Shown one piece after another: positions 1 to 64,000 of a DNA stretch of 64,000 nucleotides (positions are counted from its first letter, which is position 1; the number at the start of each line of letters is the position of its first letter). The notes under the pieces are model-generated. The model was given only the letters and a program-made list of their open reading frames with translations, did not search any database and was not told the DNA's origin. The translations under genes and the position numbers were made by a program. Source of the stretch: Rhizobium sp. BK418 (GTDB lineage: Bacteria; Pseudomonadota; Alphaproteobacteria; Rhizobiales; Rhizobiaceae); the NCBI RefSeq assembly GCF_004341105.1, contig NZ_SLZK01000011.1:62001-126000 (forward strand), in the 5' to 3' direction.

Positions 1-45
1 AATTCGGCTCCTGCGCCACGGCTTCGAGTGCCATCTTCGATGCGA

Positions 46-204
46 TCACTCAGCGCCCTCACTGGTTGCTGGCGCGTTTGGCGGGGCGACCTTTCCAGGC
101 GTAAAAAACGTGAGATACGCGACGGCAACGATGATCCCGATGACGAAAAGGGTCAGTACCAACTTGATCGTGCCTTTGCTGGCTTTTTCCTCTCTACCGT
201 TCAT
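46..204 (-). CDS. small single-TM protein, 52 aa
   Basis: A 52-residue protein with a charged N-terminus (MNGREEKASKG), one membrane segment at about residues 12-34 ending in LTFFTP, and a short Pro/Ala tail. This is the usual shape of a small inner-membrane protein; I recognise no named family. There is no clear Shine-Dalgarno sequence. A stress-type promoter box ends only 8 bp before the ATG, so the message may be leaderless or nearly so. The start is the only ATG that keeps the membrane segment whole. Function unknown. Confidence 0.55.
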   Translation of the reverse strand: MNGREEKASKGTIKLVLTLFVIGIIVAVAYLTFFTPGKVAPPNAPATSEGAE

Positions 205-212
205 GGCGATCG

Positions 213-237
213 AACCAAGCAGGAAATGGAAGGTTCC
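213..237 (-). promoter_or_regulatory. EcfG-type promoter, GGAAC-N16-GGTT
   Basis: Seen on the minus strand 8 bp before the ATG at 204, which is unusually close. Fits the relaxed rhizobial RpoE2 form GGAAC-N18-TT. Confidence 0.4.
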
Positions 238-309
238 GCGTACAAGAATCGAGCACGCCAGACATGCGTGACTTGACAGGGTGCGGTTTGCCGAGGCCCC
301 CGCATGACA

Positions 310-585
310 CTAGCCGCCTCCAGATGGCGGAGCGTCCGGCTTCGGTCTGGACCTTGGGCGTCTTCTTCGCCCGCAGCGTGTTCGAAAAACCTGTTCAAGG
401 GCAACTTCCACTGCGCTGCGGTTCACGTCGTCGGGGCGGTGGATCGCTGTTCTGGGTGCCGAGGAAAGGAGAAGATCGAGCTCGGCCCGATTGCCACCGA
501 AGCGAGCGATGTATCTAAGAGCTTGCTGTCGGCTGATTTGATAATGCTCGGTAAGTTCCTCGGCCGAATATTCGCGGTCGCTCAT
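310..585 (-). CDS. small DUF3606-like protein, 91 aa
   Basis: The start MSDREYSAEEL is fixed by AAAGGAG 8 bp upstream; an earlier in-frame start lacks such a site. Residues 5-35 (EELTEHYQISRQQALRYIAR, then FGGNRAELDLLL) resemble the short helical rhizobial module usually filed near DUF3606, and the gene at 48135-48323 carries the same module. The C-terminal 40 residues are Arg/Pro-rich and probably disordered. Cytosolic, function unknown. A stress-type promoter box lies 21 bp upstream of the start. Confidence 0.65.
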   Translation of the reverse strand: MSDREYSAEELTEHYQISRQQALRYIARFGGNRAELDLLLSSAPRTAIHRPDDVNRSAVEVALEQVFRTRCGRRRRPRSRPKPDAPPSGGG

Positions 586-606
586 ACTGATCTCCTTTCT
601 GTCAGA

Positions 607-632
607 AACTTGCTGGCGGTTCACTCGGTTCC
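607..632 (-). promoter_or_regulatory. EcfG-type promoter, GGAAC-N17-AGTT
   Basis: Minus-strand box 21 bp before the ATG at 585; back to back with the plus-strand box at 680-704, making a divergent stress-promoter region. Confidence 0.5.
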
Positions 633-679
633 CCACAGGCGCGCATCGTCGGAGCGATTTTCGCTTCTTTGTGCCGGCT

Positions 680-704
680 GGAACAGAAGCTGACTCAGTC
701 CGTT
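680..704 (+). promoter_or_regulatory. EcfG-type promoter, GGAAC-N16-CGTT (perfect)
   Basis: Exact match to the EcfG/RpoE2 consensus, 35 bp before the ATG at 740 of the antiporter gene. Its position supports that start. Confidence 0.7.
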
Positions 705-739
705 CTCATGCGATACCATTCATGGGGAATTCTTCGCGC

Positions 740-3022
740 ATGACAATCAGGGCAATTTTCCCGCAGCTTCGTCGATGGGAGCTGCCTGCCGTGGCAGCCT
801 GCGTTATCGTTTGCAGTTGCCTTCCAGTCTTTGCAGCCGATGGTAAGTCTACCGGTCCGTCCGAAGCGCTCTTTCTTGTCCAGATCATCATCCTCGTGGT
901 CATCGGCAGGTTGCTCGGTGAGGCCATGGTCCGCATCGGACAGCCGTCCATCATGGGCCAGATCATCGGAGGCATCCTTCTCGGGCCCTCCGTTTTCGGG
1001 TATCTCCTGCCCGGCGCGCAGTCGGCGCTCTTTCCCGCGCTCGACACGCAAAAGGCGATGGCTGATGCGGTGGCGCAGCTCGGCATCCTGTTTCTGCTGC
1101 TCCTGGCCGGCATGGAAACCGACCTCGCCCTGGCGCTGCGACTGCGCCGGGCCGCGGCGGGCGTCTCGCTGACGGGCATTGTCGTGCCCTTTGCGTTCGG
1201 CTTCGCCCTAGGAGAGCTCCTGCCCGCAAGTCTCTTGCCTAACCCGGATGCGAGACTTGTCACCTCGCTTTTCCTCGGGACAGCGCTATCGATCTCGTCG
1301 GTGAAGATCGTGGCCACGGTCGTTCGGGAGATGGACTTCATGCGGCGCAATGTCGGCCAGCTGATCGTAGCCTCCGCCATCATCGACGACACCGTAGGGT
1401 GGGTGATTATCGCCGTGACGTTCAGCCTGGCGCAAAACGGTGCCGTCGATCTTCCAACCTTGGCACAAAGCGTCATCGGTACGGCTCTCTTCATGGCCTT
1501 CAGTTTCACGATCGGGCGACGCATCGTCTTTGAGATCATCCGCTGGACAAACGACAGGTTCAAAAGCGATCTGCCGGTTCTAAGCGCTATTATCGCGATC
1601 ATGGGAGCCATGGCGATCATTACCGACGCCATTGGCGTCCACACGGTGCTCGGTGCCTTCGTCGCTGGCATTCTCGTCGGGCAATCCCCCATTCTTACCC
1701 GTCAGATCGAGGGGCAGCTTAGGGCACTCACGACGGCCCTTTTCATGCCGGTCTTCTTCGGTCTCACCGGCCTGCACACCGATCTGAGCGTTCTCGCTGA
1801 TTGGTCTATCCTGCTTCTGGCGGTCGGACTGGTCGTCATTGCCAGCCTCGGCAAGTTCGGTGGCGCGTTTGTCGGGGCTAAATTCGGCGGCTTCTCCAAC
1901 GCCGAGGCCATCGCCCTTGGATGCGGAATGAATGCGCGAGGTTCCACCGAAGTCATTGTTGCTTCGATCGGCCTTTCGGTCGGTGTTCTCGACGAGCGGC
2001 TTTTTTCTGTCATCGTTGCAATGGCGGTGGTCACGACGATGGCCATGCCGCCGACGCTCCGTTGGGCGCTCGCGCGCCTTCCGATGCGCAAGGAGGAGAA
2101 GGATCGTCTCGAGCTCGAAGCCTTTAAGGAACAAAGCTTCGTATCGCAATTCGAACGGATCCTGCTTGCAACCGATCACTCCGCAAGCAGCGATCTGGCG
2201 GCGCGGATATCGGGGTATTTCGCAGCGCTGAGGAAAATGCCGGTCACGGTTCTCGATATTCGGGGAGAGGACGGCCGAACGGCAGATCCGCAAGATGCCA
2301 AAACCAACGCCATCGGCGCGCAACAGATCAGCGAGCGTGTGAAGGCGACTGCCGAAACGGCGGTCGAAGCGCAGGACGAAGTCGCAGAACCGGGTAAGGG
2401 CGACGCGGTTCACGTCTCCATTCGGGACAAGGACGGTAAGCTTGAAGAGATTCTCACGGAGACTGCCGAGAAGGGCCACGACATCATGCTTTTGGGCGTC
2501 GAGCCGGCAGACAGCGAAAACGGCAAGTACAGCGCACAACTCGCCGGGATGATCGCGGCCTTCAAGGGTACAATAGCGATCGTCGCAGCGCGTGGCATCA
2601 TCCCGGAAAAAGATCGGGACTTGCGTATCCTCGTGCCTATCAGTGGCACCGAACGGTCGCTGAGGGCTGCGGAATTCGCCTTGGTCGTTGCAAAAGCCAC
2701 GGGCGCTGCGATAACCGCGGTCTATTTCCGCGACCCGACGCAATCGACTTCCCTTCCTCGGGTCAGCGACGCAGGGAATGCCCATATGGCTGCCTTCGAG
2801 CAATTGGATCGAATCGCGTCCTTCTACGAGGTTGATGTCGAGAAAGTCGCCCCACAGGCTTCGGCACCGGAACTTGCCATTCTCAAGCTGGCCCGAAGGG
2901 GACGCTTCGACCTCATTGTCCTCGGCGTCAGCCGGCGCGCGGGCCGGGAACTTTCGTATGGCAGTGTCGCCGACACTTTGGCAGAGACCGCCGACCGCTC
3001 ATTCGTCTTCGTCGAAACATAG
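740..3022 (+). CDS. CPA2/KefB-type cation:proton antiporter with C-terminal USP domains
   Basis: A 760-residue membrane protein. A hydrophobic N-terminal segment ending SCLPVFAADG looks like a signal peptide. It is followed by about 12 membrane helices of the Na+/H+ exchanger fold (residues about 40-420, with GQPSIMGQIIGGILLGPSVF and the inter-helix motif NARGSTEVIVASIGL). The cytosolic half (about 450-760) has two universal-stress-like segments (FERILLATDHSASSDLAARI and DLRILVPISGTERSLRAAEFA). The family exchanges K+ or Na+ for H+ across the inner membrane; substrate not predictable here. I chose ATG 740 for its GGGGAA site and the perfect stress promoter upstream; ATG 722 is possible. Confidence 0.85.
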   Translation: MTIRAIFPQLRRWELPAVAACVIVCSCLPVFAADGKSTGPSEALFLVQIIILVVIGRLLGEAMVRIGQPSIMGQIIGGILLGPSVFGYLLPGAQSALFPALDTQKAMADAVAQLGILFLLLLAGMETDLALALRLRRAAAGVSLTGIVVPFAFGFALGELLPASLLPNPDARLVTSLFLGTALSISSVKIVATVVREMDFMRRNVGQLIVASAIIDDTVGWVIIAVTFSLAQNGAVDLPTLAQSVIGTALFMAFSFTIGRRIVFEIIRWTNDRFKSDLPVLSAIIAIMGAMAIITDAIGVHTVLGAFVAGILVGQSPILTRQIEGQLRALTTALFMPVFFGLTGLHTDLSVLADWSILLLAVGLVVIASLGKFGGAFVGAKFGGFSNAEAIALGCGMNARGSTEVIVASIGLSVGVLDERLFSVIVAMAVVTTMAMPPTLRWALARLPMRKEEKDRLELEAFKEQSFVSQFERILLATDHSASSDLAARISGYFAALRKMPVTVLDIRGEDGRTADPQDAKTNAIGAQQISERVKATAETAVEAQDEVAEPGKGDAVHVSIRDKDGKLEEILTETAEKGHDIMLLGVEPADSENGKYSAQLAGMIAAFKGTIAIVAARGIIPEKDRDLRILVPISGTERSLRAAEFALVVAKATGAAITAVYFRDPTQSTSLPRVSDAGNAHMAAFEQLDRIASFYEVDVEKVAPQASAPELAILKLARRGRFDLIVLGVSRRAGRELSYGSVADTLAETADRSFVFVET

Positions 3023-3050
3023 GCCTTTCCACTCCCACTCCATCCTTTTA

Positions 3051-3569
3051 CAGCACCCCCAATCGGCCGTCGTTCGGTCGGTCATCAAAAACACCAGGAG
3101 CGACGATCCGGCTGTGGCGAGGTTCAAGGAAGCGCTGCTTGGGAGACTGGATACGACCTTTCGAGCTCAAGAAATTGCTGCACTTGGAAGGGGGGCTGAA
3201 TTTGAAGTGTTGGTGAAAGCCGCGGTTGGCACGACGCTGTCGGAACGGCTTGAAACCTCTGGACCGCCCGCGGAGCTCCAAAGTTCGAAGGTTCTCCCTG
3301 TCAGCATGATTCTCCACGAGCTCATCACCAACGCGATGAAATACGGGGCCGCTTCAGTACCGGGCGGAAAAATTTACGTGACGTGGGAATTGAAGGGCGG
3401 GCTCCTCGTGTGCCAATGGCGGGAGGAGAATGGGCCGCAAAGCTCAAAGCCTGTCAGCAAGGGGTATGGGACTGAATTGATTGAAGGACTGGCGTCCCAC
3501 ATCGGCGGGAGCGTGGATCTTACCTACCCTCCCGATGGATTCACTGCGACACTTAGAATCCGAATGTGA
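3051..3569 (+). pseudogene. HWE-type sensor histidine kinase remnant (C-terminal part)
   Basis: The reading frame encodes the end of an HWE/HATPase_c_2 kinase: the helix after the phospho-accepting His (VVRSVIKNTR), then the N box (HELITNAMKYGA) and a G box (GYGTELIEGLASHIGGSVDL). The conserved His-containing H box that should come just before is missing; upstream the frame runs into the antiporter gene and has no credible start. This looks like a 5'-truncated kinase joined to the antiporter end by a past deletion. HWE kinases are the class that feeds PhyR in the general stress response. Confidence 0.6.
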
Positions 3570-3996
3570 CGTCATAGGGCGGCCGCCGGCGCGAAGGCCG
3601 AGGGTGCGATCAAGAAGACGAGTTCTTTATTGCTCATGGAGACCTGGCCGCCGCAGGATCCCGCAATCAGGCTTCGGCTGGCAGACGGAGCGCCGGTCTG
3701 CACTCAGATCAAGGTCCGGCGCTTTCGCCGATCTTCGTCGATCGGGAAAGGGGAGAACAGACCTCCAACGACGGCACGGGCGAGCTTCCAACCTCACCAA
3801 GGGCAGCCCGCCGGGCCTGAAGGTGCGACCCGCAGAAATTGGACGAGCTGTGGGCTGGCTCTCTTCCCGAATCTGTTTGGCAGTCCGCCACCTGGCGTTC
3901 CATGCTGCGCCAACGTACGCGCGGAGGCCGGGCTGCTTGCAAGTTTGGCACAGAAGCCTATGTCAGATCGCTGAACGGACAACTTTGGGATATCGC
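3570..3996. other. intergenic, no gene recognised
   Basis: Open frames exist but none shows recognisable domains or a good ribosome binding site. The upstream in-frame extension of the next kinase crosses this stretch with non-protein-like Arg/Ser-rich translation. Confidence 0.5.
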
Positions 3997-6048
3997 TTGA
4001 ACAGAGCTCGGCCAGCGCTTCTTCTTCTCAGCGCCTCGCTCATACCCGTCATCATTCTGGCGGCCGCAATCGGATGGCTGTTTGTTGCCGAACAGAGACG
4101 CGCCCTCGACGACGAGGTGCGGGTCAGGGCCGAGACGATTGCAACGGCCGTCCAACGGGAACTGAATACCCAGATCCAGCTGTTGTCGGTCATAGCGGAT
4201 TCGCCACGCTTCGATCTTCCAATCTCGCGCTCCAGTTTCGCAGAAACCGCACGCCGTCTGCGCGAACGCGTTCCGGCCTGGGACCAGATCCGCGTTTCGG
4301 ACGAGGCGGGCAACGTCGTCCTGGCTCTTCCGCCTCTCGACCCCTCTGCAAGTCGGCGGGTCATCGACGTCGAGAGCCACGACAGACTGCTTAAATCTCA
4401 AGAAGCGGTTATAGGAAACGTCGTCATCGGACAAAAGGGCCAACCCGCCTTCGCAATCAGAGTTCCGATCGAAAGGAAGGACCGGCTGCGGGCCGTCCTA
4501 TCGGCCATCGTGCGCCCGGCCATGGTCACGGACCTGCTTCGTGCGGGTCTGCCCGACACTTGGCCAGCCTGGATTGTCGATGGCCAGGATCGGTTGGTCG
4601 CATCGACCGGAGCAGCCGACCTCGCCGGCACGGTGGAAAGCGAATATGCCCGCTTGTCAGCCGCAGACGCCGGTTCTGCGACCCTCAAGGGGGGCGACGA
4701 CCTTCATATCGCCGAGGCTACGCTCAAAGAGACGCCGTGGCGCGTGAAGGTAGGCATTCCGGTTGCCGAATACGATCGTCTGGCCCGCAAAGCTTTGTTG
4801 CTGCTGGTTGCGGGCTGCTGTTTCACGCTCCTGCTTGCAGGTGCGGCAGCATTTCTCCTTCAACGGGAGGTCAATGCTCGCAATCGGGAACGAGAGAGCG
4901 TGGCCAACTGGCAGCGGATGGACGCCTTGGGGAAACTCACCGGTCAGGCGGCGCACGATTTCAACAACCTTCTGATGGTATTTCAGTCGGGGATCGAAGG
5001 CATCAAGCGACGCAGGAACGATGAACAGCGGGTGACGCAGCTCCTTGGTCATATGTCGGATGGTGTCGCAAAGGGGAAGGTGATCACTCAACGTCTCCTG
5101 TCCTTTTCGAGGCGCTCCAATCAAGGGGCCGCGCATGTCGAGCTGGAACTCAAGCTTTCCGACCTCAAGCCGCTTCTGCGACAGGCTCTCAACGATGCCG
5201 TGGTGATGGATGTCAATCTTCCGGATGATCTCTGGCCCGTTTATGTGGATCCTGCCGGTCTGGAAATCGCGCTGATCAACCTTCTGACCAATGCACGCGA
5301 AGCAATGCCAAATGGTGGCCGTGTGATTGTGTCGGCGCGAAACGTACCGGAAGGTGTAGTAGAGGATCCCACTCTTCGCGGAGCGTTCGTGGCGCTGAGC
5401 GTGACGGACACGGGCAAGGGCGTCGATCCCCCCGACCTGACGCGCGTATTCGAACCGTTCTTCTCCACGAAGGAAAACGGGCGGGCCGGACTGGGATTGA
5501 CGCAAGTCCACAGCTTCGCCCGAGCAGCGGGCGGCGCGGTCAAGGTCTCCAGCCTTGCCGGCCGCGGGAGTGCCTTCACCCTTCTACTCCCGAAATCCAA
5601 CGCAACACGCGTGCCGAAGGAGGGCACAAACACGGTCCTTGACCTCCCGAAAACCGTTCTGATCGTCGATGATACGCCGGCGTCTCTGGACTCGGTCCGG
5701 CTTGCCCTGGATGGATTTGTTCAGACGATCCTCACGGCCGCGAGCGGGGCGGAGGCTCTCGCAATCTTGAGGAGCCATCCCGACGTCCAAGCCGTGATAA
5801 GTGACGTCATGATGCCTGAGATGTCGGGGATCGAACTCGCCGAGGTAATTGCCCGCGACTATCCACGCCTGGCGGTCGTGCTGATGACAGGGTATAGCGA
5901 CCAGCTGGAGGCTGGTGCCAATGTCACCCGCCCGGTCGTCGCCAAGCCGTTCAGGAACGAAGAGCTGGCCGCGGCGCTGACGACAGAGCAATCGAAGATC
6001 CTTCAGCTCAGCAATGTGGTCCGCCTGGACACCTCGTCACGAAGTTGA
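3997..6048 (+). CDS. hybrid sensor histidine kinase with receiver domain
   Basis: About 683 residues from a TTG start placed just before the first membrane helix (ALLLLSASLIPVIILAAAIG); the exact start is uncertain. Layout: TM1, a periplasmic sensor region (about 35-260), TM2 (LLLLVAGCCFTLLLAGAAAF), an H box of the HDFNN type (His about 320), the ATPase N box (NLLTNAREAMPNGG) and G boxes (DTGKGV, GRAGLGLTQVHSF), then a receiver domain (LIVDDTPAS, phospho-acceptor Asp about 603 in ISDVMMPEMSG, Lys in VAKPF). It autophosphorylates and passes phosphate to its own receiver. No output domain, and no partner gene next to it. Signal unknown. Confidence 0.85.
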   Translation: MNRARPALLLLSASLIPVIILAAAIGWLFVAEQRRALDDEVRVRAETIATAVQRELNTQIQLLSVIADSPRFDLPISRSSFAETARRLRERVPAWDQIRVSDEAGNVVLALPPLDPSASRRVIDVESHDRLLKSQEAVIGNVVIGQKGQPAFAIRVPIERKDRLRAVLSAIVRPAMVTDLLRAGLPDTWPAWIVDGQDRLVASTGAADLAGTVESEYARLSAADAGSATLKGGDDLHIAEATLKETPWRVKVGIPVAEYDRLARKALLLLVAGCCFTLLLAGAAAFLLQREVNARNRERESVANWQRMDALGKLTGQAAHDFNNLLMVFQSGIEGIKRRRNDEQRVTQLLGHMSDGVAKGKVITQRLLSFSRRSNQGAAHVELELKLSDLKPLLRQALNDAVVMDVNLPDDLWPVYVDPAGLEIALINLLTNAREAMPNGGRVIVSARNVPEGVVEDPTLRGAFVALSVTDTGKGVDPPDLTRVFEPFFSTKENGRAGLGLTQVHSFARAAGGAVKVSSLAGRGSAFTLLLPKSNATRVPKEGTNTVLDLPKTVLIVDDTPASLDSVRLALDGFVQTILTAASGAEALAILRSHPDVQAVISDVMMPEMSGIELAEVIARDYPRLAVVLMTGYSDQLEAGANVTRPVVAKPFRNEELAAALTTEQSKILQLSNVVRLDTSSRS

Positions 6049-6294
6049 GTGGATCCTCGTGAAAAACAAAGATCGCGAGTTGTCGGCTCCCGGCTCTTGC
6101 GCTGTAATGGCATGTGGCGATCAATCATCCTCATGGTCAAAGGGCGCGTCGGAAATTGCCCAGAGGCAAGTCCTTGTAGTATCGGCAGCCGCCGCCGATA
6201 AACATAGCGGCGAGGAACGGGGGCCTGCACCCGGTCGATCTGTCACAATGGCTGGAAAAGACACCGACATAAAGGATCCGGTGAATACAAGCTG

Positions 6295-6717
6295 TCAATT
6301 GCCCGACGCGGCAAGAGCCGCTAGCCCCTCCGCGAATTTTGTCGTGTCGAGGCCGGTCTGTTCGGCCTGAACGAGATTGTCCTGCAGGTCGGCCTCTTTG
6401 ACGGGCCTGGCAAGCGTGTTTGCTGCCGCCCTTGCGACCAAAGCCGCGTCATCCTCGCCGGGCCTTCGCGTCAGCGCGTCGACTGCCGCAATTACGCTGG
6501 CTGAAAATCCTTCCTCGCGGAGTCGATCAATGGTCCAGCCAGCGGCCTTTTCCGGAACGTCGTGGAGGTAGGCGACGATTTTTTCCTCCTCGTTCATCAC
6601 CAGATCCGCGACACGCTGGCAATGTTGGATGTAGGGTTTCCCGGTCTTGTCGTGTTGCCCTTCGTGGGCATCCATGGCGACCTGTCGTGCATGATCGAGG
6701 TGTTGTGCCAGCTGCAT
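6295..6717 (-). CDS. HD-domain metal-dependent hydrolase (RelA/SpoT-type HD)
   Basis: 140 residues starting MQLAQHLDHARQVAMDAHEG, with AGGAAAGG 7 bp upstream. The segments GKPYIQHCQRVADLV, AYLHDVPEKA (the HD pair of the metal site) and a long helical C-terminus match the small HD hydrolases related to the (p)ppGpp hydrolase part of SpoT; no synthetase domain is present. It may hydrolyse ppGpp or another nucleotide; substrate is inferred from the fold only. A variant stress promoter (GAAAC-N17-CGTT) lies upstream. Confidence 0.75.
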   Translation of the reverse strand: MQLAQHLDHARQVAMDAHEGQHDKTGKPYIQHCQRVADLVMNEEEKIVAYLHDVPEKAAGWTIDRLREEGFSASVIAAVDALTRRPGEDDAALVARAAANTLARPVKEADLQDNLVQAEQTGLDTTKFAEGLAALAASGN

Positions 6718-6745
6718 CGGCTCGCCTTTCCTGGTGCGGAGGGAT

Positions 6746-6771
6746 AACGCGCGAGAACCTGGCGAGGTTTC
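6746..6771 (-). promoter_or_regulatory. possible EcfG-type promoter, GAAAC-N17-CGTT
   Basis: One mismatch in the -35 half, the same GAAAC variant as at 26401-26425. It ends 28 bp before the ATG at 6717. Confidence 0.35.
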
Positions 6772-7301
6772 CCAGCGGCGAGAACATCGCACCTCGCGGA
6801 AGCCGAATACCGGCATTGCCGGATCGCCGGCGGTGCATTTGAGCGCCGGTTCGAGCTTGCCGATTCATGTTCGCGTCGAAAACGCTGACCAGCGGTTTGC
6901 TCTCCATCAGTCTCAAGCGCGAAGTTCCGGAAGAAAGGCTGCCATCGACAAATCCTACGGACCGGCAGCCATCGGGTGGTTCGACGAGACCGATATTCGC
7001 CAACCGTCAAACGGCCAGCCAGTTGCGCGAATAGGGGCTAGCGTCCCGCAGAAGAGGCGCGGTCGGCGGAGGGCCGCTATCAAGTGGACTGCGCGCGATT
7101 CCCGAAGCGGTCCTACGTTCGGGGTATCGAATTCAGGACGTCAGAACATAGCTGTGGCTTGATGGCGTCAGCGGGGCTTCGATCTGAAGAGCCTTCTGTT
7201 AACGGCTGTGACCGCGATCTTGCGCGGGCCTTCTGCGGAGCTCGGCGGCATCGGCCAGAGGTTCAATCGGCTCGTATTTGACAGAGCGCTTGGAAAGCCG
7301 A
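6772..7301. other. intergenic, no gene recognised
   Basis: About 530 bp between two minus-strand genes. Open frames are short, lack ribosome binding sites and resemble no family. It contains GCTAGCGTCCC near 7037, which partly resembles the repeated motif at 7930. Confidence 0.4.
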
Positions 7302-7835
7302 CTAAGCCATAAGCTTCAAGAGTTGCTGGCCGGCAGTCGGCTTGGACACAAATGTAACGCTTGCGTCCTCGTCCTTGTGCGACAGCTTCACAATCCCCGA
7401 CGTCACGATCAGTCGCATCGATGGCCACTGCGACCGTACGCTCGCGACAAGTCCGAGGCCATCCATGCTGCCAGGCATATCGACATCGGCATAAAGCGTA
7501 TCGATCGGATTGTTCTTCAACAACACGAGCGCCTCGTCCGCGTTCGCCGCCTCAAGCGTCCTGTATCCCGCCTGGTTAAAAAAGTTGACGATAACACCGC
7601 GTAGTTGAAGCTCATCCTCGACAACGAGAACACTGCGCGGTCCAGGATCGGGTCTTGCATGCATCGACCGCTCAAGAACCTCATGGCCATCGGTCGATGC
7701 CTGTGTTCTTTCGAGAAGGTCGCGTTCGAAGACTGCCTGATGCCAGTGATTTTCGTGCTGGCCAACCGGTTTTCCCGCATCTTCCCAAAGGTGATAAGCT
7801 CGAGCTGCGATCCATTGGTCGCGATTGCTGGACAT
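7302..7835 (-). CDS. DUF2934-receiver fusion protein
   Basis: 177 residues. Residues 7-37 (WIAARAYHLWEDAGKPVGQ, then HENHW) are a DUF2934 motif, normally found in small rhizobial proteins of its own. Residues 66-177 are a CheY-like receiver: acidic pocket VVEDELQ, phospho-acceptor Asp117 in YADVDMP, and Lys in FVSKPT. No output domain, so it probably acts by protein contact or as a phosphate sink. A perfect stress promoter lies 32 bp upstream. I preferred ATG 7835 over an in-frame start 21 bp earlier because of GGAG upstream. The kinase partner is unknown. Confidence 0.8.
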   Translation of the reverse strand: MSSNRDQWIAARAYHLWEDAGKPVGQHENHWHQAVFERDLLERTQASTDGHEVLERSMHARPDPGPRSVLVVEDELQLRGVIVNFFNQAGYRTLEAANADEALVLLKNNPIDTLYADVDMPGSMDGLGLVASVRSQWPSMRLIVTSGIVKLSHKDEDASVTFVSKPTAGQQLLKLMA

Positions 7836-7867
7836 CGGCGCCGGTCTCCATTTCAAGGCGGCAATCT

Positions 7868-7892
7868 AACGCCTCCAAGCGACCGGGGTTCC
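7868..7892 (-). promoter_or_regulatory. EcfG-type promoter, GGAAC-N16-CGTT (perfect)
   Basis: 32 bp before the ATG at 7835 of the DUF2934-receiver gene. Confidence 0.7.
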
Positions 7893-8267
7893 CCCATACC
7901 GCCTTGATTCACATGCACAGTGTTGCTTGGTACGCTAGCGGACGCGCTGCTCCGGTTTCGCCGATCGTCTCGTGAGGTTTGCGCCTCGTGTCTATGCCGG
8001 TGATCTTCAATAATCCCTCCACCGCACACGCTTGCATGCGCAATACATGGAGCGTGCATCGTAGCTAACTCCGTGCAGGAAAGACGGACGATCGAGGTTT
8101 GGTCATGCGCGACGGTCGAGGCCGACCGTTCGATCGGCGAGCCGCGGTGCGTTATCAGAGGAAACCGCCGACAGACACTTTGGCTGCCAGGACACGTCGA
8201 TGCTGCCCGTTCTGGAAAGACGCTCTGGCGACCAACCTTCATCACTTGGTTTCAGAGCAATCAGGTG
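7893..8267. other. intergenic with one copy of a repeated 14-mer
   Basis: No gene recognised. Holds the first copy of GTACGCTAGCGGAC (7930-7943), 37 bp upstream of the -35 element of the promoter at 7868-7892. Confidence 0.45.
7930..7943 (+). repeat. GTACGCTAGCGGAC motif, copy 1
   Basis: Exact 14-mer built on the palindrome CGCTAGCG. Other exact copies at 9036-9049 and 44166-44179 (both minus); near copy at 51384-51397. All lie in non-coding stretches. Confidence 0.6.
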
Positions 8268-8579
8268 TCAGTGGATAGTCGTTACCGACCGGGCTTCAGA
8301 AATTGTTGTCAACGTTGCGATGAGACCTTCCGCTTCGTGAAGAACTCGCTTCAATAAGGTCTCCTCCATCTCGGCAATTTCGGCAATGGTCGCCGACATC
8401 GACACGATCAAGCTGTCGATCGACACACAATCATCCGCCGGTGCGGCTCTGAGCGCGCCCTGCCGATGGTGCATCAATTCACGAATGATACGCATTATGA
8501 TCGTCCGGCGTTCGCGTTTCGTCAGTGACGAAAGTCGAACCTGGGCATATTGGATATCCATTATGAGAGAAGTCATCAT
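8268..8579 (-). CDS. hypothetical helical protein, 103 aa
   Basis: Starts MMTSLIMDIQYAQVRLSSLT with GGGGGAGG immediately upstream. Almost entirely helical and charged (ERRTIIMRIIRELMHHRQGA, AEIAEMEETLLKRVLHEAEG), with no membrane segment; probably cytosolic and oligomeric. I recognise no family. No GGAAC-type box is visible upstream, but a CGGACC-TT-GGTCCG palindrome lies 55 bp before the start. Confidence 0.6.
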   Translation of the reverse strand: MMTSLIMDIQYAQVRLSSLTKRERRTIIMRIIRELMHHRQGALRAAPADDCVSIDSLIVSMSATIAEIAEMEETLLKRVLHEAEGLIATLTTISEARSVTTIH

Positions 8580-8634
8580 CGCCTCCCCCTGAACGACGCG
8601 GATCAACCATAACGCCGGCCTGGACACGCGGACA

Positions 8635-8648
8635 CGGACCTTGGTCCG
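8635..8648. promoter_or_regulatory. palindrome CGGACCTTGGTCCG
   Basis: First of four inverted repeats of the form CGGAC-N4-GTCCG between 8.6 and 14.6 kb, each upstream of a stress-type gene; operator-like. Confidence 0.45.
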
Positions 8649-8927
8649 TGGTAGAACCGGCCGTCCGTTACCGTACAAAGACTCGCTGACGAGGCTCGCA
8701 TAGGCCTTATGCCCGGCACAAAGGGGCCGCGTCGCGGTTTCGATCTCGGACCAACGGGAAGATTCGGGTGAAGACTGCTAATCCTCGTGTGGGCGATTGT
8801 CTGCGGAGAAACAAACATGAACTCCGTCGTGGGGCACGGCCCCAAAGACGGGATCGGCTGGACAGGAGGCGGAGGGTCTGTGTCGTTGGGCTGAAAGTTC
8901 GACCGCCTCGCAACATCTTCGGCTGGG

Positions 8928-8975
8928 AAAAAAGGAGAAGAAGCCTGCAACAGGAAACAAAAGGCCTCTTCTCCT
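8928..8975 (-). terminator. intrinsic terminator, minus strand, no gene upstream
   Basis: Read on the minus strand: arm AGGAGAAG plus AGGC, a 15-nt loop, arm GCCT plus CTTCTCCT, then six Ts. The stem has about 13 pairs with one mismatch. No protein gene precedes it. Confidence 0.65.
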
Positions 8976-9035
8976 GCTGAGGTTGCTCCGTCAGCGATCG
9001 GAAACTAGCGTGCCGGTCGCTAATGTCGACAATCG

Positions 9036-9049
9036 GTCCGCTAGCGTAC
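9036..9049 (-). repeat. GTACGCTAGCGGAC motif, copy 2
   Basis: Exact copy on the minus strand, 61 bp upstream of the stem of the orphan terminator at 8928-8975. Confidence 0.6.
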
Positions 9050-9421
9050 TCGCCGCGCATCGGCGTCCACCGCCATCATCCCGGCCCGGCTGCTAGACAT
9101 AACAAACGTGATTTCCTTGGATGCCGGCAATTCAGACGCAGGTGATCCTGAACAAAGCCGCAGACCTAAATAAGTACTCCCCCTGGTATCCGGGCGAAAA
9201 AGCTGGCGGCCCGGTTTTGGACGATGCCTCCTTCAAAGCAAAGTCGGACCGCAGATAAAACGCGCATCTGGAATAGCCGGACCTCTCATGTCCCAGTCAT
9301 CCCTTCGTAGAATCGATCGTTGGCAAGTCGCTAGATCGGAGTGACCGCCATCGATTGCCGTCAATTCCACCGACGTCACCTTCGTCGCCGCTTGGATCGA
9401 AATTGGCCAAGCGTATCACTT

Positions 9422-10057
9422 TTAGCGCAGCAGGCCGTCTTTATGAAAGTCGTCCCATCCTTTCAATCCGCCAGTGTCGTCAGCGGCCTGTTTTGTTCGC
9501 TTGCCTTTGTTGTTCTTCAGCGAGCGCGTCAGCTTGGCATGGTAGGCGGCGCGCCTGCGGTTTTCTGCCTTCGCCGCGGCGTCTTCCTCTCGCCATTTGT
9601 CAACGGCAGCGCGGTCGAGCAGATCTTCAACAACACGTGGGTTGAATACGTGGAACGTGATCCTTCTTGCCCGTCCCTGCAATCTGACAGTTCGCGTTCC
9701 AGCGCTTGAAAGGCGACCATCCTCCAGCCAACGCTTTCTTTCCGAAGCTGTGATGGTAAGGATATCCTCGATCTCCCGAGGGATTATCGGAAGATCCGCG
9801 ATGTCCTCCAACGCCTTGGAGACAGTCGACGCGGCCGCGCGAAACGCAGCCCTCGACGTCTCTGGCATCGTTAGGATAAGGCCTGCCGCCTGCATGTCCA
9901 GCGACTGCCTTAGTGGGGGCGGCAGCCGGGAGCGAATTTCCTGGAGGATTCCCTTGACCCGGACAGCGGACCCGAGTGTTGCCGCCACCGGAAGTGACCA
10001 CTCCCGGATCAACTCGAGACCGTCGTTTTCTTTGGTTTTCGACTTTATCTTCGGCAT
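9422..10057 (-). CDS. conserved rhizobial hypothetical protein, 211 aa
   Basis: Starts MPKIKSKTKENDGLELIREW. Mostly helical and basic. The middle segment ILTITASERKRWLEDGRLSS followed by GTRTVRLQGRARRITFHVF looks like a helix-turn-helix plus a beta wing, so DNA binding is possible but not shown. The end (NRRRAAYHAKLTRSLKNNKG) is basic. No signal peptide or membrane segment. The start is chosen for the Lys-rich N-terminus; an upstream in-frame start 36 bp earlier is possible. No stress promoter seen. Confidence 0.6.
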   Translation of the reverse strand: MPKIKSKTKENDGLELIREWSLPVAATLGSAVRVKGILQEIRSRLPPPLRQSLDMQAAGLILTMPETSRAAFRAAASTVSKALEDIADLPIIPREIEDILTITASERKRWLEDGRLSSAGTRTVRLQGRARRITFHVFNPRVVEDLLDRAAVDKWREEDAAAKAENRRRAAYHAKLTRSLKNNKGKRTKQAADDTGGLKGWDDFHKDGLLR

Positions 10058-10451
10058 AGTCGGGCAAATGGGATCGGAGTGGACGCGCTTCAACAGGGCT
10101 CACGCTCGTTTTCCACCTCTGAAGAGCCGCTTTTTCGACGCCGAAGCGGACTAGGCTGCCGGTGCAAGGGCCTGCAGGTTTAAAGATTGTGCTCCAACAA
10201 GCTGTGCCACCCGTTCACTCGAGAGATAGGCGTTCCTGCTTCGTCACCTCGGACACACGGGGAACGTGATATGGGCACGGAAACCGCCGGGATAGGATCT
10301 TGAAGACTTTCGATCCTGACGACCAGGCCAGTGCAGAGCGCTCGCGAAACCGGCAGATCGATGCAGACGTCACGACACCATTTAGGAAAACGCCGGATGC
10401 GGGGCGGCTGCAGGCTCCTTCAAGATCGGGCCGCAAGCCCGGCGCGGCGCT
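10058..10451. other. intergenic, nothing recognised
   Basis: No open frame with a ribosome binding site and no promoter box in the expected positions. Confidence 0.4.
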
Positions 10452-10790
10452 CTAGGAGCCTCCAAGCTCCTGATCGGAGACCGTATGGTCTTTTCGGAAT
10501 TCCTCGATCTGCTCGGGTTCCCGATCGTCGAGGTGTGCGACCTCGTTTTTGGCATCCCCGTGGACATGCAGAAGTTCGTCAAGCTTAGCGTGGATGGCCT
10601 GGGTATCCCTGTGCTCGGCGCGCTGAATGAATAGTGTCATCAGCCATGTCGCAAGAGTGGCGATGCCGTGCCATTCGAGCGTTTCCGGACTCAAGAACAA
10701 CCAGGAGACGCCGTATATTGTGACGATCGCGAATGCCCAGGGGCTTGCAGTCCACGATCCAAAGTTGGTCAGCCATGAGCGCCATTGCAT
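10452..10790 (-). CDS. low-affinity iron permease-like membrane protein (short form)
   Basis: 112 residues with two membrane helices (PWAFAIVTIYGVSWLFLS and a second ending WLMTLFIQ), then the family signature QRAEHRDTQAIHAKLDELL and an acidic tail. This arrangement matches the bacterial low-affinity iron permease family (PF04120-like); iron transport itself is not shown for such short forms. The gene at 12233 is a paralogue. A stress-type promoter lies 24 bp before the ATG. Confidence 0.7.
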   Translation of the reverse strand: MQWRSWLTNFGSWTASPWAFAIVTIYGVSWLFLSPETLEWHGIATLATWLMTLFIQRAEHRDTQAIHAKLDELLHVHGDAKNEVAHLDDREPEQIEEFRKDHTVSDQELGGS

Positions 10791-10814
10791 CGGAGATCCC
10801 GCCGTTTTGAAATG

Positions 10815-10839
10815 AACTTCGTGGTGGCCTCCATGTTCC
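10815..10839 (-). promoter_or_regulatory. EcfG-type promoter, GGAAC-N16-AGTT
   Basis: 24 bp before the ATG at 10790. Confidence 0.5.
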
Positions 10840-10989
10840 AGAAGGCGCTGAAGAATGATCACGGCGTCAGAGGCCAAAGCAGCGCATGCTTCTCGTCCGA
10901 CCGATCCCAAACCGGATTTGCCTTTGATCGATGACTACTCCGGCGCGCGGCCGTATGAAAAACGGACCGATCGCCCGTGGCCACGGCCA

Positions 10990-11223
10990 CTAGGCGAGCT
11001 TGATGACGTCCTTGAACTGCACGGTGGCGAGAACACGTCCTTGATCGTCGGCGATTTCGAAGCGTGTGCCGTCGATGCGCTCCTGGCGGGTGACGAGTTC
11101 GGCAACCATTTCCCGCGCCGACTTTTCCGCCTCGCGACGAGCGATTTCGAGCGATGCGAGCTCAAGGCCATCATTGTCAGGCTCGTCGCCGTCGTGTGAT
11201 CTCATGTGGAAGAAATACCGCAT
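10990..11223 (-). CDS. DUF6894-like small protein, 77 aa
   Basis: Starts MRYFFHMRSHDGDEPDNDGL, with GGAG 6 bp upstream. The MRYFFH opening, the acidic D-x-G-x-E stretch and the helix ASLEIARREAEKSAREMVAE, then the beta strands FEIADDQGRVLATVQF, are typical of the short rhizobial DUF6894 family. Cytosolic, function unknown. It sits 200 bp downstream of the iron-permease gene but has its own perfect stress promoter. Confidence 0.8.
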   Translation of the reverse strand: MRYFFHMRSHDGDEPDNDGLELASLEIARREAEKSAREMVAELVTRQERIDGTRFEIADDQGRVLATVQFKDVIKLA

Positions 11224-11247
11224 TGTTTTCTCCATGCTTTCGGCAGA

Positions 11248-11272
11248 AACGGCGAAGCCGAAACACGGTTCC
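11248..11272 (-). promoter_or_regulatory. EcfG-type promoter, GGAAC-N16-CGTT (perfect)
   Basis: 24 bp before the ATG at 11223. Confidence 0.7.
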
Positions 11273-11542
11273 ATCTCGAACCTGCAATCGTACGGAGACG
11301 ACCGTGAAGATACACAAACTCAATGGCCAGACGCGCTGCCAATGCTCAAAGGGGCGCAGCATTTCGACGATGACTGTGAAGCAGCTTGCCTCAGGCCTCC
11401 GAGATCTTCTTTAAGATCCTGCACCCGTCGAAGGCGATACGACCGGAGCCAGCCGAGCTGGTGCGGGCCATTGAACCAGCGGCTTGCGGACAGATTGGAG
11501 ACCCACCCTGACTGGTCTAGCATTGGTGTTTCACCAACGGGT

Positions 11543-12085
11543 CTAGACCGATTTCTGCCCATCAGTCGTCGCCGTGCTGGCCGAGTCAAGGAAGTCCTCT
11601 CTGGGATCAGGAATCTTCCCGTCCGGTGTCAGGTCGTCGACAGCTTTCGGCAGGTCGCGCGACAGACGCTCCAGAATGTCCTGACGTGAAAGGCCGGTCT
11701 TGGCAGACAATTCGTTGAGAATGTCGGGCCCAAGTGCCTGCGAGAGCTGATCGCCGTTGATTGCCGCGTTCGGGCCCGGCTGCACCCAGGTTTGCGCCGT
11801 CTCTCCATGCCCGTTCTGCTGGAATGTCCTCAAGAGGTCTGCCAGGCCACCGCTTACGATGCCACCCGTCGTCAGTCCGCCGAGAAGATCGCCGAAGCCC
11901 CCCGGGCCTCCAAAGATCCCGCCAAGACCGCCTGTGGACTGCGCGGATCCGGCTTGTGCGGTCTCTCGGTTACTGCCGGCTTGCGGATTCTGTACGCCTC
12001 GCAGGATCTCTGCGATTTTATCCCTGTTCTGATAGCCCACCACGGCAAGAACGCCGAGAAGCGCCTTCATCGGTCCGCTCATCAT
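11543..12085 (-). CDS. YidB-like (DUF937) protein
   Basis: 180 residues starting MMSGPMKALLGVLAVVGYQN, with AAGGAG 8 bp upstream. The order is an N-terminal helical segment (KIAEILRGVQNP), a Gly-rich low-complexity stretch (LGGIFGGPGGFGDLLGGLT) and a C-terminal DUF937 domain (INGDQLSQALGPDILNELSA, SRQDILERLSRDLPKAVDDL). YidB homologues are cytosolic proteins of unclear role. No clear stress promoter was found for it, although the divergent gene has one. A shorter relative of its first 30 residues occurs at 42298-42424. Confidence 0.8.
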   Translation of the reverse strand: MMSGPMKALLGVLAVVGYQNRDKIAEILRGVQNPQAGSNRETAQAGSAQSTGGLGGIFGGPGGFGDLLGGLTTGGIVSGGLADLLRTFQQNGHGETAQTWVQPGPNAAINGDQLSQALGPDILNELSAKTGLSRQDILERLSRDLPKAVDDLTPDGKIPDPREDFLDSASTATTDGQKSV

Positions 12086-12117
12086 GATTTCGTCTCCTTC
12101 ATCAAGATCGGTCGCGT

Positions 12118-12138
12118 GCGGCTCCCGGCCGCTTTTTT
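12118..12138 (+). terminator. small intrinsic terminator-like hairpin
   Basis: GCGGC-TCCCG-GCCGC followed by six Ts on the plus strand, in the divergent region. No plus-strand gene precedes it, so its meaning is open; it might insulate the promoter at 12183. Confidence 0.35.
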
Positions 12139-12152
12139 CGGTTATCGCGGCT

Positions 12153-12166
12153 CGGACCAAAGTCCG
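12153..12166. promoter_or_regulatory. palindrome CGGACCAAAGTCCG
   Basis: 17 bp upstream of the -35 element at 12183; second member of the CGGAC-N4-GTCCG set. Confidence 0.45.
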
Positions 12167-12182
12167 ACCTTCTGCTTCTGCC

Positions 12183-12208
12183 GGAACCGGACAAACCATG
12201 TTCGCGTT
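12183..12208 (+). promoter_or_regulatory. EcfG-type promoter, GGAAC-N17-CGTT
   Basis: 24 bp before the ATG at 12233. Confidence 0.65.
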
Positions 12209-12232
12209 ACCGTCGGCTGGAAAGGAGCATCC

Positions 12233-12649
12233 ATGAGCGACCACACGTCATCAAAAATCTTCTCAAAGTTTGCAACTGCCATCGCCGATCTGTCCGGGAA
12301 ACCAGCCACGTTCGTACTTGCGGTGGCACTCGTTCTCGCGTGGGCGGCCTCCGGACCGTTTTTCGACTATTCGGAGACCTGGCAGCTTGTCATCAATACG
12401 AGCACGACGATCGTCACATTCTTGATGGTTTTCGTCCTCCAAAACTCGCAAAACCGTGACGGCAAGGCTCTGCAAGCAAAGCTGGACGAACTGATCCTGA
12501 CATCGCAGGCCCAGAATAAGTTCGTGGGCATCGAGAAACTCGACGAGGAGCAGCTTCGCGAGATGAGCCGAAAGCTTGCGCAGAAAGCGGAATGCGTTGA
12601 GGATGTCGCGGACGATAAGGCCGAAGAGCGGGCGCGCGGCCCGGTTTGA
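12233..12649 (+). CDS. low-affinity iron permease-like membrane protein
   Basis: 138 residues; AAAGGAG 7 bp upstream of the ATG. Two membrane helices (FVLAVALVLAWAASGPFF and TTIVTFLMVFVLQ) are followed by the family signature QNSQNRDGKALQAKLDELIL and a charged tail ending in EERARGPV. It is a paralogue of the gene at 10452-10790 with a longer N-terminus and tail. The true substrate is unproven; the family name comes from the longer iron permeases. Confidence 0.8.
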   Translation: MSDHTSSKIFSKFATAIADLSGKPATFVLAVALVLAWAASGPFFDYSETWQLVINTSTTIVTFLMVFVLQNSQNRDGKALQAKLDELILTSQAQNKFVGIEKLDEEQLREMSRKLAQKAECVEDVADDKAEERARGPV

Positions 12650-12975
12650 AACAGAACCCCCTCAATCGATGCGTCAGCGCTGACACGTCCCTATGGCAGG
12701 ACTTGAATCAGTTTGTCTTGCTCAGGAACGCGAAGCGATATCCGTCGTCGGACGTTGTGGGGCAGCCATCCGAAAGGCGGGGGTCTTTAGTTGGTCGATC
12801 AGGCCTTTCGCAAATGCATTAAGCAGCGGAGCAGCCAGTAAGGGCGAATTTTGGACAGTTGCGCTCTTGGATGCGGGCCGCAGGCCGTTTGGAGGCCTGC
12901 GGCGGAAGTAGTTGGCGAAGATTACGAGTTTTGCGATGACAGGTCGGCTGCGCCGCGCGAAGCCGACCCTGGTAG
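12650..12975. other. intergenic, no gene recognised
   Basis: Contains a partial promoter-like GGAAC-N16-CGTC at about 12727 but no gene behind it. Confidence 0.35.
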
Positions 12976-13050
12976 TTATCTAAACCCGAAGAAGCTCAGG
13001 ACGGCCAGGATGATGACGACCGCGCCGACGAGCCAGATGAGGTTGTTCAT
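12976..13050 (-). CDS. 24-residue membrane peptide
   Basis: MNNLIWLVGAVVIILAVLSF and then FGFR: one membrane helix and almost nothing else, with GGAAG 6 bp before the ATG. Last gene of the minus-strand operon that begins at 14477, 18 bp after the preceding stop. Peptides of this kind recur in rhizobial genomes; function unknown. Confidence 0.7.
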   Translation of the reverse strand: MNNLIWLVGAVVIILAVLSFFGFR

Positions 13051-13068
13051 GGGACTTCCTTTCGGTGG

Positions 13069-13512
13069 TTACTGCTGCGGCAGGATGATTTTCTGATCGG
13101 TGGTGCTTTTGACAGGTTTTTGGCCAGGCACGTGCGACATCGTGCGCGTGGTGCTCTGAAGCGCTTGCCCGTCAGTGCTCGTCTTCGTTCTCGACTTGCT
13201 GAACGTACCCTTGTCGACCGCCTGTGCGTTCGTCTGCGCCTTCAGTTTATCGTCGTTGCCGTTGACATGCGTCTTGCTCATCGCCTTGCCGTCGTCGCTC
13301 GCAGCGCTTCCGCCGGAGCCGATGGACAAGGTTGTGCCGTCGTCGGTCTGGCAGACACCCGCAGTCCCGACAGAGCTTGCGGACGTGCCTCCTGCCGACG
13401 CGCTTCCGCCCGTAGCGACGGTGCCTGCCGCGTTGCATTGCTGTGCCGAGACAGCAGCCGTCGCCGACAGGAGCGCGAGCGCCGTCGCGCCGACCAATTT
13501 TGTGGCTTTCAT
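13069..13512 (-). CDS. exported Ser/Thr/Gly-rich protein
   Basis: 147 residues with a clear signal peptide (MKATKLVGATALALLSATAA, cleavage near SAQQ) and AGGAG upstream. The mature part is low-complexity (ATGGSASAGGTSASSVGTAG), then a basic, soluble C-terminal half with many Lys, Thr and Ser. Two Cys (QQCNA, GVCQT) could form a disulfide. It shares the GTGG/VGT style with the gene at 13923, third gene of the same operon. Periplasmic or surface role unknown. Confidence 0.75.
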   Translation of the reverse strand: MKATKLVGATALALLSATAAVSAQQCNAAGTVATGGSASAGGTSASSVGTAGVCQTDDGTTLSIGSGGSAASDDGKAMSKTHVNGNDDKLKAQTNAQAVDKGTFSKSRTKTSTDGQALQSTTRTMSHVPGQKPVKSTTDQKIILPQQ

Positions 13513-13521
13513 GTTTTTCTC

Positions 13522-13869
13522 CTACTTCTTGGGCTTGGTGACCGAGCAGGTACCATCGGACCGCTTGGTGATCACGGTGCCGTCAGGTCGTGTGACGCTT
13601 GCGGTCGAGAAGCTGTCAACACTTCCTGATCCTGCCGCTGAGCTCGATGCGGACGACGAGGACGACGTTGATGGCCCCGTACCGGTCGTCGTGGATGATG
13701 TGACCTTGCCGTTTCCAGCCGTCACCGTGGTGGACGTGCCATCCGAAGAGGACTGCGTCTCAACCAGTGTGCAGGTCGTTCCGTCGTCAAGTTTGATTTC
13801 CTCGGCTCCGGCCTGGGCCGCAGCAAGAAGAGCGGTCCCGCAGATAAGTGCTTTGACTGTAGTGGACAT
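13522..13869 (-). CDS. exported Ser/Thr-rich protein
   Basis: 115 residues: signal peptide (MSTTVKALICGTALLAAAQA), a short domain with a Cys (IKLDDGTTCTLVETQ), a Ser/Thr/Gly linker (about 45-80), and a closing segment TRPDGTVITKRSDGTCSVTK with the second Cys. The two Cys and the DGT-C repeat suggest a small disulfide-bonded unit on either side of a flexible linker. Second gene of the operon, 9 bp before the next one. Confidence 0.75.
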   Translation of the reverse strand: MSTTVKALICGTALLAAAQAGAEEIKLDDGTTCTLVETQSSSDGTSTTVTAGNGKVTSSTTTGTGPSTSSSSSASSSAAGSGSVDSFSTASVTRPDGTVITKRSDGTCSVTKPKK

Positions 13870-13922
13870 TGTCTGGCCTCCTAAGGCAGATGGCCGGCGT
13901 CCGAAGGCGCCGGCCTGAGCAG

Positions 13923-14477
13923 TTAGCAGGATTGGGTGGAACCGCTCTTCTTGGCTTGGCCGGGAGCGCAGCCCTTCTTTCCATTGTTCTCGTGGGAAGA
14001 GCCTGTCTGGCTTGCGCCCGTGCCGACGGAGCTGCCGCTCTGGCCGTTACCTGCCGAGGACCCGCCCGTGCCGACCGACGACGCCGAGCCCGCGTCCCCG
14101 GAGCCTGCGGCCGACCCACCGGTTCCGACGGAGCTGCTGGAGGTGCCGCCGCCTGCCGAGGAACCGCCCGTTCCAAGGGTGGAAGACGAACCTGAACCGG
14201 AGCCGGCCGACGATCCGCCCGTACCGACGGTGCTGCTGGAGGTGCCGCCGCCTGCCGAAGAGCCGCCGGTACCCGTGGTCGACGCGCTACCCGAAGGACA
14301 GTTGGTAGCGCCTGCGCTGCAGTCGCCGCCGGCGGAGCTTCCACCAGTACCAACGGTGCTGCTCGAAGTTCCGCCGCCTGCCGATGAACCGCCCGTACCG
14401 ACCGTGCTCGAAGACTGGGCAAATGCGGTGCTGGCCAGAAGGGCTGCTGAGAAGGCGATGGTGGCTGCCTTGAACAT
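13923..14477 (-). CDS. exported repeat protein, SSxVGTGGSSAG repeats
   Basis: 184 residues: signal peptide (MFKAATIAFSAALLASTAFA) followed by about nine imperfect copies of a 14-17 residue unit around SSTVGTGGSSAGGGT, then a short tail with three Cys in total (DCSAGATNC earlier, KKGCAPG and the final Cys). It should be secreted and disordered. GGAAA lies upstream of the ATG; upstream in-frame starts lack a signal peptide. First gene of the operon 14477-12976, behind a perfect stress promoter. Function unknown; unlike any enzyme. Confidence 0.8.
   Translation of the reverse strand: MFKAATIAFSAALLASTAFAQSSSTVGTGGSSAGGGTSSSTVGTGGSSAGGDCSAGATNCPSGSASTTGTGGSSAGGGTSSSTVGTGGSSAGSGSGSSSTLGTGGSSAGGGTSSSSVGTGGSAAGSGDAGSASSVGTGGSSAGNGQSGSSVGTGASQTGSSHENNGKKGCAPGQAKKSGSTQSC
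13940..14460 (-). repeat. in-gene tandem repeats encoding VGTGGSSAG units
   Basis: Imperfect direct repeats of about 40-50 bp with the core GTCGGTACGGGCGG and variants inside the exported repeat protein. A likely site of copy-number variation. Confidence 0.6.
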
Positions 14478-14540
14478 GGAAATTTCCTCTATCGAATGTT
14501 TGATCACTGCCCGGTCGATGCGACCTTGGGCTCTCAGACG

Positions 14541-14565
14541 AACGGCGGTTCCTGGTGCCGGTTCC
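14541..14565 (-). promoter_or_regulatory. EcfG-type promoter, GGAAC-N16-CGTT (perfect)
   Basis: 63 bp before the ATG at 14477; drives the exported-protein operon. Confidence 0.7.
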
Positions 14566-14571
14566 TTGCCC

Positions 14572-14585
14572 CGGACTTCAGTCCG
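14572..14585. promoter_or_regulatory. palindrome CGGACTTCAGTCCG
   Basis: Extended by CCC/GGG on both sides (14569-14588); 6 bp upstream of the -35 element at 14561-14565. Third member of the set. Confidence 0.4.
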
Positions 14586-14595
14586 GGGAATGCGT

Positions 14596-14609
14596 CGGAC
14601 CATGGTCCG
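14596..14609. promoter_or_regulatory. palindrome CGGACCATGGTCCG
   Basis: Fourth member, 10 bp beyond the previous one, giving a tandem pair upstream of this promoter. Confidence 0.45.
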
Positions 14610-14862
14610 ATGGGCCACCGCTTCCCGTTCTGGATCTTCAATCAGCAGAGGAAAGGGCCTGATGCTCTGGTGGCTACTTCGCCGTGGTCATGAAAATTGT
14701 GGCCGGCCTGGCGGTAAACCGCGCTTAGGAAGGGCGCATCGGGACGGCGGGTCGGCCGTTGCGCCGCAGGTATTCCCTGCTGGCTCCAAGATCGCTACCG
14801 GTTGTGCTTACCGATCCAACAGGTCGACCGCTCGCGTCCTCGAATGCGACCGTTCCGGCCGA

Positions 14863-15672
14863 CTATCTGATGGCAATCTCCCTCTCTTTCAGGCCCGATT
14901 TGAGCCGATCGATAAGATCATGGCGGGTTTCCGACCATTCATGGGTTGCCGCCCAGTATTCCACCTTGAGCGTGGTTTTGTCAGCGGATAGATCGTCGGA
15001 ATAAACGCGGGGGCTTGGTTCGCGTCGGACCCGCTCGTCGGAGGCGACGATGGCGAGCAGGGTTCGTTTCGCAAGATCGACATCGGCATCGTTGTTGACC
15101 GCGATCGACAGTTCCTGCCGGCGTTCCGGCTCCCGGCTATGATTGATGATCGGCGTATTCCACAAGGTGGAATTGGGCGCGAGCAGGTAAAGGCCGTCGG
15201 CCGTTCGCAGTTCGGTCGCAAAAAGACCGACCTCGATGATCTTGCCCTTGATGCTCGCGGTTTCGATATATTCGCCGACCCGGAACGGGCGCAGGACGAG
15301 CAGCATGATGCCGGCAGCAATGTTCTGCAAGGTGCCTTGAAGGGCCAAACCGATGGCGAGGCCGGCGGCGCCGAGAGCTGCGACGATCGAGGCTGTTTGA
15401 ACCCCAAACTGTCCAAGAACCATCACGAACACAAGGATTAGGAGGCCATAGTGCAGGACGTTTTCGAAGAAGCGCGCCAACGTTTCGTCTATGCCGTGAA
15501 TCCGCGACAGGCCCTTATAGGCCCATCGGCTGACAAGACCCGACAGGATCCATCCGCCCACAAGCAGCACCAGAGCGCCCGCAAGCGATAGTCCATAATG
15601 AATGGCGAGCGCCCCCAACTGGGCGAGCGCTGTCGGCGTGGCGGCAATCGATTCGGCTGTCGTTTCCATCAT
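14863..15672 (-). CDS. small-conductance mechanosensitive channel, MscS family
   Basis: 269 residues. Three membrane helices, the last being the pore-lining helix (TASIVAALGAAGLAIGLALQ), then the MscS beta domain (PFRVGEYIETASIKGKIIEV, NSTLWNTPIINHS) and the C-terminal alpha/beta domain. The channel opens under membrane tension and releases solutes on hypo-osmotic shock. ATG 15672 chosen for ACGGAAAG upstream; ATG 15690 is also possible. A stress-type box lies 125 bp upstream, leaving a leader with a GC hairpin at 15696-15714. Confidence 0.88.
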   Translation of the reverse strand: MMETTAESIAATPTALAQLGALAIHYGLSLAGALVLLVGGWILSGLVSRWAYKGLSRIHGIDETLARFFENVLHYGLLILVFVMVLGQFGVQTASIVAALGAAGLAIGLALQGTLQNIAAGIMLLVLRPFRVGEYIETASIKGKIIEVGLFATELRTADGLYLLAPNSTLWNTPIINHSREPERRQELSIAVNNDADVDLAKRTLLAIVASDERVRREPSPRVYSDDLSADKTTLKVEYWAATHEWSETRHDLIDRLKSGLKEREIAIR

Positions 15673-15695
15673 CTGCTTTCCGTTTGACATGAAAC

Positions 15696-15714
15696 CGGCC
15701 GCTCGAGGCGGCCG
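15696..15714 (-). other. GC hairpin in the mscS leader
   Basis: Seven-pair stem CGGCCGC / GCGGCCG with a 5-nt loop, about 24-42 nt upstream of the start codon in the predicted message. Could affect translation; no T-run. Confidence 0.3.
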
Positions 15715-15797
15715 CATTTGCCCTCAGTTCGATAGGTGGCTGCGAAACATTCTGCCCAATATGATGGGGCAGGGCGTCGCGTCAGCTGCGTCCGAGA

Positions 15798-15823
15798 AAC
15801 TTGAAAGGCAGGCAGGAAGTTCC
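15798..15823 (-). promoter_or_regulatory. EcfG-type promoter, GGAAC-N17-AGTT
   Basis: 125 bp before the mscS start codon. Confidence 0.45.
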
Positions 15824-15994
15824 GACTTCCAAACGTAAGGTGCGCTTGACGGATGGATGCCGGATATATCTCTCTTGACCGAAGTTCTCTTGCTCCCAGG
15901 CGACGATGTCGGCGTCCTGCCGAGCTGTCTGACAGCCGGCATAAGGGCAGAGTCGCAGAATGGGCAAGCGCGGATCAGCGCGCGGCAAGATCGC

Positions 15995-18526
15995 CTATTC
16001 AGCCCACAGCGCCAGGAAGGGCTGATCGTTCATGAAGCCGATCGTGATGGAGTCGGAAAGACCTATCCTTTCGCCGCTCCACAGATTGCGATAGGGCCGA
16101 TTGGCGAGGGTCGGCGGCAGAGCGATGCTGCACCGTGTCGGGGGAGTTTCGCGCGATAGCGCACCCGCAGTGAACCGGCTGAAGACGAGGCGGGGGGCAA
16201 TGATGACCAGAGCGTTCTGTGCGTCGGCACGTGCGAAGGCGAGCGTCCTGGCCGCGTCGTCGCCCGTCGCCACGAGAGGCAGGTATTCCCCCGTCCTGAA
16301 CAGCGTCGGCGCCTGCTGTCGAAGGTGAAGCAAGGTTGCGACGAGCTGCTGTTTGAAGCCCTGGCTTTGCCAGTCAGAGCGCGGAGAAGTCGGCGTTCCA
16401 TGCTCAAAAAGCAGTTGTTGCAAGGTCTGGAAATCGGGTTCGCGGCGGTTGTCGGGATCGACAAGGCTGAAATCATGCCCCTCGCACCCTTGGTAGATGT
16501 CGGCAACGCCCGGTGCTGCCAGCTTGATGAGCGTCTGGGTAAGGCTGTTTGCAAGACCTGACCGGACGAACGGTTCAAGCGTGCCAACGAAATCGATCAG
16601 AAAAGCCCGATTGGCGGTGGAAAGCAGATTGCGCGCGTAGGCCATGACCGCCGCCTCATAGTCCTCGTTCGGCTCGCCCCAGTTCGTCCGCAGCTTGGCT
16701 TCCCGGAGAGCCTTCTCGATGAAGGGGAGGAAGCGTTTCTCAAGGGCACCGATGCCTTTTTCGTCGTCCGCCCTGAGATCGGTCGGCCATGCGCCGGCGA
16801 GCGCCTGGTAAATCATCCATTCGACAGCCGGTTCGGGCGCAGGGCCGTCGGCCAGGCTCTGGATACTCAAGCGATTCATGCTTCGCCAGCGGGCGACTGC
16901 CTCGGCCCAGATACCGGGCGCTTCGGTAATGGTGTAGAGGCGCGCACGGGCGTCTTCACCGCGCTTGGTATCATGGGTGGATGTTGCGGAGAGGCCATCG
17001 GGCTGCGTAACCAGACGGTTGGCCATGTCGGTGTGGAAGCGCTCCAAGGAGAAGCTTGACGGCAGCGGCTCTCCGCCAACCTCGTTGAGCGCCAATGCCA
17101 CGTGCAGACGGTAGAACAGCGTGTCTTCCACGGATTTGGCCATCAACGGACCTGTCAATTGTTGGAAGCGGGTTCGAAAGTTCAAGGCTGCGGCGCTGGC
17201 GGGGCCGTCCACTTCTTCCTTCAGTATGCGCTCGATGAAACCGATGGCTTCTGGATCGGCGTCGCCACGTCGCTGACGGACCGACTGGAGTACGTGTTCC
17301 AGCATCGTCCGGCTTTCCAACGGCAACCCGCGCGAACTCCCGTAGGTACGGTAGACGGGAAAGGCTACGAGCAGCTCCTTCAGGGCGGTTGTCACCGATG
17401 CGTCAGAAAGGAACGGTTCGTGCTGGTCCGACGCGCGGACCTCGAGCGCGAGGCGGACAAGGGCGGCGAACTCGCCGGCGAAATTTTTATCCGCCATCAA
17501 GAGTTTCGCGGCGCGCAAGTCCCGCCTCGGGTCCACCGGCTCGCCCGTCACATGTGCGTAGGCGTCGTGTAGCTTTTGCAAACCGCCGCCATCGACAAGC
17601 GCCTGGCTGATGGAAGCGATGAATTCATAACCGGTCGTGCCGGAGACCGGCCAGTCTCGGGGCATCTGCTCGCCGTGAGCAAGGATCTTCTCGACGGTGA
17701 TGTAGCAGTCAGGACCTGCCTCTGAGCGCAGGCGGCGAAGGTAGGCCTCCGGATCCGCCAGTCCGTCCACATGATCGACACGCAAGCCATCGACGGTGCC
17801 GTCACGCACAAGCTCGAGGACGAGCCGATGGGTGTCGTCAAACACCGCCTCGTCTTCGACCCGCACACCCGCCAGGCCGGTGATTTCGAAGAAGCGGCGA
17901 TAGGAGAGGTCTTTTTCCGCGTCCCGCCAAGACATCAGCCGATAGGGTTGCTGATCGTGAAGGGCGGCTATGCCCGCCTTGTCCGAAATCTGCAAGACGC
18001 CTTCCCGCCCAGCATAGCTGGCCGGGGTCAGCGGATAGAAACTCCCGAAATAGGCGAAGGCCGGCTTGCCGCTGTCGGGATCGGTTTTCAGCGCAATGTC
18101 GCCGGCCGCCAGGACCGCCTCGAAACTGTCGCCGAGGAATGGCAGGGTCAGGCGGCGCGACCAGTCTATGTCGAAGTGCCGGGCAAACTGGCTCTTCTCG
18201 CCCAGCTCGATGACATCGCGCCACCAGGCGTTTTCAAGGGACGCAGCCATATGGTTCGGCACGATGTCCAGGATGAGGCCGAGCCCCTCGGCCTTGAGAG
18301 CCCTGGCCATCCGGTCGAACCCGTCTCGACCGCCGATCGCGGGATCGATTTCATTGGCATCGACCACGTCGTAGCCATGGGTAGAGCCGGCCGCGGCCTT
18401 GAAGATCGGCGAGGCATAGAGATGACTGATCCCGAGGCGCTTGAGGTAGGGGACAAGCGCGGCCGCGCGATCAAAGGTCATGCCATTGCGGAACTGTAGA
18501 CGGTACGTGGCGGTCGGAATGGTCAT
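15995..18526 (-). CDS. treY: malto-oligosyltrehalose synthase
   Basis: 843 residues, close to the usual length. It converts the reducing end of malto-oligosaccharides or glycogen into a trehalosyl group, which TreZ then releases as trehalose. The N-terminus (IPTATYRLQF, then YLKRLGISHLYASPIF and STHGYDVVD) and the GH13 catalytic blocks (LDIVPNHMA, DGLRVDHVDGL with the nucleophile Asp, ITVEKIL with the acid Glu, STHDTKRGED) are all present. The ATG is preceded by GGAT. treZ and treX are not in the window; malQ is 31 kb away. A stress-type promoter lies 44 bp upstream. Confidence 0.93.
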   Translation of the reverse strand: MTIPTATYRLQFRNGMTFDRAAALVPYLKRLGISHLYASPIFKAAAGSTHGYDVVDANEIDPAIGGRDGFDRMARALKAEGLGLILDIVPNHMAASLENAWWRDVIELGEKSQFARHFDIDWSRRLTLPFLGDSFEAVLAAGDIALKTDPDSGKPAFAYFGSFYPLTPASYAGREGVLQISDKAGIAALHDQQPYRLMSWRDAEKDLSYRRFFEITGLAGVRVEDEAVFDDTHRLVLELVRDGTVDGLRVDHVDGLADPEAYLRRLRSEAGPDCYITVEKILAHGEQMPRDWPVSGTTGYEFIASISQALVDGGGLQKLHDAYAHVTGEPVDPRRDLRAAKLLMADKNFAGEFAALVRLALEVRASDQHEPFLSDASVTTALKELLVAFPVYRTYGSSRGLPLESRTMLEHVLQSVRQRRGDADPEAIGFIERILKEEVDGPASAAALNFRTRFQQLTGPLMAKSVEDTLFYRLHVALALNEVGGEPLPSSFSLERFHTDMANRLVTQPDGLSATSTHDTKRGEDARARLYTITEAPGIWAEAVARWRSMNRLSIQSLADGPAPEPAVEWMIYQALAGAWPTDLRADDEKGIGALEKRFLPFIEKALREAKLRTNWGEPNEDYEAAVMAYARNLLSTANRAFLIDFVGTLEPFVRSGLANSLTQTLIKLAAPGVADIYQGCEGHDFSLVDPDNRREPDFQTLQQLLFEHGTPTSPRSDWQSQGFKQQLVATLLHLRQQAPTLFRTGEYLPLVATGDDAARTLAFARADAQNALVIIAPRLVFSRFTAGALSRETPPTRCSIALPPTLANRPYRNLWSGERIGLSDSITIGFMNDQPFLALWAE

Positions 18527-18886
18527 GGGATCCTTCGAGACGGTATGGAATGATTTTGAATCCGCCCAGAAACTTGCGCCATCTGCTCTTGTTCCCAATC
18601 CTGGGGTGCCAGCGAACGAAAAGGGCCTCCGCGTGGGCTGAGGCATGAGCGCGCGTGCGTCAACCGCCAGCCTTCACCGCGTTTGTCCCATCTGCGCGCG
18701 ACGTCGCAAATAGCTGAATACCGGGGAATGACCGGGGGCGACGTTTCGACGCCATGAGTATCGAACAGTGAACGCCTTGCTCGAGAAATTCGCATTTTAT
18801 TAAATATGTCGGGAAATACTCCGCTTCGAGGGCGATCTAAATCTGGACAAGCGAGTTCATCTCGTGACCACGAAGCGGAGACTGCC
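18527..18886. other. divergent intergenic region of treY
   Basis: Holds the treY promoter box and an AT-rich stretch near 18790-18815 that could serve the plus-strand receiver gene; no GGAAC-type box is seen for that gene. Confidence 0.4.
18571..18595 (-). promoter_or_regulatory. EcfG-type promoter, GGAAC-N16-AGTT
   Basis: 44 bp before the treY start codon. Confidence 0.5.
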
Positions 18887-19267
18887 ATGTATCAGCGTAC
18901 GGTTCTCATCGTCGAAGACGAGTTTCTCATCCGAATGGTGCTCGCCGGCGCTCTATCGGACAACGGCTACGACGTGATCGAGGCTGGAAACGCCCTCGAG
19001 GCGGTGGCCATCCTGGGGCAGCAGAAGATCGACGCCGTCGTGACGGACGTTGACATGCCCGGAGGCCTCAGCGGGCTCGATCTCGCCAGGATGATCTCGT
19101 CCATCCATGTGAACGTGCCGGTGATCATAACGTCGGGCGGACATCGTCTCCGCGCCGAGGACCTGCCGGGTGACGCCGTCTTCGTTCCCAAGCCCTACCG
19201 AATGGACGCGATCGCGGCGATGGTCGGGGAGATGACCGATCGGTCGAACCTGCGGATGGCCGGCTAG
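18887..19267 (+). CDS. single-domain response regulator
   Basis: 126 residues, receiver domain only: acidic triad VEDE at 9-12, phospho-acceptor Asp54 in VVTDVDMPGG, Thr/Ser in IITSGGH, and Lys in VFVPKPY. GGAG lies 7 bp upstream of the ATG (ATGTATCAGCG); the longer in-frame version adds only non-conserved residues. The DVDMPG motif also occurs in the DUF2934-receiver protein at 7302-7835. No kinase gene adjoins it. Confidence 0.85.
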   Translation: MYQRTVLIVEDEFLIRMVLAGALSDNGYDVIEAGNALEAVAILGQQKIDAVVTDVDMPGGLSGLDLARMISSIHVNVPVIITSGGHRLRAEDLPGDAVFVPKPYRMDAIAAMVGEMTDRSNLRMAG

Positions 19268-19347
19268 GCGAAGTCTCCGATCCTGCCGGACTGGAAAACG
19301 ATCTCCGGTTCGCCTTCCTCGCCGACGACCGGATCTCCCTCGCGCTT

Positions 19348-19593
19348 TCACACGACGACGCCCGCATGCGTAACCGCCAGCTCGCGCGCCTCTTCGAGGG
19401 CAGCCTCCTTTGTCGCAGCTCTCCGCGGTCCGAAAGCTCTGACGGGCTGGTCGCGCTCGTCGAGATCGAAGGCGAGCACGTAGAGCGTGACGAAGGTACC
19501 GGGCATTCGAAGGTTCTCCGTGGAGTCCCTAAACGCCTTGCCGGTGTATCCGGTTTCGTCGCTGCCACCCGTTCTATCGTCGCCCGGCATCAC
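19348..19593 (-). CDS. small hypothetical protein
   Basis: 52-81 residues depending on the start. The conserved-looking part is TFVTLYVLAFDLDERDQPVR with the helix TKEAALEEARELAVTHAGVV. ATG 19506 has GGAG 10 bp upstream; the longer form from 19593 has AGGGTG. The 3' end faces the receiver gene. Family not recognised. Confidence 0.5.
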   Translation of the reverse strand: MMPGDDRTGGSDETGYTGKAFRDSTENLRMPGTFVTLYVLAFDLDERDQPVRAFGPRRAATKEAALEEARELAVTHAGVVV

Positions 19594-19738
19594 GCATCAC
19601 CCTGCTTGCCGGAGTCGTTCAGGCAAGATGCCTCGGTTCAATGAAGGCTGGGCCGACGACTCCTTCCAAATGTTCACCTGGCGCAGCGCCAATAAAAGTC
19701 CGATCAGCCGTCATCTCCAAAAAATCCCGATCGATCCA

Positions 19739-19763
19739 GGAACTATCCGAGCGAGCGCAGGTT
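19739..19763 (+). promoter_or_regulatory. EcfG-type promoter, GGAAC-N16-GGTT
   Basis: 96 bp before the ATG at 19860 of the alcohol dehydrogenase gene. Confidence 0.45.
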
Positions 19764-19859
19764 TGTGGCGCTCATGGGTGAACGGCCAGCTGCTCGATCT
19801 TCCCGAGTTTTCGGGTGCCGCTCACCGGCCGATCGACCACGACGAACAAGGAGAGACGC

Positions 19860-21035
19860 ATGCGCGCGCTAGTCTGGCACGGCAAGGAGGATATCCGCTG
19901 CGATACCGTATCGGACCCCGAAATCGAACATCCACGCGATGCGATCATCAAGGTCACGAGCTGCGCGATCTGCGGCTCCGATCTTCACCTGTTCCATAAT
20001 TTCATCCCCGCCATGAAGCCGGGCGACATCATGGGACACGAGATGATGGGAGAGGTGGTAGAAACTGGCTCTCAAATGAACGGCCGCCTCAAAAAGGGCG
20101 ACCGGATCGTTGTTCCCTTCACCATCAACTGCGGCGAATGCGACCAATGCAAATGCGGCAATTTCTCCGTTTGCGAACGGACAAACCGCAAAAAGGAGAT
20201 GGCGGACAAAGCGTTTGGCCACACCACGGCGGGGCTGTTCGGCTACACCCATTTGACGGGCGGCTATCCCGGCGGTCAGGCGGAATACTTGAGGGTGCCG
20301 TTCGCCGACGAGACGCACATCAAGGTTCCAGACAGTCTCACCGATGAGCAAGTACTCTTCCTTGGCGACATCTTCCCGACGGGGTGGCAAGCAGCTGCCC
20401 AATGCGACATCGAGCCGACCGATACTGTCGTGATCTGGGGCTGCGGCCCCGTCGGCCAGATGACGATCCGCAGTGCCGTGCTTCTGGGAGCCAAGCAGGT
20501 GGTTGCCATCGACTGCATCCCGGAACGTCTTTCCATGGCTGAAGCTGGGGGTGCGATCACCATCAACTTCAACGATGAGAGCGTCATCGAGCGGCTGAAC
20601 GAGCTGACCGACGCTAAAGGTCCTGAAAAATGCATCGACGCGGTCGGGCTGGAAAGCCACGTCTCGATGGGCCAGCCCGATACTCTGTTGGACCGCGCCA
20701 AGCAGGTGGTGATGCTGGAGAACGACCGTCCGCATGTTCTGCGCGAAATGATTTATGTCTGCAGGCCGGGAGGGATCATCTCGATCCCCGGCGTCTATAG
20801 CGGCCTCGTCGACAAGATCCCTATGGGCATGGCGATGAACAAGGGCCTCACCTTCCGCATGGGGCAAACGCATGTACGCCGGTGGACGGACGATCTGCTG
20901 CGGCGCATCGAGGATGGTCAGATCGATCCCTCCTTCGTCATTACCCATACCGTCGGGCTCGAAGACGGGCCGGAAATGTACAAGGTGTTTCGCGACAAGC
21001 AGGACAGCTGCATCAAGGTCGTCCTGAAACCTTAA
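19860..21035 (+). CDS. zinc-dependent alcohol dehydrogenase, formaldehyde-dehydrogenase-like
   Basis: 391 residues of the MDR superfamily. Catalytic zinc ligands: Cys38 in CAICGSDLH and His60-Glu61 in GHEMMGE. Structural zinc Cys cluster: CGECDQCKCGNFSVCE (about 91-105). Rossmann motif WGCGPVGQM. The insert after the zinc loop (TTAGLFGYTHLTGGYPGGQA) is typical of the glutathione-independent formaldehyde-dehydrogenase-like branch. It oxidises an alcohol or aldehyde with NAD(P)+; substrate not known. GGAG lies 8 bp before the ATG. It probably forms an operon with the membrane-protein gene 13 bp downstream. Confidence 0.9.
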   Translation: MRALVWHGKEDIRCDTVSDPEIEHPRDAIIKVTSCAICGSDLHLFHNFIPAMKPGDIMGHEMMGEVVETGSQMNGRLKKGDRIVVPFTINCGECDQCKCGNFSVCERTNRKKEMADKAFGHTTAGLFGYTHLTGGYPGGQAEYLRVPFADETHIKVPDSLTDEQVLFLGDIFPTGWQAAAQCDIEPTDTVVIWGCGPVGQMTIRSAVLLGAKQVVAIDCIPERLSMAEAGGAITINFNDESVIERLNELTDAKGPEKCIDAVGLESHVSMGQPDTLLDRAKQVVMLENDRPHVLREMIYVCRPGGIISIPGVYSGLVDKIPMGMAMNKGLTFRMGQTHVRRWTDDLLRRIEDGQIDPSFVITHTVGLEDGPEMYKVFRDKQDSCIKVVLKP

Positions 21036-21048
21036 GGAGGGTTCCGAC

Positions 21049-21645
21049 ATGGCATTTCTCAGCAGCATCACCCGTTCAGAAGGCGACCCCAAAGTCATCA
21101 AGTCGGGGCCAAGTTCGCTCAGCTCCTCCGATCGGCTGGCGCGCGATCTTGGTTGGTTCAGCATTGGATTGGGGATCGTCGAAATATTTGCAGCCAGGAA
21201 GATCACCCGTGCGCTCGGCCTGCGCGGCCACGAAAATCTGGTCCTCGCTTTCGGGTTGCGGGAGATAACATCGGGGTTCCTTACGTTGTCGGTCGACAAA
21301 CAGGTGGGGCTTACCAGCCGGATCGCCGGTGACGGGCTCGATATTGCCACCTTGGCAGCGGCCATGCGACCCGACAATGACAAGCGGGGCAATGCAGCAC
21401 TGGCGTTGATCATGGTTGCCGGCATCACGCTTCTCGACATCGCGGCAAGAGGGACGAGCACGATCCGCCATGCCCGCTACAAAGGTCAGCGACGGGACTA
21501 CGCTGACCGCAGCGGTTTCCCGAACGGGGTGGAAGCATCGCGCGGCGCCGCCCGCAGACAGCTCGAGGATTTGCGGGCGACTTCGGACAACAAAAGCAGG
21601 CCTGCCACGAGGCAGGCCGGTGCCGGTGACGGTATGGAGCATTGA
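21049..21645 (+). CDS. membrane protein, partner of the alcohol dehydrogenase
   Basis: 198 residues; AAGGAGG overlaps the stop of the preceding gene, so the two are likely co-translated. About three to four membrane segments (LGWFSIGLGIVEIFA, LVLAFGLREITSGFLTLSV, AALALIMVAGITLLDIAA) and a basic, soluble C-terminal 60 residues. The N-terminal pattern resembles the membrane part of rhizobial cyclase/dehydrase-like proteins, but the START-like domain is absent. Function unknown. Confidence 0.75.
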   Translation: MAFLSSITRSEGDPKVIKSGPSSLSSSDRLARDLGWFSIGLGIVEIFAARKITRALGLRGHENLVLAFGLREITSGFLTLSVDKQVGLTSRIAGDGLDIATLAAAMRPDNDKRGNAALALIMVAGITLLDIAARGTSTIRHARYKGQRRDYADRSGFPNGVEASRGAARRQLEDLRATSDNKSRPATRQAGAGDGMEH

Positions 21646-22194
21646 TCGCAGGAGCGCCTGGGCAAGCCGGCGCGAGCGAGCCACTGAAGCGTCGGAGGCG
21701 ATCACCTTCGAACGGCTTCGCAGATCCCCAGCGGGAGGGGAAAGTTGGATCTTGAACAGCTCCTCGGCGTCGGTTGATGTTCGTCTTCCTCGCCGACATC
21801 TTCTCCACCGTTCTTTACGCGTGCGCCGGCACAGGGTTGCTCGCCCCTGTTTGGGACCGCCTCGTCTGGACTTGCATCAAGGGGGCCTATGGTTGGCGAT
21901 CCTAATAGGATGCGGCGGGTCCGTGTCAGATGGGTATAGCTGTCAATCAAAGCCTGTAGCTGATGCAATGATCAGATTGAACGCGGGACAGCGCAGGTCG
22001 CGAGCAGCGACGCGGCGAAAAGTCTTACACTCGGCTCCGGCGGCAGCGGGACTGTGACGTCATCGGCGCGGAGGAATGCTCACCACCGCCGGTGGCAGTA
22101 TTGGCGCGAGTGGTGCAGGGGCTCGAAGTGCGCTGGCTCGACCCACGCTCTCGGGCACTATTCCGGCTGCACAGGAAGTTTGCGTTCTGTCTTT
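21646..22194. other. intergenic stretch with one possible small gene
   Basis: Only the 42-residue frame at 21777-21905 looks protein-like. No promoter box of the stress type. Confidence 0.4.
21777..21905 (+). CDS. possible 42-residue membrane protein
   Basis: MFVFLADIFSTVLYACAGTG, then LLAPVWDRLVWTCIKGAYGW and RS. A plausible amphipathic membrane peptide with Trp at the interface. No clear ribosome binding site, so the call rests on composition only. Confidence 0.35.
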   Translation: MFVFLADIFSTVLYACAGTGLLAPVWDRLVWTCIKGAYGWRS

Positions 22195-22785
22195 TCACGT
22201 TGCCAGAAGCCGCGGGCGACCTACGACATGCTTTGCAGCGATGGCCCAGTCGGTGGGTTTCATGAAGATTTTATCGTTGCGGTAGAATGGCGGGAGGAGC
22301 CTGTCGTCGGATCCGGTGACGAAGGCGAAGGGGATGTGTCGCATCTTCAAGACTGCCGCGACCGAATAGACCATTTCACCTGACAGATTGACATCAAGCA
22401 ATGCGCCATCGAGGCCGTGTTCGTGTTCGGCGATGTCGAGTGCCGCGGAAACAGAGGAAACGGACAGAACTTCCGCTCCGAGCGAATTCAACCGCTGTCT
22501 GGCATCCGCCGCGACGTGGTAATCATCTTCCGCAAGCAGGAACCGATAACCTCCGAGAGCCGATTGGAGCGAGAACTTCTTGTGCGCAACGAGGCGACAA
22601 AGCGCTTCCAGACGCTCCGGGCATACCAGGCCGCGCCGATACATTTTCATGACGCAGCTCGCAAGTGCGGCCCTGTTACCCGCGCCGGGCGAGAACCATG
22701 GTTCCGAGCTGATCTTCGTGAAGACCTGCCGCATCACCTGCACGTCATAGTGAGAAAAAATGCCGTGAGCCAAAGCAACTGTCAT
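22195..22785 (-). CDS. response regulator with N-terminal helical domain
   Basis: 196 residues. Residues 1-75 form a helical module (DVQVMRQVFTKISSEPWFSP, LASCVMKMYRRGL, PERLEALCRLVAHKKFS) of a type also found in other rhizobial small proteins. Residues 80-196 are a receiver: AEDD at 85-88, phospho-acceptor Asp131 in ALLDVNLSGE, Thr in VTGSDD, Lys in FMKPTDW. GAGG lies upstream of the ATG. The layout (helical part first, receiver last) recalls PhyR, but the N-terminal part is too short and lacks sigma-like motifs, so I do not call it PhyR. Confidence 0.75.
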   Translation of the reverse strand: MTVALAHGIFSHYDVQVMRQVFTKISSEPWFSPGAGNRAALASCVMKMYRRGLVCPERLEALCRLVAHKKFSLQSALGGYRFLLAEDDYHVAADARQRLNSLGAEVLSVSSVSAALDIAEHEHGLDGALLDVNLSGEMVYSVAAVLKMRHIPFAFVTGSDDRLLPPFYRNDKIFMKPTDWAIAAKHVVGRPRLLAT

Positions 22786-22944
22786 GGCGACCTCGTCTCG
22801 TTTTGGAACGCAAGGGCATGTTTTCAGCTTGACAGCCGCGAATCAAGCTCGCTTCGTCAAGAACGTGGCTTTGGACTCTTACCGTACAAACTATCGTTTT
22901 CCGCGAAAGATCGCACCTGGGGCCGTGGTGCAGGCGCCCGCAAC

Positions 22945-23535
22945 CTAGCCGACCTGCTCCACCGATAACGTCCCCGGTTGAAGCGGCTTGATCAAAGAGG
23001 TCGCCGACACAGTCGGATCGAGCCACTCTGCCCATGCGTCACGCTCGAGGATGACGATCTGGCGATCGTGGTAGGGCAGGATGTCCGGTCCCGGCTCCAT
23101 CGTCAGCATCGTGAAAGCCTGACCCACATCCGGCGTATCGCGCCAGATGCCGGCGATGCAGAAGATCGGCTCGCCCTTCTTCGTGAACAGCCACTTGTCC
23201 TTGCGCTTCTTTTTTGGGTCTTTCGGATCCGTGAACTCGTAGAAGCCATCGGCGACGATCAGGCAGCGATTGGACGTGAACTCCCGTCCCTCAGAGCGGA
23301 AATTATAGACCGGCCGCTTGTTCGGCCCCGGCCAACTCCAGCGTCGCTGCACGAGCTCTGTCTCATCGCGGGCTCCGCCGATCGTGCGGATGATAGGGCC
23401 GAAGTCTGTGATCTTGATATCCTCGCGCGCCTGGAGGTTCGGTATGCCTTCATCGAACCGGATCCTGATCTTGAGATCGGCGAAGTCCTTTGCGATCGAC
23501 GCGGTATCGACCATCAATCGGTAATCATTGCACAT
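22945..23535 (-). CDS. SOS response-associated peptidase (SRAP/YedK family)
   Basis: 196 residues starting MCNDYRLM with GGAGG 4 bp upstream. All SRAP active-site residues are visible: Cys2 (which bonds covalently to abasic sites after Met removal), Asn78 in VYNFRSEG, Glu100 in GFYEF, and His156 in PYHDRQ. The family shields abasic sites in single-stranded DNA by a DNA-protein crosslink. It lies head-to-head with a degenerate paralogue and near dinB, a DNA-damage neighbourhood. No LexA box was found in the short divergent region. Confidence 0.9.
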   Translation of the reverse strand: MCNDYRLMVDTASIAKDFADLKIRIRFDEGIPNLQAREDIKITDFGPIIRTIGGARDETELVQRRWSWPGPNKRPVYNFRSEGREFTSNRCLIVADGFYEFTDPKDPKKKRKDKWLFTKKGEPIFCIAGIWRDTPDVGQAFTMLTMEPGPDILPYHDRQIVILERDAWAEWLDPTVSATSLIKPLQPGTLSVEQVG

Positions 23536-23713
23536 GGTTCCTCCCTTCGAGGCATCGATCGGTAACGGCGAGCCGCTGCAGGTGCAATATATGGTCGGAT
23601 CGCGCGCTCGCCAGCGCAACAAGGAGATCTTCGGCCTCCACCCTCGGCAGACGGAAGGCCCAAGCAAGAGCTCGATCTTGTCCGCTGATTGCGTTCCTGG
23701 TATGTTCTTGGAT

Positions 23714-24208
23714 ATGAATGCGACCGTTTTTCAGTCCGATGCCCCTCTCGACAAGCGCCGGATCGTCGTCAGGCGCAACGGCAGCGATGTGGAGATGGTG
23801 GAACTGCCGTGGGGGCTACGAGCCCGCGATGGCCGTGCCCGCGCCGTCAGTGTCGTCCGATCCGAAGGCCGACGGTTCCCGACCCATCGCTGCCTGGTGC
23901 CAGCGTCCGAGTTTCGTCACAAGAACTTCAGTTTTTCGCTCGCCGATGGCGACTGGTTCTATTTCGCGGGGATCTGGCGGCCTGCTGCAGAAGATTGGCC
24001 TGAGGGCTTTGCGATCCTGACGATCGAGGCAAATCCTGATCTCGCGCCTTACCAAGACCGCCAGATGGCGGTGCTCAGACGGGATCAAAGGATGGCATGG
24101 CTCGATGGAAGGGTGCCGGAGGACGAAATCCTGCGCCCGCTACCTGAGGGGACGTTCCGTGTCAAAGATACTTCACGCGCGTCCGATCAGCCGGCGCTGG
24201 CAAGCTAG
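23714..24208 (+). CDS. degenerate SRAP-like protein lacking catalytic residues
   Basis: About 164 residues (start MNATVFQSDA; ATG 23702 also possible). The SRAP core is recognisable: VVRSEGRRFPTHRCLVPASE, FYFAGIWRPA, FAILTIEANPDLAPYQDRQM. The N-terminal Cys2 segment is absent, the active-site Asn is Val (VSVVRSEG), and the active-site His is Gln (PYQDRQ); only the Glu remains. It should not crosslink abasic sites the usual way and may bind DNA or act as a regulator. Its 3' end overlaps the dinB end by 4 bp. Confidence 0.7.
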   Translation: MNATVFQSDAPLDKRRIVVRRNGSDVEMVELPWGLRARDGRARAVSVVRSEGRRFPTHRCLVPASEFRHKNFSFSLADGDWFYFAGIWRPAAEDWPEGFAILTIEANPDLAPYQDRQMAVLRRDQRMAWLDGRVPEDEILRPLPEGTFRVKDTSRASDQPALAS

Positions 24209-25290
24209 AGCGCCAGTCGCAATTGTGGCTCCGCCTCCGCAGCGCGTTCCAGCGAGGACAAGGTGACGCCGAGCAGGCGGATGCCCTTGCGCGGCGGGAA
24301 GATTGGTGCGAGCAGCAGATCGACGATTTCGTCGAGGTCGCCGATCACCGACAGAGGTGCGGAAACCGTCTTGCTGCGGGTGATCTGGTTGAAGTCGGCA
24401 TATTTGACCTTGAGCGTCACCGTCTTAGCACCGATCCGGTTGGCCTCGCAGTAACCCCAGACCTTTTCGATCAGTGGCTGGAGCCCTTGGCGGGCCAGCT
24501 CATAGGCATGAAGGTCCTCGGAGAACGTATCTTCGGCGCCTACCGATTTGCGCACCCGGTCCGGCTTGACCTGGCGCTCGTCAATGCCGCGGGCGATGCC
24601 AAAGAAATAGGGTCCGGACTTGCCGAAATTCTGGACAAGGAATTCGAGCGTCTTCTCCTTAAGATCAGCGCCGGTATTAATCCCGAGCCGGCGCATCTTT
24701 TCGGCCGTCGCCGGACCCACGCCATGAAACTTCTTGACGGGGAGGGCTTCGACGAAGACCGGCCCGTCTCTCGGTGTGATGACAGCCTGGCCGTTCGGCT
24801 TGTTGAGGTCGCTTGCCATCTTGGCGAGGAACTTGTTGTAGGAAATACCGGCCGACGCGTTGAGCCCGGTCACCTGTTTGATCTTGGCCCGAATTTCCGA
24901 CGCTATCTCGGTGGCGACTGCCATGCCTTTGAGATTTTGCGTGACATCGAGATAGGCCTCGTCGAGCGAGAGCGGCTCGATAAGCGGCGTATATTCGGCA
25001 AAGATATCTCGGATCTGCTGCGACACTGTCTTGTAGACGTCGAAGCGCGGCGGCACGAAGATCAGCTCGGGACATTTGCGCTTGGCGGTCACCGACGGCA
25101 TGGCCGAGTGAACGCCGAAGGCGCGAGCCTCGTAGCTTGCCGCCGCCACCACGCCGCGTGCAGCCGATCCGCCGACGGCGATCGGCTTGCCGCGCAGCTC
25201 CGGATTATCGCGTTGCTCGACCGATGCGTAAAATGCATCCATGTCAACATGGACGATTTTCCGGACGGGAAAGGAGCTTACGTTCTGCAT
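24205..25290 (-). CDS. dinB: DNA polymerase IV
   Basis: 361 residues, normal length for Y-family Pol IV. The catalytic metal ligands Asp16 (HVDMDAFYASVE) and Asp110-Glu111 (PLSLDEAYLD) are present, as are the helix-hairpin-helix (FHGVGPATAEKMRRLGI) and little-finger domain. It copies past damaged template bases with low fidelity and is usually recruited by the beta clamp; no clamp motif was identified with confidence. It is one of several translesion systems in the window, with ImuB/DnaE2 9 kb away. No LexA box seen upstream. Confidence 0.95.
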   Translation of the reverse strand: MQNVSSFPVRKIVHVDMDAFYASVEQRDNPELRGKPIAVGGSAARGVVAAASYEARAFGVHSAMPSVTAKRKCPELIFVPPRFDVYKTVSQQIRDIFAEYTPLIEPLSLDEAYLDVTQNLKGMAVATEIASEIRAKIKQVTGLNASAGISYNKFLAKMASDLNKPNGQAVITPRDGPVFVEALPVKKFHGVGPATAEKMRRLGINTGADLKEKTLEFLVQNFGKSGPYFFGIARGIDERQVKPDRVRKSVGAEDTFSEDLHAYELARQGLQPLIEKVWGYCEANRIGAKTVTLKVKYADFNQITRSKTVSAPLSVIGDLDEIVDLLLAPIFPPRKGIRLLGVTLSSLERAAEAEPQLRLAL

Positions 25291-25844
25291 TCCAACTTCA
25301 CGGATTGCGATGGATCGGCTGCAAAAAAATCACGTTGAAACAAAGAGAGAACATAGCAGGGTTCGGGGCGATATCAACGCTTTAATAAGCGCGTGACTGA
25401 GGAGCGACCATGAGCCGCCGAAGACGTCGTCGCGCGAGAACATGGCCAGGGACGATGCTGACGAGGAACTGATGACGGCGGGGCCAGCATTCGGTAGTCT
25501 ATCGCGTTGTCACCGCTAAACTAAAGATCGGTTGGAGAAAGCGAACGAAGCCGCGCACGACGCCCTCGAATGGGATCGGCGGTTGCGCAAAGCCAAAACG
25601 CAAGGTCGCGCCTTGCTCGCTTGCAGACTGAGGAACAAGGTCGGCACCACTCGGTCCGGTCGGGTCCGGTAGATCGGCCGCGAGCCGAGGATAATATCCA
25701 ACAGCTAGATGCGTTGGTACTGGTCTACCCGGCAGGCTGGCGGCGATAGCGCGCCAGCGCCCGTGCCGCGGAGGGGCTTGGGTCATCTGGGGACAATCCT
25801 ATAGCGGCCAGCATCAGGAGGCGGGCCTCATGACGCAGCATAGC
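25291..25844. other. intergenic, no gene recognised
   Basis: 550 bp between two minus-strand genes. Short open frames without ribosome binding sites; an Ala/Glu-rich stretch near 25530-25630 might be a decayed small gene. Confidence 0.35.
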
Positions 25845-26126
25845 TTAGTCCCAGAGAAAATCCGGCCCGGTTGTCTGATAGGTCAGCCGCAAGGTCCCGT
25901 CAGGCTGAACCACATACCGTTCGAAGACACGGTACCCGAACTGCCCGAGAAAGGTGTTTTTGACGATCGTCCCAGGCTTGTAACGAGAATGGACGACTTT
26001 TCCGCCGTAAGTCAGGCTCCCCGGTAAAGGAGTGGGACCCGGTCGCGCTGTGGCCTCTGGCGTGCTGCAGCCGATGACCAATGTAGCGACAAGGAGGATC
26101 ATCGCACTTGTTGTTGAATGCTTCAC
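25845..26126 (-). CDS. small lipoprotein, 93 aa
   Basis: GTG start with GGAT 9 bp upstream. Lipoprotein signal (MILLVATLVIGCS, lipobox Cys about 20), then a Pro-rich linker and a compact domain (PGSLTYGGKVVHSRYKPGTI, YRVFERYVVQPDGTLRLTYQ). The gene at 57033-57311 encodes a paralogue with the same PGS-I/LxYxG and RxxExYxxxPDxTL pattern. It should sit in the inner or outer membrane facing the periplasm. Function unknown. Confidence 0.75.
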   Translation of the reverse strand: MKHSTTSAMILLVATLVIGCSTPEATARPGPTPLPGSLTYGGKVVHSRYKPGTIVKNTFLGQFGYRVFERYVVQPDGTLRLTYQTTGPDFLWD

Positions 26127-26400
26127 CGCCGAGATCCTTGATTAATGACAGACTGTTGTGGTGATCAAACGCATCTTCTCCTTCAACGAACTGCCGGGTA
26201 AGGCCGGTGCGGGTACCATCGCCAAATGGCGAGGATTTGCTCTTCAACCGACAGTTCCATGAACTTCGCCTGATGATGAAAGTTCCCGAGCGGGACCGCA
26301 CGCGCACGCAGTTTGAGGGTACGTCACCAACCTCCGGTCGCTGCGACACCTGCCAAGGCGGAAGTTCAGCAATTTCCGTGGGTATCGAGCTCTGAGAAGC

Positions 26401-26425
26401 GAAACCACCAGCCGCCAGACGCGTT
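26401..26425 (+). promoter_or_regulatory. EcfG-type promoter variant, GAAAC-N16-CGTT
   Basis: 35 bp before the ATG at 26461, upstream of the small gene and ligD. One mismatch in the -35 half. Confidence 0.4.
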
Positions 26426-26460
26426 GTGATGCTTTAGAGAACGTTATCAGGAGAGAGCCA

Positions 26461-26769
26461 ATGGGCGACGACAGCACGACGACAATCCGAGCCACGTTCG
26501 AAACACGGGAAGCGACCGATATTGCGGTCGAGCATCTGGTTCAGCAGTATGGCATCTCGCGCCCTGACATCTTCATCGAGCCCGCCGCCGGCCGCAATTC
26601 CGCCGGCTTGGTGCCCTCGGGGGGCGACGCCTCGCATGAGGAGGGCGCACGTCGCGATGCGCCGCTCAAAGGCGAGATCGAGGTTTCGGCGGACGTCAAA
26701 CGCAGCCAGGTCGGCGCTGTCGAGCGTTGTCTTGAGGAGGCCGGCGCCCTGCGGGTATCGAGCCGCTGA
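26461..26769 (+). CDS. small hypothetical protein upstream of ligD
   Basis: 102 residues with GGAGAG upstream. An N-terminal alpha/beta pattern ([36 protein letters not shown]), a Gly/Ala linker and an acidic C-terminal strand-helix ([20 protein letters not shown]). Resembles small ferredoxin-fold or heat-induced stress proteins, but I cannot name a family. It ends 2 bp before ligD, so the two are probably co-transcribed. Confidence 0.65.
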
Positions 26770-26771
26770 GC

Positions 26772-29408
26772 ATGGCCGATAATCTGTCGAAATACCGCGC
26801 CAAACGCGATTTTCAAAAGACCAGCGAACCGAGCGGTGAAACGCAGGTCAGGCCCTCGAACCGCCGGCGGTTCGTGATCCAGAAGCACGATGCGACGCGG
26901 CTTCACTACGACCTGAGGCTTGAGCTCGACGGCGTGTTCAAATCCTGGGCGGTGACCAAAGGACCATCACTCGATCCGCATGACAAGCGGCTCGCCGTCG
27001 AGGTCGAGGATCACCCACTCGACTACGGTGACTTCGAGGGCACGATCCCCAAGGGCCAGTATGGCGGCGGTACGGTCATGCTCTGGGATCGCGGCTATTG
27101 GGAGCCGGAAGGCAGGAAGTCGCCGCAGGAGGCTTTGAGGAAAGGCGATTTCAAGTTCACGCTCGAGGGCAAGCGGCTGCATGGCAGTTTCGTCCTGGTC
27201 AGGATGCACGGCGATCGGGACGGCGGCAAGCGGACGAACTGGCTGCTGATCAAGCATCACGACGATTATTCCGTCGACGAAAACGGCGCCGCAGTCTTGG
27301 AGGAGAACGCGACCTCTGTCGCCTCCGGCCGCACCATGGACCAAATCGCCAACGGCAAGGGCCGCAAGCCAAGCCCGTTCATGATGGCGAACGCGGATGT
27401 CGAGGCCGACGCCGTCTGGGACAGCACGCACGGCCTGGCGGCGGCCGAGCGCAAGAAGCGACCGCGCAAGGATGTCGCGACGTCCACCGCTGCCGATCTG
27501 CCGGATTTCATCGATCCGCAACTATGCGAAAGGCTTGATCGGCCGCCCGCCGGCGACGATTGGCTGCACGAGATCAAGTTCGACGGTTACCGTATCCAGA
27601 TGCGGGTCGCCGATGGAGCGGCGACGCTGAAGACGCGCAAGGGCCTCGACTGGACCGGAAAATATCCCGAAATTGCCGCTGCGGCCGCCGATCTTCCCGA
27701 CTGCATCATCGACGGCGAGATCTGCGCGCTCGACGAAAACGGCGCACCCGATTTTGCCGCGCTTCAAGCTGCTCTATCTGAAGGCAAGACCGCCGATCTC
27801 GTCTATTTCGCGTTCGACTTGCTTTTCGACGGCGGCGAGGACTTGCGGCCGATGCGCCTTATCGAGCGCAAGGAACGGCTCCAAAACCTTATCGACGCCG
27901 CGGACGGCGATCCGCGCATCCGCTATGTCGAACATTTCGAATCCGGCGGCGATGCCGTGCTTCGTTCAGCCTGCAAGCTGCATCTCGAGGGCGTGGTCTC
28001 CAAGCAAATGGATGCACCCTATCAATCCGGCCGCACCGACACCTGGGCAAAGTCAAAATGCAGGGCCGGCCATGAAGTGGTGATCGGCGGTTACGCCAAG
28101 ACCAATGGCAAGTTTCGGTCTCTGCTGGTCGGCGTCCATCGTGGCGATCACTTCGTCTATGTCGGTCGCGTCGGGACCGGCTACGGCGCCAGGAAGGTCG
28201 AGACTCTGCTTGCGAAACTGGAGGCGCTTGAGACGGGAAAATCGCCCTTCACCGGTATCGGGGCGCCGAAGAAGCAGGCTGAAGTGGTCTGGGTGAAACC
28301 GGAGCTGGTCGCTGAAATCGAATTCGAAGGCTGGACGGCAGACGGCCTCGTGCGACAGGCTGCCTTCAAGGGCCTGCGCGAGGATAAGCCGGCGAAAGAG
28401 GTCGAGGCCGAAAAACCTGCATCGCCTGCTCAGACCGATACGGCCGGACCTGCCCGCACGGTCAAGAGCAAGTCTGCCCGCCGCAAGGGCGCTAAGGCCG
28501 AAGTCATGGGCGTTCTGATTTCCAATCCCGATAAGCAGCTCTGGCCGGACGCCGGCGACGGCGAGCCCGTCACCAAGGAAGACCTAGCCCGCTATCATGA
28601 AGCGGTCGGCGCCTGGCTGATCGAGCATATCAGGGGCCGGCCGTGTTCGATCATTCGGGCGCCGGACGGTATCGGCGGAGAGCAGTTTTTTCAACGCCAC
28701 GCAATGCTTGGCACCTCCAACCTTCTGGAATTGGTGAAGGTCTTCGGGGATAAGAAGCCTTACTTGCAGATCGATCGGATCGAAGGACTCGCAGCCATCG
28801 CCCAGATCGGCGGGATCGAACTACATCCTTGGAATTGCGAGCCCGGCAAGCCGGAAGTGCCCGGCAGGCTCGTGTTCGACCTCGATCCCGGACCTGATGT
28901 TCCGTTTTCGACCGTGGTGGCGGCGGCCCGCGAAATGCGCGATCGGCTCGACGAGCTCGGTCTGGTCAGCTTCTGCAAGACCACTGGCGGCAAGGGATTG
29001 CATGTTGTGACCCCGCTCGCCGTCAGCAAACGAAAACCATTGTCCTGGGCCGAAGCCAAGGGCTTTGCACACGACGTCTGTCAGGAGATGGCGCGCGACA
29101 ACCCCGACCTCTATCTGATCAAGATGACCAAGAGCCTTCGAGGCGGCAGGATCTTCCTCGATTATCTGCGCAATGATCGCATGGCGACAGCCGTCGCACC
29201 ACTCTCGCCGCGCGCGCGTCCGGGCGCCACCATATCGATGCCGCTCACCTGGACGCAGGTGAAATCCAACCTCGACCCGAAACAGTTCACCTTACGTAGC
29301 GTGCCGGCGCTTCTTGCTAAAACATCCGCCTGGCAGGACTATTGTGACGGCGAGCGGCCGCTGGAGCAGGCGATCAAGCGCTTGGCCAAAGGACGACGCG
29401 CCGCATGA
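26772..29408 (+). CDS. ligD: ATP-dependent DNA ligase LigD (PE-ligase-polymerase)
   Basis: 878 residues with the three domains of bacterial end joining. The 3'-phosphoesterase comes first ([35 protein letters not shown], about 1-190). The ATP-dependent ligase follows, with nucleotidyl lysine Lys269 in EIKFDGYR and the OB fold to about 540. The primase-polymerase is last (LWPDAG, DLDPGPD with the metal Asp pair, [11 protein letters not shown], about 570-870). It trims, fills and seals Ku-bound double-strand breaks. The domain order is the proteobacterial one. Confidence 0.95.
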
Positions 29409-29527
29409 TCTGGCAAGGGCAGCTTGCAGGCGATGTCTGATGGACGAAGCAACAGAAGAGACATCCAAACCACGGCAGCCGACCGAGGGAGCGGCGACCG
29501 ATCTGCCTTTTATGTCAGGCCTTTTAG

Positions 29528-30571
29528 TCAGGCGGCCGGCTTCTCGTTGAGATCGAAGACGGCGGCGTTGTCCTGTACCTCGCGCAATCCCTTATAGGAT
29601 GCATGACGTAAGTTACCGTCATCGGTCCAGCCGCGGAACTCGATTTCGGCGATCAACGTCGGCTCGGCAAAGACGAGGTTCTTGCCCTTGAGCGCGACTG
29701 CCGGTCGACTGGTTCTCAGTTTGTCGAGCAGCGTGCGCAGCTCCTCGGCATTCTTGGCATCGAACCCCGTGCCGACCGAGCCGACATAGATCCATTCATC
29801 GCCGTTGCGGGCGGCCAGAAGCAGACTGCCGATGCCACCGCGCGCCACTTTTGATTGCTCATAGCCGACGACCATGAAGCTCTCGCTCTGGACACATTTG
29901 ATCTTCAGCCAGTCACCGGTGCGGCCGGAGCGATAAGGCCGCTCCCGGTGCTTGGCGATGATGCCCTCGAGCCCCATTGAGCAGGCATTCGCCAGAAGCT
30001 CGGCGCCATCGCCGGGCACTTCCTCCGAAAGCTGGATGGCGCCGGTGGCCCCGTCCAGAAAGTCCTCAAGCAGGTGCCGTCGGACGGAGAGCTCCGTTTT
30101 CGTCAGATCGTGACCATCGAAATAAAGAAGATCAAAGGCGAAGAACACTGATTCCATGGAGGCGCGCTTTCCGCCCCGACCGCCGAGCGAACGCTGTAGT
30201 GCGCCAAAATTCGAACGGCCCTCCTTGTCGAGAACGACCGCCTCGCCGTCCAGGATCGCCGTTGCGACGCCGAGCTTCTTGGCTTCCTCGGCGATCACCG
30301 GGAACCGATGCGTCCAGTCGTGCCCCCCGCGGGTAATGATCCGCACGCCCTTTGGTTCGATGTGGACGGCGAGCCGGTAGCCATCCCATTTCATCTCGAA
30401 GGCCCAATCCGGACCTCGCGGCGGGATTTTCTTCAAGAGCGCCAGGCAAGGCTCAATTCGCTCCGGCATAGGATCGAAGGGAAGATTGGGTTGCGTCGGG
30501 TCGCGGGAACGGGCCGGCTTCGACTTGAGAACCTGGTCGTCCTGGAGAAGCGGTTTGACGCGGCGGCTCAT
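29528..30571 (-). CDS. ATP-dependent DNA ligase, ligase domain only
   Basis: 347 residues. Nucleotidyl lysine Lys61 in EMKWDGYR, further ligase motifs (AILDGEAVV, FFAFDLLYFDG, LEGIIAKH, WLKIKC) and a C-terminal OB fold. No phosphoesterase or polymerase domain, so it is a second, shorter LigD/LigC-type enzyme that could seal nicks or simple ends with Ku. Its ATG overlaps the stop of the upstream ku gene (ATGA), so translation is coupled. An extended N-terminal frame from 30886 only reads antisense-like sequence inside ku. Confidence 0.9.
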   Translation of the reverse strand: MSRRVKPLLQDDQVLKSKPARSRDPTQPNLPFDPMPERIEPCLALLKKIPPRGPDWAFEMKWDGYRLAVHIEPKGVRIITRGGHDWTHRFPVIAEEAKKLGVATAILDGEAVVLDKEGRSNFGALQRSLGGRGGKRASMESVFFAFDLLYFDGHDLTKTELSVRRHLLEDFLDGATGAIQLSEEVPGDGAELLANACSMGLEGIIAKHRERPYRSGRTGDWLKIKCVQSESFMVVGYEQSKVARGGIGSLLLAARNGDEWIYVGSVGTGFDAKNAEELRTLLDKLRTSRPAVALKGKNLVFAEPTLIAEIEFRGWTDDGNLRHASYKGLREVQDNAAVFDLNEKPAA

Positions 30572-31377
30572 CTGCCCGCCCGCTTCTCGGCCGCAACCGA
30601 TTTCTTCAGCGCATCCATAATATTGACGACGTTGTTGGCTGGTGACGACGGCTGAGGTTTCGCTTTTGTTTTGGCAGGCTTTTTCAATGTCTTCTTCTTG
30701 GCGGCAATGATGTCGAGCAGCCGCTCTTGGACGGGATCGGCAACCATTTTCGGGGTCCAGTCCTTCGTCTGTTTTGTGATCAGCTGTTGAATAAGCGGCA
30801 TCAGCTCCGGCTCCGCCTTTTCGTCGCCGATAGCCTCGAAATAGGCGTCCTCGTCGCGGACCTCGTCTCCGTAGCGCAGCGTCCACAAGACGATGCCCTT
30901 GCCGCGTGGCTCGAGCATGACGGCGCGTTCGCGCCGCGAGATGACGAGCCTGGATATTCCGACCATGTCCTGCGCCTCCATGGCATCTCTAATGACCGAA
31001 AACGCTTCCTGACCGACCGGATCGTTCGGCGAGAGATAATAGGGCGCGTCCAGCCAGATCCAGTCGATGCTGTCGCGCGCGGTGAAGGTGGAAATATCGA
31101 TTGTCTTCGTGCTTTCCAGCGCGACATTCTCGAGCTCCTCGTCTTCGAGAATGACGTATTCGTTCTCTCCGCGCTGGTAGCCCTTGACCTCGTCCTCTTC
31201 CGTGACGTCCTTGCCTGTCACGGAATCGACGTAATGGCTGACGACGCGGTTCTGGGTCTGACGGTTGAGCGTATGGAAACGGACTTTGTCACTCTCCGAC
31301 GTGGCCGGCATCATCTGCACCGGGCAGGTAACGAGGGAGAGTTTGAGATAGCCTCGCCAGTAGGGACGTAGAGCCAT
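30568..31377 (-). CDS. ku: Ku protein (first of two)
   Basis: 269 residues, typical bacterial Ku: PYWRGYLKLSLVTCPVQM start, Ku core with DSIDWIWLDAPYYLSPNDP and ISRRERAVMLEPRGKG, and a Lys-rich tail (AKKKTLKKPAKTKAKP). It threads onto DNA ends and recruits LigD-type ligases. Second gene of a three-gene operon: 16 bp after the first ku gene and overlapping the ligase start. Together with the upstream Ku it could form heterodimers, as described for rhizobia with several Ku proteins. Confidence 0.95.
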   Translation of the reverse strand: MALRPYWRGYLKLSLVTCPVQMMPATSESDKVRFHTLNRQTQNRVVSHYVDSVTGKDVTEEDEVKGYQRGENEYVILEDEELENVALESTKTIDISTFTARDSIDWIWLDAPYYLSPNDPVGQEAFSVIRDAMEAQDMVGISRLVISRRERAVMLEPRGKGIVLWTLRYGDEVRDEDAYFEAIGDEKAEPELMPLIQQLITKQTKDWTPKMVADPVQERLLDIIAAKKKTLKKPAKTKAKPQPSSPANNVVNIMDALKKSVAAEKRAGR

Positions 31378-31392
31378 GGCGGCGTCCTCCGA

Positions 31393-32292
31393 TCAGCCGG
31401 CGCGACGGGCCGGCGTTGCCGCTGTCTGCTTGGATTTTACAGCGCGTTTTGCAGCTTTTGAGCGGCCGGCGCCGCGGTTGGCATTGGCGGCGGTACGCTT
31501 CGGCTTGGCGCCCTCCGCTGCGATCCCGGCACTCTCGCGCAGGGCCTGCAAGAGATCGCTGGGCTTGGACGCAACCGGTGCCTTCTTCTTCGGCAGTGCG
31601 CGGCCCTCGATCTTGGCTTTTACCAGCTCGGCAACGGCCGCCTCATAGCGATCGTCGAACGCACTGGCGTCGAAGCTGCCCTTCTTCGTGCCTATGATAT
31701 GTTCGGCAAGCTCGAGCATCTCTCCTTCGATTTTGAGGTCCGGCATGTCTTCGAATGCCTTTTCCGACGAACGGACCTCGTAGTCGAAGTTCAGGGTCGA
31801 GGCGATCAGCCCCTTGCCATGCGGCCGGATGAGAACGGTGCGCATCCGGCGAAAGAGCACGGTGCGGGCGATACCGGCCACATGTTCCTGTTTCATGCCA
31901 TCCCGCAGGAGAATGAAAGCATCCTCGCCCATCTTGTCGGGCGCCAGATAGTAGGGCTTGTCGAAGTAGGTCGTGTCGATCTGCGAGCAGGGAATGAAAG
32001 CTTCGATCCTCAGGGTCTTGTCACTTTCAGGCACCGCGGCTGCGACCTCCTCTGGCTCGAGAACGATATATTGGCCGTTTTCGACCTCATAGCCTTTGAC
32101 CTGGTCCTCGCGCTCCACCGGATCTCCGGTCTCGCCGTCGACAAATTCCCGCTTGACCCGATTGCCCGTTTTTCGATTGAGGGTGTTGAAGGCGATGCGT
32201 TCGGATGAGGATGCAGCCGTGTAGAGCGCTACCGGACAGGAGACCTCTCCGAACTTGATATAGCCTTTCCAACTCGCTCTTGGCCCTGCCAT
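31393..32292 (-). CDS. ku: Ku protein (second, with long basic tail)
   Basis: 299 residues starting MAGPRASWKGYIKFGEVSCP, with GGAGT upstream. The Ku core is intact (TYFDKPYYLAPDKMGEDAF, VLFRRMRTVLIRPHGKGL). It differs from its neighbour in a long Lys/Arg/Ala C-terminus (KRTAANANRGAGRSKAAKRA and beyond), likely a DNA-binding extension. First gene of the operon ku-ku-ligase. A relaxed stress promoter (GGAAC-N18-TT) lies 33 bp before the ATG. Confidence 0.95.
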   Translation of the reverse strand: MAGPRASWKGYIKFGEVSCPVALYTAASSSERIAFNTLNRKTGNRVKREFVDGETGDPVEREDQVKGYEVENGQYIVLEPEEVAAAVPESDKTLRIEAFIPCSQIDTTYFDKPYYLAPDKMGEDAFILLRDGMKQEHVAGIARTVLFRRMRTVLIRPHGKGLIASTLNFDYEVRSSEKAFEDMPDLKIEGEMLELAEHIIGTKKGSFDASAFDDRYEAAVAELVKAKIEGRALPKKKAPVASKPSDLLQALRESAGIAAEGAKPKRTAANANRGAGRSKAAKRAVKSKQTAATPARRAG

Positions 32293-32325
32293 TGCCTGAC
32301 ACTCCTGACGCAACTCAAGCGATTC

Positions 32326-32350
32326 AAGCGAATCGGCATCCAATTGTTCC
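32326..32350 (-). promoter_or_regulatory. EcfG-type promoter, GGAAC-N16-GCTT
   Basis: 33 bp before the ku operon start; matches the relaxed GGAAC-N18-TT form only. Confidence 0.35.
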
Positions 32351-32490
32351 GAGCCAAAACGAATCATTTTTCAATGACTTAACCGGGCGCCAATGCGCGC
32401 GTTGCGAGTCCCCTTTAAAGCGATGATTCCAATGCATCTTTTTTCCGCTGCGCGCGTTTTCGAAGGAGACAACCTGAAAGGAGTCCCTCT

Positions 32491-32667
32491 ATGAGCAAGC
32501 GTGAACTGATCGATACGGGAAGCGATAAACGCTACGTTCGACGCGACCACAACGGCAGGTTCAAGGAGAGCGTCGACGTCTCAAGGTCGCTCTCGGCAGA
32601 TGCACGTCATGCCGCAGAACACGAGGCCAAATCCGGGCAGGGCGACAAGGGCGACCGCAAGCGCTGA
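32491..32667 (+). CDS. small basic protein, 58 aa
   Basis: MSKRELIDTGSDKRYVRRDH, NGRFKESVDVSRSLSADARH, then a Lys/Gly-rich end. AAAGGAG 8 bp upstream. The motif RELIDTGxDKRxVRRDxxGRFKES with SLSAD recurs in small rhizobial proteins of unknown function. Soluble, charged, probably disordered. Divergent from the ku operon; no stress box on its own strand. A minus-strand frame overlaps its 3' end. Confidence 0.75.
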   Translation: MSKRELIDTGSDKRYVRRDHNGRFKESVDVSRSLSADARHAAEHEAKSGQGDKGDRKR

Positions 32668-32834
32668 CCTCGGCAGGCTGGCTACCACAGGCCGGAGGGC
32701 GTCGATCGCCTTCCTGCTTTCATCGATGAATGCTGCCGGCGGAACTGCTGCGGGTAAGAGAGAAGAAACGACGCTAGGGCCTCTTTTGTTTTCCATTGCG
32801 CCGCGTCCCGCAGCACGTTCCGGAAGCGACAATG

Positions 32835-33122
32835 TTATTCGATGTCGTCCATGTCGGCTGTCCCCAGTGACATTCCTGCGGCGATCAGACCTGGAAACCG
32901 CGTCTGGCACCGGTCGATCCCGTCTCGGGCAACCATTCTCGGACAACCCATCGAGATGCGTCTTCGAAGCTGCACGAAGCTGAGGCTCGCTCCGTATTGC
33001 TTGACCAACGCCTGGCGGTCGAGTTCGGCGCGGCGATCGCATGCGGGGCATTCGACGGCAATGGTCGGGCTGCGGAATTCGCGCAGCGTCAGAACCTGGC
33101 TATTTTTTCTTATGGATGACAT
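32835..33122 (-). CDS. conserved rhizobial protein with zinc-finger-like Cys motif
   Basis: 95 residues starting MSSIRKNSQVLTLREFRSPT. Contains VECPACDRRAELDR (Cys pair) and later MGCPRM and DRCQTRFPGL, giving a Cys4-like metal site around an RQALVKQYGASLSFVQLRRR helix. Probably a small DNA- or RNA-binding protein. Divergent from imuA; the LexA box in the shared region could act on both. Confidence 0.7.
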   Translation of the reverse strand: MSSIRKNSQVLTLREFRSPTIAVECPACDRRAELDRQALVKQYGASLSFVQLRRRISMGCPRMVARDGIDRCQTRFPGLIAAGMSLGTADMDDIE

Positions 33123-33254
33123 TTTCTGCGTGCTGTGGATCTGTAGGCTTCTCTTGTTTGATTTGAAAGGACTTTTGGCGGCCAATCTGGTGTGGGTTGT
33201 CGCTGAATAGGAATATCCACCCGCTAGATGCGCGTTGACTCACATTCACAACAG

Positions 33255-33269
33255 GAACAAATAAGGAAC
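33255..33269. promoter_or_regulatory. LexA box, GAAC-N7-GAAC
   Basis: GAACAAATAAGGAAC, an exact match to the alphaproteobacterial SOS box, 49 bp before the imuA start. Places imuA-imuB-dnaE2 under LexA. Confidence 0.85.
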
Positions 33270-33318
33270 ATATGCGCTTTTGCGCAATTAGGAAACCTGA
33301 ATCTGATGATGAGCGGCC

Positions 33319-34074
33319 ATGGCTCAGGCGAGCGCAAATCCTGTCATTTCCGAGCTGAGGGAGCGGATTCGACATCTCGAACGAGACGAAGGACGCGAGC
33401 AGCCTGTCCTACCGTTCGGCGTCCCGGAGATCGACCAGGCCCTGCCTCGGGGCGGGCTGGTCTGCGGTGCCCTGCACGAGTTCGCGGGTGGCGGGGCCGG
33501 CACGGTGGATGGCGCGGCCGCCGCTTTGATGGTGGCCGGAATAGCGGCGCGCACGAAGGGCAAAGTGCTTTGGTGTCTGACGAGGCCCGACCTATTTTTT
33601 CCGGCGGTCTCGCAGGCCGGCCTGCACCCTGATCGGGTCATCTTCTGCGAAAGCGATCGCGAGGAGGGCGTTCTGGCATCGATGGAAGAAGGCCTGGCGT
33701 TCGGGGGGCTCGGCGCCGTGATCGGAGAACTGGTGCGATTGCCGATGACCGCGTCGCGCCGCCTGCATCTGGCCGCCGAGAAGACCGGCACGATGGCGAT
33801 CGCCCTCAGGAGGTGGCGAAGACAGTCCGAGGCCTCTGACTACGGTCAGCCGACGGCATCCACCACGAGATGGCGTATCAGCGTTCTGCCCTCCGAGCCG
33901 TTACCCGTCTCCGGAGTAGGCCGCGCCAGATGGCTGGCCGAATTGATGCGCGTGAAAGCAGGCGAGTGTGCTGAGTTCGAAATAGGAGCCTGTGATGCCA
34001 AGGGTCGTATCTGTTTACTTCCCGTTTCTGCCGACAGATCGGATCAGACGTCATGGCGACGCCGTTCCGGCTGA
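33319..34074 (+). CDS. imuA: mutasome protein ImuA
   Basis: 251 residues, RecA-related accessory protein of the ImuA-ImuB-DnaE2 mutasome. Visible blocks: LPFGVPEIDQALPRGGLVCG, LHEFAGGGAG, KVLWCLTRPDLFFPAVSQAG, VIGELVRLPMTASRRLHLAA. The Walker A motif is degenerate, as is usual. First gene of the cassette; its end overlaps imuB by 80 bp. Induced through the LexA box upstream. Confidence 0.92.
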   Translation: MAQASANPVISELRERIRHLERDEGREQPVLPFGVPEIDQALPRGGLVCGALHEFAGGGAGTVDGAAAALMVAGIAARTKGKVLWCLTRPDLFFPAVSQAGLHPDRVIFCESDREEGVLASMEEGLAFGGLGAVIGELVRLPMTASRRLHLAAEKTGTMAIALRRWRRQSEASDYGQPTASTTRWRISVLPSEPLPVSGVGRARWLAELMRVKAGECAEFEIGACDAKGRICLLPVSADRSDQTSWRRRSG

Positions 34075-35506
34075 CCAGCCTCTGGTGGTGATCTCGAAAA
34101 GCGGATCGAAACGCTGGATTTCGGCTGCAGATAGAAACGCCCGAAAGCTCGGTCTCCATATCGGCATGCCGGCGAGCAAGGCGCAGGCGATGGTCTCCAA
34201 CCTCGCCGTCGTGGAGGCCGATCCGATCGCAGACGCTGCTGTGATCGAGCGCCTGGCACTGTGGGCGCTTCGACAATACAGCCCAGTGGTCTCGGTGGAC
34301 GGAACCGACGGAATCGTCATGGACACGGAAGGGGCTGACCATCTCCAGGGTGGCGAGGAACGCCTGATGTCCGGGCTGGTGAACATGCTCCGCGCGCGGG
34401 GCCTCACCGCAAGGGTAGCCGTCGCAGATACATGGGGTGCGGCCCATGCACTCGCCCGCCTGACATCGGCCGAGACAACGGTCGTTCCTGTAGGCGGTAT
34501 TGCCGAAGCGGTGGTCGCATTGCCGATCCACTGCCTGCGGCTTTCGCCAGAACAGGTCAGCGGATTAAGGGCAATGGGTATCGAAACTGTGGGCGAACTC
34601 TCGGCTCTGCCGCGGGCTCCGCTGGCACTGCGCTTCGGCCCGGAGCCGGGAAGGCGGCTCGACCAGTTGTTCGGCAGAGTCGCCGAACCGATCGAGCCGT
34701 TGCGCACGCCCGAGTTGGTCGAGGTGTCGCGCAATTTTCAGGAACCGATCGGGGCTGCGCAAACCATTGCAAAATACGTCCGCCGCCTCGTGAACCAACT
34801 GACGACGAAGCTGGAAGCGCGTGGTCTAGGTGTCAGGCGCTCCGATCTGGTCATCCATCGCGTCGATAACACCCGGCAATGTCTCCGCGCCGGACTTGCC
34901 AAGCCGGTCCGTGATCCTGACCGTCTCTCCAGACTGCTCTGCGACCGCATCGAGAAGATCGATCCGGGCTACGGCATCGAGCGGATGGTCCTCGTCGCGA
35001 TCATGGCAGAACCCCTCGAAGAAAAGCAGATCGCCTCGTCCCTCATCGACGAGCCGGTCGTCGACGTCACGCCGCTGGTCGATATTCTCGGCAATCGCGG
35101 CCAGTGCCTCTATCGGGTCACTCCCGTCGCCTCCGACGTTCCCGAACGCTCCGTCGCCCGCATCGGGCCAACCGTTGAGGAAACGGGGGCGGCGTGGGCC
35201 GCCAAATGGCCGAGACCATCACGTCTCCTGCCATATCCGGAGGAGATCGAGGTTATCGCGGTCCTGCCGGACCAGCCGCCGGCAGTTTTCACCTGGAGGG
35301 GTAAGCGTCGCCGTGTGAAGCGGGCCGATGGACCCGAGCGGATATTCGGCGAATGGTGGACCACGCCGTTGGAGATGCGGGCCGTCCGCGACTACTTCGT
35401 CGTGGAAGACGAAACGGGCGAGCGATACTGGGTCTTCCGCGCCGGTGACGGCGTCGATGTGACCACGGGCTCGCACAAATGGTTTCTCCATGGGGTCTTC
35501 GCATGA
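33995..35506 (+). CDS. imuB: mutasome protein ImuB (catalytically inactive Y-family polymerase)
   Basis: 503 residues, start chosen for AGGAG 7 bp before ATG 33995. Y-family palm and finger blocks ([32 protein letters not shown]) lack the acidic catalytic residues, as in all ImuB proteins. It bridges DnaE2 to the beta clamp. Overlaps imuA at its start and dnaE2 at its stop (ATGA), so the three are translated together. Confidence 0.92.
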
Positions 35507-38500
35507 CATACGCCGAACTCCAGGTGACGACGCATTTCAGCTTTCTCAGGGGCGCAAGTTCGCCCGAGGAGCTGTTCGCGACCGCTGCTGCATACGGCAT
35601 CGACGCGATCGGCATCGTCGACCGCAACAGTCTCGCGGGTATCGTCCGCGCTTGGGAGGCAGCCAAAACGACGGGCGTTCGGCTCGTCGTCGGATGCCGT
35701 CTCGACCTCAGGGAGGGAATGTCGCTTCTGGTCTACCCGACGGACCGCCCGGCCTATTCCCGACTGACCCGATTGCTCTCGCTCGGCAAAAGTCGCGGCG
35801 GCAAGGGCAAGTGCATCCTCGATATCACCGACGTCGAAGTCTACAATGAAGGGCTTCTGGCTATCCTGGTGCCCGATGAGGCAGACGACAGCTATGCGGG
35901 TCAGCTTCGTAAGCTTGCCACAATCTTTGGCGATCGCGCCTACGTCTCCCTTTGCCTTCGCCGCCGGCCGAACGATCGCTTGAGATTGCACAATCTGTCG
36001 AACATGGCAGCACGTCATCAGGTGAAGACCGTCGTCACCAACGACGTCCTGTTTCATGAGCCCGGACGGCGGCAGTTGCAGGATGTCGTCACCTGCATCC
36101 GACACGGCACGACTATCGACGACGTCGGCTTCGACCGCGAACGGCATGCCGACAGGTTCCTAAAGGCGCCGGAGGAAATGCATCGGCTTTTTTTTGACTA
36201 TCCCGAGGCCTTGGCGCGCACGCGTGAGATCGTCGATCGCTGTCGTTTCGATCTCGGCCAATTGCAATACCAATATCCCGAGGAAGCCATTGTGCCGGGC
36301 CTCGATGCGCAGCAATCGCTGGTGAAGTTTGCGTGGGAAGGGGCGGCCGAGCGCTATCCGGAAGGCGTTCCGCGAAAGGTCAGGAAGGCAATCCTTCACG
36401 AGCTGGACCTGATCCGGGAGATGAAATACGCCCCATATTTCCTGACCGTTTTCAATATTGTCAGATATGCGCGTTCGCAGGGAATTCTGTGCCAAGGACG
36501 CGGCTCGGCCGCGAATTCGGCCGTCTGCTATTGCCTGGGCATCACATCGATCAATCCCGAGACGTCCGACCTGTTGTTCGAACGCTTCGTATCACGCGAA
36601 CGCGACGAGCCGCCCGATATCGACGTCGATTTCGAGCACAATCGCCGCGAGGAGGTGATCCAGTGGATTTATGAGACCTACGGTCGTTCCCGGGCGGCGC
36701 TGGTCTGCACGGTCACCCGCTATCGCACCAAAGGGGCTCTGAAGGACGTGGGCAAGGCGTTGGGCTTGCCGCAAGACCTTATCGAACAACTGTCCTCGGG
36801 CGTCTGGGGCTGGTCGGAAGGCGTGGGCGAGCGGCAGCTCAAGGAGAACAATCTCAACGCAGCCGACTATCGCTTGCGTCTCGCCCTCGAACTGTCCTCG
36901 CAGCTGATGGGGGCTCCGCGCCACCTCGGACAACATCCTGGCGGTTTCGTACTGACCCAGGATCGCTTGGATGACCTGGTGCCGATCGAGCCGGCTGCCA
37001 TGGACGATCGACAAGTCGTCGAATGGGATAAGGACGATCTCGAGGCGTTGAAATTCATGAAAATGGACGTTCTCGGGCTTGGCATGCTGAGCTGCATGTC
37101 CAGAGCCTTCGAGCTCCTTGCCGAACACAAGGCGCTACCGATGGGGCTTGCCGACGTCCCACAGGAAGAGGCGCAGACCTATGCGATGATCCGCAAAGCC
37201 GACACGCTCGGGACGTTTCAGGTGGAATCCAGAGCCCAGATGGCGATGCTGCCTCGCCTGAAACCCAGAACCTTCTATGATCTGGTAATCCAGGTGGCGA
37301 TCGTCCGCCCCGGCCCGATCCAGGGCGATATGGTTCACCCGTATCTGCGCCGACGCGAGGGCAAGGAAGAGGTGGTCTACCCAACGCCAGAGCTCGAGGC
37401 GGTGCTGAAGAAGACCCTCGGCGTTCCCCTTTTTCAGGAAAGCGCCATGAAGGTCGCCATGGTGTGCGCCGGCTTTACCGCTGGCGAAGCCGACCAGCTG
37501 CGGAAATCGATGGCGACGTTCAAATTCACGGGCGGGGTCTCGAAGTTCAAAGACAAGCTGATCACCGGAATGATCAACAACGGCTATACACCGGACTTCG
37601 CAGAGGAGACGTTCGGCCAGCTCGAAGGATTCGGCTCCTACGGTTTCCCAGAAAGCCATGCCGCCAGCTTTGCGTTGATCGCTTACGCGTCCTGCTGGGT
37701 GAAATGCCATCATCCGGATGCCTTCTGCACGGCGCTGCTCAACAGCCAGCCGATGGGCTTCTACGCACCCGCCCAGATCGTGCAAGATGCCCGAAAACAC
37801 GGTGTTGAAATCCGGCCCGTCTGCGTCAACCGGTCCCGCTGGGACTGCACGATGGAGCCGATCGAGGGCACCGACCGCTTTGCCGTCCGATTAGGGATGC
37901 GGATGGTCAAAGGGCTGGCGACGAATGATGCCGCCAGGATCGTCATAGCCCGCGCCGACCAGCCATTCGTGTCGGTCGATGACATGTGGCGCAGGTCTGA
38001 TGTCCCGGTCGCAGCTCTTGAGAAGCTGGCCGAAGCCGATGCGTTCCTGCCGTCGTTGAAGCTCGAGCGCCGGCAGGCGCAATGGGATATCAGGGCGCTG
38101 CGCGATGAGCCGCTGGAACTATGGGCAGCGGCGGCCGAGCGCGAATTAAGGACGATCCCGGAGATGCAGGAACCGCAAGTGACCTTGAAATCTATGACAT
38201 ATGGCCGAGAGGTCGTCGAGGACTACACGCATACGGGTTTGTCGCTGAGGCAGCATCCGGTCAGTTTTTTGCGCCGTGAACTGGCGAAGAAGGACATCGT
38301 GACCTGTTCGGAGGCGATGAGCCAGCGGGACGGCAGATGGCTGATGACGGCCGGACTTGTTCTCGTCAGGCAGCGCCCAGGATCGGCCAAGGGCGTCATG
38401 TTCCTAACGCTTGAAGACGAGACCGGCATCGTCAACGCAGTCGTGTGGCCATCGTTGTTCGAGCGTCAGCGGCGGATACTGATGGGCGCAAGCATGATGG

Positions 38501-38760
38501 CGATCAACGGCAAGATCCAACGGGAAGGCGAGGTCGTTCACCTTGTCGCCCAGAGGCTGTTCGACCTGTCTTCAAATCTCGCGGGAATAGGAGCGGGGGA
38601 ACGTGAGTTCCAATTGCCGCATGGACGGGGTGACCAGGTCAAGCATGGTGGCGGGCCAGACACGCGGGATAATCCGAAGCCGGCAATGCAGGCGAGGAAT
38701 ATCTATATTCCCGATCTGCACATCGATACGCTCAAGGTGAAGTCGAGAAACTTTCACTAG
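35503..38760 (+). CDS. dnaE2: error-prone DNA polymerase III alpha subunit
   Basis: 1085 residues, C-family polymerase. PHP domain at the N-terminus ([20 protein letters not shown]), polymerase core ([40 protein letters not shown] with the metal Asp pair, [12 protein letters not shown]), the [13 protein letters not shown] motif, helix-hairpin-helix, and OB fold ([20 protein letters not shown]). It performs mutagenic translesion synthesis with ImuA and ImuB. ATGA overlap with imuB. Confidence 0.95.
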
Positions 38761-38911
38761 GCCGGAAAACCCCAGAGCGGTCATTGCAGCAGCCTTGAAA
38801 CTCCCTTGCGCATCCGGAAGTCGGTGAGAATTGCCCGCCGTTTGTCGCCGCACCGTTCAGCGAACATGGTCCGGTAGCCTCCGATCACCAGGCAAAGCCG
38901 GTGCGAGCCTT

Positions 38912-39451
38912 TCAGACCCGTTCCAATGGCAGGAAAGGCGGCGCGGGTAGTCTCTGCTCGATGACGTCACCTGCTTTCACGATACCGCCCTTCAAAACGA
39001 TCGTCATGATGCCTGCCTTGCGGATGAGCGCGCCGTTCGGCCCCCTGTCCAGGACGGCCTTCAACAAGCCCGGCTGAAAGCGGTCGATCTGGGCGCAAGG
39101 ATTGCGAAGTCCTGTCACCTCAAGCTCGACATCCGGACCAAGTTTCAAAATGGTACCACGAGGAAGAGCAAGAAGGTCGACACCACTCGTCGTCACGTTT
39201 TCCCCGAGATCGGCTGGCCAAACCCGAAAGCCTTTGGACGCCAGCTCCTCGAACAACTCGGCGTGGATGAGGTGGACCTGTCGGAGGTTCGGCTGTGTCG
39301 GGTCGGTACGCACGCGAGACAGATGCTGGACGGTCTTGCCGAGATGCGCGTCGCCTTCGACGCCGAGACCGGCAATCACGCGGATCGCCTCAACTCTTGT
39401 CTTCGAAAACCTATGCCTTGAATCCGCTGCGACGGCGATGACCTTGCCCAT
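38912..39451 (-). CDS. MOSC domain protein
   Basis: 179 residues of the MOSC (molybdenum cofactor sulfurase C-terminal) fold: GLGVEGDAHLG, VHLIHAELFEELA, DLGENVTTSGVDL, LRNPCAQIDRFQPGLL with the conserved Cys, GIMTIVLKGGIVKAGD. Standalone MOSC proteins bind a sulfur-carrying cofactor or transfer sulfur; the substrate here is unknown. It may relate to the molybdopterin oxidoreductase at the window end, but is 24 kb away. Confidence 0.88.
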   Translation of the reverse strand: MGKVIAVAADSRHRFSKTRVEAIRVIAGLGVEGDAHLGKTVQHLSRVRTDPTQPNLRQVHLIHAELFEELASKGFRVWPADLGENVTTSGVDLLALPRGTILKLGPDVELEVTGLRNPCAQIDRFQPGLLKAVLDRGPNGALIRKAGIMTIVLKGGIVKAGDVIEQRLPAPPFLPLERV

Positions 39452-39892
39452 GTCAGAAATCCGATCCGGTGAACGCTCTCAACAGACACCGACGACCGCG
39501 ATCTAGCAAGCGGCGATCGGCCTCGTCCCGACCGCCTCTAACTCGATGATCCGCCAGCCGTCGAGGACATGGTCTTATGCCGTTCGTTTCCGAATTGATA
39601 CCCGCAATGTTTAATCCTGCTGTTGCAGTTCAGGTGTCGAGGAAACCAGCCTCGACGGTTCGGCGCTTGGGCGTGCAGAGCCGCCGATATCGTCGGGACG
39701 TGGGGCCCACGTACTTTCTGAACATGTGGACACTGCCATTGAGCGCCTCATCATAAAGTGCCTCCGATATGTCCGCCCTACTGTTGCAGGGTCTTACGGA
39801 TGTCTTTTCCGGCGATGGAACAAATGGCGCTGCCGAGACATATCCGGGCAGTTTCAACCAAGTCCGGCCTCGCTGTCGAGAAGGAGCAATCG
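39452..39892. other. intergenic, nothing recognised
   Basis: 440 bp between divergent genes; no stress-type or LexA box found. Confidence 0.35.
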
Positions 39893-40300
39893 ATGCCTAC
39901 GAAAAAGGAGCAGCCCATTCTGGTCGATGAAGGCGCAAAGATCGGCGAGCCCGTCCCGCTCGGCATCGTTGACACGAACACCGCATCAATCGGTATTCCG
40001 CTGCAATCGGAACTTGACGCTTCAAAGGAAATCAGCGCGCTGCGCAAGGAGCTGAACACGCTTCGCCAGCAGATTGCCGAGGCCGCCGGCGCAGTGAAGG
40101 GTGGGGCACGCCAGGCGGCGCGGCAGACCGAGGCGGCGGTCAAACTGTACCCAGTCTCGACACTGGTCACCGTCGCCGCAATCGTTGGCGTGTGTGCGTT
40201 TGCGTTCGCTGGCCAAAAGGCTGCGCCGTCGCGTTCGCGGTACGACCGGGCGCTCGACGACCTTCGCGATCTGTACGCCAGGCTGCGTGACCGCTTCTGA
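39893..40300 (+). CDS. ElaB/DUF883-like membrane-anchored protein
   Basis: 135 residues with AAGGAG 6 bp upstream. A coiled-coil region (KEISALRKELNTLRQQIAEA), a helix with regular Gln/Ala (VKGGARQAARQTEAAVKLYP), one membrane helix (TLVTVAAIVGVCAFAFAGQ) and a charged tail. This is the layout of the ElaB/YgaM family of ribosome-associated, membrane-anchored proteins made on entry to stationary phase. No stress-type box found upstream. Confidence 0.75.
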   Translation: MPTKKEQPILVDEGAKIGEPVPLGIVDTNTASIGIPLQSELDASKEISALRKELNTLRQQIAEAAGAVKGGARQAARQTEAAVKLYPVSTLVTVAAIVGVCAFAFAGQKAAPSRSRYDRALDDLRDLYARLRDRF

Positions 40301-40403
40301 TCGAATTTTCGGTCACGGTTGTCTCGTCGGCTTCATCTTCAGGCCCGCCAATCAGATGTTGGAGCCGACAATCCGTACAAGCCTTCTGATTGACAATCCC
40401 GCC

Positions 40404-40904
40404 TCAGGCCGCTGGGCCGTAAGGCGTCAGCAGACGCTCGAGCGTGACGGGCCGCAGGCCGCGCGCGTCGACGCCGACGTCGAACTGGCGGGGGAGGGGC
40501 TTTAGTCGGCCGTGCGAATGTCCGTGCAGGTTGATGGACTTCTTGCTCATCTGGTTCCAGGTCCGGAACGCGTAATGGCATAGGATGAGATGGTGTCCGT
40601 CCTGGCGCAGTTCCGCATAGTACTGCACGCTCTCCCATCCCGGTGAGTCAGTCGTCGTGCGCGTGTCGTTGTTGCCGATGATCAAGTGCTTCCGGCCGTT
40701 CAGCCGGGAGAGCAACGCCCCGCAGTCGGCCGCTTTTGCCGACATGAAGTCTCCGAGATGCCAGACCTCATCCTCGGGGCCAACCGTCTCGTTCCAAATT
40801 CGGATCAGGGCGTCGTCATGGTCGATCATTCTGGAAAACGGGCGCTTGTCGAGGCGCAGGACGCGCAAATCGCCGAAATGTGTATCGCTCGTATAATAGT
40901 TCAT
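40404..40904 (-). CDS. metallophosphoesterase
   Basis: 166 residues starting MNYYTSDTHFGDLRVLRLDK. Calcineurin-type metal motifs in order: D-x-H (SDTHFG), GD (HLGDF), GNND, H (CHYAF) and GHSH (LHGHSHG). Such small enzymes hydrolyse phosphodiesters or nucleotides; substrate unknown. Weak ribosome binding site, so the start (an in-frame start 21 bp earlier exists) is less certain. Confidence 0.88.
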   Translation of the reverse strand: MNYYTSDTHFGDLRVLRLDKRPFSRMIDHDDALIRIWNETVGPEDEVWHLGDFMSAKAADCGALLSRLNGRKHLIIGNNDTRTTTDSPGWESVQYYAELRQDGHHLILCHYAFRTWNQMSKKSINLHGHSHGRLKPLPRQFDVGVDARGLRPVTLERLLTPYGPAA

Positions 40905-41559
40905 CTGACATATCTGGTGCTTCACGCTCGAACGTCCACGACTTGGCGGTCATCGAAGTCGGCTCGACATTGCGACTTCAGACGCCCGCAGAGGCGGGGC
41001 GGAAATTCCGCCCCGATCGGATCGCCAGGTGCGCCAAGATTGAAGAGCCTTGCGCCCAAAAATGCGGGAAGGACAAAGTGACCTCGTGGTACCGATCGTG
41101 ATGCGGGCTTGGCGACCGCCGCAGCTAGCCGGACAATTGTCGGCCGGCCTCGAGACCGGAGCTCGGCAATCCGCGACCCTGCCTGGGAAAGCGCAGCGTG
41201 TCGCTCAACCGCCGAATGTCGGTATGGATACCTGGACCTGGCCGCATTGCGGCAGGTCCAGGCTCGCTTGCGTGGGACGGAACTCCCAGACGCTTTTGAA
41301 CACGATTCGCCGTTAGCCTGCAGGCTTTGTCCGAAAACGTACCGACTGACGCTATCGGCGAAGGGTTGCTGTCCTGAGCACATGATCGGCAGGCGAGATG
41401 GCCGGTGCGAGCGCGGGGAATGCGAGGGCGACCGCTGCGCACGTTGACGCCGTTATCTAAATCTACTCGACGTCAAGCATCCCGCTTGAAGGGGGCGGAT
41501 AAGCGACGTCGCAAGAACCGACCGCCTTGGCTTCCCAGAATTTCTTTTCAGGTTGAGCT
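40905..41559. other. intergenic, no protein gene recognised
   Basis: Longest gap in the window. Frames here are Arg/Ser-rich and lack start signals. Its right end runs into the promoter of the predicted sRNA. Confidence 0.4.
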
Positions 41560-41585
41560 GGAACCAAAGCAGATGTTTCGAGGTT
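41560..41585 (+). promoter_or_regulatory. EcfG-type promoter of a predicted sRNA, GGAAC-N17-GGTT
   Basis: Predicts transcription from about 41592, with no protein gene before the terminator at 41661-41699. Confidence 0.5.
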
Positions 41586-41591
41586 CGTTGA

Positions 41592-41700
41592 TCGACGCGG
41601 CGCCTTGACCTCCCGCAAGGCGAGATCGCCCCTCTCGATCGCTGCGTCGCGTTGTGAAGAATGCCTCCGGCACGGTCTCCCCCAGTCGGAGGCATTTTTA
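41592..41700 (+). ncRNA. predicted stress-induced sRNA with three C/U-rich loops
   Basis: Between a stress-type promoter (41560-41585) and an intrinsic terminator lies a region of about 108 nt with three consecutive hairpins. H1: CGCCTTG / CAAGGCG with loop ACCTCCCG (41601-41622). H2: GATCG / CGATC with loop CCCCTCT (41624-41640). H3, the terminator: ATGCCTCCG / CGGAGGCAT with CTCCCCC in the loop (41661-41695). Each loop offers an anti-Shine-Dalgarno-like C/U tract. This resembles the sigma-T-dependent GsrN RNA of Caulobacter and the rhizobial alpha-r14 RNAs in principle; homology is not claimed. The 5' end is inferred. Confidence 0.55.
41661..41699 (+). terminator. intrinsic terminator of the predicted sRNA
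   Basis: Perfect 9-bp stem ATGCCTCCG / CGGAGGCAT, 17-nt loop and a T-run. Confidence 0.8.
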
Positions 41701-42053
41701 TGGTTCGGGAAGAGGAAATATGTGGGTCATCAGTTGGTGAGCTGACATCCGGCTCCTGTACGAACCCCAAACCGGAAGAATTGGCGTCGCCGATATGCGA
41801 GCGCTCGTGATTAGGTCAAGCGGCGACGACCCGAAAAATATCCACAAACTCGCAGCGACCGTATTGTGAGGGTCTCCGCAAAAACAGGCATCACGAGAGA
41901 AGGGCGAGGTGCTTAGGAGCGGCTTTCATTTCTGTTGCGGCGTCGTGAGCCCATGGACCCCGTACGGTAGCAGACCGGATCCTTTTATTCGCTGACAAGT
42001 TTCCTCGCCTTTGAAGGAGCGGCGGTGACGGATGCCTGTCTGAGGAGAGCGCT

Positions 42054-42287
42054 ATGACGAACGAGGACCCGTACGGATCAGCCAAGGCCACGACCGAATA
42101 CGAGGCGCAGGGAAAGCGCGGGGCGCGAGCCGGAAAAGCCCTCTCCGGTTGGGCAGTTTTCGTGGCGGCCATCTTCGTTGGAACAATCCTCGCTTGGGTC
42201 GCGCTCCACGAGGGCGTCGAGACGAACCCTGCACCGGGTCCAACCGATGATGGGATTCGCTCGGGGCGCGGAGCAGCTCAGAACTGA
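42054..42287 (+). CDS. small single-TM protein, 77 aa
   Basis: MTNEDPYGSAKATTEYEAQG start with GGAG 7 bp upstream. One membrane helix (WAVFVAAIFVGTILAWVAL) after a charged cytosolic N-terminus, then a short polar tail. Unknown function; no stress box found. Confidence 0.65.
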   Translation: MTNEDPYGSAKATTEYEAQGKRGARAGKALSGWAVFVAAIFVGTILAWVALHEGVETNPAPGPTDDGIRSGRGAAQN

Positions 42288-42297
42288 ACCGACCAGA

Positions 42298-42424
42298 TCA
42301 ACTTGCGGGCTTGTCACCGCTTCTGCGCAGAGGGTTCTGCAAATTGCGAAGTAGCTTGCCGATCTTTTTCCGGTTCTGACCACCAAGAACGCGCAATAGC
42401 GCCTTCAAAGATTTCACTCGTCAT
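42298..42424 (-). pseudogene. YidB/DUF937 N-terminal fragment, apparently frameshifted
   Basis: From GTG 42417 the frame reads KSLKALLRVLGGQNRKKIGK, LLRNLQNPLRRSGDK, close to the first 30 residues of the YidB-like protein at 11543-12085 (MKALLGVLAVVGYQNRDKIA, EILRGVQNP). The proper ribosome binding site (AAGGAG) is spaced for ATG 42424, which is in another frame. This looks like a decayed copy with a small indel, or a peptide using the GTG. Confidence 0.45.
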
Positions 42425-42784
42425 ATGGTCTTCTCCTTGCTTTTGAGCGCGAGCCTGACACGCCCGGTGGATGTGTCGTCGAATGCTTGCCGCCGTCGAA
42501 AATCGCGCCTGAACCAGGTCGCTCGCGGTGAGATACCGTGATTGAAGCGGGCCGGCACCGCCTATCCTTGGCTCTGCTTTGGCAGGGTCCCCTTTGCTGT
42601 ATTATCTTCCACCAGGTGCCAGGCAACGTGTCGCCGCATGCACAATCCGGGCGCGGGGCTCTGCCATCCGCGCGCCGCGCTGTCAGCTCATGTCTATGGA
42701 AAATCACTAAGCTATAGCTCCCAATGCGCAATCTTTGCCGCAAGGAGTGCTCCGGTACGTTACCGCACACGGAAGCATCATTGC

Positions 42785-42809
42785 GGAACCAAGCCGGCGC
42801 CCAACCATT
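42785..42809 (+). promoter_or_regulatory. EcfG-type promoter, GGAAC-N16-CATT
   Basis: 32 bp before the ATG at 42842; fits GGAAC-N18-TT only. Confidence 0.4.
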
Positions 42810-42841
42810 GCGTGAGACCAGCATCAGAAGAGGATAGTACT

Positions 42842-43294
42842 ATGGTCACGACGGTCGGCGAGGAAGCCAGCATCGAAAAGCTAGTCACGAATCTAATCTA
42901 CCTTGAGCATGACGCGATCGCCGCCTACGAGTCCTGCATCAATCGTCTCGACAATAAGGAACTCAGCGCGCAAATTGCAACGTTCAAACAGGACCATCTG
43001 CAACACCTTAGGGTTCTGACGGAGATGGCTCGGGAACTGGGTGTCGAGATACCCTCCGAAGGCGATATGAAGCAGATGCTGACGACAGGCAAGATCGCAC
43101 TTGCAGATATGTGGGGCGATGCCGCAATCCTCAAGGCGATGAAGACGAACGAGGACGACACGGTCACCGCCTATCACCGCGCGATCCGGCACGAGGATGC
43201 GATCCCGGCGTCGAAGGCTTTCTTCATGAAGGCCCACCAGGATGAGGAACGCCACCGCGCCTGGATGAGCACAACCGCAGATACGCTGTCTTGA
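42842..43294 (+). CDS. ferritin-like four-helix protein
   Basis: 150 residues. A four-helix pattern with regularly placed Glu and His (NLIYLEHDAIAAYESCINRL, FKQDHLQHLRVLTEMARELG, DDTVTAYHRAIRHEDAIPAS, KAHQDEERHRAWM) suggests a ferritin-like (DUF2383-type) fold with possible di-iron sites: E-x-x-H pairs and DEERH. May sequester iron or act in stress protection. A variant stress promoter lies upstream. Confidence 0.75.
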   Translation: MVTTVGEEASIEKLVTNLIYLEHDAIAAYESCINRLDNKELSAQIATFKQDHLQHLRVLTEMARELGVEIPSEGDMKQMLTTGKIALADMWGDAAILKAMKTNEDDTVTAYHRAIRHEDAIPASKAFFMKAHQDEERHRAWMSTTADTLS

Positions 43295-43444
43295 TGGCAC
43301 CAGCCCCCCGCCACTCGTAAGGCTGCCACGCGTATCGAGATCGCCGGTGACGGCGACCTGATCGTCGTCGTCATGACGACCTGCTAGCTCGGCCATAGTG
43401 GCAAGCGCGACTTTGGGGTCGAGCTTGCCATCGTGTGACGACAT
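42893..43444 (-). CDS. uncertain small gene, antisense tail into the ferritin-like gene
   Basis: The first 50 codons from 43444 (MSSHDGKLDPKVALATMAEL, AGRHDDDDQVAVTGDLDTRG) look protein-like and fill the gap 43295-43444. The rest of the frame runs antisense through the ferritin-like gene and is probably not protein. No ribosome binding site. If real, the gene is short or truncated. Confidence 0.25.
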   Translation of the reverse strand: MSSHDGKLDPKVALATMAELAGRHDDDDQVAVTGDLDTRGSLTSGGGLVPSRQRICGCAHPGAVAFLILVGLHEESLRRRDRILVPDRAVIGGDRVVLVRLHRLEDCGIAPHICKCDLACRQHLLHIAFGGYLDTQFPSHLRQNPKVLQMVLFERCNLRAEFLIVETIDAGLVGGDRVMLKVD

Positions 43445-43471
43445 TTGAAATGCAGTGGCGGTGAATTCGGG

Positions 43472-43690
43472 TTACCTGTCGGAGGAGGAAACCTGGAGTT
43501 GTCCGCTGACACGCGCGTCGTTCAGCAAGCTGCCTTTGAGCATGGCCTGGGTGACCTTGCCGTTGCGATAGGCCTCGATGACTTCACGATGGTCTTCTTC
43601 AAGCTCGACGACCGAGACCGGCTCAACAATTCCGAGCTCCGTCATGAAGCTGCGCAACCAGGTTGATTGTTCTGCCTCAAGATTCGACAT
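43472..43690 (-). CDS. small hypothetical protein, 72 aa
   Basis: MSNLEAEQSTWLRSFMTELG start with GGA upstream. Helical, acidic (VSVVELEEDHREVIEAYRNG), with a polar tail. 44 bp downstream of the DUF2188 gene and probably in the same transcript from the stress promoter at 44003. Confidence 0.65.
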   Translation of the reverse strand: MSNLEAEQSTWLRSFMTELGIVEPVSVVELEEDHREVIEAYRNGKVTQAMLKGSLLNDARVSGQLQVSSSDR

Positions 43691-43734
43691 GGAAAGGTCC
43701 TTTCATCGTCCGCAAGCCGTTTGAGCGAGCCTCG

Positions 43735-43977
43735 TCACGTGTCGTCGACGACGCCCGTTTCAGGGCGCTCCTCGCCGCTGACTTCCTGGGTCAGCCACGC
43801 ACCGTTTTCATCCTGGAAGGTGATCTCGGCTCCTTCGCCGGTGAGGCGCTGACGTTTCGCAGCTGCGCGGGCCGCCTGGAGAGCCTCTTCGTGAGATGGA
43901 AATGTCTCGGACCAGACGTCAGCGACGCGATAGGCAAATCCCTCGTCATGTTCGTCGACATGATAGATTAACGCCAT
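43735..43977 (-). CDS. DUF2188 protein, 80 aa
   Basis: Starts MALIYHVDEHDEGFAYRVAD with GGAGG 5 bp upstream. Pattern FAYRVADVWSETFPSHEEAL, QAARAAAKRQ and a beta strand AEITFQDENGAWLTQ; this is the DUF2188 layout (a small beta-sheet plus a helix). Acidic C-terminus. Perfect stress promoter 25 bp upstream. Function unknown. Confidence 0.8.
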   Translation of the reverse strand: MALIYHVDEHDEGFAYRVADVWSETFPSHEEALQAARAAAKRQRLTGEGAEITFQDENGAWLTQEVSGEERPETGVVDDT

Positions 43978-44002
43978 TGGATCCTCCACGTTGCCTGACC
44001 AC

Positions 44003-44027
44003 AACGAACCTCGATGGAGCAAGTTCC
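44003..44027 (-). promoter_or_regulatory. EcfG-type promoter, GGAAC-N16-CGTT (perfect)
   Basis: 25 bp before the ATG at 43977. Confidence 0.7.
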
Positions 44028-44165
44028 TTCATTGCCTTGTTGCCGCGGAGCAAAAAGCGCTGAAGCGTGCTTAGCCCTTGCCATGGCCGCTCACCATCGG
44101 CTGATCTTGCAAGGCACTCGCCCCAGTCCGAAGCATCGCGGCGAAGTCGAAAACCGAGCCTTTGC

Positions 44166-44179
44166 GTCCGCTAGCGTAC
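44166..44179 (-). repeat. GTACGCTAGCGGAC motif, copy 3
   Basis: Exact copy on the minus strand, 53 bp before the start of the plus-strand gene at 44232. Confidence 0.6.
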
Positions 44180-44231
44180 GGCATCCCGCGCGACACAAGC
44201 GCGTTATGTCCTTCTGAAGAAGGAGGCGACC

Positions 44232-44417
44232 ATGCCAGATACAGAGATCGCGCGGAAGAGAAACGTCATGAACGCCGAGCAGAGGATGGACGTCCTGGAA
44301 CGGACAAGCCAGGCGGCACGGGAGGCACTGGAAGAAGAGCGACGACAGCGCGATGCCAAGACTGCCAGACTTCGCCTGGCGCGCATGCAGGCTGAAGCGC
44401 GAACCCGCCAGCTCTAA
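44232..44417 (+). CDS. small coiled-coil protein, 61 aa
   Basis: GAAGGAGG 5 bp upstream. One long charged helix (QRMDVLERTSQAAREALEEE, RRQRDAKTARLRLARMQAEA), likely a coiled coil. Soluble. Function unknown; no stress box, but a copy of the 14-mer lies upstream. Confidence 0.65.
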   Translation: MPDTEIARKRNVMNAEQRMDVLERTSQAAREALEEERRQRDAKTARLRLARMQAEARTRQL

Positions 44418-44525
44418 GAGCCTTCGCTGACTGCAGCGCCCTTCGATATCGGCCAAATACGGTGGATCGCCAGATGACTCATGTGCCCGCTGCGACGCCG
44501 CCTGCCCCTAAAGGGATCTCAATCG

Positions 44526-45611
44526 ATGTCTACGAGTTACCGGCAGATGAACCACATTGTCAGCGACCTCGATGCCATGGCCGCGGAGGCAGAACTTGCC
44601 TCTGGTCTCACCTACATCTCCGGACTTGAAACGGGCATCACCCGGCAAAAGCGGGGTGACGGCTTCGACTACTACCTGGTAGACGGCAGGCGCATCACAG
44701 AAGCGGCCGAAATCGACCGGCTGAATGCTCTTGCAATCCCGCCCGCCTATGAGAATGTTATTATCTCGACCAATCCTTTTTCGCATCTGCAAGCCGTCGG
44801 AACCGATGCCCGCGGGAGGCGTCAATATCGCTATCATCCGCAGTGGCATGCGGAGCGGGGCAAGGCAAAGTTCGATCGCTTGGGCGACTTTGCTCGCCGG
44901 CTTCCCGACCTGCGCGCCAGGGTCGATATCGACCTTCGTTCCCGTGGCCTTACCCTGGACAAGGCATTGGCGACGGTCGTCTGGATGCTCGACAATCTTT
45001 ACATCCGGGTTGGCAACCCGGCCTATGCCAAGACGAACAAGTCCTATGGATTGACTACGCTTCGCAGTCGTCACGTCGTGGTCGACGGCGGTAGCGTGCA
45101 GTTTCGGTTCAAAGGCAAATCGGGCAAAGAATGGAACCTCTCGCACGCGGACCGCCGGATTGCCAATGTCGTGCGCAAACTTCAGGAACTGCCCGGTCAA
45201 AACCTGTTCCAATACGTGTGCGAGGACGGTGCACGTCGCCAGATCACCTCACATGACGTCAATAGCTACATCAAGGACGTTACTGGTGGGGACTTCAGTT
45301 CGCGACAATTCCGGACCTGGGGTGCCACCTGCTTGGCGGTTGAGGCGCTTGCCTCGGTGGAGCCGGCCTCGACGAAGCGCGAGCTCGCCCGCCAGCTGAA
45401 TCTGGCGATCGATGGTGTCGCCGCAAAGCTCGTAAATACGCGCTCCGTCTGCCGCTCGTCCTACATTCATCCCGCAGTTTTCGAGGACTTTCAGGCCGGC
45501 GTATTGGGCGATGTCCTTAGGCTCAGGACACGCAGTACCCGGCTTCTGGAATGGATGGACGTGGACGAAGTTCGGGTGCTGAAATGGCTACGCAAGCGCT
45601 CAGCGGGCTGA
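44526..45611 (+). CDS. DNA topoisomerase IB
   Basis: 361 residues, bacterial/poxvirus-type topoisomerase I. N-terminal domain (SGLTYISGLETGITRQKRGD), catalytic domain with RVGNPAYAKTNKSYGLTTL (Arg), FRFKGKSGKEW (Lys), SSRQFRTWGAT (Arg) and the nucleophile Tyr313 in RSSYIHPAV. It nicks one strand and relaxes supercoils without ATP. ATG chosen for AAGGGAT upstream. Confidence 0.93.
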   Translation: MSTSYRQMNHIVSDLDAMAAEAELASGLTYISGLETGITRQKRGDGFDYYLVDGRRITEAAEIDRLNALAIPPAYENVIISTNPFSHLQAVGTDARGRRQYRYHPQWHAERGKAKFDRLGDFARRLPDLRARVDIDLRSRGLTLDKALATVVWMLDNLYIRVGNPAYAKTNKSYGLTTLRSRHVVVDGGSVQFRFKGKSGKEWNLSHADRRIANVVRKLQELPGQNLFQYVCEDGARRQITSHDVNSYIKDVTGGDFSSRQFRTWGATCLAVEALASVEPASTKRELARQLNLAIDGVAAKLVNTRSVCRSSYIHPAVFEDFQAGVLGDVLRLRTRSTRLLEWMDVDEVRVLKWLRKRSAG

Positions 45612-45940
45612 TGGTAATCCTTTGGTCCAGGGCTGGCCGGCTTCCCGAAAAGATCGGACGATGTTGCGCGGGACGGTATCTTGTTTTGCAAGGAAGCGCC
45701 AAGATAATTGCTGAGCGATCACAGACACATCGAAATGGCCGTCGCCAAGATCAACAGGGGCGGGTGGACCGCACTCGGCCATACCGAAGCCGCGCCAAGG
45801 CCCATGCGCTCCAAGGCCCTTGCGCTCGGTTGGCATCGGCGCGACTTGCGCTCTCGGTCTCGATGAGGCCGCCTCAGCCTATCGCTCGTGGGCTCGCCAG
45901 TGGTTGACGGATAAGGCAGGGGGCGACCTTTGCTCACGCC
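45612..45940. other. intergenic, no gene recognised
   Basis: Downstream of the topoisomerase gene. Short frames on both strands lack ribosome binding sites. Confidence 0.35.
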
Positions 45941-45970
45941 AGTAGTGGCGGGCCGAAGCCCGCCACTACT
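45941..45970 (-). terminator. 13-bp hairpin with UUCG loop after the catalase gene
   Basis: Perfect 13-bp stem AGTAGTGGCGGGC / GCCCGCCACTACT; on the minus strand the loop is TTCG closed by C-G, the very stable tetraloop type. It begins 2 bp after the catalase stop. No T-run, so it may stabilise the 3' end as much as terminate. Confidence 0.65.
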
Positions 45971-45971
45971 A

Positions 45972-46796
45972 TTACATCTGTTCGCGTTGCGCGCCGCTGT
46001 TTGGAAGTGCCGGGCCGAGCGCCGGTTCAGGACCAAGCGGTTTCATCAAGGCGGTTACGAACTCGCCCTTGCCATCAACCGAGGGTCCTTCCGACCAACG
46101 GCCGGGAGCGGGCGTGCTGCCATCCTGATGGAAGCCGAGATAAGCGTAATTGAACTCCTGGTTTTCCTGTTCCTGTGGAAAGCTGTTTGGGATCGGGAAG
46201 ACGCCCTTGGGTCCGCCAAGCTCCTCGAGGGCCGCCAGCCATTGGTTCTGGTGCATCGTGTCGCGCGCGATCAGAAACGACAGCATCTCTTTCATGCCCC
46301 GGTCGCTGGTCAGATTGTAGAGCCGCGTTGCCAGCACGCGTCCCGTCGATTCGGCGGCGACATTGGCCGTCATGTCTGCGGCGATGTTGCCGCTCGCGTA
46401 AATATGGGACATATCGAAGGGAACACCGTCCGAATCGACCGGCATCGCCGACAGACCGGCAGACAGTAGGTTCTTCATGTTGAGGCCGCCAAGGACCGCG
46501 CTTGCAACCGGATCGGCCGCCACTTCATCCTTGATCGAAACCGGAGCACCTTCAAGGTTGAGGGCAACCGCCGTCGCAAGCATTTCGATATGCCCGAGTT
46601 CTTCGGTCGCGGTGTTCATGAGAAGATCGCGGAACTTCGGATCGCCGCGAGCGCCGCACGCCTGGAAGAAATATTGCATGGCGACGCGGATTTCGCCTTC
46701 GACGCCGCCGATCGCCTGCTGCAGCGCGCGGGCAAACTGCGGATCCGGCGTTTCGACACGTACTGGGAATTGAAGCTTGTTGTCTGTGTAGAACAT
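45972..46796 (-). CDS. manganese catalase
   Basis: 274 residues of the Mn-catalase family (non-haem, dimanganese). Ligand-bearing helices visible: GGVEGEIRVAMQYFFQACGA (Glu), TEELGHIEMLATAVA (Glu and His), NVAAESTGRVLATRLYNLTS (Glu) and RDTMHQNQWLAALEELGG (His). It converts hydrogen peroxide to water and oxygen in the cytosol. GGAG gives good spacing to ATG 46796; the ATG 6 bp earlier is too close. Stress-type promoter 32 bp upstream. Confidence 0.93.
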   Translation of the reverse strand: MFYTDNKLQFPVRVETPDPQFARALQQAIGGVEGEIRVAMQYFFQACGARGDPKFRDLLMNTATEELGHIEMLATAVALNLEGAPVSIKDEVAADPVASAVLGGLNMKNLLSAGLSAMPVDSDGVPFDMSHIYASGNIAADMTANVAAESTGRVLATRLYNLTSDRGMKEMLSFLIARDTMHQNQWLAALEELGGPKGVFPIPNSFPQEQENQEFNYAYLGFHQDGSTPAPGRWSEGPSVDGKGEFVTALMKPLGPEPALGPALPNSGAQREQM

Positions 46797-46828
46797 CGAC
46801 ATCTCCTGGGGGTTGGCGAGGTCCGGGT

Positions 46829-46853
46829 AACCAGCCCATCAAGCGATTGTTCC
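46829..46853 (-). promoter_or_regulatory. EcfG-type promoter, GGAAC-N16-GGTT
   Basis: 32 bp before the catalase start codon. Confidence 0.55.
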
Positions 46854-47408
46854 CGCCAACACAAGTCCTTTTGCCGACGATCGATGCCAGAGGCGCACTG
46901 GATGTTCCAATGGGCGCCGGGTGCGGCAGACATCATGCCCTCCCGCAAGAGACAGACCGGCAGACAACGCCAGGCTCACGTCTTCAAGGTGGAGCAGCTC
47001 GTCGAATCCGCGGGCGCGGGCTAAGCAGGAATCTTGCGGATAGCAGAGAGCCGCGGCGGACCTTTCGGGCTGCCGCTCAAGGATTTACAAACCTCCGCGA
47101 ACCATCAAGCTTCGCAATGACACCAAGGGGCAATGCAAAAAAGCCGTGGCTCTCGGCGGATCGCTTGCCCTCCGCCGCGTGGATCTGGGCGGGGAGGGTA
47201 AATGCGACGGCAACTGGAAGAGGCGTTTGTCCCAAAGCGTACGAAGAAGAAAGGACCGCTTGCAGCCGTTGCGGTAGAGACACATCTACTGGCGTGGCCT
47301 CGAAAGCGTCCTCGCGTCACCGCTCGCCAATCGGACCTCGTTCGGCTCCGCCGGTTCCGACACGTGTCGGGGGGCCTCCGGCTGCCACCGCAACGTCTAG
47401 CAGATCCC
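46854..47408. other. intergenic, no gene recognised
   Basis: An in-frame extension of the hydrolase gene crosses the right half, but it is Arg/Pro-rich and unlike protein. Confidence 0.35.
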
Positions 47409-48023
47409 ATGATATCGCGCGAACTTCTCGTCGTATTGTTCCATGGCATCGGTGCGTCTGGAGCCCAGATGTTGCCGCTTGCCTCATCCTGGCGTTCGTC
47501 CCTTCCAGATGCGAATTTCGTTGCTCCCGCCGCGCCCTTTCCCCATCCGCGGGGCCATCAATGGTTCAATATCGATGGCTATCAACTCCAACCGGAACGC
47601 ATCGAGGCTGTTCGAGCGGCCTTCGACACCGTGGTCGGCGAAATCGTCGACCGGGAAGGATTTCGCAATGCCCATCATCGCGTCGCCTTCATTGGCGTAT
47701 CGCAAGGTGCGATCGTCGCCCTTGACGCGGTTGCCACCGGCCGCTGGAGTATCGGCGCTCTCGTCTCGTTTTCCGGTCTTCTTCCGCCCGTGCCCGTCTC
47801 TTCGAAGAGCAAGCAGACACCGATCCTCCTCCTGCATGGACAGGCCGATCAGACCATACCGGCGTTTGCCTCGACGATGGCTGCGGCGCGGCTCGGAGCG
47901 GCCGGATTGAGCGTCGAACTCGAGGTGGAGGAGGGCGTCGGGCATACAATCTCCACTCGGGCAGCTGCAAAAGCGTTGAGCTTCCTTCACAAATCCTTGG
48001 TGCCTAGTGGGATCGAAGAATGA
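47409..48023 (+). CDS. alpha/beta hydrolase, phospholipase/carboxylesterase family
   Basis: 204 residues. LVVLFHGIGASGAQM gives the oxyanion loop, GVSQGAIVALDA carries the nucleophile Ser, HGQADQTIP the Asp, and GVGHTIS the His. Substrate could be a short acyl ester or lysophospholipid. No clear ribosome binding site before ATG 47409, so an alternative start slightly upstream is possible. Confidence 0.85.
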   Translation: MISRELLVVLFHGIGASGAQMLPLASSWRSSLPDANFVAPAAPFPHPRGHQWFNIDGYQLQPERIEAVRAAFDTVVGEIVDREGFRNAHHRVAFIGVSQGAIVALDAVATGRWSIGALVSFSGLLPPVPVSSKSKQTPILLLHGQADQTIPAFASTMAAARLGAAGLSVELEVEEGVGHTISTRAAAKALSFLHKSLVPSGIEE

Positions 48024-48134
48024 CAGCGCGGCCTTGGGCTTGGCAACGCTAGCCAGGCACAGTACGAGACGCGGTCGCGGGAGCTTCATGAGCTCGCACT
48101 GCAGCGGCTCGTGTCGCCGGGAGCCGGATCGCTA

Positions 48135-48323
48135 TCAGCGTGTGGCGCGCGGCATCACGCAGTTGGTGAGAAGCTCATGACGAGTCGCGAAGGCGCCGAA
48201 CAGGCGGAGTAGGTCACGTGTCTGTTTATCGTCGAGTTTGTGGTCGCTCGCGAAACGCTCGACGTCCAAGACTTCGTTGGCCCGACCTGCAACAATGATT
48301 TTCGGGTGAAAATGCGTACTCAT
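48135..48323 (-). CDS. small DUF3606-like protein, 62 aa
   Basis: Starts MSTHFHPKIIVAGRANEVLD with GGAGGG upstream. The segment FASDHKLDDKQTRDLLRLFG, AFATRHELL aligns with the module of the protein at 310-585. Basic tail. Perfect stress promoter 30 bp upstream. Function unknown. Confidence 0.7.
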   Translation of the reverse strand: MSTHFHPKIIVAGRANEVLDVERFASDHKLDDKQTRDLLRLFGAFATRHELLTNCVMPRATR

Positions 48324-48353
48324 ATGAAAGCGCCCTCCGCATTGCGGCATAGA

Positions 48354-48378
48354 AACGCCGAAGATCGCGAATCGTTCC
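48354..48378 (-). promoter_or_regulatory. EcfG-type promoter, GGAAC-N16-CGTT (perfect)
   Basis: 30 bp before the ATG at 48323. Confidence 0.7.
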
Positions 48379-48602
48379 GAAAGAAAACCCGCCTACCGAG
48401 AGCCACTGCCGCTCACTTTGTCGGTGGCGAGCTCGCGTGTCTGAGAAGGGCCAAGATGCACGTTGCCGTCAGTACGGCCTGCTTGGGCAGCCGGACCCCG
48501 CGCTGATCGCGGCAGCGGGCCTTGTTCTAGTCCGACTTTCATAAGGACCGCACTTTGCGAACAAAGGTGGGGCGTGAGCGACAACGTGGGCCGACGCGCA
48601 CC

Positions 48603-48872
48603 TCATTGGCTATCGTGTCCTGGAAGCGCGCCAGGTGGTGCAGGCGCCGCGGGCAACGCCTTGTCTGTGCCTTCACGATCGGGCGGCACAATGGGCGCAG
48701 TAGGGGCCCTGGAGACATAGAGCCCGCCAATCATGGCCAATATCGCAATCAGGAAAGCCCCGATCATCGCCCCTACCGATCGTCGCGGATCCTGAGTGAT
48801 CATCCCGACGGCCAGGGCAAGACCAAGCACGGCCGCGCCTCCTGCGACAACGAAAAGCCAGATATGGTTCAT
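48603..48872 (-). CDS. two-TM membrane protein, 89 aa
   Basis: MNHIWLFVVAGGAAVLGLAL and a second helix VGAMIGAFLIAILAMIGGLY, followed by a Pro/Ala-rich tail. GGAG 8 bp before the ATG. Function unknown. Stress-type box 28 bp upstream. Confidence 0.75.
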   Translation of the reverse strand: MNHIWLFVVAGGAAVLGLALAVGMITQDPRRSVGAMIGAFLIAILAMIGGLYVSRAPTAPIVPPDREGTDKALPAAPAPPGALPGHDSQ

Positions 48873-48900
48873 GTTCACGCTCCAGTTGTTATCGGCTCAA

Positions 48901-48925
48901 AACATGTTTGAGGCCCGCTTGTTCC
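48901..48925 (-). promoter_or_regulatory. EcfG-type promoter, GGAAC-N16-TGTT
   Basis: 28 bp before the ATG at 48872; divergent partner of 49020-49044. Confidence 0.5.
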
Positions 48926-49019
48926 AGGGCGCGCGCTAATCGAGATCGCGAGCTGTGTCGTGAGGGCCTACCGGCCGAGAAGAGGACACGTTCGCAGCTG
49001 TAGACGGGCGATCGGACAA

Positions 49020-49044
49020 GGAACGAATTGGGTTGGCCGAAGTT
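49020..49044 (+). promoter_or_regulatory. EcfG-type promoter, GGAAC-N16-AGTT
   Basis: 29 bp before the ATG at 49074; may also serve malQ. Confidence 0.5.
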
Positions 49045-49073
49045 AAGCTGCGATCCCACCTCGGAGTGAAACG

Positions 49074-49262
49074 ATGGCTGACAACCAGCTGACAAAGGGC
49101 AAAGCTCAATACGGGCCGCAAATTCCTCCGGCGCCTTATTCTGAAGTGGCTCGTCCCGATTGCCAACCGGTCGCCGCGGTTGACCAGCCGCAAGAGCAAC
49201 CGAAATCGCCACTGCCTGACTACACGCTTTTGATGAGACAGGCCCTTGAAGGCCGAGCCTAG
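49074..49262 (+). CDS. small Pro/Gln-rich protein, 62 aa
   Basis: MADNQLTKGKAQYGPQIPPA, then a Pro/Gln-rich middle and a final helix DYTLLMRQALEGRA. GGAG upstream. Probably disordered. 79 bp before malQ and likely co-transcribed with it. Function unknown. Confidence 0.65.
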   Translation: MADNQLTKGKAQYGPQIPPAPYSEVARPDCQPVAAVDQPQEQPKSPLPDYTLLMRQALEGRA

Positions 49263-49341
49263 GCGGGCTGTGGCCGCCAACCGTTCCTGCCCATCAGGAT
49301 CCGCCGGAACGGTAGGCGTATGTATCGACTGGAGGTCCAGC

Positions 49342-51159
49342 ATGAGAGAAGCCGTCGGATCGATCCGACGCCTGGCAAGGCAAAAAGGCATCGAACTCAT
49401 CCGCCCCTCACCCGACGGGCGTGCGGTGCGGGTTTCCGACGAGAACCTGCGCAGGATGCTTGTCGCGCTCGGGGAGAATGTCGATGGCTTCGTCTCTGGG
49501 CAGGTCAGCCGGTGTCACGCACCCGCTGATCTTGTCAAGCAACCGGCGTGGGGGCTCAGTCTGCAACTCTACGAGCTGCCTTCAAGCCGCAATTGGGGCA
49601 TTGGTGACTTCAAGGATCTTTGGACCGTCTGCGCCATAGCCGGTCGTCTTGGCGCCGACTTTGTCGGCCTCAACCCCCTGCACGCCGGTTTCCTTTACGA
49701 TGCCGGTCGGTGCAGCCCTTATGAGCCTTCCAATCGCAGGTTTCTCAATCCCCTCTATATTGCCGCGGACGAGGTAGGTGGTTTCGTCAGCGACCCTGCT
49801 GTAGACACGCAGCTTTCAGAATTGCGCGCAAGTTCGCTCGTAGATTACGAAGCTGTGGCACGCCTGAAGCTCGGTGTTCTTTCCTCGCTCTGGGAAGAGG
49901 GTCGAAAAGCCGCCAACCCGGCGTTCGAGAGGTTCGTCAGGGAAGGCGGTGAAAGCCTGCGTCTTCATGCGTTGTTCGAGACGGTGTCACACTATCAGTC
50001 AGCGGCCGGTTTGGGCGCCGGCTGGGCCTCTTGGCCCTCGGAGTACCAATCGCCCCACAGCGAGACGGTGAACGCTTTCGCCCGGGATCATCGCGCCGAA
50101 GTCGATTTCCATCAATGGCTGCAATGGCTGGCTCACGTGCAGCTATGCGAGGCACAGGAGTGCTGTCGCAAGGCCGGTATGCGGATCGGCCTCTACCTCG
50201 ATGTTGCTGTCGGGGAAGCGCTCGACGGGTCTGCTACCTGGAGCGAGGGACCCGCCTACGTGCGCGGAGCAGCTATTGGCAACCCTCCCGAGCCCTTCGC
50301 CGTTCAGGGACAGGATTGGCGATTGGCGGCCCTGCGGCCCGACAAGATCACGGCCGGCGAACCTTCGCCATTCACCCGCCTCATGAGCGCCTCGATGCAA
50401 TATGCCGGAGCCATCAGGATCGATCATGCCGCCGCCTTTGCGAGACTTTATCTCGTTCCGACCGATGCGACCCCGGCAGACGGTGCCTATGTTCGCTATC
50501 CAACGGATGACATGCTGGAGCAGCTGGCGAGCATCTCCCTCGAGTTCAAATGCCTGGTCATTGGTGAGGACCTTGGAGAGGTCGCAAGCGGATTGCGCGA
50601 GGACCTCGCCTCGGCCGGCGTGCTTTCCTATCGCATCCTCTCCTATGAGCAGACAGCCGATGGTCTCGTTCTTCCGCAACACTACCCGCAGCTTGCGCTT
50701 GCCTGCGTCTCCACCCACGATCATCAGACCTTCACCGGATGGTGGAAGGGCGCCGACATCGATCTTCGTCTGGAACATGCGCTTGTCTCGGAAGAGACAA
50801 CGCTCCAACATCGAGAGACCCGGACCGAGGAGCGCAAGCGGGTCCTCGAGGCTTTTGCAGCATTGGGTCTCGCCCGACCAGATCGAAAGCCGGGCACCCA
50901 CAAGCCGGAACAGCTGGCCGTGGCGGCACATGAATTCGTTGCCATGACGCCATCAATGCTTGTCTCCGTTCGTCTGGCGGACCTGACGGACGAGCAGAAG
51001 CCGACTAATATTCCTGGCACCGACAAGAGCTATCCAAACTGGAGGCCGAAGCTCTCGTCGGATCTGGAGGCTCTGGAAAAACATCCGGTCGTTCGCCGTG
51101 TTGCAGCAATTATGAACCGCTATCGTGCGCGCCATCCGGCAGTTGTCGGGACGCCCTGA
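49342..51159 (+). CDS. malQ: 4-alpha-glucanotransferase
   Basis: 605 residues, GH77 family. Signature blocks: PAWGLSLQLYELPSSRNWGI, DFKDLWTVCAIAGRLGADFV, CSPYEPSNRRFLNPLYI, GAIRIDHAAAF (nucleophile Asp), CLVIGEDLGEV (acid Glu) and STHDHQTFTGWW (third Asp). It transfers glucan segments between malto-oligosaccharides, and so could feed or trim substrates for TreY. GGAGG 7 bp upstream fixes ATG 49342. Slightly short N-terminal domain. Confidence 0.93.
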   Translation: MREAVGSIRRLARQKGIELIRPSPDGRAVRVSDENLRRMLVALGENVDGFVSGQVSRCHAPADLVKQPAWGLSLQLYELPSSRNWGIGDFKDLWTVCAIAGRLGADFVGLNPLHAGFLYDAGRCSPYEPSNRRFLNPLYIAADEVGGFVSDPAVDTQLSELRASSLVDYEAVARLKLGVLSSLWEEGRKAANPAFERFVREGGESLRLHALFETVSHYQSAAGLGAGWASWPSEYQSPHSETVNAFARDHRAEVDFHQWLQWLAHVQLCEAQECCRKAGMRIGLYLDVAVGEALDGSATWSEGPAYVRGAAIGNPPEPFAVQGQDWRLAALRPDKITAGEPSPFTRLMSASMQYAGAIRIDHAAAFARLYLVPTDATPADGAYVRYPTDDMLEQLASISLEFKCLVIGEDLGEVASGLREDLASAGVLSYRILSYEQTADGLVLPQHYPQLALACVSTHDHQTFTGWWKGADIDLRLEHALVSEETTLQHRETRTEERKRVLEAFAALGLARPDRKPGTHKPEQLAVAAHEFVAMTPSMLVSVRLADLTDEQKPTNIPGTDKSYPNWRPKLSSDLEALEKHPVVRRVAAIMNRYRARHPAVVGTP

Positions 51160-51412
51160 CTATTCGCAGCTCTTGCATCGGTTTGGTTTCGATGCTGCTT
51201 TTCCTTTTCTCCTGGCCAAGGCTTCTGCCCTCGCAGACCCTTCGTTTGATGCACAGAACCGAGCGGGCCCTCTGGCCTGTGGCTCAACGGTACGGGCGCC
51301 ATCCATCTCGTCAAGGAGCCAGCTGCAGTGTGTCGGCAGCCGCCTCGCCCTTCACATCAGGTTCGGACCTCGATGGGACATGTGTACGCTAGCGCACCCT
51401 CGAAGGTGTCGG
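51160..51412. other. intergenic with near copy of the 14-mer
   Basis: No gene. GTACGCTAGCGCAC at 51384-51397. Confidence 0.4.
51384..51397 (+). repeat. GTACGCTAGCGGAC-like motif, near copy
   Basis: One mismatch (GTACGCTAGCGCAC), 15 bp upstream of the -35 element at 51413. Confidence 0.5.
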
Positions 51413-51437
51413 GGAACCAGTCACGACGACGCAGGTT
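51413..51437 (+). promoter_or_regulatory. EcfG-type promoter, GGAAC-N16-GGTT
   Basis: 27 bp before the ATG at 51465; drives the three-gene membrane-protein unit. Confidence 0.55.
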
Positions 51438-51464
51438 CGAGGGCGAGATGACAGGAGAGCGGCA

Positions 51465-51668
51465 ATGCATGCGCCAGATTGGATGACGATTTTTTCTGTA
51501 GCCACTTTAGCAAGTTGGATGGCTGCCGGAGCGATGGCGATATTCGGCGTCCACGAAAGCGTGAGGCATCCGGCCGCGACCCATGCGGCCGAACTGCTGA
51601 TGGCTGGTTTCATGGTCATCGGTGCGACCTCTATCACCCTCGTCATCCTGATGTCGGCGCTGTCGTGA
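51465..51668 (+). CDS. two-TM membrane protein, 67 aa
   Basis: GGAGAG 5 bp upstream. Two helices (MTIFSVATLASWMAAGAMAI and LLMAGFMVIGATSITLVILM) joined by a His-rich loop (HESVRHPAATHAA). The stop overlaps the GTG of the next gene. Function unknown. Confidence 0.7.
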   Translation: MHAPDWMTIFSVATLASWMAAGAMAIFGVHESVRHPAATHAAELLMAGFMVIGATSITLVILMSALS

Positions 51669-52147
51669 CAAGTGTCAGCCCCCGTATCGCGCCCGTCTTT
51701 CCCTTCTTCGCCGGATTCTGCCTTGGCGTCGGTATCGGCGGATTTTTCGACGGCGTCGTCTTCCACCAGCTTTTGCAATGGCACCATCTGTTCAGTTCCT
51801 GGTATCCGATCACGTCGTTCGAGAACCTGCGGTTCAACATATTGTGGGACGGCGTGTTTCATTCTGCGGCCTATCTGTTCATCCTGGGCGGGCTTTTCCG
51901 CTTATGGCGTGCGGCGCGCCTTGTTCACTTCAGGTGGTCGACGCGGTGCCTGGCAGCCTCCATGTTGACGGGATTTGGAACCTTCAACCTGATCGAGGGC
52001 CTTGTCGATCATCAGTTGCTGGGGATCCATCATGTCAATGAAACCGTCGCTCGAACCCACTGGCTCTACTGGGATGTCGGCTTTCTGGCCTGGGGCGCAG
52101 CGATGCTGCTGATCGGCCTGTTGCTGTGGAGGCGCACGCATGCGTGA
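51665..52147 (+). CDS. DUF2243 membrane protein
   Basis: 160 residues from GTG 51665, overlapping the previous stop (GTGA). Four membrane helices with conserved Asp/His in the family pattern GIGGFFDGVVFHQLLQWHHL, DGVFHSAAYLFILGGLF, GTFNLIEGLVDHQLLGIHHV and HWLYWDVGFLAWGAAMLL. The many His residues near helix ends suggest metal or haem binding; unproven. Confidence 0.82.
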   Translation: MTSVSPRIAPVFPFFAGFCLGVGIGGFFDGVVFHQLLQWHHLFSSWYPITSFENLRFNILWDGVFHSAAYLFILGGLFRLWRAARLVHFRWSTRCLAASMLTGFGTFNLIEGLVDHQLLGIHHVNETVARTHWLYWDVGFLAWGAAMLLIGLLLWRRTHA

Positions 52148-52307
52148 CATCAGAGCGGCTCTGTTGAAGGAAATAGTGACAGCGTCTATTTGGGCCGCGT
52201 TCGGCCTCGGCGTTCTTTTCGCCACGCGACCAGTTTGGTCTCAGCTTCTTTTTGCAGAAACGGGCGCGCTTACCGATCAGGTCGCCATTCGTTGCCTCGG
52301 GCTTTAG
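52140..52307 (+). CDS. small single-TM protein, 55 aa
   Basis: MRDIRAALLKEIVTASIWAA, then FGLGVLFATRPVW. The ATG overlaps the end of the DUF2243 gene by 8 bp, typical of coupled translation. One membrane helix. Function unknown. Confidence 0.5.
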   Translation: MRDIRAALLKEIVTASIWAAFGLGVLFATRPVWSQLLFAETGALTDQVAIRCLGL

Positions 52308-52379
52308 CCGTCGACCCACTATCGCTCGGTCGCCAGCCACCGCGCTGTCGACATTGACGCCAGCCAAGGGCCGCCTGCC

Positions 52380-52943
52380 TTATCGTTCGATCGTGCCGTT
52401 GCGCCGGATCTTTCTCTGCAGAAGCAGAATGCCGTAAAGCAGCGCCTCGGCCGTCGGCGGACAGCCGGGGACGTAGATGTCGACGGGGACGACGCGGTCG
52501 CAGCCGCGTACGACCGAGTAGGAGTAGTGATAATAGCCGCCGCCGTTGGCGCAGGAGCCCATGGAAATGACATAGCGGGGCTCCGGCATCTGGTCGTAGA
52601 CCTTGCGCAGCGCCGGCGCCATCTTGTTGCAGAGCGTGCCGGCGACGATCATTAGATCGGACTGACGCGGGCTGCCGCGGGGTGCGACGCCGAAGCGCTC
52701 GACATCGTAGCGCGGCATCGACATCTGCATCATCTCGATGGCGCAGCAGGCGAGCCCGAAGGTCATCCACATCAGCGAGCCGGTTCGTGCCCAGGTGATG
52801 AGTTCATCGGTGCTTGTCACCAGAAACCCCTTATCGGCCAGCTCGGCATTTATCATCCCCATTGTCGGATCGTCGCGCCGGCTTTCGCCAGGAAACTGGA
52901 ACTGTATGGGCGCTGGCTGCGTGTGATGGGGTTCATCTGACAT
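52380..52943 (-). CDS. nuoB: NADH-quinone oxidoreductase subunit B (orphan copy)
   Basis: 187 residues with all features of NuoB. The N2 cluster Cys ligands are [13 protein letters not shown] (two Cys), [14 protein letters not shown] and [14 protein letters not shown]. NuoB carries the terminal iron-sulfur cluster of complex I. No other nuo gene adjoins it, so it is probably a second copy beside the main operon. GGAG 8 bp upstream. No stress box on its strand. Confidence 0.92.
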
Positions 52944-53023
52944 TGTATTTCTCCTGTGTTGGGCACCAGACAGGCTTCGGCGGCAAAAGTTTCAGTCTGG
53001 CCGGCGAAAGATTGCCCTTCGGG

Positions 53024-53048
53024 GGAACACGCGCGACCGTCTCAGGTT
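53024..53048 (+). promoter_or_regulatory. EcfG-type promoter, GGAAC-N16-GGTT
   Basis: 25 bp before the ATG at 53074. Confidence 0.55.
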
Positions 53049-53073
53049 GGAAGGCGTCAAATGCGGGGTGTTC

Positions 53074-53460
53074 ATGCGTTTTGTTCCTTCACTCGTACAC
53101 GGCCTTGCGGATTACAGTTCCGGCGCTCTCGTACTCGCAGTGCCTGTCGTCGTTCAGGAGCCGGAGCCCGCACGTCACGTGATGATGATCATTGGCACTC
53201 TCGTTCTTCTCAACGCGGTCCTGACCGATTACCGAGCTGGCATTCTGCCCTTTCTGCGGCTTCGCCTTCATCTGCGCATCGAGGCTGTCCTTGGCGCACT
53301 CATGATCGCCCTGCCATTCATCGTCACGTTAACCTTGCCCATGGCCATCATGACCTGCCTGTTCGGCGTGACGTTCCTGCTGCTCGCGGCAACCACGGTG
53401 CTTCCAGAGCAAGCTTGCGGAAAACGTCGTCGTGACGGTGCGCAGTCGCGGCGGCGATAA
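53074..53460 (+). CDS. four-TM membrane protein, SPW-like
   Basis: 128 residues starting MRFVPSLVHGLADYSSGALV. Four membrane helices with the pattern RFxPxxxHGxxDY and LLNAVLTDYRAGILPFLRLR, HLRIEAVLGALMIALPF, similar to the SPW-repeat type of small membrane proteins. Function unknown. The start is supported by the promoter spacing. Confidence 0.7.
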   Translation: MRFVPSLVHGLADYSSGALVLAVPVVVQEPEPARHVMMIIGTLVLLNAVLTDYRAGILPFLRLRLHLRIEAVLGALMIALPFIVTLTLPMAIMTCLFGVTFLLLAATTVLPEQACGKRRRDGAQSRRR

Positions 53461-53483
53461 GGCAGGATCAATCCGGCTATCGA

Positions 53484-53714
53484 TCAATGCGGCTGGTCGC
53501 GAGCGGGCGCACGCGAGGCGATCTCGCTCAGAGACTTCGCAATCGCCAAGGCAAGCCCGGCAGCCGCTACAGCGCGGCCCTCCGGGGTCGTTGAATTGGC
53601 AAGGCCATAGCCGTGCCGACGAACGATGGCCAGGGCGCGGTCGAGCGCGAAGAACGGAACAGCCGGGGCATGGACGCTTCCCGCGTCAAACGGCTGATCA
53701 CTTCCGTGCGTCAT
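53484..53714 (-). CDS. small hypothetical protein, 76 aa
   Basis: MTHGSDQPFDAGSVHAPAVP, then FFALDRALAIVRRHGYGLAN and a final helix with Ala/Leu. Overlaps the end of the preceding small gene by 17 bp, making it the last gene of a four-gene minus-strand unit from 54302. No strong ribosome binding site. Confidence 0.5.
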   Translation of the reverse strand: MTHGSDQPFDAGSVHAPAVPFFALDRALAIVRRHGYGLANSTTPEGRAVAAAGLALAIAKSLSEIASRAPARDQPH

Positions 53715-53886
53715 CGTGGGTATGGTGGCGATCTCGTTCGCCACCCCCTCCCGACACGTCGCTTCGCCTCTTGCTGTCGGATGCCGCCGGCGGCTTTTTG
53801 ACCTGGAGCGGCGCCTTGCCGTTTTCATGCGATGCACCCGGTCCGCCCTGGCGAATGGTTGACGGGTTTTTCGATGATGTCGACAT
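53698..53886 (-). CDS. small disordered protein, 62 aa
   Basis: MSTSSKNPSTIRQGGPGASH, then Lys/Pro and Ser/Gly-rich sequence ending in DRHHTHDDARK. GAGG 5 bp upstream. Third gene of the unit. Fully polar, no predicted fold. Confidence 0.65.
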   Translation of the reverse strand: MSTSSKNPSTIRQGGPGASHENGKAPLQVKKPPAASDSKRRSDVSGGGGERDRHHTHDDARK

Positions 53887-53897
53887 GGATCCTCGCT

Positions 53898-54077
53898 TCA
53901 TCGGTCCTGCTGATAACCCTGATGGGTCGTGTTGACTTTGCTATTGCCCTGTTGTCCAACCTTGTCCGGGTTTTTCGCCGACGTTTCTACGACCGATCCC
54001 TGCCCCATTCGGGTGTGGTCGCCGGGACCCTTGTCGGACCGGTTGCCGGCCGGGACGGGGGGAAGTTTGCTCTTCAT
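53898..54077 (-). CDS. small disordered protein, 59 aa
   Basis: MKSKLPPVPAGNRSDKGPGD, HTRMGQGSVVETSAKNPDKV and a Gln-rich end. AGGAGG 5 bp upstream. Second gene of the unit, 9 bp after the first. Composition resembles its two neighbours: Gly, Asn, Gln, Lys, Pro and no hydrophobic core. Confidence 0.7.
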   Translation of the reverse strand: MKSKLPPVPAGNRSDKGPGDHTRMGQGSVVETSAKNPDKVGQQGNSKVNTTHQGYQQDR

Positions 54078-54086
54078 GTTATCCTC

Positions 54087-54302
54087 CTAGTCCGGATCTC
54101 GGTTGGCGGCATGATCATGATACTGTTCGGTCTGAACCGCCTTGCCATCGAGGCCGCGCTCGCGAGAGTGCTGCGCCTTGTCCCGGTTGGTCAGGACCAT
54201 GTTCTCGGGCAACGCGTCCGGCTCAAGATCAGTCATTGCGCCCGACCCGTCTCCCTTGCCCCTGGCGCCGGCACCAATATGTTTGTGATCTGCGTTTGGC
54301 AT
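54087..54302 (-). CDS. small disordered protein, 71 aa
   Basis: MPNADHKHIGAGARGKGDGS start with AGGAGG 5 bp upstream; then LEPDALPENMVLTNRDKAQH and a His/Asp-rich tail. First gene of the four-gene unit, with a stress-type promoter 36 bp upstream. Polar and charged throughout. Confidence 0.72.
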   Translation of the reverse strand: MPNADHKHIGAGARGKGDGSGAMTDLEPDALPENMVLTNRDKAQHSRERGLDGKAVQTEQYHDHAANRDPD

Positions 54303-54338
54303 ACTATCCTCCTGTTTGGCATTGCCTCACCTGCTTCC

Positions 54339-54363
54339 AACAACGAGGGTCCGGTGAAGTTCC
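54339..54363 (-). promoter_or_regulatory. EcfG-type promoter, GGAAC-N16-TGTT
   Basis: 36 bp before the ATG at 54302. Confidence 0.5.
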
Positions 54364-54626
54364 GGCAACGATCAGCTTTGTGCGGCCATCGCGCCTTTTC
54401 CTGTGTGGCGCCTTGAAGTGTCGAAACGAGTTCGACGATCGATCCCATAGATCGGGAGGCGCATCACGCGGTGCCACAGGAGGGCGAGGAGACAAAACCG
54501 CGGCGATCTTCCAGAGGGCCATGCGTCGCTATCCCTCCCGCTCTGCCTTTAGGGCCGGCTCGCGGGCTGCGGAGCGAAGCAATGTCACACACCGCGATCG
54601 CCCTCGGTTAGTCGACAGTCGTATGG

Positions 54627-54651
54627 GGAACATCATGGCTTGATCGAGGTT
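54627..54651 (+). promoter_or_regulatory. EcfG-type promoter, GGAAC-N16-GGTT
   Basis: 26 bp before the ATG at 54678; divergent from 54339-54363. Confidence 0.55.
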
Positions 54652-54677
54652 ACGACCTTGATGAAAGGAGATTGCTC

Positions 54678-54878
54678 ATGGGAATGACCAAACCGAAGGA
54701 CGGCGCGCCCGGCACGACCGATCAGTCACCGCGCTGGGAAGGCCCTCAGGAAAACACGCCGAGTGGTTATCTGCCTGCAAAGGATAATCCGGACTTGGCC
54801 GAAGATGCCAATGGCGAAACCAACGCAGATCCGCAGGTCAAGAAGATCTCCGACGGCTACAAGCAGAAAGGCGAGTGA
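54678..54878 (+). CDS. small disordered protein, 66 aa
   Basis: MGMTKPKDGAPGTTDQSPRW, then Asn/Asp/Pro-rich sequence and a short Lys-rich helix. GGAG 9 bp upstream. Resembles the facing minus-strand small proteins in composition. Confidence 0.7.
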   Translation: MGMTKPKDGAPGTTDQSPRWEGPQENTPSGYLPAKDNPDLAEDANGETNADPQVKKISDGYKQKGE

Positions 54879-54879
54879 T

Positions 54880-55086
54880 ATGCCTGATGTCAGAAAGGAT
54901 GCCGAGGGCCAGTTCGCACCGTCCAAGGGTGACCGAAATGCGACGGGCGTCGCCAGTGCCAAGCCAACGGTAATCACCGGCTCGGAAGACGCGACCGCCC
55001 ACAAGACGCCTCCGCGCGGCAAGCACGTGAAGGAATGGGATCTCGATTACGATCCGTCCAGCTCAAATGAGGGCCGCATGCGTTAA
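54880..55086 (+). CDS. small disordered protein, 68 aa
   Basis: MPDVRKDAEGQFAPSKGDRN; starts 1 bp after the preceding stop, so the two are translated together. Contains TPPRGKHVKEWDLDYDPSSS. Function unknown. Confidence 0.7.
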   Translation: MPDVRKDAEGQFAPSKGDRNATGVASAKPTVITGSEDATAHKTPPRGKHVKEWDLDYDPSSSNEGRMR

Positions 55087-55170
55087 GGCAGACGGCCTCA
55101 TTCTCCGCCGGCAGTTGCCTTTGACGCGTGACGTCAGGCTGGACATGATTCGAGCGAAGGAGTGTTTTCC

Positions 55171-55320
55171 ATGGCAGATGGCAATCAAGGACCAGACTGG
55201 TGGTTCGCATGGGTTGGCGGCACCAATACCAACCTCGGAATGGTTCGTTTCCTCGCCCTTCCTCTTGCCTTCATCGCAATCTTTGGAACGATCATGTGGT
55301 TGATCCTACCCACACCCTGA
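55171..55320 (+). CDS. 49-residue single-TM protein
   Basis: MADGNQGPDWWFAWVGGTNT, then the helix FLALPLAFIAIFGTIMWLIL. GGAG 8 bp upstream. Third gene of the unit beginning at 54678; Trp-rich N-terminus. Function unknown. Confidence 0.68.
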   Translation: MADGNQGPDWWFAWVGGTNTNLGMVRFLALPLAFIAIFGTIMWLILPTP

Positions 55321-55563
55321 TCCATTGCTGCGCACCAGCGGTGCTTCCGCGCCGACGGAAATGTAGCGTCGAGCTGCTCGCCGACGGCGCGCCCGATCCG
55401 CGCCTTCCTTGAAATGGAGAGCGTTGATAATCCGCAGGCAGTCCTATAGATGCGCGGACGCGCCTACCTCGCAAGCCGCGGCTGGGCCGTAGGCGCCGTC
55501 GGCTATGGATGATCGCGAGATCGTTTCGCGATAACCTCTCTGTGACGGTGGATGGCAGGCTGA

Positions 55564-56076
55564 TCAGACCTTGGCGGTCTTTCCCGACATGCGCAAGGAC
55601 AGGAACTTCTTCGTCAGCATTGTGACATGGCCATCGAGCCAGCCCGCCATAGCCTCCTCCTCGGCGAGATTGGCCTTCAGACCGGAGACAGCGGCCATGA
55701 ACCCACCCGATTCCGCCACTGTCAGCAACGATTTGTAAGCGGCAATTTCAAAGTTTTCGAAGGCGAAGTTGGCGAAGGAGTTTTTCAGGATCTCATCACC
55801 CGCCACCGTATGGCCAAGGGCGGCCATTGTTCCCGTCACAGACAGAGCCACGTCCTTCAGCGTTGAATGGTCCTCGTCAAGGCCAGTTAGAATCTCCTCG
55901 ATCCGGCGGATCTGCCCCTGTGTCTCGGTAATGTGCTGGTCGAGCTTCTCGGCCACTTCCGGATAATTTTCGATGCGGCTGAGCTGCGGCTTCATGATAC
56001 TCAGCGCCTGGTTTTCCATCGCATGGGCGTTGCGCAGCCCGACGATGAAAACGCTGCGGGTCTCGTTGTCTGCCAT
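55564..56076 (-). CDS. DUF892 (YciE/YciF-type) ferritin-like stress protein
   Basis: 170 residues starting MADNETRSVFIVGLRNAHAM. Four-helix ferritin-like fold of the YciF family: NAHAMENQALSIMKPQLSRI, HITETQGQIRRIEEILTGLD, FENFEIAAYKSLLTVAESGG, AEEEAMAGWLDGHV with Glu/His positions. YciF-like proteins are induced by osmotic and general stress. GGAAA 7 bp upstream. Promoter box 49 bp upstream. Confidence 0.88.
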   Translation of the reverse strand: MADNETRSVFIVGLRNAHAMENQALSIMKPQLSRIENYPEVAEKLDQHITETQGQIRRIEEILTGLDEDHSTLKDVALSVTGTMAALGHTVAGDEILKNSFANFAFENFEIAAYKSLLTVAESGGFMAAVSGLKANLAEEEAMAGWLDGHVTMLTKKFLSLRMSGKTAKV

Positions 56077-56125
56077 CGATTTTCCTTTCTCGAGTTCAGC
56101 CCTTACAGGGTGTTTCTGCGCCTCG

Positions 56126-56150
56126 AACCTGACCATGGCCCGGTTGTTCC
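56126..56150 (-). promoter_or_regulatory. EcfG-type promoter, GGAAC-N16-GGTT
   Basis: 49 bp before the ATG at 56076. Confidence 0.5.
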
Positions 56151-56430
56151 CAAACCCTTAACAGGCCTCAACGAGCGTCCGATACCGTACCAAAAGAGGG
56201 AGCAGCTGGGCCGGACTTGGAGGAGACGGCAGTCTAGCCGATCACCCGGGGCCCGGGTCCTGAGATTGGTTCGAGGCGACAGAGAAAGGTCTGCGACGCG
56301 CTTGGCCTGACGGCGTTGAAAATGGCCGGCTTGCCGGGCGGCGATGTCCCGGGCAATCGTCTTGACTTGCCGACCCGCCGGCCCGCAATACGGGTGACGG
56401 GCCGGGAGAAAATGCACTGCCGCTATCTGG
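56151..56430. other. intergenic, nothing recognised
   Basis: 280 bp between two minus-strand genes with separate promoters. Confidence 0.35.
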
Positions 56431-56802
56431 TCAGCAGGCGTTGGCCGCACCGGACTGGGCGGAACTTGTGGGGGCAGGGTTTCCGTTGACGCTGCCTGTC
56501 GTACGCTGGCAGTCGTTTGGATCCCCACCCGATGCGCCGGACGTGGTCGTATTGTCCGACGGATTGCCTGCATCCGCCCCGGAGCCCGTCGAATTGCTGC
56601 CGGCCGAGTTGCCGCTCATGTTACTGCCGCCCGTCGTGCCATTGCCCGAGCCGCCGCTACTGGTGCCGGATGCACTGCTACCCGACGACGCGCCGCCAGA
56701 CGTGCCGCTGCCGGCTCCTCCCGAGCCTCCCGAAGACTGGGCCATGGCCGACGTGGCAAGCGTGAGCGCGAGCGCCGATGTTGCAAGGATTTTGAGAATC
56801 AT
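56431..56802 (-). CDS. exported Ser/Gly-rich protein
   Basis: 123 residues: signal peptide (MILKILATSALALTLATSAM, cleavage near AQSS), then almost pure Ser/Gly/Asn/Thr sequence, ending with a short segment with two Cys (DPNDCQRTTG and the final NAC). Same style as the exported operon at 12976-14477. Probably secreted and disordered. Confidence 0.72.
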   Translation of the reverse strand: MILKILATSALALTLATSAMAQSSGGSGGAGSGTSGGASSGSSASGTSSGGSGNGTTGGSNMSGNSAGSNSTGSGADAGNPSDNTTTSGASGGDPNDCQRTTGSVNGNPAPTSSAQSGAANAC

Positions 56803-56862
56803 GACTATCACCTTTGGTTGGTCATTGTTGCAGCGAGTAATCAGTTCTCGTTGCAGGGCGCT

Positions 56863-56887
56863 AACCACCGCCGGCCGCCGGGGTTCC
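56863..56887 (-). promoter_or_regulatory. EcfG-type promoter, GGAAC-N16-GGTT
   Basis: 60 bp before the ATG at 56802. Confidence 0.5.
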
Positions 56888-57032
56888 TACGATACAGGCC
56901 ACCTTGCATGTTTGTCCTCCACCGTACGGAAAGCGCCGATCCTGTCAGGGCCGCCTGTGTAAAACGGCAGGGAGCGGCGCACTCGTCCCGGTTTTGCCTT
57001 CGCTTTGAGAACGGTTCCTCAGCGCTTGATGC

Positions 57033-57311
57033 TTAGTTCTTTCCGAAAAAATCCGGCAGGTATTGACGGTCGACGATGGCCAGGGTCCTGTCGGGGCGAA
57101 TGATATAGGTTTCTTCAACCCGCCGTCCCCATTCGTCCGTGAAGTCATGGGGGAAAGTCGACCCAATTGGGGAGCGGGTCAGCCTGGTGTGCGGCTGGCC
57201 CTTATAGATGATGCTGCCGGGGATCGGAGAAAGTCCTTCGCTCCGGATGTTGGAAGAGGTGCAGCCTGCCAGCAGGCCGAAGCATAGGACACTGGTCGCA
57301 ATGAATCTCAT
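57033..57311 (-). CDS. small lipoprotein, 92 aa
   Basis: MRFIATSVLCFGLLAGCTSS with lipobox LLAGC; GGAA upstream. Mature part: PIPGSIIYKGQPHTRLTRSP, RRVEETYIIRPDRTLAIVDR. Paralogue of the lipoprotein at 25845-26126 (shared PGS-xxYxG and ExYxxxPDxTL). Function unknown. Confidence 0.75.
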   Translation of the reverse strand: MRFIATSVLCFGLLAGCTSSNIRSEGLSPIPGSIIYKGQPHTRLTRSPIGSTFPHDFTDEWGRRVEETYIIRPDRTLAIVDRQYLPDFFGKN

Positions 57312-57547
57312 GATGAGTTCCTGACGTCGAAGAGCAGCTTGGCGGGAAAGGCGGAGGGGCAACCGAGCGCCGCCCCAGGGATGCGGTAACGTCTTCCGTC
57401 GGGCGGTTGGCGGCGGTGGGGCTTGTCGCTTTATTCCACGCTCGCGCATGCTCCGGATTGCGCCCTGCCCATGATGGGAGATCGGGTCTTTGCGCTGCCC
57501 CTGCAGTTGAGTCAAGGCTCCAGCTTGTTCAACCGGAGCCGTGACCG

Positions 57548-58414
57548 CTAGATCATCATTTCGCCGCCGGTGACCGGGATGACAGCACCTGTCATATAGC
57601 TGCCGAGGTCACTCGCCAGAAGCACATAGGCGCCCGCCAGTTCGGCAGGCTGGCCGGCGCGGCCGATCAGCGTTTGCTCGCCGAATTTCGCCGCCTTTTC
57701 CGCCGGCATCGTCGAGGGGATGAGCGGGGTCCAGATAGGACCCGGGGCCACAGCATTGACCCTGATCCCCTTGTCGGCGACCATTTCAGCCAGGCCGGCC
57801 GTGAAATTCAGGACTGCCCCTTTCGTCGATGCGTAGGCAAGAAGCTGTGGGGAGGGCTGGCGCGACTGGATCGAGGTCGTGTTGATGATAGCGCTTCCCG
57901 GTCGCATGTGCGCAACCGCAGCCTTCGACAGAAAGAAGGGGGCATAGATGTTGGTGCGGAAGGTTTCGTCCCACTCCTCAGCAGAGATGTCGCCGATCTG
58001 CGCATAGGTGCGCTGGAAGGCGGCGTTGTTGACGAGGATGTCGATTCCTCCCAATCCGCTGACGGCCTTTTCGACCAAAGCCTTGCAATGGTCTTCCGAC
58101 TTGATGTCGCCGGGTGCAAGTACCGCTTTGCGTCCCGCTTGCTCGACCCACTTGGCTGTGTCGCGGGCGTCCTCATCCTCGTTGAGATAGGAAATGACGA
58201 CATCGGCGCCTTCGCGGGCGAACGCGATCGCCACGGCTTTGCCAATTCCCGAATCGGCGCCGGTGATCAGCGCGACCTTGCCCTCAAGTTTGCCATTGCC
58301 CTTATAGGACCGTTCGCCGTGATCAGGAACGGGCTGCATCTTTGCCGTGCTGCCCGGCGGTTGTTGCTGCTGTTCTGGATAAGGGGGCTTGGGGCGCCGG
58401 ATTTCTTCTGACAT
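57548..58414 (-). CDS. SDR oxidoreductase, general stress protein 39-like
   Basis: 288 residues. The Pro/Gln-rich N-terminal extension (KPPYPEQQQQPPGSTAKMQP, DHGERSYKGNGKL) followed by an SDR core is typical of the GS39/YdaD/YghA group. Cofactor motif TGADSGIGKAVA, NNAA, catalytic Ser (NTTSIQS) and Y-x-x-x-K (YASTKGA). Probably NADP(H)-dependent aldehyde or alcohol reduction; substrate unknown. GGAG 10 bp upstream; promoter box 35 bp upstream. Confidence 0.9.
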   Translation of the reverse strand: MSEEIRRPKPPYPEQQQQPPGSTAKMQPVPDHGERSYKGNGKLEGKVALITGADSGIGKAVAIAFAREGADVVISYLNEDEDARDTAKWVEQAGRKAVLAPGDIKSEDHCKALVEKAVSGLGGIDILVNNAAFQRTYAQIGDISAEEWDETFRTNIYAPFFLSKAAVAHMRPGSAIINTTSIQSRQPSPQLLAYASTKGAVLNFTAGLAEMVADKGIRVNAVAPGPIWTPLIPSTMPAEKAAKFGEQTLIGRAGQPAELAGAYVLLASDLGSYMTGAVIPVTGGEMMI

Positions 58415-58449
58415 TTGTCGATCTCTCCTGACAGGATTGCGAAAGGTCA

Positions 58450-58474
58450 AACCGATAGGCCCCGCCATTGTTCC
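58450..58474 (-). promoter_or_regulatory. EcfG-type promoter, GGAAC-N16-GGTT
   Basis: 35 bp before the ATG at 58414. Confidence 0.55.
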
Positions 58475-58646
58475 TTCTGTGCACGAGCCGATGCAACATT
58501 TCGTGGCAGCCGACTTTCGTAATGTCACAGCGATCTGTTCGGTTCGTCCTTCGATCGTACGAGGAAGGCGTCGTATGCGGCTTTGTTGGGACGGAAGGTT
58601 AAAGCCACGCAAACGAGGTTTCAGCCCTCGGCACGGCGCCCGTCCG

Positions 58647-58736
58647 CTAAAGGGGACCCTGCGTGATCAGCAGCAGGGCGTTAATGGCCAGCGCTGCTGC
58701 AAGCAGCAAGGCAAAAAGGCGCGGGTATTCTTCCAT
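58647..58736 (-). CDS. possible 29-residue TM peptide after cyoD
   Basis: MEEYPRLFALLLAAALAINA, then LLLITQGPL. One membrane helix, 65 bp after the cyoD stop. A GGCGGA stretch lies just before the ATG. Single-helix peptides that join terminal oxidases are known for bd-type enzymes (CydX); none is established for bo3, so this is only a candidate. Confidence 0.4.
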   Translation of the reverse strand: MEEYPRLFALLLAAALAINALLLITQGPL

Positions 58737-58801
58737 CTGTCCGCCGATCTCGGCTGCCCGGACAATGCCGGCATCACTGACGCGACCTGCCAGGCCTTGT
58801 T

Positions 58802-59215
58802 TCAGGGTTGCATCTGCATCATCTGCTCCATCGGCATCATGTTCTGCGCCAGATGATCCATGATCCAGATCGAGCCGAGGACGATCAGGAAGACCACCAT
58901 CACACCGAAGACCAATGCCAGCACATTGTTGGTATTGTCCGGTCCCGTGGTGATGTGCAGGAAGAACACGAGGTGGACGCCCATCTGCGCGATCGCGAGC
59001 ACGATCAGCGCAACCGGCACCGCTGGCTTGTAGATGATATCGGCCCCTGAAAGAGCGAAGGCCGCCACGGTCAAAAGAACGGAAAACGCAAGTCCGAGGT
59101 TGGCATTGCGGACCCAATGGCCGGCATCCTCGGCGGGTTCATCGCCTGGTGAATGATCATGCTCGCCGTGTGGCCACACACCATGAAGGGGCTGATCGTG
59201 TTCCAGGTCGCTCAT
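58802..59215 (-). CDS. cyoD: cytochrome bo3 quinol oxidase subunit IV
   Basis: 137 residues. Three membrane helices (LGLAFSVLLTVAAFALSGAD, VALIVLAIAQMGVHLVFFLH, VFGVMVVFLIVLGSIWIMDH), typical CyoD spacing with HLVFFLHI. A His/Asp-rich N-terminus and Met-rich tail. Start overlaps cyoC by ATGA. Assists assembly of the oxidase. Confidence 0.92.
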   Translation of the reverse strand: MSDLEHDQPLHGVWPHGEHDHSPGDEPAEDAGHWVRNANLGLAFSVLLTVAAFALSGADIIYKPAVPVALIVLAIAQMGVHLVFFLHITTGPDNTNNVLALVFGVMVVFLIVLGSIWIMDHLAQNMMPMEQMMQMQP

Positions 59216-59907
59216 GGTCCTGCTCCCATCAGATAGACGATTGTGAAGATGCCGATCCAGACAATGTCGAGTGCATGCCAGAAGAGATTGAAGCAGATCA
59301 GCCGATGATTGATTTCGGGCCGGAAGCCCTTGACCTGGATCTGCGCCATCATGGTTGCCAGCCACAACCCGCCTGCCGTCACATGTACGCCGTGCAGACC
59401 GACCAGGCCGAAGAAGGAGGTCAGCATCGCGCTGCGCTGCGGCGTGATGCCTCGGCTGGCTAGTTCCACGAATTCCTGCAGTTCGAGAAGCACGAAGACG
59501 AGCCCGAGCAGGCCAGTCAGAAGAAGCAGCACTTGCGTCCACAGAAGGTTGCGGGCGTTGCTGGCAGCAAAAGACAGCATGCAAGTATAGCTCGACAGGA
59601 GGAGCACCGCGGTCTCCCATCCGACACGGGGTATATCGACGATGTCACCGATGCTCGGCCCACCGGCCGTCGCGTTGCGCTGCACCGCGAAGGCTGCGAA
59701 GAAACAAGAGAAGATCACGATGTCGCTCAGCAGATAGATCCAGAACCCGTAGCCGACCAGGATTCGCTTGGCCGCCGGGCCGGTGGCCCCTTGTCCAGTG
59801 CCGGCAAGTGCATCCCTGGGCCCATGAGCCCTGTGGCCAAGCCGATGTGGATCCTCTTGCACGCGACGCAGCGCTTCGACGCTGGCCGGCAGCCCTGTGT
59901 CGCTCAT
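59212..59907 (-). CDS. cyoC: cytochrome bo3 quinol oxidase subunit III
   Basis: 231 residues, five membrane helices (FWIYLLSDIVIFSCFFAAFA, TAVLLLSSYTCMLSF, FFGLVGLHGVHVTAGGLWLA, LFWHALDIVWIGIFTIVYLM). A long polar N-terminus of about 45 residues is unusual. ATGA overlaps with both cyoB and cyoD. Confidence 0.94.
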   Translation of the reverse strand: MSDTGLPASVEALRRVQEDPHRLGHRAHGPRDALAGTGQGATGPAAKRILVGYGFWIYLLSDIVIFSCFFAAFAVQRNATAGGPSIGDIVDIPRVGWETAVLLLSSYTCMLSFAASNARNLLWTQVLLLLTGLLGLVFVLLELQEFVELASRGITPQRSAMLTSFFGLVGLHGVHVTAGGLWLATMMAQIQVKGFRPEINHRLICFNLFWHALDIVWIGIFTIVYLMGAGP

Positions 59908-61916
59908 GGCCGAACCTCCTGGCCGCGCAACTGCTCAAGCAAGGCTTCCCGAGCGGCGCGCCGCGCCCGCTCGACACGGGCGACCTCCTCAGCCGGGACT
60001 TCGAATTCATGCACGTCACGCCAGGCAAAGACGACGAAGCCGGCAAAGGCGGCGATAAGCGCTGCAATCGCCAGCCACCAGATGAACCAGATCATCGCAA
60101 AGCCGAAGATAGTGGAGAAAAATGCCGTGTAGATGCCGACCGGACTGTTGATGGGCATTTCGATCGGGAGGTATTGCGGCTCCGGCGACAGCTGCTGTGT
60201 CTCGATCGCTTTCTGCTTAATGCCCCAGTAGGCCTCCTCGCCCTCGACATTGGGCATTACGGCGAAATTGAAGAAGGGCGGAGGCGACGGCGTTGCCCAT
60301 TCAAGAGAGCGGCCGTCCCATGGATCGCCCGTCACGTCGCGAAGCCTGTCGCGGTCGCGAATGCTGACCACCAGCTGCACCACCTGGCATATGACCCCGA
60401 GGATGAGAATGACGATGCCGGCGACCGATACGTAGAGCCAGGGACGCCATTCCTCGAAATTGATATGTTGCAAGCGGCGCGTCATGCCGTCGAGCCCAAG
60501 GACGTAAAGTGGCGTGAAGGTGACCCAAAAGCCAAGGAAGGCGCACCAGAAAGCCGCTTTGCCCCAGCCGGCGTGAAGGCGAAAGCCGAAGGCTTTTGGA
60601 AACCAGTATTCCATGCCGGCAAAGATGCCGAAGACGACCCCGCCGATGATCACATTGTGAAAATGGGCTACGAGGAACATCGAATTGTGCGTCATGAAGT
60701 CGGCGGGGGGCACAGCAAGCAGGACGCCCGTCAGGCCGCCGATGATGAAGGTGAAGATGAAGCCCATCGACCATAACATCGGCACCTCGAAGCGGACCCG
60801 TCCACCATACATCGTGAAGATCCAGTTATAGATCTTCACGCCGGTGCCGACGGCGATGATACTCGACGAGATGCCGAAGAAAGTGTTGACGGCTGCGCCG
60901 GCTCCCATCGTGAAAAAATGATGCAGCCAGACCAACATCGAGACGACGCAGATGAAAAGCGTCGCGGCGACCATCGAGCGGTAGCCGAACAGCGGTTTGC
61001 CTGAAAAGGTGGAAAAGATCTCCGAAAAGATGCCGAATGCCGGGAGCACCAGAATGTACACTTCCGGATGTCCCCATGCCCAGATGAGGTTGACGAACAT
61101 CATCGGATTGCCGCCGGCGGTGTTGGTGAAATAGTGCCAGCCGACATAGCGGTCGAGGGTGAGCATCGCGAGCGTCGCGGTCAGGATCGGGAAGGCGGCA
61201 ACGATGAGCAGACAGGAGGCAAGCGCCGTCCAGCAGAAGACCGGCATGCGCAGGTAATCCATGCCGCGGCAGCGCATCTTCAGGACGGTCGTGACGATGT
61301 TGACACCGGTGATCAGCGTGCCGACGCCCGATATCTGAACGGCCCAGAGATAATAGTCGACCCCGACGCCGGGACTATAGGTCGTTTGGCTGAGCGGTGG
61401 GTAAGGCAGCCAACCGGTGCGGGCAAACTCGCCGATGAAGAGAGACAGATTGACGAGGAGGGCGCCGCTTGCCGTCAGCCAGAAGCCGACCGAATTGAAA
61501 GTCGGAAAGGCGACATCGCGTACGCCAAGCTGCAGGGGCACGAGGAAATTCATGAAGCCCAATACGAGGGGCATGGCGCCGAACAAGATCATGATCGTGC
61601 CGTGGGCCGAAAAGATCTGGTTATAGTGTTCGGGCGGCAGGTAGCCGGGCGCATTGATGGCGATTGCCTGCTGGGTGCGCATCATGATCGCATCCGCAAA
61701 GCCACGGATGAGCATCAGCATGCCCAGCAGACAGTACATGATGCCGATGCGCTTGTGATCGACGCTGGTGATCCATTCGCTCCAAAGATAGGGCCACCAT
61801 CCTCTTGCCGTGATGAGGACAAGGACGCCGAGGCCGATCAGGATGACGACTGCCGACGTGATCAGCGGAATCGGCTGGGACAGCGGAATTGCCGACACAT
61901 CGAGCTTTCCGAACAC
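59904..61916 (-). CDS. cyoB: cytochrome bo3 quinol oxidase subunit I
   Basis: 670 residues. GTG 61916 is chosen over the overlapping TTG 61922: it gives the family start FGKLDVSAIPLSQP and has AAAGG 7 bp upstream. Haem-copper oxidase core: HPEVYILVLPAFGIFSEIFS (Cu-B His and the cross-linked Tyr), WLHHFFTMG (Cu-B His pair), HFHNVIIGG (haem ligands). It oxidises quinol, reduces oxygen to water and pumps protons. Confidence 0.95.
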   Translation of the reverse strand: MFGKLDVSAIPLSQPIPLITSAVVILIGLGVLVLITARGWWPYLWSEWITSVDHKRIGIMYCLLGMLMLIRGFADAIMMRTQQAIAINAPGYLPPEHYNQIFSAHGTIMILFGAMPLVLGFMNFLVPLQLGVRDVAFPTFNSVGFWLTASGALLVNLSLFIGEFARTGWLPYPPLSQTTYSPGVGVDYYLWAVQISGVGTLITGVNIVTTVLKMRCRGMDYLRMPVFCWTALASCLLIVAAFPILTATLAMLTLDRYVGWHYFTNTAGGNPMMFVNLIWAWGHPEVYILVLPAFGIFSEIFSTFSGKPLFGYRSMVAATLFICVVSMLVWLHHFFTMGAGAAVNTFFGISSSIIAVGTGVKIYNWIFTMYGGRVRFEVPMLWSMGFIFTFIIGGLTGVLLAVPPADFMTHNSMFLVAHFHNVIIGGVVFGIFAGMEYWFPKAFGFRLHAGWGKAAFWCAFLGFWVTFTPLYVLGLDGMTRRLQHINFEEWRPWLYVSVAGIVILILGVICQVVQLVVSIRDRDRLRDVTGDPWDGRSLEWATPSPPPFFNFAVMPNVEGEEAYWGIKQKAIETQQLSPEPQYLPIEMPINSPVGIYTAFFSTIFGFAMIWFIWWLAIAALIAAFAGFVVFAWRDVHEFEVPAEEVARVERARRAAREALLEQLRGQEVRP

Positions 61917-61918
61917 GG

Positions 61919-62848
61919 TCAATCCTTTCCGCCGGTCGAGACTTCGCGCCCCGCATGGCCTGGCGTTTCGGGTTGCGGACCGGGGCCCCGTGGGATCGCC
62001 TGACGAACGATGTCGTCAAACAGCCCTGGATCCTGCACCCGGTATGTGGCTTGCTCGACACGCTGGCTCTGCTGCATCAGCGCCTTAAAGCTGTCGCGGT
62101 CGAGGATTGCCTCGCCCGACCTGATGCGATCGAACCAGGATGTGAAGTCGGCCGTCGGGAGACTGGAGACGTCGAATTGCATGTCGGAGAACCCGTCTCC
62201 GGAAAATTGTGCCGATATGCCCCACATGGTTTCGGGGTGGTCCGCCTGCAGATGAAGCTGGGACACCATGCCTGGCATTGCGTAGATCATCGATCCAAGC
62301 CGAGGGACGAAAAACGCGTTGAAGACGCTCGTTGAGGTGATGGAGAAATGAACAGGCCGGCCGGACGGCACGACAAGTCGGTTGATGCTTGCAACGCCTT
62401 GCTCCGGGTAAATGAACAACCATTTCCAATCGAGCGAGACGACCTGCACTTCGAGCGGCGGTGAATTTGAGGGGAGCGGCCGAAACGGGTCCAGCCGATG
62501 CGACCCGATCCAAATAAGGCCGCCGATGAACATGATTGTGAGGATCGGAATCGACCAGACCACCGCTTCGATCCGACCCGAATACGACCAATAGGGCAGA
62601 TAGTCTGCGCTCGTGTTGGAGGCGCGATAGTGCCACGCCATCCAGAAGGCGAGGACAATGGTTGGCACCACGATCGCCAGCATGACAGCCGTCGCGTCCA
62701 GAAGGATCGCCGCATTGCCGCGACCAACCGGGCCGGCGGGATTGAGGATATTCAATGAGCAGGAAGACAGGGCTAAGGAAATAAGGCAGGGGACGCAGTG
62801 GCGCGCGGCGCGACATATCCATCGCCTAGGCAGATCGAAAGCAGTCAT
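61919..62848 (-). CDS. cyoA: cytochrome bo3 quinol oxidase subunit II
   Basis: 309 residues. Lipoprotein-type signal (LISLALSSCS), two membrane helices (AVMLAIVVPTIVLAFWMAWH, VVWSIPILTIMFIGGLIWIG) and a periplasmic cupredoxin-like domain without the Cu-A ligands (VVSLDWKWLFIYPEQGVASI, ADHPETMWGISAQFSGDGFS), as expected for a quinol oxidase. GAGGGA 7 bp upstream. First gene of cyoABCD; promoter box 26 bp before the ATG. Confidence 0.95.
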   Translation of the reverse strand: MTAFDLPRRWICRAARHCVPCLISLALSSCSLNILNPAGPVGRGNAAILLDATAVMLAIVVPTIVLAFWMAWHYRASNTSADYLPYWSYSGRIEAVVWSIPILTIMFIGGLIWIGSHRLDPFRPLPSNSPPLEVQVVSLDWKWLFIYPEQGVASINRLVVPSGRPVHFSITSTSVFNAFFVPRLGSMIYAMPGMVSQLHLQADHPETMWGISAQFSGDGFSDMQFDVSSLPTADFTSWFDRIRSGEAILDRDSFKALMQQSQRVEQATYRVQDPGLFDDIVRQAIPRGPGPQPETPGHAGREVSTGGKD

Positions 62849-62874
62849 GCGCTGTCCCTCGGTTGAGGCCGCCG

Positions 62875-62899
62875 AACCGGCCGAGCGCGGAAATGTTCC
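62875..62899 (-). promoter_or_regulatory. EcfG-type promoter, GGAAC-N16-GGTT
   Basis: 26 bp before the cyoA start codon; would place the oxidase operon in the stress regulon. Confidence 0.55.
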
Positions 62900-63263
62900 A
62901 ACGGGCTTTGTTTTTCATTCTGCCGAATGCACTCATCAATGCGTTGGAAGAGCCTTAGCAGGCCGCTGCACGTGGCTTGCCTCCATGGGTTTCCCGCCGC
63001 TCCCATTTGCCTCGGAATCGGCAGGTCGAAGTAATCAGCAGAAACGAAGCACAACCGCGGCTGTCGCCGTGGCAGGTCGGGCAGCCGAACCTGGTGTAGA
63101 GGCGATTGCCCGGCTCGGCGCATAGGCCATGTTCTCATAGGGCACCGATACAGCAGGTTCGGCACGCGGCTGCCAGAGGGCGCCGAGCAGCGGACCGGGC
63201 ACAGGCTGCGCCATGCCGGGAAAGCGTCACGAGCAGCCAACGCCGACCCACCATCTGCATCGA
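62900..63263. other. intergenic upstream of the cyo promoter
   Basis: No gene recognised between the cyo promoter and the stop of the molybdopterin oxidoreductase gene. Confidence 0.4.
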
Positions 63264-64000
63264 TCATTTCGCCTGGCGTTGCTCCGTCGAGGCTGTCAAT
63301 CGCACTGGCAACAGCTTGTAGGAGGGGGTCTTGGCCTTGGGATCGTGATGGTCCACCGGGAACAGCGGATTGGCCTCCGGATAGTAGGCAGCGCACGATC
63401 CTGAGGGGATTTGATAGGGAACGAGAGCAAAACCCTCGCTGCGGCGCAGCTGCTGCCCATCTAGGGCGGTCGTCAGGTCGACGAGGTCGCCGGCGGCGAA
63501 GCCGAGACGCTGTATGTCGGCCTCGTTGACGAAGACAACGCGCCGAGTGCCCTTGATTCCCCGATACCGGTCGGTAAAGCCGTAGATCGTCGTGTTGAAT
63601 TGATCGTTGGATCGCAATGTCAGGAGATTGAATATATCCTCGGTGCCGGCCGTTACGCCCAGTTCAGGAAAAAGCCGTGGTGGTGTGATGAAGTTTGCCT
63701 TGCCGTTGGGCGTCGTCCACTTGCGTTCACGTGCCGGGACCGATCTCGGGATGCCGCCCGGCTGGAATATCTTCTGGTTGAAGTCTTTGAAGGTCTCCGG
63801 ATAGGTCTGCTCGATGGCATCGCGGATGCGGGCGTAATCGCTGACCCAGCCATCCCAATCGACGCTGCCCCGACGCAGGCTTGCCTTGGCAATGCCCGCA
63901 ATGATCGCCGGCTCGGACAGAAGGTGAGGGCTTGCAGGCTTGGCGCGACCGCGCGAACCGTGAAAATGGGCCGTGGAGCTTTCCATGGACACGGCTTGCG
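63264..64000 (-). CDS. molybdopterin oxidoreductase, FdhF/YdeP family (partial)
   Basis: The last 245 residues; the frame is open to the window edge, so the start is outside. Segments such as GRAKPASPHLLSEPAIIAGI, RKWTTPNGKANFITP, LTLRSNDQFNTTIYGFTDRY, GTRRVVFVNEADIQRLGFAA and PSGSCAAYYPEANPLFPVDH match the C-terminal, cofactor-binding part of formate-dehydrogenase-H-like YdeP proteins. Substrate unknown; E. coli YdeP is linked to acid resistance. The MOSC gene at 38.9 kb might relate. Confidence 0.88.
   Translation of the reverse strand, partial: QAVSMESSTAHFHGSRGRAKPASPHLLSEPAIIAGIAKASLRRGSVDWDGWVSDYARIRDAIEQTYPETFKDFNQKIFQPGGIPRSVPARERKWTTPNGKANFITPPRLFPELGVTAGTEDIFNLLTLRSNDQFNTTIYGFTDRYRGIKGTRRVVFVNEADIQRLGFAAGDLVDLTTALDGQQLRRSEGFALVPYQIPSGSCAAYYPEANPLFPVDHHDPKAKTPSYKLLPVRLTASTEQRQAK

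Follow-up and report, generated by a model that had tools for sequence, protein, structure and literature searches.

How the alphaproteobacterial general stress response acts after transcription has been little explored, and in those passages of the cited literature that concern EcfG-type RNAs, a worked-out mechanism is given for GsrN only. The C-rich loop of this RNA is described as pairing with katG and activating it (PMC5869019). ReC64 of R. etli is reported to be under direct EcfG control, and the EcfG1 motif of that species is given as GGAAC-N16-CGTT (PMC3892343). In S. meliloti, sigma-E2 motifs have been predicted before 23 small RNAs (PMC3616915). A second line of comparison is ar14 (NfeR1/Smr14C2), in which three anti-Shine-Dalgarno-type loops are described as acting redundantly on translation start regions, thereby silencing them (PMC7143759).

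The window analysed here, the whole stretch of 64,000 nucleotides from Rhizobium sp. BK418, a soil-dwelling member of the root-nodule bacteria, contains at 41592..41700 (+) a predicted small RNA gene, indicated by its fold, by covariance-model matches and by covariation, and without a conserved reading frame. The segment 41591-41700 (+) folds with -54 kcal/mol (z -5.76; 0 of 200 shuffles equally good); the opposite (-) strand folds with z -2.10, a value equalled by 7 of 200 shuffles. In both the minimum-energy and the centroid fold of the + strand, an outer stem (41593-41601 with 41641-41649) clamps hairpins 1 and 2 and is followed by a terminator hairpin. Hairpin 1 occupies 41602..41621 (stem 41602-41607 with 41616-41621) and presents the loop ACCTCCCG at 41608-41615, while hairpin 2 occupies 41624..41640 (stem 41624-41628 with 41636-41640) and presents CCCCTCT at 41629-41635. 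The terminator hairpin with its U-rich end, found by folding and by a terminator scan, spans 41657..41699, and its loop ACGGTCTCCCCCA (41672-41684) holds CTCCCCC, so that all three loops are C-rich. The preliminary description had drawn these three hairpins and loops in the same way; the outer stem enclosing the first two was absent from it. The terminator scan alone proves nothing, since it finds one site at this locus (41675-41693) against 1.8 expected in shuffles. With a start inferred at about 41590-41592, the predicted transcript is about 109 nt long. A protein-coding reading was rejected, as relatives share no reading frame and their length differences are not multiples of three.

Close relatives are few. 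A blastn search with 41500-41760 against 72,556 plasmid records gives one match, on plasmid p2 of Sinorhizobium sp. B11, with 84% identity over 41558-41700, which corresponds to promoter plus RNA, and with no annotated feature beneath; in pairwise alignment the conserved block stops at the terminator, and the flanks align poorly. Matches are found by blastn in 4 of 148 genomes of the genus, own included, and, among 297 genomes drawn from the family, in the own genome together with two short matches in other genera (L003, L004). A type-b member (see below) finds no match among the plasmid records by BLAST, and an exact 19-base pattern scan of genome contigs returns four unrelated bacteria.

Covariance models extend this set. 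The model R1, built from the four closest sequences, adds six loci from the genus, with E values between 2.8e-5 and 1.4e-4; these, its six top non-training scores there, rank above a set of ar14-like RNAs and were included in the ten-sequence model R2. Six more loci were taken from the R2 scan, among them G312, which lay far down the list (E 0.008) with ar14-like hits ranked higher and was later supported by its neighbouring genes. R3, built from 15 sequences, matches 17 loci in 10 of the 148 genus genomes at E 0.01, with up to three per genome; 15 of these places are its own training rows and two are new, namely L089 and another copy carried by the own genome. The search in relatives called for in the preliminary description thus yields a family whose C-rich loops are kept and whose distribution within the genus is narrow, the remaining 138 genomes giving no R3 match at this threshold. 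In wider scans, run with stricter Infernal filters at the cost of some weak matches, a sample of 297 genomes of the order yields with R3, besides the own genome, three marginal hits (E 0.006-0.009), about as many as chance would give, and R2 matches 8 of 394 family genomes, four of them outside the genus with matched sequences that look like ar14 RNAs. At nine named plasmid loci beside related MOSC or phosphoesterase genes (L101-L109), R3 gives weak matches only, with E 0.19 (L108) and 0.82 (L107).

The 17 loci fall into several types. Type a comprises four loci (the window, B11 plasmid p2, G427 contig 27 and G380 contig 72), type b eight, counting the altered copy in the own genome, and type c two, the B11 plasmid and G427 contig 27 each having a second copy, of this type; G304, G312 and G431 contig 54 are single loci. 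An alignment of 15 rows, 14 of them distinct and all related to one another, was compared with 500 shuffles. Paired cells make up 93.2% against 83.2% in shuffles, both sides change in 16 of 34 pairs against 9.2, cells with both-side changes number 53 against 17.0, and the covariation score is 0.345 against 0.179, none of the 500 shuffles being as high in any of these four measures. The number of further pair types is unexceptional (34 against 31.2; 51 of 500 as high), and sliding the pair partners lowers pairing to 34-46%. Since the rows were aligned to the structure of the model, these counts are biased in its favour. Covarying pairs lie mostly in the terminator (helix 5, 10 of 15); the outer stem (helix 1, 94.5% paired in the family alignment) contributes 1 of its 8 pairs, hairpin 1 contributes 2 of 4 and hairpin 2 contributes 1 of 5. 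When the four closest sequences are aligned with MAFFT, only 2 of 34 pairs covary and the covariation term is slightly unfavourable. Of three relatives folded singly, that of G427 (type a) takes the family shape, that of B11 forms a different hairpin 1, and that of G380 (type a) does not adopt the shape by minimum energy. The family loops 1, 2 and 3 contain 46, 53 and 51% C, compared with 32% in stems and 33% at other unpaired positions, and beyond this shared C-richness the loop sequences vary between types. That relatives keep the loops while the stems change argues that the RNA is real, and covariation of the stems, whose absence was one of two outcomes that the preliminary description had named as refuting its proposal, is present.

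The promoter points the same way. An EcfG-type promoter lies at 41560..41585 (+), with a -35 element GGAAC at 41560-41564, a spacer of 17 and a -10 element GGTT at 41582-41585, its motif and position being kept in relatives and in the type-a alignment. The promoter type had been recognised correctly before; as a correction, CGTT (41586-41589) sits 21 nt from GGAAC, too distant to be the -10 element. The resulting GGAAC-N17-GGTT stands one base from the R. etli motif, with GGTT rather than CGTT and a spacer of 17 rather than 16. Because the two strands of the window contain 29 instances of the loose motif GGAAC-N15..17-NGTT, a single occurrence means little; its significance derives from its fixed place before 16 of 17 relatives and a displaced copy in the 17th. 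GGAAC-N16/17-NGTT, the kind of promoter that marks GsrN/ReC64-type RNAs, is found at all 17 family loci, that of the window included (CGTT 7, GGTT 5, TGTT 4, AGTT 1), ending 5-8 nt upstream of the model start in 16; at the 17th, the own genome's second copy, whose 5' half has changed, the motif overlaps the 5' end of the model.

The covariance models contain no upstream sequence, and among 48 model hits classed as non-family (excluding G315 and G325, rows without a locus, and the repeats L064 and G307) none carries the motif between -60 and +10. Most of these control hits resemble ar14 by eye, L034 alone being confirmed by Rfam. The choice of family members was not blind to the promoter, as upstream sequences were inspected before weak hits were added to the next model; G312 was kept for R3 partly on its promoter, and if it is excluded, the non-family control becomes 1 of 49. 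On comparative sequence evidence, structure, covariation, kept C-rich loops and an EcfG-type motif at a fixed place are features of this family, and the earlier proposal that an EcfG-type promoter drives a noncoding RNA gene standing by itself is supported by the covarying stems, the conserved loops and the contrast of 17/17 with 0/48.

Comparison with described RNAs places the window RNA in a new family of a known general kind. Nothing in an Rfam scan of the window reaches a gathering score, and none of the 15 family loci scanned (of 17) reaches a threshold, while ar7 and ar14 controls do so in the same run. The best match of the window is ar7 (Smr7C/SmelC023; RF02342), with 18 bits (E 0.17) against a gathering score of 60 and 104.2 bits for the control L021, so membership was rejected; a loop with CCCCUCUC and a C-rich terminator loop are nevertheless alike in the two RNAs. 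Assignment to the alpha-r14 family (RF02344), to which the preliminary description had drawn a parallel, likewise fails, since the window and the 15 loci stay below the cut-off of 58.8 bits that the control L034 passes with 102.9. Like the window RNA, ar14 has three hairpins, each with an anti-Shine-Dalgarno-type loop, whereas for NfeR1 a sigma-70-type promoter and repeated CTCCTCCC loops are described, and no outer stem is seen in those passages of the source (PMC7143759).

GsrN and ReC64, as portrayed in the relevant sections of the sources, share with the window RNA an EcfG-type promoter, an exposed C-rich loop and a length of about 90-110 nt (PMC5869019, PMC3892343); they differ in architecture, GsrN being compared by description, and in place, as they are defined by nearness to the ecfG/phyR locus. 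Nearness to ecfG/nepR/phyR is the criterion given outside Caulobacteraceae, C. crescentus itself being an exception (PMC5869019), and the window, which belongs to contig 11, does not share a contig with the NepR gene of the own genome, found on contig 3. At that NepR locus (G000:C3; L086, + from 1049) stands a candidate GsrN/ReC64-like RNA with GGAAC-N16-AGTT, hairpins, a terminator and C-rich loops, one hairpin loop being TCCCCTCCC; it has no Rfam match, and R3 does not match it at E up to 1. The phrase "GsrN-like logic" used at the outset is therefore fair as an analogy and does not extend to sequence and structure, as the family model misses this candidate. The RpoE2-dependent small RNAs of S. 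meliloti, such as SmelB126, are likewise stress-sigma-dependent and come from a related bacterium (PMC3616915). SmelB126 (L013), the sole one compared by sequence, was rejected as a homologue, as it gives no alignment, has a different fold and has no R3 match. A word search of the main texts of openly licensed papers retrieved nothing connectable with the window RNA. The RNA belongs to a family of its own, which the searched Rfam release lacks and for which structure, promoter and paralogues are defined.

The stable fold, a promoter of its own, an intrinsic terminator and exposed C/U-rich loops are together those of trans-acting small RNAs with anti-Shine-Dalgarno loops. We consider it probable that the locus is a gene for an EcfG-dependent RNA of this class, pairing with G-rich Shine-Dalgarno regions or leaders; such pairing is suggested by the several accessible C/U-rich loops, which stay the same in character as the stems vary, and it is inferred together with transcription under stress, any use of Hfq and the targets. 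In the proposed mechanism, the anti-sigma partner switch would release EcfG, RNA polymerase would start at about 41590-41592 and stop at about 41699, and the RNA of about 109 nt would expose its three C/U-rich loops from two clamped hairpins and the terminator hairpin. Several mRNAs would be bound by these loops at G-rich Shine-Dalgarno or leader sequences, which would mostly lower translation; for some mRNAs, pairing could raise it, as with GsrN and katG.

Within the window, the target prediction suggested at the outset was run on 27 genes (222 leader-loop tests), and no leader stands out; the lowest percentile, 0.5%, is unremarkable because chance gives such a value among 222 tests. The manganese catalase gene (45972-46802, -; Pfam Mn_catalase), suggested as a candidate target in the preliminary description, was rejected as such, lying 4.3 kb from the RNA with its best leader-loop pairing at the 13th percentile of random sites. 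The absence of an outstanding target in these tests, together with the several similar loops in each molecule, would also suit a sponge or protein-binding RNA that acts through its repeated C-rich loops by sequestering G-rich regulatory RNAs or an RNA-binding protein rather than by meeting mRNA leaders. We regard this as unlikely: no candidate partner was identified, and the differences between types beyond C-richness are no less consistent with C-rich seeds that base-pair.

At type-b loci, a histidine kinase gene lies upstream of the RNA in 7 of 7 cases examined with wide flanks, and an OmpR-type regulator is present in 3 of 3 tested; the type-b copy of B11 sits on its 4.7-Mb replicon. Orthologues of the kinase occur in 3 of 21 genomes, own included, and those of G297 and G306 have no EcfG motif within 700 nt downstream. 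The own genome's second copy (G000:C1:979504-979626; L084 3505-3627, -) follows a histidine kinase and has an intact GGAAC-N16-CGTT; with its 5' half and C-rich loops changed, it is perhaps decaying or re-purposed. R3 finds the RNA on plasmid pRPC2 of Rhizobium sp. BG4 at the coordinates of the G312 contig 3 locus, where it comes after MOSC, hydrolase and small hypothetical genes. The window RNA adjoins MOSC (38912-39451) and phosphoesterase (40404-40925) genes, and such neighbours at both loci support common descent.

Genes on the same strand downstream, a 77-aa ORF at 42054 in the window and glgX 582 bp away at the BG4 locus, might suggest a leader or attenuator. This is very improbable, as the terminator and 353 nt separate the RNA from the ORF, downstream genes vary from locus to locus, and on the B11 plasmid both loci are followed by an annotated gene in convergent orientation, so that the RNA cannot be its leader. 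A palindrome of chance or repetitive origin beside a chance GGAAC motif, to which the commonness of the motif in the 64 kb and of terminator-like sites in shuffles would lend itself, is barely credible given covarying stems and a promoter distance fixed in 16 of 17 loci, and with only two copies in its own genome the element is not a dispersed repeat.

The predicted RNA gene sits in a region of DNA-repair and stress genes, with LigD, Y-family polymerases and Mn catalase. On B11 p2, Mn catalase and topoisomerase IB genes lie about 40 kb from the type-a RNA, and ligD about 2 kb away. Part of this gene set accompanies the RNA copies of B11 on their plasmid, which suggests that regulators of translation, wired to the stress sigma factor of the host, are carried by accessory replicons. 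Only tentatively can the family be viewed as a portable extension of the general stress response that has reached accessory plasmids, together with one chromosomal site, within part of a Rhizobium/Sinorhizobium genus; its paralogues would keep the EcfG promoter and the C-rich loops while their stems drift, and through it an acquired replicon might reset host translation upon release of the stress sigma factor.

Several minor observations accompany these results. The DNA-repair cluster of the window (24205-35506) comprises LigD, another ATP-dependent ligase and a pair of genes resembling Y-family polymerases, and is followed by a 1093-aa ORF (35479-38760) that by eye resembles a DnaE-type polymerase. 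One B11 plasmid bears two family copies of different type (CP091035.1 325919-326030 and 401960-402069), of which the first is flanked by a response regulator gene and an ABC transporter operon, the latter in convergent orientation. The terminator stem is so symmetric that R1 weakly matches the opposite strand at L005 6100-6145 (-; 21 bits), and it might also halt transcription arriving from the other side. Finally, GGAAC-N16-CGTT occurs at 44003-44027 (-) of the window, just upstream of an inner ATG (~43977) of the DUF2188 ORF 43735-44022, and this gene may be a member of the stress regulon.
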